Source: a virus. From it: a DNA stretch of 22,548 nucleotides. The number at the start of each line of letters is the position of its first letter. Position 1 is the first letter of the stretch. The notes under the pieces are model-generated. The model was not told the DNA's origin, did not search any database, and worked only from the letters and a program-made list of their open reading frames with translations. Below are positions 1-22,548 of this stretch, piece by piece. The position numbers were made by a program, and so were the translations under genes. The stretch spans positions 1-22,548 of IMG/VR virus record IMGVR_UViG_3300020401_000103. One strand, written 5' to 3'.

Positions 1-187
1 AGCTGCCGTTATTCGCGATGAAATAAAGAATTCAATTAGAAATTTTGAACCAAGAGTGAAATTGTTGGGTGTTTTTGTGCAACCTAACCCTACATTCAAT
101 GAAATGAATGTTGCAATAGAGTATGAAATCATTGGAATTGATATTCCACCACAAGAATTAAGTTTTGTGTTACTGCCAACTCGATAA
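1..187 (+). CDS. gp25: Baseplate wedge protein gp25, 3' end only
   Basis: The last 61 codons of a gene whose start lies left of the window; the reading frame begins at base 2 and ends in TAA at 185-187. The visible part runs from AAVIRDEIKNSI through EPRVKLLGVFVQP and EYEIIGIDIPPQELSFVLLP. This is the pattern of the C-terminal half of the GPW/gp25 family: an E-P-R-V segment followed by two beta strands and a closing strand ending in a hydrophobic LLP. In T4 and related contractile machines gp25 sits at the inner edge of the baseplate wedge, joins gp6 and gp53, and contacts the sheath start. The stop codon abuts the ATG of gp6 with no gap, which suggests translational coupling. Cyanophage genomes commonly have gene 25 directly before gene 6, unlike T4. 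The family assignment is from recognised pattern, not a search; the length cannot be judged because the start is missing. Confidence 0.85.
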   Translation, partial: AAVIRDEIKNSIRNFEPRVKLLGVFVQPNPTFNEMNVAIEYEIIGIDIPPQELSFVLLPTR

Positions 188-2119
188 ATGTCACTTACAA
201 ACTTTACAAATCTGGATTTTGACCAGATAAAAAAATCTTTGAAGGATTATTTACAAAATAATTCTGATTTTACTGACTATGATTTTGAGGGATCTAACTT
301 ATCAACAATTTTAGACGTATTAGCTTATAATACTTACATAACTTCATATAATGCAAACATGATATCGAATGAAGTTTTCATCGATTCAGCAACTTTGCGT
401 GAAAATGTAGTTGCATTAGCAAGAAATATTGGATATGTACCTCGTTCAAAGAAATCTTCAAGAACAAAAATCAATTTTTCTGTAAATCTTAGTTCTGTTT
501 CACCATCTCCACCTAATATAACTCTTAAAAAAGGCCCAGTTGCGAGCACTGGTAATCAATTTCGTAATCAATCCTTCGTATTTAATATACCAGAGGACAA
601 AACTGTATCAATTATAGATGGAATCGGTGTTTTTGATGATTTGGAAATATATGAGGGCACTATAATTGATCAAACATTCACTTATTCTTCGAGGAATCCT
701 TTTCAAAAATTTATTTTACCTAATACTGGTATTGATTTGGATACTTTAGTTGTAAAAGTAAAGCCATCATCTCAATCTTCTGTCGTCACAAAATATGAGA
801 GACATGATAATTTGTTTGATAACGATACTGGAACAACTGTAAATGGTAATTCAAATATTTTTTTCCTACAAGAGGTATCAAGTGAGCAATATGAGTTAAT
901 ATTTGGAGATGGAATATTTGGAAAAAAATTACAAGATGGAAATGTAATCGAAGTATCATATATTGTAACGTCTGGAGATAGTGCAAACGGAGTGAATAAC
1001 TTTACATACTCTGGTAAATTATCATATGTTAGAAATTCAGTTGAAATTGTTGTAACATCAGGCATATCATTGGTTTCAAACCTTTTACCATCTAGTGGTG
1101 GAGAAAATATTGAGGGTGTTGACTCAATTCGTAAGTATGCACCACAAATTTATGCAACTCAAAACAGAGCTTTAAGTGCAAATGACTATGAAATACTAAT
1201 TCCAAATAAAATTTACCCCGAAACTGAATCAATTTCCGTTTTTGGAGGCGAAGAACTTGTGCCACCACAATATGGAAAGGTTTTTATAAGCATAAAACCA
1301 AGAAATGGTGATTTTGTTCCAAATTTAATCAAACAAAATATTAAAAGAGACCTTAAAAAGTATGCTGTTGCAGGAATTGTTCCAGAAATACTTGATTTAA
1401 AGTATTTGTTTATCGAAACTAATAGTAAAGTTTACTATAATACGAATTTAGCACCAAACGCATCATTTGTTTCAACAAAAATTCAAAGAGATCTCACAAC
1501 ATACAGTGAATCATCCGAATTAAACAAATATGGAGCAAGATTTAAGTATAGTAAATTCCTTAAGGTCATTGATCAAAGTCATGAATCAGTTACTTCAAAT
1601 ATAACAACCGTAGAAATGAGACGAGATCTTCGATTAGCAACATCAGAAACAGCTGAATATGCAATAGATTTTGGAAATCAGTTTCACATTCGATCTATGG
1701 GTGGTTTTAACATAAGATCAAGTGCTTTTCGTGTTTTAAACATAAATGCAGACGTTTATTTGTATGATGTGCCAGACGCAACTGGTGAAAAAGGTCAAAT
1801 ATCATTATTTTCATTAAATGAGGGATCATCATCACCACTTATACAGAGAAAAAATGTTGGAGTTATAAATTATAAGACAGGCCGCATCACTTTAGACCCG
1901 ATAAATATATTGTCAGGTAAAATAAAAGATAATGTTGACATTTTGGAGATTTCAGCTACCCCTGAGTCAAATGATATTATTGGATTACAAGATCTTTATT
2001 TGCAATTAGACAGCAGTGTTGTTGATATGGTTGTAGACCAGATAAGTTCTGGTATTGACCCATCCGGATCTACATACACTGTAACAACAAGTTACAAAAA
2101 TGGAAGCATCATACGATAA
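188..2119 (+). CDS. gp6: Baseplate wedge protein gp6
   Basis: A 643-residue protein, close to the 660 residues of T4 gp6. The N-terminal region is the best match: residues 30-36 (DYDFEGS) followed by L-x-x-L-D-V-L-A-Y-N-T at 38-49 and a NIGYVP segment near residue 80 correspond to DYDFEGS...LAYNT...NGYLP of T4 gp6. Further agreement is seen in the mid-protein (SGDSANGVNNFTYSG, compare the GADANGAVGFSY of T4) and in YLFIETNSKVYY, compare YLFIKTNLKVTY. In T4, gp6 dimers join the six wedges and form the inner ring of the baseplate; the family is related to baseplate J proteins of other contractile systems. The ATG is directly after the gp25 stop and the stop is two bases before the next ATG, so gp25, gp6 and the giant gene form one tightly coupled set. 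No Shine-Dalgarno sequence precedes the start. Nothing appears truncated. Comparison with T4 is from memory. Confidence 0.92.
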   Translation: MSLTNFTNLDFDQIKKSLKDYLQNNSDFTDYDFEGSNLSTILDVLAYNTYITSYNANMISNEVFIDSATLRENVVALARNIGYVPRSKKSSRTKINFSVNLSSVSPSPPNITLKKGPVASTGNQFRNQSFVFNIPEDKTVSIIDGIGVFDDLEIYEGTIIDQTFTYSSRNPFQKFILPNTGIDLDTLVVKVKPSSQSSVVTKYERHDNLFDNDTGTTVNGNSNIFFLQEVSSEQYELIFGDGIFGKKLQDGNVIEVSYIVTSGDSANGVNNFTYSGKLSYVRNSVEIVVTSGISLVSNLLPSSGGENIEGVDSIRKYAPQIYATQNRALSANDYEILIPNKIYPETESISVFGGEELVPPQYGKVFISIKPRNGDFVPNLIKQNIKRDLKKYAVAGIVPEILDLKYLFIETNSKVYYNTNLAPNASFVSTKIQRDLTTYSESSELNKYGARFKYSKFLKVIDQSHESVTSNITTVEMRRDLRLATSETAEYAIDFGNQFHIRSMGGFNIRSSAFRVLNINADVYLYDVPDATGEKGQISLFSLNEGSSSPLIQRKNVGVINYKTGRITLDPINILSGKIKDNVDILEISATPESNDIIGLQDLYLQLDSSVVDMVVDQISSGIDPSGSTYTVTTSYKNGSIIR

Positions 2120-2121
2120 AG

Positions 2122-5100
2122 ATGTCCGAAAAAAGAGTTAAGTTAAATCAGATAGTAAAAAATCAATTACCCTCTTATGTTCAAGAGGATTTTCCACTTG
2201 TTGGTGAATTTTTGAAGTTATATTATACTGGACAGGAATATCAGGGTGGGCCAGTTGATTTAGTAAACAATATTGACTCTTATATCAAATTAAGTGAATG
2301 TGGGAATATAATAAAAAATACAAATACAACAAGATTTACGGGAATTTCAACATCAACCATTTTTGTATCGAATACAGAGGGATTTCCTGATAGTTATGGA
2401 TTAATAAAAATAAATGATGAAGTAATAACATATGAAAGTAAAACAGACACCACTTTTGTAAACTGTATAAGAGGATTTAGTGGAATCACATCATTTACAG
2501 ATCCCTCAGATCCTGAAAATTTAATTTTTTCAGAATCTACGTCAGATGATCACGAAAATAATACAACAGTTGAAAATTTAAGTGTTTTATTTTTAGATCA
2601 ATTTTTAAAAAAAGCAAAAAAACAGTTTTTATATGGTTTTCAAAAAGATTTAAATGAAAATTTAAATTCTCCTCAATTTATACGTCAATCAAAAGACTTT
2701 TATTCAACAAGAGGAACTGATGAATCTTTTAAAATATTATTTGGAGCTTTATATGGTGAAAAAGTGGACATTATTCGTCCAATTGAGAATGTCATATCTC
2801 CATCAAACGCTAATTATAAATTAACCAGAGATTTAGTTGTTGAACCTCTTTCAGGTAATCCGGAGGATTTAATTGGTAGAACTCTTTTTCAAGATAATTT
2901 TGAAAATGTTTCAAAAGCATATGCTCCTGTTGGTGCTGTTGAAAGATCTACAGTTGGAATCGTAACGAATACTTATTTTAAATTAAGTTTAGATGCTTCA
3001 AGAGCCATACCAGACGGATCGACAAGTTTGATATACGGTGAATTTTCACCTCATGCAAAAACAAAAATTATCGGTCAAGTAGGTATCGCTCAAACTTACA
3101 TTGATGTTGATTCTACTTTAGGGTTTCCTAACTCAGGAACTCTGACATTTTTGTATAAAAATGGAACAACTGGAATTTGTACTTACGCTGAAAAAACAAT
3201 TAACCAGTTTCTAGGAATTAATACCACAGGAATAACTAATACAATTACTGATAATACATCTATTGATCAAAACACGTTTGCCTACTCGCTTGATAGAAAT
3301 GGAAATATTGATGTTCAAGTAAAAATTAGAAATGTTTTAGAGGATTTTATAATTCCACCACAAGTTAATAATCAAAAAGCTGGTGGTAAGATAAAGATAA
3401 AAAATTTAGGAAAAATTGGTAGTAACGTCAAAGAAAATAATTGGTTATTTAATACTGCTCAAAGTTATGTCGTAAAATCTCTTGAAATAGTAGACTCTGT
3501 TAATAACACTTTCAAATTAATTACTCAAGATAAAAATATATTAAAAATAGGTGATCAAATAACAACACACGAAACATTTGCCTCCGGATCGCAATGGGGT
3601 GATAAAATTACTGAATTTTTTGATCCAGTATCAAATAAAATTTACACGGTTACAGATGTTTTTAACGATACCACTTGTCTCATCTCAGGAACAGGTATCG
3701 ATAATCCAGAAAAAATTACAAAGGTAACGAGAAGAATATCTAAAGCGAATTCAGATATACATGAAAATTTAAATATATTTTCTGCGAATGTACAAAATGT
3801 TTATTTAAAACCTGATGGAGGATTAGTTAGAGGTATACCATATTATGGCCCACAACATGAGCACCCTTCAAAAGGCACGATCATGGTTGGTAAAAACCAT
3901 GTTCCATTCTATCACGATACAGTAGTTCCTATAGAGGGACAAAACAAAATTTATGTCGCATCAGCTTCTGTTCCATTTTCAGGCGTTACAAAGTTAAATC
4001 CAAAAACACAAAAATTCACTTTTAGTGGAACATATAATAAAAATGATGAAGAAATAAAAATATCAGATCAAGTTGATCACAATTATTTCACAGGTGATGC
4101 CGTTTATTATACACCTCAAAAAGCAACCGTTACAAGGAGAGGGCCTGGCGGTACAACTTTTACACAAACCTTTGTCCGCAATCAATTATTTGCAGAGGGT
4201 TTATACTATGTAAAAAGAATAGACTCAAATACTGTTAAATTTGCAAAAAGTCAATCAGATATTTATAGTGAAATTTTTACAAAGGTTATTCCAGAAGGTG
4301 GAGTTGATAATATAAAAATTGAAAATAATACAATTGAAAAATTTTATTTTAAAGGTAAAAATATAAAGTCACAAAAAATAATAAGAGAGATTGCTCTTCC
4401 TAGAAGTGACGAAAAAAAATATGATACACTTCCCGGTTATACTGGAATTTTGATTGATGGTGTTGAGATATACAACTATAAATCAAAAGACAAATGTTAT
4501 TATGGAAAATTAAATTCAGTTGATATATTAAACGGTGGTCAGAATTATGATGTTATTAATCCACCAGTATTCTCAGTTGAAGATTCTGTAGGAAGTGGAG
4601 CCACAGGATCAGTCTCCGTTAGAGGCTCATTAAAGGATATTCGTATTTTAGATTCTGGTTTTGATTATGTTGACGTTCCTATCATAAAAATTACAGGTGG
4701 AAATGGTTCAGGTGCAAGTGCTATTGCTAAATTAAATTCCAAACCTCATAGTGTAATATTTAATGGTGATGGTGTTGGTCTTGGAACAGTTACAATAGAC
4801 TCAGCTGGTATTAATACATCTTCAATAGGGTTTACTACATTTCATAAGTTTAGAAGCGGTGAGAGAGTCGTATACGACCCTCTGGGGGGCATTCCAGTTG
4901 TAGGACTATCAACAGATTCATTGTATTATGTCTCTTCAGTATCAGAGTATACAATACAATTGCATAAAAATTATGATGATGCAACATCGGGTATTAATAC
5001 AATATCATTTACAAACTTTGGATCAGGTGTACAAGCATTTAGATCATTAAATGGTAAAGCTATTTTAAGTTCTATAACAATATTGGATGGTGGATCTGGA

Positions 5101-8100
5101 TATGAGAATAAAAAAAGATCATGTGAACCAACAGGTATAAACACATCTCTAAATTCCATTCAAATAGAAAATCATGATTATAAAGATGGTGAGATAGTTC
5201 AATATACTCCAGATGGTACATCTGTTGATGGATTGTCTTCAGATAAAGATTACTACGTCACTGTTATAAACAAGGACTCCTTTAGATTATCACCCGTTGG
5301 AGTGGGTACAACAACTAAAGATTTTTACTACAAAACAAAACAATTTGCAGAATTTAGAAATATAGGTTTTGGAACTCATAGTTTTAATTATCAACCAATT
5401 TCAGTTGAAGTATTAGGAAGAGTTGGTATATCATCAATTGAAGGAAAAACATTTGAAGCTAATATTCAACCTATTTTTAGGGGTGAAATTACATCAGTAG
5501 ATTTAACTCAAACTGGAGTTGGATATGGTGCTTCAGAAATATTGAATTTTAATAGGGAACCAAAAGTAAGTCTATACTCTGGGAAAGACGCTGTAATAAC
5601 ACCTGTGGTTGCTAATGGAAGAATAGTTGACGTAAGCGTTAGCTATGGTGGTACTGATTATAATTCACCACCAGATTTAGTGGTTTTAGGACTTGGAACC
5701 GACGCAAAATTAGTGCCTGAATTAAACTCTTCAGGAAATATTGTCTCTGTTAATATTCAAAGTGGTGGTATTGGATATGGAGTAACATCAACAACAGTAA
5801 GAGTTGATGCATCTGGACAATTTGTCAAGTTTAGGCCAAATGTTCAAACATGGACAGTGAATGAGTATAGTAAAAATTTACTTAATTTAAATGATGATGA
5901 TGTTTTCATTACACAACCCACAAATCGTTTATTTGAACTTCAATGCTCTTATGTCTACGCACCAAGAAATTTAAGAAGAATACTCTATGCAAATGATCCC
6001 GATGGTAATACATTATATGGAAAAAAAGATCTGAGTTTAATTAATAGCGTTGAAACCACAAATGATCAACACTCGCCGATAATAGGTTGGGCGTATGATG
6101 GTAATCCAATTTACGGGCCATATGGTTACTCATCAAAAACAGGTGGATCTATTGTTCAATTAAAGTCAGGTTATGTAGATGAGACAATTAAAAAGAGTAA
6201 TAGACCACCCACAAGTGTTTTCCCACCTGAGTTTTTTATTGAGGATTTTACATATAAAGAAACCACAGATGAAAGTGTTTTAGATGAAAATAATGGAAGA
6301 TTCTGTGTCACTCCAGAATATCCAAATGGAGCATACGTTTATTTTGCAACTTTAGATTCGACTGCAGCTTCAGATGGAATATTTAAAAATTTCAAAAAAC
6401 CAAAGTTCCCATATCTTATCGGAAATCAATATAACTCAAAACCAAATAATTTTAATTTTAGTAGATTATCAAATCAAGAAAATTTTGATTTAAATGAGTC
6501 AAATGCGATAAGAAATACATATCCATATTCACTTAATAAAGATTTTAGTGGATATGATTATGTAAGAGAGCCTTACAAATTCATAAACCAAGATACAAAT
6601 ATAGATTTTGCAAAAAAAGGAGAAGTCAATAGTGTTGGTATCACTTCAGGTGGTTCAAACTATCAAATAAATGATAAAGTCGTATTTGACCCAAATGTCG
6701 ATAGTTCTTTCAAAGCATCAGGAAAGGTATCGTTAATAAGTGGTGTATCTTTAACTGATATAAACACAACAAATACAAAAATTTCTGATATTGAATTTTA
6801 TCGCGAAAGTAGTAATTCATTTGTAGGTATAGCTTCGACAGCGATAAATTTAAGAGATAACACTGCTGTAAAAATTGGTGGACTTACTACAACAACATCA
6901 TTTTTACAAGGTAGATATAATATTGGTGTTAGTTCATCCAAACTTATTTTAACACAGGGTATCGGAACTGATGGAGTAACTGGGATTGTAACCTTCGTCA
7001 ATGTCGCTGGTGATTTAGATAATATACAATCTAATGATGTATTTAAAATTGGTATAGGTGCATCTACAGAACAGTTAAAAGTGCTTAATGTAGATAAAAT
7101 ATCATCGAGATTAAGAGTTTTAAGACTATTAAATGTGGGATCAACAGCTCCTGTTGGTTATTCACATACAGCGTCAGAAACATTAACTGAGATACCAAGG
7201 AAGTTTACTATAAACACTGGTGTCACCACTACATTTACATCAAGGAGAAACAAAGAAATATTCTTTAATCCACAGGAATCAATTGGATTAGATCCTCGTG
7301 CTGGAGTTGGTATTGGGACAACGATAAGTTTTTCAAATCCGGGAGCAGGTATATCTTCAGTTTTTGTACCACCCAATTCTATTTTCTTACCAAATCACCA
7401 ATTAAGAACTGGTGATAGAGTTATATACAAAATAAACTCTATAGGAAATGAAGAGAGATCGCCATTAGTTAAATTTTTTGAGGCTGCACCAACTGTTAAT
7501 ACCTTCTTGGGAGTTGGAGTCACATTATTTGTTGCGAGACAATCAGTTGATTTTATAGGTTTAACCACTACACAAGTTGGTGTGGGATCGACAGGCCAGT
7601 TTGTCGGCATCGGTGTTACCTTGTTTGATTTAGTTCATTTTATAGATGCTGGAATAGGGGATAATCATAGTTTAAAAACTCAATTACCTAACATTGTTAA
7701 GGGTGAATTGGAGAAAAATCTGGTAAGTGTTGTAGGATCAGGAACACATGGTTTACAGACAAATGACACGATTACAATTGATGTAAAATCCGGAATTACA
7801 ACAACTGTGACCGTAAAATATAACAAAGATAATAGAAAAGCAGTTTACAATCCTTTAGATTTTGTAGCAGCAGGTGTGGTTACGTCTGGTGTTGCAGTTA
7901 CAACAACAAATCGTATACCAAGCACAATTGAAATAAAAGATCATAATTTAACAACAGGCCAAAAAGTAATTCATACATCTAATTCTCCAGCATTAGGTTT
8001 AGTTAATAATAAAGAATATTATGTTTACGTGGTTAATTCTGATAAACTTAAATTAGTTGAAAATCAATATGAAGTAACTCAATCATTACCAAAATTTGTT

Positions 8101-11100
8101 GGAATTACATCAAGAGGAGATGGAACATTATCACCAGTAAATCCTCCTCTTAAATTTTATAAAAATTCAACAGTAAATTTTGATTTATCAGACTCATCTT
8201 TATCATACACACAAAGCTCGACGCAATATCCTGCTTTTTATTTTGAACTTTATAAAGATGATAGGTATATTAATATATTTGAAACATCAGGGTCGTCATC
8301 TACATTTGAAGTATCAAGAACAGGGACAATTGGTGTGACTGGTGATGCAAAACTCACATTAAATATTAAAGATGACACACCAACAACTTTATTCTATAAA
8401 TTAAGTCCTGTAAATACCCCCGATAATTTACCTCAAAATAAAGAGATAGTTAATGATACCAGTGTTCTTCTAAACAATCAAATAATTATTGAATCAAGTA
8501 AATATAATGGAACTTTTAAAATCGTATCAACTGGGTCTACAACTTTTACTTATGATATAGATAATTATCCAGAAAACGGATCATACAGCACATCAAACTC
8601 AAAATTAAAGTTTTCTACAATATCAACATCAGCATATGGTAGTGTTCAGGAAATAAACATTACAGATGGTGGAGGTGGATACAAGAATTTACCCGGAATC
8701 ACAACGATAACGTCAGATTTAGGCGTAGGTGCCGTTATAGAGCCTTTCTCTGTCACAGTTGGTAAACCAACTAAAGTAACTTTACAAAATATTGGTTTTG
8801 ATTATCCAAATGATCGCACTCTTAAACCTGAAGCATTATTCCCACAAGTTTTAAGAATCACACCTTTAACAGGATTTAAGTCGATAGGGATAACTTCATT
8901 TGGTAAGGGATATATTACAAATCCAAGTCTTGTTGTTTTAGACGGTGTTACTAAAAAAGAAATTGGAGATGTTGATTTAAGGTACAATCCCGATGAAGAA
9001 ATTGTAGAGGTTTTAGAAAATTCAGAATCTCTGAATAATGCTCCACCAACTATTATTCCTGTTGGTAATCCAAACGGAATTAGAGTTGAAAATTTAAGTT
9101 ATGATAATGATACACAATTAGTCACAGCGACTGTTGCAAAAGCATTTAGTGGCACTTTAGATTCGATAGGAAATTATATTGATCCATTTCCATTCAGTGT
9201 TGGTGATAAAATATTAGTTGAAAATGCAAGTGTAGGTTTTGGATCAACAGCATCCGGATATAACTCATCAGGTTATGATTATGCACTATTCCCAGTAACT
9301 GCTGTCACACCAAATTATGGTGCAAAAGGAACTGTTACTTATAGTATGGCTGCTTTCTTGGAAAAAAATGTTGATTATCCCGGAGTTTTTAATACGGTTC
9401 AGTCAGCAGCGATGTTGATACCTAGTAAATGGTTCCCACAATTTGATATTGTTCTACAACCAAATGATTTTAGAATAGATGATGAGGTAGAAAGTTTTAC
9501 ATCAGATGGTACAAGGGTGACAGGTAATGTTTCTGATTGGAACAATTCTAGTAAATATTTGACTGTTGAATCATCAAGAAAATTTGAAATTGGTGGAATA
9601 GTAGAACAAATAAAATTCAGAGGCGAAAGAATATCTAGTAATGAATATTCATCACCTACTGGAGCTAAAGGTCTTATTAAAGAAATAATATCTTTCAACT
9701 CAAAATATAACTTAAATTATTATTCTTTAAGAGAAAATGGATGGGAATTTAATACTGGATTTTTAAATGATGAGACACAGAGAGTTCATGATAATAATTA
9801 TTATCACGCTTTCTCCTATTCTATAAAATCAAAAGTTCAATTTGATGAGTGGAAAGATATTGTAGGAACTTTAAATCACACATCAGGATTTAAAAAGTTT
9901 AGTGATTTTCAAGTGGAATCTCAACTTCCTGAAGAAAATTCTGATGATCTAGTAGTAAGACCTGTAGATGGAACAACAATAACAGTTGAGATATTAGGAA
10001 AAGAGAGTCTACAATCGTTTCACAATTTTGATTTAGCATCAGAAAATTATTTTGCTGCCGTCAAACCATATTCCGATGAAATTACTTTTAAATCTAGAAT
10101 ATTAACAGACTATTCTGAATCAGTATCAAACAGAGTTCTTACAATTGATGATTTTAGTAATTTATTTAACAATAATGCTAGATCAACTCCCTTTGCTGAT
10201 GTATATCGAAATAGGTTAGCGGATGGAAGAACACAGTTCTTTGTGGCTTATATTCAAGACAGATTATTTACTGGTGAAAGGCAAGTAATGATCATAAACA
10301 CACTACATGATACAGGTCGTGGTTTAACCATGATGAATCAGTATGGTGCGGTTGAAACTACTTTAGATTTAGGATCATTTGACTATGTAATTGACGGTGT
10401 TGAATCAGTACTAAGATTTTTCCCACATAAATTTACAATTAATGATTACAACGTAATTTTATGGTCATATCAAATTGATTCTAATCAATTAGGACTCTCA
10501 ACAACAAATGTTGCTACTGCAACAACATCATTACCTGTTTTTGATCCAACAACATCAGAGGGACTAAACGGTGGTCTTGTAAGTATACAATCAACATGTG
10601 TGTCTGTTGCTGGTGGTGTGGCAGGAACAGTGTTTACACTAGCTGGTATTGGAACAACAGTTTCAGGACATAGATCTGCAAAACTATTTGTAAGCGTTGA
10701 AGGTAGTGATGGAAGTGTAGAATACGATCAAGTTAGTGTCATACATGATGGCACAAATGTTGGATTCCAAGAGTATGGTCAATTAACAATTCACTCGTCG
10801 GATGCTTACTCATCAACAGGTAATATAGGCACTTTCTTCCCATTGATGGTGGGTAATGATCTTGTAGTTAGATATACTCCAGAGGCAGGACTAACCACCG
10901 CTTTCGTTAATGCAACTGCAATAGGTATCGCTACGGAAGGATATATTGGCATTGGATCTTATGATATGGCTTATGCTGAAATGTCTGCACAAAGCACAGG
11001 TATTTCTTCATCATCATCACCTGTTGCAGTGGGTATTGCAAGTTATTCAGATCAATATGATGCTGCATATTGTATAGTTCAAATCGCTGATAAGCTCAAC

Positions 11101-14100
11101 GGTAGTTATCAAATATCTGAAGTGATGGTGATTGATGATTATTCAGATGATGATAACGTTTACTTAACAGAATTTGCTGATGTTAGAGTGGGAACAGCAT
11201 ATACAGAACTTGGAGTAATTAGTGGTCGAAGAACATCTGATAATGTTACTGAACTTACATTTTTACCAAATGTTGGTATTGGTGTGTCAATTACAACTTT
11301 CTTAAATTCATTAAGAGTTCAAGAAAATACAGAGTTGCAACCATCTGATGCCACAAGAGAAGTTGGTGGTGAATCAGTAAAAGATTTGAAAAATGCCTCT
11401 CTTGAAAGTGGTTTTGCAATCTATGAAGGAACATTATCATCAATAAAAACTAACTTTGCACTAGAGCATAGAGGTGATCCAATATTTAAAAAACCATATG
11501 ATGGTTCATCATCATCAATTGTTGACACTTCTACGAATATTATAACTCTACCTAATCATTTCTTTGTAACTGGTCAAGAAGTGTCTTATGGACATACAGA
11601 TTTTAGAACTGGTATATCATCTGCTATTGGTATAGCTGCAACTAATTTCCCAACAGTTGGTATAGGAACCACTACTCTTCTACCATCATCTTTATTCGTA
11701 ATCAAAAAAGGTGATAATAAAATTCAATTAGCAAGAACAGCGGAAGATGCATTGAAAGAAATCGCAGTCCCTCTAGATTTAACTCACGTTGGTATTGGTA
11801 CATCTCATTCGTTCACAATGAAAGATGCTAATACAAAAGTATTGATCGCAGTTGATAATTATCTACAATCACCAATAGCTGGCACCTCAGTAACAACAAC
11901 TCTTGATAGGTCAATTGATAAAGCTCAAGATGTTATTTTCTTCTCTGGAATCACGTCATTCTTTGGTGCTGATCATGTTCGAGTAAGCAGTGGTAATACA
12001 AGTGAGGTAATGAAAATACTTTCTGTTGGAATAGGTACAACTAACGGCATTAAGGTGAGAAGAAACAGATTAGGAACAACCATTGCAGGATTCCCAACGG
12101 GATCTTTAGTTGAAAAAATACGTGGTAATTACAATATCGTTGAGAATGAAATAAGTTTTATCGAAGCACCTCCCGGTAAAAATCCTATTGGTTCTATCAC
12201 TAATCCCCCTGATTCAAGAGACTTTGTAGGCATTACAACTTCATCAAGTTTCCAAGGAAGAGTGCTTACTCGATCTGGTATCACTGGAGGTGAAAATGAA
12301 ACATATAGCACTAATCATCTTTATGATGATTTAACATCTGATTTTAACGGAAGAAAAAAAGAGTTTGCACTTACCGTTGGTAAAGCACAAAAAACCGGAA
12401 TTTCAACACAACAAGCTTTTGTGCTTATTAATGGTGTATTACAAGCACCGGGATCAAATGGAGATTTTAATTTAACAACTGTTGGTTCCGGAACAACAAT
12501 CACATTCACTGGAGCTGCAAGTTCAGTCTCTAGAGATGTAAATACCGCATCAATACCTGTGGGTGGAGTAATAATTTCTGTATCATCAACCGATGGTTTT
12601 GGATATCAACCATTAGTGTCTGCTGGTGGAACTGCAGTGGTATCATTGGCAGGAACAATTAATAGTGTAAGTATTGGAAACACAGGCTCCGGTTATAGAG
12701 CAGATTTACAAACTGTTTCTGTTGGTTTACAAACTGAGGGTTTTGATCAATCTGGTATAACAACTATTGGTCTTGCTAACGTAAGTGGTGGTCATGTAAC
12801 TAGCGTAACTATCACTAATCCACAATTCTTCTATAAACCAAGAGATATTTACAATGTTGGATATTCTTCAATCACTGGTATAACAACTATAACCACTGCA
12901 TTTGCACATAATCTATCTGTTGGTAATGAAGTAGTAGTATCTGGTATCGCATTCACTTGTGACTACGCCCCAGCTGTTGGAGTTCAAAGTGCAAACTATG
13001 ATAACACCACTGGTATCATGACAGTAACTACACTCGCTGCTCATGGATTATCTACAACTGGTAAGAGTAGTGATGTAATATTAACTGGTTTGGCGTTTAC
13101 ATGTGGACTTGGTGCTACTGTAAATCATATCTACCCAAGAAACAGAGATCGTTTCTTTGACACTGCAATATCAGTTGCATCAACTACAGCAACCACTATA
13201 ACTTTAGATGTATCTAAATCTCCTATCGGTCAACAATATACTCACAGATTCATAGGTGCTGCAAGTAGTGCAGTGATACAAGGTGGTGATTATTCTCATA
13301 CATTCCGATATGCCCTTGCAAACGCAGTGACAACAGGTGTTGGAACACAATTCACACCAACTAATGCGACATATAATGCATCAACTGGAGTATTCGTAAT
13401 AGATATACCAAATCATGGACTATCTACAAACGATACTGTTGGTATTGGAACGAGTTCAATAGTGTTCTCATGTGAAATGGATCACTATGGAAGCGATCAT
13501 CCATATCCAAGACCAACTGATCCAATAGCTGGCATACAAACTGCGATTATCGCTAAAACTACTAACACTATAACAATAAACGTAGGTAAGTCTGAATTAA
13601 ACTTCTATGATGTCTCTGACGCTACCTACGCTGCTGATACTGGTGTATTAGTCTTGACCATAGGTGCACATACATTATTACCCGGAAGAAGTATCAAACT
13701 GAAGAAAGAATCATTAAGATTTACATGCTCTAAGAATAACTACGCAACTCAACACAAATATCCAAGAGAGGGTGATCCTATATTTGATGGTACACCAGTT
13801 GTAGGTGTTGCAAGTGCAACTCAATTTACTATCAATGCCGGTATATCCACTGTTCCAACACAATATGTTTCTGGTGGATTTATACAACCAGCATTAATTG
13901 CACCAAGAGGTAATAATAACTCAGCGAGTGGCCAAGATCCAGCGTTCGATGGTGCTTCAGTGTTAAGAGTTTTGAGTGCTACAGAATTTGAAATCGATAG
14001 TGGAATATCAACAAGAGCACATCTCTATGCCAGAGGTGGTAGAGTTGATCAATTGACAAAAATTGTTATTGATGATCCTCTATCATATAGTGATATGCAA

Positions 14101-15921
14101 TTAATTCATAGCACATCTAGTCCCGGAACTTCTGGAACTGAAGCAAGAGCTGATGTTGTAGTTAGTCAAGGATCAACAATTATTGATTTTAAAATAACAA
14201 ATACTGGGTATGGATATGGAATAAGTGAGATATTAACACTACCTCTTACTGGAGCTACTGGGATTCCAACAACACCTAGTTTTGTTGATAACAGAGAATT
14301 GAAAATCACAGTGGATGATGTTGCGAGTGATCAATTTAGTGGATGGTCAGTTGGTGAGTTACAGGTATTGGATAATTTCCAAAATTTATTTGATGGTTCT
14401 AGAAGAACTTTCCCACTATCAGTTGGTGGAGATACTTTATCAATTCAAGCAGCACCCGGTTCAACAGTGACTGTTCAAGACACTTTATTTGTCTTTATCA
14501 ATGACATACTTCAGATTCCCGGAGAGTCATATACATTCTTGGGAGGTAGTAATATCACATTTGATGAAGCACCAAAATTTGAGGATTCATTAAAAATATT
14601 ATTCTATCGTGGAACTGGTGGTGCCGATGTTATAGACAGAGATGTAATTGAGACTGTTAAAGTTGGAGATGATTTAACTTTAGGATATTCAAGATCTTTA
14701 GATCAACAAAAATGGTTGCAAGAGAGTAAGAGAGGGGTTCTTGAAATTACATCATCAAACACCACAGACACAACAACATATGATGGGCCAGGAGTTTTTG
14801 AAGATACAAGAGTCTTTAGACCACTCAAATGGACAAAACAAACTGAGGATAAATTTATAGAGGGTAAATTAGTTACAAAAGATAGAGATTTATATAAAGG
14901 AAACATATCCCCTACAACTAATCCAATTCAAACTGTGGGTATTGGAACAACAGTTGTATATGTGGCTGGTGCTAGACCATTCTTCAATGCAAAGAATGAA
15001 AACTCTGTATCTACAGAATTCCAAAAAAATATCGTCATTGTAAATAATGTTGAGAGATTGGCAGCTGCAGCAACTGCTGTTGTTTCTATTGCAGGAACGA
15101 TTTCCTCAGTGGCAATATCAACTGGAGGACGTGGATATGATAGTGCACCAGTTGTAACTATCGGAAATCCCGTTGGTCTAGGGACAACTGCCCGTGCAGA
15201 GGCAACAGCAACAATATCGAACGGCGTGGTCACAAGCATCACAGTATCAGTTGCAGGAACAGAATATAGTCAAGAGAGTCCACCTGTTGTTTTAATAGGT
15301 GCCGATCCTGTTCTGGAAGAAAATAATACCGTTTTATCATATGCTGGTGATAGTGGTGTTATTAGCGGTATTGGTTCAACAACAATTTCTGGAGTGTCTA
15401 ACCCATGTTTAATATTTGATCTTGTTATACCTTCAGATTCATTCTTGAGAAATTCAGATATAACTCAAGGGACTACAGGATCTGGTGCAAATAGTGGTAT
15501 TGTAACATCTGGACTACAAGTTGGAGATTACTTCATAGTAACTAATTCTAATGTTGATGTTGGAATTGGATTCTCATCAGTTGATTATGACGGGGGTTCT
15601 GTTGTTGGAGTGGGAACAACCTTTATAGATAATGTGTATCGAGTGGCTGCAGTTAATTATTCTCACGTCACCGATGCTGTTGGTTTTGGTCAAACATCCG
15701 TAACTCAAGTGACAGTGGGCGTTGGAACTGTAAATCCAAATTTAGTTGGTCTCGCTGGTGGTGAATTTTATGGTGAGTATAGTTATGGTATTATGAGATT
15801 GAGTGAAAGAAACACTGTTCGCTCATATCCAGTTAATACTTCTAACGGAATTAGTGGTATTTTAACAGGGCCAATCATAAGAAGGAAGTCATTCTTAAAA
15901 ACTCAAAGTTATTCCACATAA
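2122..15921 (+). CDS. Giant gp7-like baseplate wedge / virion structural protein (4599 aa)
   Basis: One open frame of 4599 codons in the place of T4 gene 7, between genes 6 and 8. Residues 8-50 (NQLPSYVQEDFPLVGEFLKL onward) and 186-260 (DFYSTRG at 192-198, then FKILFGALYGEKVDI and DLIGRTLF) resemble the C-terminal third of T4 gp7 (DFYSTKG, YKFLFKVLYNEEVEI, DLVGQTIY). A second gp7-like segment lies at 2556-2593 (NNYYHAFSYSIKSK, then W, then H-x-x-GFKKF). The rest is threonine-, glycine- and serine-rich beta-repeat sequence: two GFP-type modules (50-110, 310-370), H-x-x-x-x-G/YYV modules, G-x-G-Y repeats, a YHYH-type domain (about 1310-1440), a duplicated domain (2850-3065), a conserved module at 3274-3480, FTC/YPR repeats (3611-3900) and two INGVLQ modules. 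No signal peptide or membrane segment is visible. T4 gp7 has 1032 residues, so this is over four times longer. The role in the wedge is inferred from the two segments and gene order; usual databases would probably say only virion structural protein. Confidence 0.82.
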   Translation: MSEKRVKLNQIVKNQLPSYVQEDFPLVGEFLKLYYTGQEYQGGPVDLVNNIDSYIKLSECGNIIKNTNTTRFTGISTSTIFVSNTEGFPDSYGLIKINDEVITYESKTDTTFVNCIRGFSGITSFTDPSDPENLIFSESTSDDHENNTTVENLSVLFLDQFLKKAKKQFLYGFQKDLNENLNSPQFIRQSKDFYSTRGTDESFKILFGALYGEKVDIIRPIENVISPSNANYKLTRDLVVEPLSGNPEDLIGRTLFQDNFENVSKAYAPVGAVERSTVGIVTNTYFKLSLDASRAIPDGSTSLIYGEFSPHAKTKIIGQVGIAQTYIDVDSTLGFPNSGTLTFLYKNGTTGICTYAEKTINQFLGINTTGITNTITDNTSIDQNTFAYSLDRNGNIDVQVKIRNVLEDFIIPPQVNNQKAGGKIKIKNLGKIGSNVKENNWLFNTAQSYVVKSLEIVDSVNNTFKLITQDKNILKIGDQITTHETFASGSQWGDKITEFFDPVSNKIYTVTDVFNDTTCLISGTGIDNPEKITKVTRRISKANSDIHENLNIFSANVQNVYLKPDGGLVRGIPYYGPQHEHPSKGTIMVGKNHVPFYHDTVVPIEGQNKIYVASASVPFSGVTKLNPKTQKFTFSGTYNKNDEEIKISDQVDHNYFTGDAVYYTPQKATVTRRGPGGTTFTQTFVRNQLFAEGLYYVKRIDSNTVKFAKSQSDIYSEIFTKVIPEGGVDNIKIENNTIEKFYFKGKNIKSQKIIREIALPRSDEKKYDTLPGYTGILIDGVEIYNYKSKDKCYYGKLNSVDILNGGQNYDVINPPVFSVEDSVGSGATGSVSVRGSLKDIRILDSGFDYVDVPIIKITGGNGSGASAIAKLNSKPHSVIFNGDGVGLGTVTIDSAGINTSSIGFTTFHKFRSGERVVYDPLGGIPVVGLSTDSLYYVSSVSEYTIQLHKNYDDATSGINTISFTNFGSGVQAFRSLNGKAILSSITILDGGSGYENKKRSCEPTGINTSLNSIQIENHDYKDGEIVQYTPDGTSVDGLSSDKDYYVTVINKDSFRLSPVGVGTTTKDFYYKTKQFAEFRNIGFGTHSFNYQPISVEVLGRVGISSIEGKTFEANIQPIFRGEITSVDLTQTGVGYGASEILNFNREPKVSLYSGKDAVITPVVANGRIVDVSVSYGGTDYNSPPDLVVLGLGTDAKLVPELNSSGNIVSVNIQSGGIGYGVTSTTVRVDASGQFVKFRPNVQTWTVNEYSKNLLNLNDDDVFITQPTNRLFELQCSYVYAPRNLRRILYANDPDGNTLYGKKDLSLINSVETTNDQHSPIIGWAYDGNPIYGPYGYSSKTGGSIVQLKSGYVDETIKKSNRPPTSVFPPEFFIEDFTYKETTDESVLDENNGRFCVTPEYPNGAYVYFATLDSTAASDGIFKNFKKPKFPYLIGNQYNSKPNNFNFSRLSNQENFDLNESNAIRNTYPYSLNKDFSGYDYVREPYKFINQDTNIDFAKKGEVNSVGITSGGSNYQINDKVVFDPNVDSSFKASGKVSLISGVSLTDINTTNTKISDIEFYRESSNSFVGIASTAINLRDNTAVKIGGLTTTTSFLQGRYNIGVSSSKLILTQGIGTDGVTGIVTFVNVAGDLDNIQSNDVFKIGIGASTEQLKVLNVDKISSRLRVLRLLNVGSTAPVGYSHTASETLTEIPRKFTINTGVTTTFTSRRNKEIFFNPQESIGLDPRAGVGIGTTISFSNPGAGISSVFVPPNSIFLPNHQLRTGDRVIYKINSIGNEERSPLVKFFEAAPTVNTFLGVGVTLFVARQSVDFIGLTTTQVGVGSTGQFVGIGVTLFDLVHFIDAGIGDNHSLKTQLPNIVKGELEKNLVSVVGSGTHGLQTNDTITIDVKSGITTTVTVKYNKDNRKAVYNPLDFVAAGVVTSGVAVTTTNRIPSTIEIKDHNLTTGQKVIHTSNSPALGLVNNKEYYVYVVNSDKLKLVENQYEVTQSLPKFVGITSRGDGTLSPVNPPLKFYKNSTVNFDLSDSSLSYTQSSTQYPAFYFELYKDDRYINIFETSGSSSTFEVSRTGTIGVTGDAKLTLNIKDDTPTTLFYKLSPVNTPDNLPQNKEIVNDTSVLLNNQIIIESSKYNGTFKIVSTGSTTFTYDIDNYPENGSYSTSNSKLKFSTISTSAYGSVQEINITDGGGGYKNLPGITTITSDLGVGAVIEPFSVTVGKPTKVTLQNIGFDYPNDRTLKPEALFPQVLRITPLTGFKSIGITSFGKGYITNPSLVVLDGVTKKEIGDVDLRYNPDEEIVEVLENSESLNNAPPTIIPVGNPNGIRVENLSYDNDTQLVTATVAKAFSGTLDSIGNYIDPFPFSVGDKILVENASVGFGSTASGYNSSGYDYALFPVTAVTPNYGAKGTVTYSMAAFLEKNVDYPGVFNTVQSAAMLIPSKWFPQFDIVLQPNDFRIDDEVESFTSDGTRVTGNVSDWNNSSKYLTVESSRKFEIGGIVEQIKFRGERISSNEYSSPTGAKGLIKEIISFNSKYNLNYYSLRENGWEFNTGFLNDETQRVHDNNYYHAFSYSIKSKVQFDEWKDIVGTLNHTSGFKKFSDFQVESQLPEENSDDLVVRPVDGTTITVEILGKESLQSFHNFDLASENYFAAVKPYSDEITFKSRILTDYSESVSNRVLTIDDFSNLFNNNARSTPFADVYRNRLADGRTQFFVAYIQDRLFTGERQVMIINTLHDTGRGLTMMNQYGAVETTLDLGSFDYVIDGVESVLRFFPHKFTINDYNVILWSYQIDSNQLGLSTTNVATATTSLPVFDPTTSEGLNGGLVSIQSTCVSVAGGVAGTVFTLAGIGTTVSGHRSAKLFVSVEGSDGSVEYDQVSVIHDGTNVGFQEYGQLTIHSSDAYSSTGNIGTFFPLMVGNDLVVRYTPEAGLTTAFVNATAIGIATEGYIGIGSYDMAYAEMSAQSTGISSSSSPVAVGIASYSDQYDAAYCIVQIADKLNGSYQISEVMVIDDYSDDDNVYLTEFADVRVGTAYTELGVISGRRTSDNVTELTFLPNVGIGVSITTFLNSLRVQENTELQPSDATREVGGESVKDLKNASLESGFAIYEGTLSSIKTNFALEHRGDPIFKKPYDGSSSSIVDTSTNIITLPNHFFVTGQEVSYGHTDFRTGISSAIGIAATNFPTVGIGTTTLLPSSLFVIKKGDNKIQLARTAEDALKEIAVPLDLTHVGIGTSHSFTMKDANTKVLIAVDNYLQSPIAGTSVTTTLDRSIDKAQDVIFFSGITSFFGADHVRVSSGNTSEVMKILSVGIGTTNGIKVRRNRLGTTIAGFPTGSLVEKIRGNYNIVENEISFIEAPPGKNPIGSITNPPDSRDFVGITTSSSFQGRVLTRSGITGGENETYSTNHLYDDLTSDFNGRKKEFALTVGKAQKTGISTQQAFVLINGVLQAPGSNGDFNLTTVGSGTTITFTGAASSVSRDVNTASIPVGGVIISVSSTDGFGYQPLVSAGGTAVVSLAGTINSVSIGNTGSGYRADLQTVSVGLQTEGFDQSGITTIGLANVSGGHVTSVTITNPQFFYKPRDIYNVGYSSITGITTITTAFAHNLSVGNEVVVSGIAFTCDYAPAVGVQSANYDNTTGIMTVTTLAAHGLSTTGKSSDVILTGLAFTCGLGATVNHIYPRNRDRFFDTAISVASTTATTITLDVSKSPIGQQYTHRFIGAASSAVIQGGDYSHTFRYALANAVTTGVGTQFTPTNATYNASTGVFVIDIPNHGLSTNDTVGIGTSSIVFSCEMDHYGSDHPYPRPTDPIAGIQTAIIAKTTNTITINVGKSELNFYDVSDATYAADTGVLVLTIGAHTLLPGRSIKLKKESLRFTCSKNNYATQHKYPREGDPIFDGTPVVGVASATQFTINAGISTVPTQYVSGGFIQPALIAPRGNNNSASGQDPAFDGASVLRVLSATEFEIDSGISTRAHLYARGGRVDQLTKIVIDDPLSYSDMQLIHSTSSPGTSGTEARADVVVSQGSTIIDFKITNTGYGYGISEILTLPLTGATGIPTTPSFVDNRELKITVDDVASDQFSGWSVGELQVLDNFQNLFDGSRRTFPLSVGGDTLSIQAAPGSTVTVQDTLFVFINDILQIPGESYTFLGGSNITFDEAPKFEDSLKILFYRGTGGADVIDRDVIETVKVGDDLTLGYSRSLDQQKWLQESKRGVLEITSSNTTDTTTYDGPGVFEDTRVFRPLKWTKQTEDKFIEGKLVTKDRDLYKGNISPTTNPIQTVGIGTTVVYVAGARPFFNAKNENSVSTEFQKNIVIVNNVERLAAAATAVVSIAGTISSVAISTGGRGYDSAPVVTIGNPVGLGTTARAEATATISNGVVTSITVSVAGTEYSQESPPVVLIGADPVLEENNTVLSYAGDSGVISGIGSTTISGVSNPCLIFDLVIPSDSFLRNSDITQGTTGSGANSGIVTSGLQVGDYFIVTNSNVDVGIGFSSVDYDGGSVVGVGTTFIDNVYRVAAVNYSHVTDAVGFGQTSVTQVTVGVGTVNPNLVGLAGGEFYGEYSYGIMRLSERNTVRSYPVNTSNGISGILTGPIIRRKSFLKTQSYST
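2134..2901 (+). other. gp7-like N-terminal core region of the giant protein (first half)
   Basis: Residues about 5-260 of the giant. Two stretches, 8-50 and 150-260, resemble the T4 gp7 part that runs from its LPDSY-like segment through DFYSTKG to DLVGQTIY. Between them, at about 50-150, is an inserted module with the pattern T-x-x-I-F-V-S-N-T-x-GFP (GFP at 87-89) followed by IKINDEVITY and CIRGFSGIT. A relative of this module recurs at about 310-370 (GFP at 334-336). The key conserved string is DFYSTRG at 192-198 (bases 2695-2715). The comparison is by recalled sequence, so the boundaries are approximate. Confidence 0.7.
4072..8085 (+). repeat. H-x-x-x-x-G / YYV modules in the giant protein
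   Basis: A recurring module inside the coding sequence: an H followed four or five residues later by G-(D/E/Q), a V-x-Y strand, then a variable loop, G-L, YYV and a hydrophobic strand ending in L. Copies seen: DHNYFTGDAVYY about 652 with LYYVK at 694; FHKFRSGERVVY about 908 with LYYVS at 934; NHDYKDGEIVQY about 1017 with YYVT at 1044; NHQLRTGDRVIY about 1758 (no YYV half); DHNLTTGQKVIH about 1940 with YYVY at 1966. Further first halves occur at about 3145 (NHFFVTGQEV), 3606 and 3763. They are protein-level repeats; the DNA copies have diverged. Confidence 0.75.
6061..6450 (+). other. Degenerate YHYH-type domain in the giant protein
   Basis: Residues about 1314-1443. HSPIIGWAYDGNPIYGPYGY (1317-1336) is the typical opening of YHYH-family domains (GFALDGFPIYGPYGY). 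The closing part is also recognisable: LDENNGRFCVTPEYPNGAY at about 1387-1405 and FPYLIG ending at 1434, compare LDECNG, PEFPNGTYHYH and PYFIG of the family. At the position of the naming YHYH motif the sequence is YVYF (1405-1408), so the histidines are missing. The family is widespread in bacteria with uncertain function; in marine phages related segments sit in large tail proteins. Confidence 0.65.
9787..9900 (+). other. gp7-like core region of the giant protein (second half)
   Basis: Residues 2556-2593 read H-D-N-N-Y-Y-H-A-F-S-Y-S-I-K-S-K, then DEWKDIV, then LNHTSGFKKF. The recalled T4 gp7 sequence has, shortly after its DFYSTKG part, INRSRSYYVMKIKSNLPSSRW, an SDVIRFVHP segment and GFGF. 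The shared order is a tyrosine pair, a K-S turn, a tryptophan, a V, a histidine and GF. The preceding stretch (about 2340-2555) is not repetitive and contains LIPSKWFPQFDIVLQ and GAKGLIKEI, so it may belong to the same folded core. Confidence 0.55.
10669..11316 (+). repeat. Tandem duplicated domain of about 90 residues in the giant protein
   Basis: Two related domains lie side by side at residues about 2850-2935 and 2978-3065. Both follow the order: a strand ending in V-x-(V/I), then YDQVSVIHD or ISEVMVIDD, then an F-x-E-(Y/F)-x-x-(L/V) strand, then G-x-(F/I), and a final L-x-(Y/F)-x-P strand (VVRYTPEAG and LTFLPNVG). Protein similarity is moderate and DNA similarity low, so the duplication is old. 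Confidence 0.6.
11941..12560 (+). other. Tail-associated module with first INGVLQ domain in the giant protein
   Basis: Residues about 3274-3480. The order is SEVMKILSVGIG, VRRNRLGT, RGNYNIVENEISFIEAPPG (3334-3352), NPIG, RDFVGITTSSSFQGRV, then LYDDLTSDFNGRKKEFALTV and FVLINGVLQAPG (ending near 3444) with a closing ITFTGA. This order is recognisable from large structural proteins of marine T4-like phages. The last part is the common tail-fibre module in which FxG..xxF.L is followed by INGVLQxPG and a T-x-I-x-F strand. A second copy of that last part is at about 4085-4160 (FDGSRRTFPLSV, FVFINDILQIPG, NITFDEAP). Confidence 0.6.
12952..13830 (+). repeat. FTC / YPR repeat block in the giant protein
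   Basis: Four F-(T/S)-C motifs with cysteines at residues 3613, 3661, 3784 and 3869. The last three are each followed by an H and a Y-P-R motif (HIYPRNRDRFFDT, HPYPRPTDPIAG, HKYPREGDPIFDG), and two of these by a T-x-T-I-T-(I/L)-(D/N)-V-x-K-S strand (about 3693 and 3806). Each F-(T/S)-C is preceded by an H-x-L strand (AHNL, AHGL, NHGL, AHTL). Spacing is uneven (48, 123 and 85 residues), so some copies are shortened. The positions of C, H and Y-P-R suggest a conserved fold; whether the cysteines pair or bind metal cannot be told. Confidence 0.7.
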
Positions 15922-15924
15922 ATA
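15917..15924 (+). promoter_or_regulatory. Candidate T4-type late promoter before gp8
   Basis: CATAAATA overlaps the stop codon of the giant gene and lies 16 bases before the gp8 ATG. It differs from the T4 late consensus TATAAATA only in the first base. It is the only such element found in the three gene junctions and the gp8/next-gene gap, and this junction is the longest (19 bases). Position -10 here would place transcription start about 10 bases before the ATG, giving a very short leader. In AT-rich DNA such a match can be chance. Confidence 0.35.
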
Positions 15925-15940
15925 AATAAAAAATCTAAAA

Positions 15941-17491
15941 ATGGCAGCAATAATTACTGATCAAATAAGAATATTGAATGCAAAGAATTTTGTTGCAGGT
16001 GTTTCTACGTCTAATAATTCATATTATTCTTTTGTAGGATTAACTGATCCTGCAAAAATACAATCTGATTGGGACAATGATCCCCCTGCTCCAGTGGATA
16101 ATTTTTCTAATATGAATGATTATTGGGATACTGCGATTGCTTTGAAAAAGATAAACGCTACAGATGTTAGACAGGTTGTTAAAAGAAATTCTTGGACTTC
16201 AGGCACCACTTACGATTACTATAGGCCTGATTATGGTATATCAAATCCACCAAAACACGCTCAAGGAACATCATTATACTCATCTAATTATTTTGTAGTT
16301 AATAGTGATTTTAGAGTTTATATATGTCTTAAAAATGGAACAAGTCCAGAACAACCAGATGGAAAACCATCTCTTGACGAACCGACTTTCACTGATTTAG
16401 AACCTAAACCAGCTGGCACAAGTGGTGATGGATACATATGGAAATATCTTTATACTATAAAACCATCTGAATTAGTAAAATTTGATTCAACAGATTTTAT
16501 GCCAGTTCCTACAGATTGGTCAACAGGTAGTGACAACGCAGCGGTCAGAGATAACGCGGTTGATGGTGGTATAAAAGTTGTTATAATACAAAATAGAGGT
16601 GTTGGATTAGGGACTGCAAATAGAACTTACACAAGGGTTCCTATTAAAGGTGATGGGACTGGTGCTGAGTGCACTGTTGTTGTAAATGCAGATCAACAGA
16701 TTGGAACTGTAGAGATAACTAATCAAGGATCTGGATATACCTTTGGAACAGTTGATATTGTTGCTGGTGGTCTACCCAGACCAGATTCTTATCCTCAACT
16801 TGATGTAATCATTCCTCCAACTGGAGGTCATGGAAAAGACATTTATAAAGAGTTGGGAGCAACAAATGCTTTAATTTATTCAAGAATTGAAAATGATCCA
16901 GAAAATCCAGATTTTATAACAGGCAACCAAATCGCAAGAATTGGTATTATTGAAAATCCACAATCCTTTGGATCATCATCATTACTCACTCTAGATAAAG
17001 CAAGTGCAGCTTATGCCATGCGTTTAACTGGAACTGGTTATAGTAGTGCTACTTTTACCGCTGATACAATAATTACACAAACGACTGGAACAGGTGTGAC
17101 TGCTATCGGTAAAGTGATTAGTTATGATCAAGAAACCGGTGTTTTAAAATACTGGCAAGATCGTACAATGGCTGGGTTTACAACAGTTGGTTCAGCAACA
17201 ACAACACCGATATATGGATTGCAATCTGATAGATTCACAGCAGATATAGCGACTGGAGGTAGTCTAAGTATTACTGGTGGTAGCATATCATTATCCATCA
17301 ACAACACTTTTGATGGTCTATCAACATCAATAAATAATAAAACATACTACCTTGGTCAAACATTTACAAGTGGTTTATCAAATCCAGAGGTAAAAAAATA
17401 CTCTGGAAACATGTTATATCTTGATCATCGACCAGCTATCACTCGTTCTTCTAATCAAAAAGAAGATATCAAAGTTATATTACAGTTCTAA
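15941..17491 (+). CDS. gp8: Baseplate wedge protein gp8
   Basis: A 516-residue protein. Three segments recall T4 gp8: GDGYIWKYLYTIKPSE at 162-177 (compare GDGYVWEYLFEIPP), NQIARIGIIENP in the middle (compare GFRQISIITNP), and the C-terminus YSGNMLYLDHRPAITRSS followed by EDIKVILQF (compare HSGEMIYMENRPPI and EINILFTF). The N-terminal part (FVGLTDP, then a W and MNDYWDTAIALKKI) also fits in order. In T4, gp8 is a dimer on the wedge that binds gp7, gp10 and gp6. T4 gp8 has 334 residues, so about 180 extra residues are present, mostly at about 205-300, which include a G-x-G-Y repeat at 261-266 like those in the neighbouring giant, and about 340-470. The start is the ATG at 15941, after a 19-base gap with a candidate late promoter and no Shine-Dalgarno sequence. 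Its position after the gp7-like gene matches the T4 order 6-7-8. Confidence 0.85.
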   Translation: MAAIITDQIRILNAKNFVAGVSTSNNSYYSFVGLTDPAKIQSDWDNDPPAPVDNFSNMNDYWDTAIALKKINATDVRQVVKRNSWTSGTTYDYYRPDYGISNPPKHAQGTSLYSSNYFVVNSDFRVYICLKNGTSPEQPDGKPSLDEPTFTDLEPKPAGTSGDGYIWKYLYTIKPSELVKFDSTDFMPVPTDWSTGSDNAAVRDNAVDGGIKVVIIQNRGVGLGTANRTYTRVPIKGDGTGAECTVVVNADQQIGTVEITNQGSGYTFGTVDIVAGGLPRPDSYPQLDVIIPPTGGHGKDIYKELGATNALIYSRIENDPENPDFITGNQIARIGIIENPQSFGSSSLLTLDKASAAYAMRLTGTGYSSATFTADTIITQTTGTGVTAIGKVISYDQETGVLKYWQDRTMAGFTTVGSATTTPIYGLQSDRFTADIATGGSLSITGGSISLSINNTFDGLSTSINNKTYYLGQTFTSGLSNPEVKKYSGNMLYLDHRPAITRSSNQKEDIKVILQF

Positions 17492-17497
17492 TAACTC

Positions 17498-20400
17498 ATG
17501 GCTCAAACCACCAATTTAAACGTATCGCCATATTTTGACGATTTTAATGCAGATGACAACTACTATAAGGTGTTGTTTAAGCCTGGTCTTCCTGTTCAAG
17601 CAAGAGAATTAACTGGTTTACAATCCATATTACAAAATCAAATCGCAAGATTTGGTCAACATGTTTTCAAAGAGGGTGCAAAAGTCATTCCCGGAAATAC
17701 ATCATATTATAATGATTATTTTTGCGTAGAATTAAATAATGAATATCTAGGTGTAACTGTCGAGTCTTATATAGATCAATTGTTAGGTCGTAAGATTGTA
17801 GGATTGACTTCAGGTGTTACTGCTGTCATACAGAAAATTCTTAAATCTTCTGATTCAGAAAGAAATAATTTAACAATTTATATAAAATATCACTCATCAC
17901 AAGCATCTAATAATGAAGGAGGAACTTTTGCTGATGGAGAATTATTAGCAGCGGACATAGACATAATTTCAGGCCCAGAAAATAGCACATTCATACCAAG
18001 TGGTGAGGCATTTGCATCTACCATAACTTCAAATTCAACATCCACTGGATCATCTTTCTCCATATCTGAAGGTGTATATTTTATAAGAGGCACGTTTGTA
18101 AACGTTAGCACAGATACTATATTATTGAATCAATATTCAAATACACCAACTGGTAGAATTGGATTAAGAGTTTTAGAGGAAACAATAAACGCTGATGAGG
18201 ATTCAACATTAACTGACAACTCAAAAGGATTTAATAATTTTGCAGCTCCGGGTGCAGATAGATTAAAAATAACTTGTTCCTTGTTTTTCAAAGGCATAGA
18301 TGATTTAAATGATAATGATTTTGTTGAATTAGCAAGTGTTAGAGATGGAGTATTAAAAACAAGACCACAGGCAAGTGATTTAAACATACTTGGTGATGAA
18401 TTAGCTAGAAGAACGTTTGCAGAATCTGGAGATTACACAGTAAAACCATTTTCAATTTCAGTCAAAGAATCATTAAACAATAAGATAGGTAATAATGGTG
18501 TGTATAGCTCTGGTCAGGCAACAGAGAGAGGATCAATCGCTAGTGAAGATTTAGCTCTTTATCAAGTCTCTGCAGGTAAAGCATTTGTAAAGGGTTACGA
18601 AATTAAAAAAATCGGATCGACATTTTTAGACGCATCAAAACCTAGAACAACAAAACTACTTCAAAATCAAAGAGTTAACTATAATACAGGTGCAACTGTT
18701 CGAGTCAATCGTGTTTTTGGACTACCACAAGTTGGATACGGAAATACTCAAATTGTAGCATTGAGAAGTGAAAGAATTGGTATACACACTGGTGAGCCTG
18801 CAGGAGAGGAAATAGGTTTGGCAAGAGTTTACGATTTTGCTTTAGAATCGGGTTCTTATAATACAACAAATAGTAATATCAATCAATATGATATTTCTTT
18901 GTTTGACATTCAAACTTTCACAAAATTAACTTTAAATGAAACTCATACTTTAACAACTCCAACATTTGTTGAAGGAAAATTTAGTGGTGCAAGTGGGTTT
19001 TTAAGATCAGCTGTTAGTGCCAGCACATCTTTAGTTGTTTATGAAACACAGGGTGAATTTGTAGTCAATGAACCACTCATTTTTGATGGTATTGAAAATT
19101 CAAGAGTATCTGTTGCCGTTACTGCTTTTGGTGTGTCTGACGTAAAATCAATATTTGGTGGGCCTGGAATATCAAACCAAGCAGGTGATAATAATGTGGG
19201 ATTTGCAAGGACATTTAATTCTGATTTAATTCAAAAAAATTCTTTCTTATTTGGTGATGGAACAATTACTGTTGTAAACGGAACAACAGGATTAAGCACA
19301 GTTACAAGTTCAAACCCACAGTTTCCCGGCAAAATTAAAGTTGGTAGTCTTCTTAGTTTTGGTGGATTAAATAATGATCTTAAATCAATAGTAAGAGTTG
19401 TTGAAAAGGGAACAAGTAGTGTTTCAGTCACAGGTGTGACTACAGTTGCTGGAGTTACAGAGGGTCAATTACCATTAATTAATTCTGTTGGTGTCACAAC
19501 TGTTGCTGGTGAATTGGGTTTTTTAAACACACCAGATTTAACTCTTCTTGGCAGCACATTTGAAAAATCTCTTGATAATACTCTATATACTCAATTAACT
19601 CGAAGAAATGTCTCAAACGTTGATTTATCAAATACAACTTTAACAATTAAAAAGACATTTGATGTAACCATAGCTGCTGCAACAAATAATTTATCCGCAA
19701 CTATAAGCACAGGAAATAATGAAACCTTCTTACCATTTGATGATGATAGATATTCATTGGTAAGAAACGTTGATGGTGTAACAGAAATTTTAACAGCAGA
19801 TAAGTTTGAATTTTCATCTGGTAACAATACTCTACAAATAAACAATATAGGAGAAACTCTCACATCAAACGCAACTGCTACTTTGATAGCCACTGTTGCA
19901 AAGGTTAAACCTACAGCAAAAATAAAAAGAAAGAATAGAGTAAATTCTTTACTCGTTGATAAATCAAAATTATCTACATCAGGTGTTGGTGCTACAACTT
20001 TAAATGATGGACTGACATTTGGAAGTTACCCTTTTGGAACTCGTGTTCAAGATAAAAAAATATCATTAAACACACCTGATGTTATCAATATTTTAGGTAT
20101 TTTTGAATCACTTGATAATAATGATCCATCTGCTCCAAAGATGACAATACTCGCTTTAGATAATGAAAGTGGAAACGCCATCGATCTCATTATAGGAGAA
20201 AAGATAACTGGTCTTACATCAGACGCAGTTGCCATAGTCGCTGAAATATTATCAGATTCACAAATTAGTATAATACCTCTAAATGACAATGCCTTTAGTG
20301 ATAATGAAAGTATAAGATTTGAGGAATCAGAAGCATCTGCAATCGTAAGTTTAACTGAATTTCCAAGTAAAAATATATCTGCTAATTATAAATTTAATAC

Positions 20401-22548
20401 TGGACAAAGACCAACAATTTATAATCATGGATCTATAACAAGAAAATCAAATGCGACTGAGCCAACTAAAAAAATAAAAATTTATTTTTCTAATCTATAT
20501 TTTCAATCATCAGATAGTGGAGACATTATAACAGCAAATTCGTATGACACAGTTGATTATAGAACTGATGTTAAAAAAATTAGAGGTGTTAGAAACACTG
20601 ATATAATTGACATCAGAAAAAGAGTCAGTGATTATACAGTTTCTGAAGGTAATAGATCTCCATTAGAATTTCTTGGTAGAAGTGTTGGTATAACAACTGC
20701 TGGAAATGCAACAGCTGTTTTAGCGTCAAATGAATCTATAGTAACAGATTTTTCATTCTATCTTGGAAGAATTGATAAAATTTATTTAAGTAAAAATGGA
20801 AAACTTTTAGTACAAGAGGGAACACCGGCAGAAAAACCTGATGTTCCATTAATAGTTGAAGATTCTTTAGAATTAGCAACTGTCACTCTTCCCCCATACT
20901 TGTATAATGTATCAGACGCATCTTTATCTTTTTTAAAGCATAAAAGATATAGGATGCAGGATATTAGAAAATTAGAAGAAAGAATAAAAAATCTTGAGTA
21001 TTATACAACTTTATCGTTACTTGAAACATCAACTTCCAATTTATTTGTATCAGATGAAGATGGTTTGAATAAATTTAAGTCTGGATTTTTTGTCGATAAT
21101 TTTACTACATTTATGCCTCAAGAAAGCACAATAAAAATAAAAAATAGTATTGACACAAGAAATAAAGAAGCAAGACCATCTCATTATACAAATCTAATTG
21201 ATTTACAAGTAGGCCCAGTTGAGGGAGAAAATACAATTTATAATGGTGCTGATCCAGAGGGGACTGGAATCACTAAGACAGGGCCTTTGATAACTCTTGA
21301 TTACAATGAGGTAGAATATACAACTCAACCATTCGGAACAAGAACTGAGAGTGTAACTCCTTTCTTACTTAATTTTTGGAGAGGATCATTAGATTTAAAT
21401 CCTGCGTCGGATACATGGGTTGACACCGTAAGATTGGAGGCAAAAATTATAAATGTAGAGGGAAATTTTGCATCAACTGTCGCTGAGGCTGAGAGAATTT
21501 ATGGAGACTATGATCCACAAACTGGATTGACAAGCACAATTTGGGGTGGTTGGCAGACTGTTTGGACTGGAACTGAAACCGAAGTTTCAATATCACATAG
21601 ATTTGATGATCCATTTACCATGGGTCTTGAGGAAACACGAGGCACAGTGTATGAGGGATTTGAGGCTATTGTCACAAATACGGTAGAGGAAACAACCACA
21701 GATAATTTTAGAACAGGAACTTCAACAAATAGTGGCACTAGACAACTTATAACTGAAGTTTTCGATCAAGAATCTGTTGGTGATAGAACGGTGAGCACGG
21801 AAGCGATACCATTTATGAGATCGCGAAATATTGCTTTTGATGGAAAAGGGTTCAGGCCTCAAACAACATTATACGCTTTCTTTGACGGAAAATCTGTTTC
21901 TCAATATATTACACCAAAACTTTTGCAAATTTCAATGGTAAAAGGTGTATTCCGGGTTGGTGAAACAGTTACGGGAACAATGCCTAACATAAAAATAGGA
22001 TTTCCTCCAAGAATAACATTTAGAGTGGCAAATTCAAACCACAAAGAAGGGCCATATAACAATCCGACTAGAATTTACACAAAAAATCCATATACTGCTC
22101 AAGCTTTACCAACTGAGTTGGAAACTTACGCTGGTAATGTGGGTGTTACACAAATTCAGAGCGACTCAGCAGCAATTATCCCATCAACATACTCATCAAC
22201 ATCATCTATTTTAAATGTTGATATTGAGTCTCTTGCAAATCAACCTCAAGGTTTATATTTTGGTAGAGTTGCTACTAATATGGTTTTGAAAGGGAGTGAA
22301 TCAGGTGCTGAAGCGACAGTAACTGCAGTGAGATTAGTTTCTGATCATGCAGCATCAATTCAAGGTAGTTTCTTTATTCCTGATCCAAATCTTAATATAA
22401 ATGATAAGTTTTTAACAGGTGAACGTTTATTTAAATTGAGTGATAATAATGGAAATGATGATTTTAATGCAACAACCACAGGACAAGATGTATATGATGC
22501 AACTGGTGTTTTAGAAACAGTGCAAGAAAATATTATTTCTACTAGAAA
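17498..22548 (+). CDS. Large virion structural protein with N-terminal DUF4815-type region, 3' end missing
   Basis: An open frame of at least 1683 codons that runs off the right edge. It starts at the ATG six bases after the gp8 stop (MAQTTNLNVSPYFDDF). Residues 11-49 (PYFDDF, YYKVLFKPG, VQARELTGLQSILQNQI) match the start of DUF4815-type phage structural proteins, and GKAFVKGYEI (360-369) plus KPRTTKL fit the same family. Further on are a short coiled-coil-like stretch at about 1149-1176 (RMQDIRKLEERIKNLEYYT, then LSLLE), RSRNIAF and FFDG (1461-1464), and a segment at 1622-1649 with FFIPDP and F-x-T-G-x-R-x-F-x-L-x-D, all familiar from large tail or baseplate proteins of marine myoviruses. 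It occupies the place of T4 genes 9 and 10, so a peripheral baseplate or fibre-attachment role is likely but inferred. The frame is undisturbed. The C-terminus, and thus any receptor-binding tip, is not visible. Confidence 0.8.
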   Translation, partial: MAQTTNLNVSPYFDDFNADDNYYKVLFKPGLPVQARELTGLQSILQNQIARFGQHVFKEGAKVIPGNTSYYNDYFCVELNNEYLGVTVESYIDQLLGRKIVGLTSGVTAVIQKILKSSDSERNNLTIYIKYHSSQASNNEGGTFADGELLAADIDIISGPENSTFIPSGEAFASTITSNSTSTGSSFSISEGVYFIRGTFVNVSTDTILLNQYSNTPTGRIGLRVLEETINADEDSTLTDNSKGFNNFAAPGADRLKITCSLFFKGIDDLNDNDFVELASVRDGVLKTRPQASDLNILGDELARRTFAESGDYTVKPFSISVKESLNNKIGNNGVYSSGQATERGSIASEDLALYQVSAGKAFVKGYEIKKIGSTFLDASKPRTTKLLQNQRVNYNTGATVRVNRVFGLPQVGYGNTQIVALRSERIGIHTGEPAGEEIGLARVYDFALESGSYNTTNSNINQYDISLFDIQTFTKLTLNETHTLTTPTFVEGKFSGASGFLRSAVSASTSLVVYETQGEFVVNEPLIFDGIENSRVSVAVTAFGVSDVKSIFGGPGISNQAGDNNVGFARTFNSDLIQKNSFLFGDGTITVVNGTTGLSTVTSSNPQFPGKIKVGSLLSFGGLNNDLKSIVRVVEKGTSSVSVTGVTTVAGVTEGQLPLINSVGVTTVAGELGFLNTPDLTLLGSTFEKSLDNTLYTQLTRRNVSNVDLSNTTLTIKKTFDVTIAAATNNLSATISTGNNETFLPFDDDRYSLVRNVDGVTEILTADKFEFSSGNNTLQINNIGETLTSNATATLIATVAKVKPTAKIKRKNRVNSLLVDKSKLSTSGVGATTLNDGLTFGSYPFGTRVQDKKISLNTPDVINILGIFESLDNNDPSAPKMTILALDNESGNAIDLIIGEKITGLTSDAVAIVAEILSDSQISIIPLNDNAFSDNESIRFEESEASAIVSLTEFPSKNISANYKFNTGQRPTIYNHGSITRKSNATEPTKKIKIYFSNLYFQSSDSGDIITANSYDTVDYRTDVKKIRGVRNTDIIDIRKRVSDYTVSEGNRSPLEFLGRSVGITTAGNATAVLASNESIVTDFSFYLGRIDKIYLSKNGKLLVQEGTPAEKPDVPLIVEDSLELATVTLPPYLYNVSDASLSFLKHKRYRMQDIRKLEERIKNLEYYTTLSLLETSTSNLFVSDEDGLNKFKSGFFVDNFTTFMPQESTIKIKNSIDTRNKEARPSHYTNLIDLQVGPVEGENTIYNGADPEGTGITKTGPLITLDYNEVEYTTQPFGTRTESVTPFLLNFWRGSLDLNPASDTWVDTVRLEAKIINVEGNFASTVAEAERIYGDYDPQTGLTSTIWGGWQTVWTGTETEVSISHRFDDPFTMGLEETRGTVYEGFEAIVTNTVEETTTDNFRTGTSTNSGTRQLITEVFDQESVGDRTVSTEAIPFMRSRNIAFDGKGFRPQTTLYAFFDGKSVSQYITPKLLQISMVKGVFRVGETVTGTMPNIKIGFPPRITFRVANSNHKEGPYNNPTRIYTKNPYTAQALPTELETYAGNVGVTQIQSDSAAIIPSTYSSTSSILNVDIESLANQPQGLYFGRVATNMVLKGSESGAEATVTAVRLVSDHAASIQGSFFIPDPNLNINDKFLTGERLFKLSDNNGNDDFNATTTGQDVYDATGVLETVQENIISTR

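Follow-up and report, generated by a model that had tools for sequence, protein, structure and literature searches.

A giant protein encoded in this DNA of a cyanophage-type marine virus is very probably the subunit of gp7 type in a (gp6)2-gp7 baseplate wedge, with its core split, inserts at the splits and an extension fused behind; we put the probability of this reading at about 85%. That the protein carries a single gp7 core split by inserts, taken by itself, is close to certain. The stretch analysed, hereafter the window, is an IMG/VR record of 22,548 bases with four long ORFs, all on the + strand (Table 1). The conserved gp7 core comprises ∼240 residues, and in the window protein it is divided into three pieces, A, B and C, which are collinear, lie in one ORF and are all detected by an HMM of short gp7s. 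The result is a position-by-position anatomy for the giant baseplate protein of T4-like cyanophages.

Table 1. Genes of the window and parts of the giant gp7, with positions in the window and the evidence for each
Feature	Residues	Position	Strand	Evidence
gp6 baseplate wedge protein, 643 aa; wedge partner of gp7		188..2119	+	phrog_219 E 8.9e-189; PF21379 E 6.7e-17
Giant gp7, 4,599 aa		2122..15921	+	phrog_2885 'baseplate wedge subunit', E 0
Core piece A (first helices)	5–55	2134..2286	+	short-only HMM 4–54, i-E 8.8e-7
Insertion site 1, ∼100 aa	56–157	2287..2592	+	between HMM positions 54 and 60; size 98
Core piece B (DFYxxxG helices and start of domain V)	158–280	2593..2961	+	HMM 60–178, i-E 8.9e-14
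Insertion site 2, ∼2,260 aa	281–2539	2962..9738	+	between HMM positions 178 and 225
YHYH-family module in insert 2	1308–1415	6043..6366	+	PF14240 E 2.6e-21
Core piece C (beta-alpha-beta half)	2540–2601	9739..9924	+	HMM 225–285, i-E 1.4e-10
C-terminal extension	2602–4599	9925..15918	+	own gene in DSL-LC02 and some IMG/VR relatives
gp8 baseplate wedge protein, 516 aa		15941..17491	+	phrog_438 E 7.7e-163; PF09215 E 3.6e-12
DUF4815 ('VrlC') protein, runs off the window end		17498..22546	+	PF16075 E 5.7e-54; phrog_358

The gp7 gene of the window sits between gp6 and gp8, as T4 gp7-type wedge genes do. A preliminary description of this DNA, made from the sequence alone, had reported a single giant ORF in the order gp6–giant–gp8; the ORF is genuine, and matches to phrog_219, phrog_438 and PF09215 confirm its flanking genes. 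The name VrlC for the DUF4815 protein is taken from the S-SM2 record. The profile of phrog_2885, the giant cyanophage gp7 family, is covered over most of its length by the window protein (3,319 bits, E 0), with a best stretch at profile positions 558–4178 of 4179; window residues 58–158 map to profile positions 62–164. Residues 1–3,000 find matches in 472 of 50,697 phage records, 459 of them named Synechococcus, Prochlorococcus or cyanophage, and the 60 matches listed are mostly annotated as baseplate wedge initiator or subunit. These matches and annotations place the identity of the protein as a cyanophage giant gp7 already in the databases. Family, size and annotation are what was known; the present analysis adds how the protein is built, how widely insert sizes vary at fixed sites, and a gene border that falls where the core ends.

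The three pieces were located with an HMM of 289 positions, built from eight natural gp7s of 400–631 aa (six IMG/VR proteins, that of Ochrobactrum phage OC, also written OspOC, and that of Nitratidesulfovibrio phage SRB7757), for which the best i-E on shuffled controls was 8.4e-4. Separate HMMs for the N-half and C-half of the core, built from four non-giant gp7s (OC, BUCT-ZZ01, Melnitz-2 and phiM19), match residues 158–245 (i-E 3.9e-17) and 2532–2602 (i-E 2e-16); controls, consisting of the protein reversed and 200 shuffles of it, reached a domain i-E of 0.036 at best with the N-half and 2.7e-4 with the C-half. The C-half HMM picked out three further stretches of the window protein, every one below 0 bits. 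Within the matched regions, DFYSTRG starts at residue 192, YYHAFSYSIKS at 2560 and HTSGFKKF at 2586. The preliminary description had placed an insertion of about 2,300 residues within the core, a smaller one at about 50–150 and an extension of about 2,000 residues after the core. All three hold: the large insertion measures ∼2,260 residues between HMM pieces that stand far above shuffles, the piece borders put the smaller one at 56–157, and the extension has ∼1,998 residues.

Natural relatives carry inserts of many sizes, which marks the window gp7 as one protein with a huge outgrowth and not a chance likeness. From DFY to HxxG, the distance is 150 residues in Acj9, 151 in T4 (DFYSTKG starts at 733, HPVG at 884), 173 in OspOC, 275 in BUCT-ZZ01, 466 in Melnitz-2 and 879 in phiM19; in the giants it is 2,294 in S-SM2, 2,303 in SynMITS9220M01, 2,394 in the window and 2,794 in S-RIM2, whose motif reads HPAS and whose spacing was set by offset. 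P-SSM2, which has no DFY string, is excluded from this list. Across loci retrieved by gp7 queries, which are not a random sample, both halves occur together in 260 ORFs (172 distinct) and are collinear in 172 of 172. The gap between the HMM matches of the halves ranges from 39 to 2,686 residues and is 39–88 in the shortest gp7s; one protein falls at 700–1,000 and none of the 172 at 1,000–2,000. The IMG/VR giants in this set were fetched with the window N-terminus and are mostly near kin.

Site sizes were mapped at three reference positions in 167 of 173 proteins (the 172 and the window protein; six were dropped). More than 1,500 extra residues at site 2 are present in 22 of the 167, the window protein (∼2,216 extra) counted, and all 22 also have at least 60 extra residues at site 1, where S-RIM2 has 605. 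Melnitz-2 is the only other protein with a site-1 insert of at least 60 residues. Medium inserts follow domain V both in Melnitz-2 (domain V at 236–302, C-half at 619) and in phiM19 (domain V at 149–204, C-half at 937). A scan of the window protein found no domain V copies at i-E 0.01, but carries little weight, as it also missed the domain V start seen by the longer HMM. The gp7 gene lies between gp6-type and gp8-type genes in phiM19 (1,007 aa), OC (631 aa) and T4 (1,032 aa), and directly after gp6 in BUCT-ZZ01 (607 aa) and Melnitz-2 (896 aa). The PHROG profiles, made by others, show this split as well: phrog_2885 matches the 631-aa OspOC gp7 in two stretches, with the C-half at 2398–2464, and the 449-aa gp7 of locus L015 likewise in two, with the N-half at 167–252.

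These distributions bear on whether the C-terminal motif (YYxxFSYxIxS ... HxxG) could be a free-standing virion module, the giant then being a gp7 N-half fused to an unrelated protein, with independent folds. PHROGs files the related giant families 701, 4406 and 19630 as 'head and packaging', and the window C-half lacks a direct T4 match, both of which would suit such a module. However, the order of the halves is constant, they lie close together in the shortest gp7s, and the pair is continuous on T4 gp7. Among loci fetched with gp7 queries, the survey yielded no C-half-only ORF that was not open at its 5′ end; the second ORF of the broken contig L179 is an exception. An N-half alone with an uncut 3′ end was seen in five ORFs, namely L179 and four T4-like gp7s, the latter because the short-form C HMM is too weak for them. 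A free-standing module is thus highly improbable, and the analysis suggests that several gp7-related families are wrongly filed under head proteins.

Both halves of the window protein are tied to T4 gp7 through the short gp7s as a bridge. As a single sequence, residues 1–300 match T4 gp7 in the PDB at E 4.5e-4 (186–257 on 727–788), and piece B finds T4-type gp7 entries at E 3.9e-4 and 4.5e-4. PF23786 scores 32.2 bits on residues 1–300 (cut-off 27) and 25 bits, under the cut-off, on the whole protein, for which the single PDB match is a KP1-type gp7 (E 0.018). The C-half alone (residues 2441–2640) had no match in the PDB, and no gp7 Pfam family matched the C-half. Cholera toxin chains (E at least 0.059), polybromo and A49R also came up in the PDB searches and were taken as chance matches. 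Profile–profile comparison of the eight short gp7s with six T4-like gp7s by hhalign gives a probability of 98.8 (E 1.4e-16), in one continuous alignment to T4 ∼645–896 that spans both halves. The homology of the window C-half to T4 gp7 865–896 is accordingly indirect, from window to short gp7s (2e-16) and from short gp7s to T4 (1.4e-16). Applied directly to T4, the C-half HMM is weak (i-E 8e-4, Z of 1; best shuffle 3.9e-3), as are the C-half of the short-gp7 HMM (i-E 5.1e-3) and the block A match at T4 644–676 (i-E 0.001). The gp7 identity proposed in the preliminary description had been made to hinge on profile searches, and these favour it, with the short gp7s joining both halves to T4.

The core has no equivalent of the part of T4 gp7 that precedes residue ∼644, and the window core begins at residue 5, which corresponds to T4 ∼645. 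The N-terminal beta domains of T4 gp7 are therefore indeed missing from the window protein, as had been supposed. They are missing in short gp7s too, so we take the N-terminal ∼640 residues to be a feature of the T4 lineage and not defining for the gp7 type. Tail_P2_I (PF09684) had no match to the window gp7 in searches at E ≤ 0.1 and E ≤ 10, or, at E ≤ 1, to T4 gp7 and a further nine gp7s that are not giant; gp32 of phage A-1(L) scores 18.7 bits against it, under the cut-off of 20.6.

As a stand-in for the window protein, we modelled residues 1–286 of the natural short gp7 L015 with AlphaFold2 (74 rows). The core model has a pLDDT of 83.5 and a pTM of 0.51, with the strand-helix-strand of the C-half at 242–273. 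Only 3 of 649 PDB matches reached E ≤ 0.001 in Foldseek, all of them gp7 chains (9f4a, 5iv5 and 5hx2). VIA-align placed model residues 1–274 on T4 gp7 639–895 with Z 11.0 and 237 residues aligned, at an rmsd of 16.2 Å, a high value, which means that the model leaves the mutual placement of the segments undefined. The full-length L015 model is poor (pLDDT 61.3); Foldseek and VIA-align still point to the same gp7 chains. Wedge chains of ∼190 residues also aligned with the L015 model, from phi812 (Z 8.8), A-1(L) (7.8) and P1 (6.8), the last two at values (Z < 8) that may reflect a common arrangement only. Elongation-factor rows in VIA-align match only the domain V barrel, which we attribute to a common arrangement of beta strands; at Z 5.6, a Streptomyces injection-system wedge is level with these rows and hence is no evidence. 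We infer that the three core pieces pack together in the window gp7 itself.

Insert 2 probably consists of beta-rich modules, to judge from its composition, and would form a surface decoration. It includes a module of the YHYH family, whose domains were predicted to be metal hydrolases from conserved histidines, according to the relevant passage of PMC7824862. We compared 77 distinct sequences of this module (the window and relatives carrying the search string, out of 80 loci). The motif reads YAYF in 75 and YVYF in 2 of the 77, and just one histidine column is kept in more than half of them. With the motif altered and only one histidine column persisting, YHYH-type catalysis in insert 2 looks unlikely from the sequences. 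Modules that resemble domain I of gp18, the T4 sheath protein, occur in the medium inserts of relatives (best E 0.0012), with PF22639 under its cut-off.

Core and insert were also compared pairwise with those of other giants. Pieces A, B and C of the window share 63, 61 and 60% identity with SynMITS9220M01 and 67, 50 and 52% with S-SM2, against 39–55% and 27–49%, respectively, in blocks of insert 2. The identity of piece B in P-SSM2 (31%) does not exceed that of the insert blocks (28–40%), and in S-RIM2 the contrast between core and insert is absent. Such inserts might act as spacers, making the baseplate wider or stiffer, and not as host contacts. Consistent with this, insert 2 is covered 81–99% per block in SynMITS9220M01, S-SM2 and P-SSM2 (three of four giants), which does not hold for part of the C-terminal extension; the S-RIM2 figure for insert 2 is 44–98%. 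Outward-facing modules better fit the broad spread of insert sizes at one site and the fibre-type modules in the extension, though neither is decisive, and we regard a spacer role as rather unlikely.

A survey of gene borders indicates that the extension is separable from the core, whereas the two halves and the insert between them stay together. The lake Synechococcus phage DSL-LC02 has a first gp7 gene that stops 3 residues past the C-half; a gene of 1,432 aa for the extension comes next, followed by a wedge-subunit gene in the gp8 place. Seven IMG/VR loci (L373–L379) were fetched with the C-end of the DSL-LC02 gp7. In L375, L376, L377 and L378 the gene stops 3–5 residues after the core and a ∼1,430-aa ORF lies behind, L373 and L374 read on past the core for 123 and 72 residues, and L379 has a medium gp7 of 1,081 aa. 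Five of the eight split-gene-type loci thus have a gene end 3–5 aa past piece C and the extension as the next gene. The gene break in Synechococcus phage B23 falls 436 residues past the core, and other complete giants run past it by 886 (L118) to 2,875 residues (S-RIM2). Phrog_5342 and phrog_17885, both under the name tail fibre protein, are matched by parts of the window extension. The sheer size of the giant ORF could also suggest a precursor that is cut post-translationally, its halves and modules becoming separate chains in the virion, and the extension, which DSL-LC02 and some IMG/VR relatives encode separately, need not be in cis. The core halves, however, are divided between two ORFs only in contig L179, and L180 is intact at that point with both halves in one ORF. 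We regard a cleaved precursor as very unlikely.

The preliminary description had further raised the possibility that the giant insert replaces separate fibre proteins, which was not borne out. Under this explanation, the insert would be a receptor-binding apparatus that took the place of T4 gp10, gp11 and gp12. In nine whole records, the gp11 family (PF08677) was confined to T4 and Acj9, the gp9/gp10 N-domain (PF07880) occurred in these two and in S-RIM2 and Melnitz-2, and the Collar family (PF07484) above its cut-off only in phiM19, T4 and Acj9. PF08677 and PF07880 are both absent from S-SM2, SynMITS9220M01, P-SSM2, OC and phiM19. Their absence from three giants favours replacement, as do the tail fibre PHROGs matched by the extension, but OspOC (631-aa gp7) and phiM19 (1,007-aa gp7) lack both families as well, so the absence does not track the giant insert. 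It seems to follow lineage, not insert size. In addition, S-RIM2, with the largest gp7 in this analysis (6,378 aa), and Melnitz-2 retain a PF07880 protein, and PMC7029224, in its relevant passages, has host-recognition clusters with tail-fibre-related proteins in cyanomyophages. We consider replacement unlikely.

Earlier work described these phages differently. T4 gp7 was stated to be absent from cyano- and pelagimyophages and apparently substituted by VrlC (PMC7029224, relevant passages). The window has a gp7 core two genes from a separate VrlC/DUF4815 gene, contrary to that statement, and our result contradicts the published claim of gp7-less cyanomyophages. In the corresponding passages of PMC3037559, gp7 belongs to the non-cyanophage core, and gp7, gp10 and gp12 are so divergent as to form up to nine clusters. 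Among the matches listed in searches of a literature mostly outside subscription journals, we found no description of a split gp7 core; nor do the relevant passages of PMC10966104, PMC10457771, PMC8894135, PMC3037559, PMC7029224 and PMC7824862 describe one.

In our reading, the conserved core is one fold opened at two places. Site 1 follows the first helices, ahead of the DFYxxxG helices, and takes up ∼100 residues, and site 2 lies inside or just past domain V, ahead of the C-terminal beta-alpha-beta half, with ∼2,260 residues; a further protein of ∼2,000 residues is fused behind the core. The inserts may leave the wedge laterally, at the point where the tail fibre is attached in a simpler phage, and could serve as built-in fibre sockets or host-contact modules, in six copies per virion if there are six wedges as in T4. 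Movement of the inserts could relay a binding signal to the gp6/gp7 core. We would give a lateral fibre-socket or host-contact role an even chance.

The simpler phage is A-1(L), in which the long tail fibre is held by a gp31B insertion domain and the gp32 loop 129–151, as described in the relevant passages of PMC10966104. Its gp32 (191 aa) matches core block B weakly at 97–138 (i-E 8.9e-4, Z of 1), and the loop therefore falls at the end of block B and before the C-half; hhalign of gp32 gives a probability of 3% locally and nothing globally. The equivalence rests on the block B match, the structural ranges and position, with chain 8kea_c presumably being gp32 on account of its length (190 of 191 residues). 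By position, loop 129–151 would be the place of T4 domain V and of insert 2. A more speculative and somewhat doubtful extension is that site 2 is an expandable port, where the fibre-holding loop of a small phage was filled by domain V and then by ever more modules, until in marine cyanophages built-in arms of ∼2,260 residues came to make up the periphery of the baseplate, with direct sensing of the host. The cyanophage baseplate periphery becomes testable in these terms, as a matter of what occupies the two insertion sites now defined in a widespread wedge protein.

The window gp7 can be compared with several known systems. The contractile-tail wedge subunits of ∼190 residues, gp32 of Anabaena phage A-1(L) and the phi812 and P1 chains, are covered over most of the chain; they are much smaller and would have no room for domain V. 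In phage XM1, the counterpart of T4 (gp6)2-gp7 is (gp16)2-gp17, which comprises a core bundle and a trifurcation region; the tail spikes are bound by gp17 through its flexible parts (PMC10457771, relevant passages). The gp7-like part of Alg12 from AlgoCIS is lateral and variable, binds fibres and is called an evolutionary hotspot in the passages on it; unlike for the window gp7, these passages describe no insertion of thousands of residues. T4 gp7 (PDB 5iv5, 5hx2) shares with the window gp7 homology of both core halves and the order gp6–gp7–gp8. It differs in having ∼640 extra N-terminal residues and no site-1 insert (T4 646–758 is matched continuously), and the ∼150 residues from DFY to HPVG are mostly domain V (PF21427 at 766–861). 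The short gp7 of Ochrobactrum phage OC, encoded between a wedge subunit and gp8, has the core as in the window; it and its IMG/VR relatives lack the site-1 insert and have 39–88 residues between the halves. The giant gp7s of Kyanoviridae (phrog_2885), annotated in GenBank as gp7 or baseplate wedge initiator, share the family, length class, insertion sites and neighbours of the window protein: S-SM2 (4,156 aa), P-SSM2 (5,195 aa) and SynMITS9220M01 (4,067 aa) are 39.9, 28.2 and 47.6% identical, respectively, to its residues 1–3,000, and differ from it by modules gained or lost in the C-terminal extension.

Among the cyanophages with a giant gp7 that were compared with the window, the part of the C-terminal extension that carries four F[TS]C strings (table below) is kept in P-SSM2 (97% covered) and S-RIM2 (86%) and is mostly absent from S-SM2 (37%) and SynMITS9220M01 (19%). 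The extension can also be a gene of its own, as in L372 (Synechococcus phage DSL-LC02 by context; gp7 gene 9001-20847) and its IMG/VR kin L375, L376, L377 and L378, where the giant gp7 gene stops 3-5 aa past the core. Within the insert, the YHYH module has YAYF or YVYF in place of its name-giving motif in all 77 distinct sequences aligned, which counts against the metal-hydrolase function proposed in the literature for such modules.

Features of the window
Feature	Position	Strand	Remark
YHYH module	6043-6366		motif YVYF
Stretch with four F[TS]C strings	12622-14121		residues 3501-4000 of gp7, within the C-terminal extension
ORF, 104 aa	14928-15242	-	inside long plus-strand gene
ORF, 100 aa	19591-19893	-	inside long plus-strand gene

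Both minus-strand ORFs are probably spurious. In a relative, L179 (2977-5381), gp7 lies in two overlapping ORFs, reflecting either a sequencing error or a natural break; L180 encodes it in one.

The core of short gp7s is matched by the PHROGs profiles phrog_701, phrog_4406, phrog_19630 and phrog_3465, which carry the label ‘head and packaging’ or ‘head closure Hc2’; these are probably mislabelled gp7 families. Separately, the gp32 candidate of Anabaena phage A-1(L) (191-aa ORF, L380 11253-11828) is a ‘tail collar protein’ in KU234533, whereas the structure paper has it as a wedge protein.

The short-form HMM, a profile built from eight short gp7s, matches with its domain V region stretches in ORFs 3′ of gp8, in the DUF4815/VrlC place, in L372 (22476-25793, i-E 1.6e-6) and in a second relative, L007 (18684-24542, i-E 9.8e-6). 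These matches suggest a module common to gp7 and such ORFs. In gp7s of short and medium length, the insert modules (L136 3995-5506; alignment A3) are similar to domain I of gp18, the tail sheath protein of T4.

A passage of PMC7029224 describes cyanomyophages as being without gp7, with VrlC as its apparent substitute. Contrary to that passage, the window has, between 2122 and 22546, a gp7 core as well as a VrlC/DUF4815 gene distinct from it.
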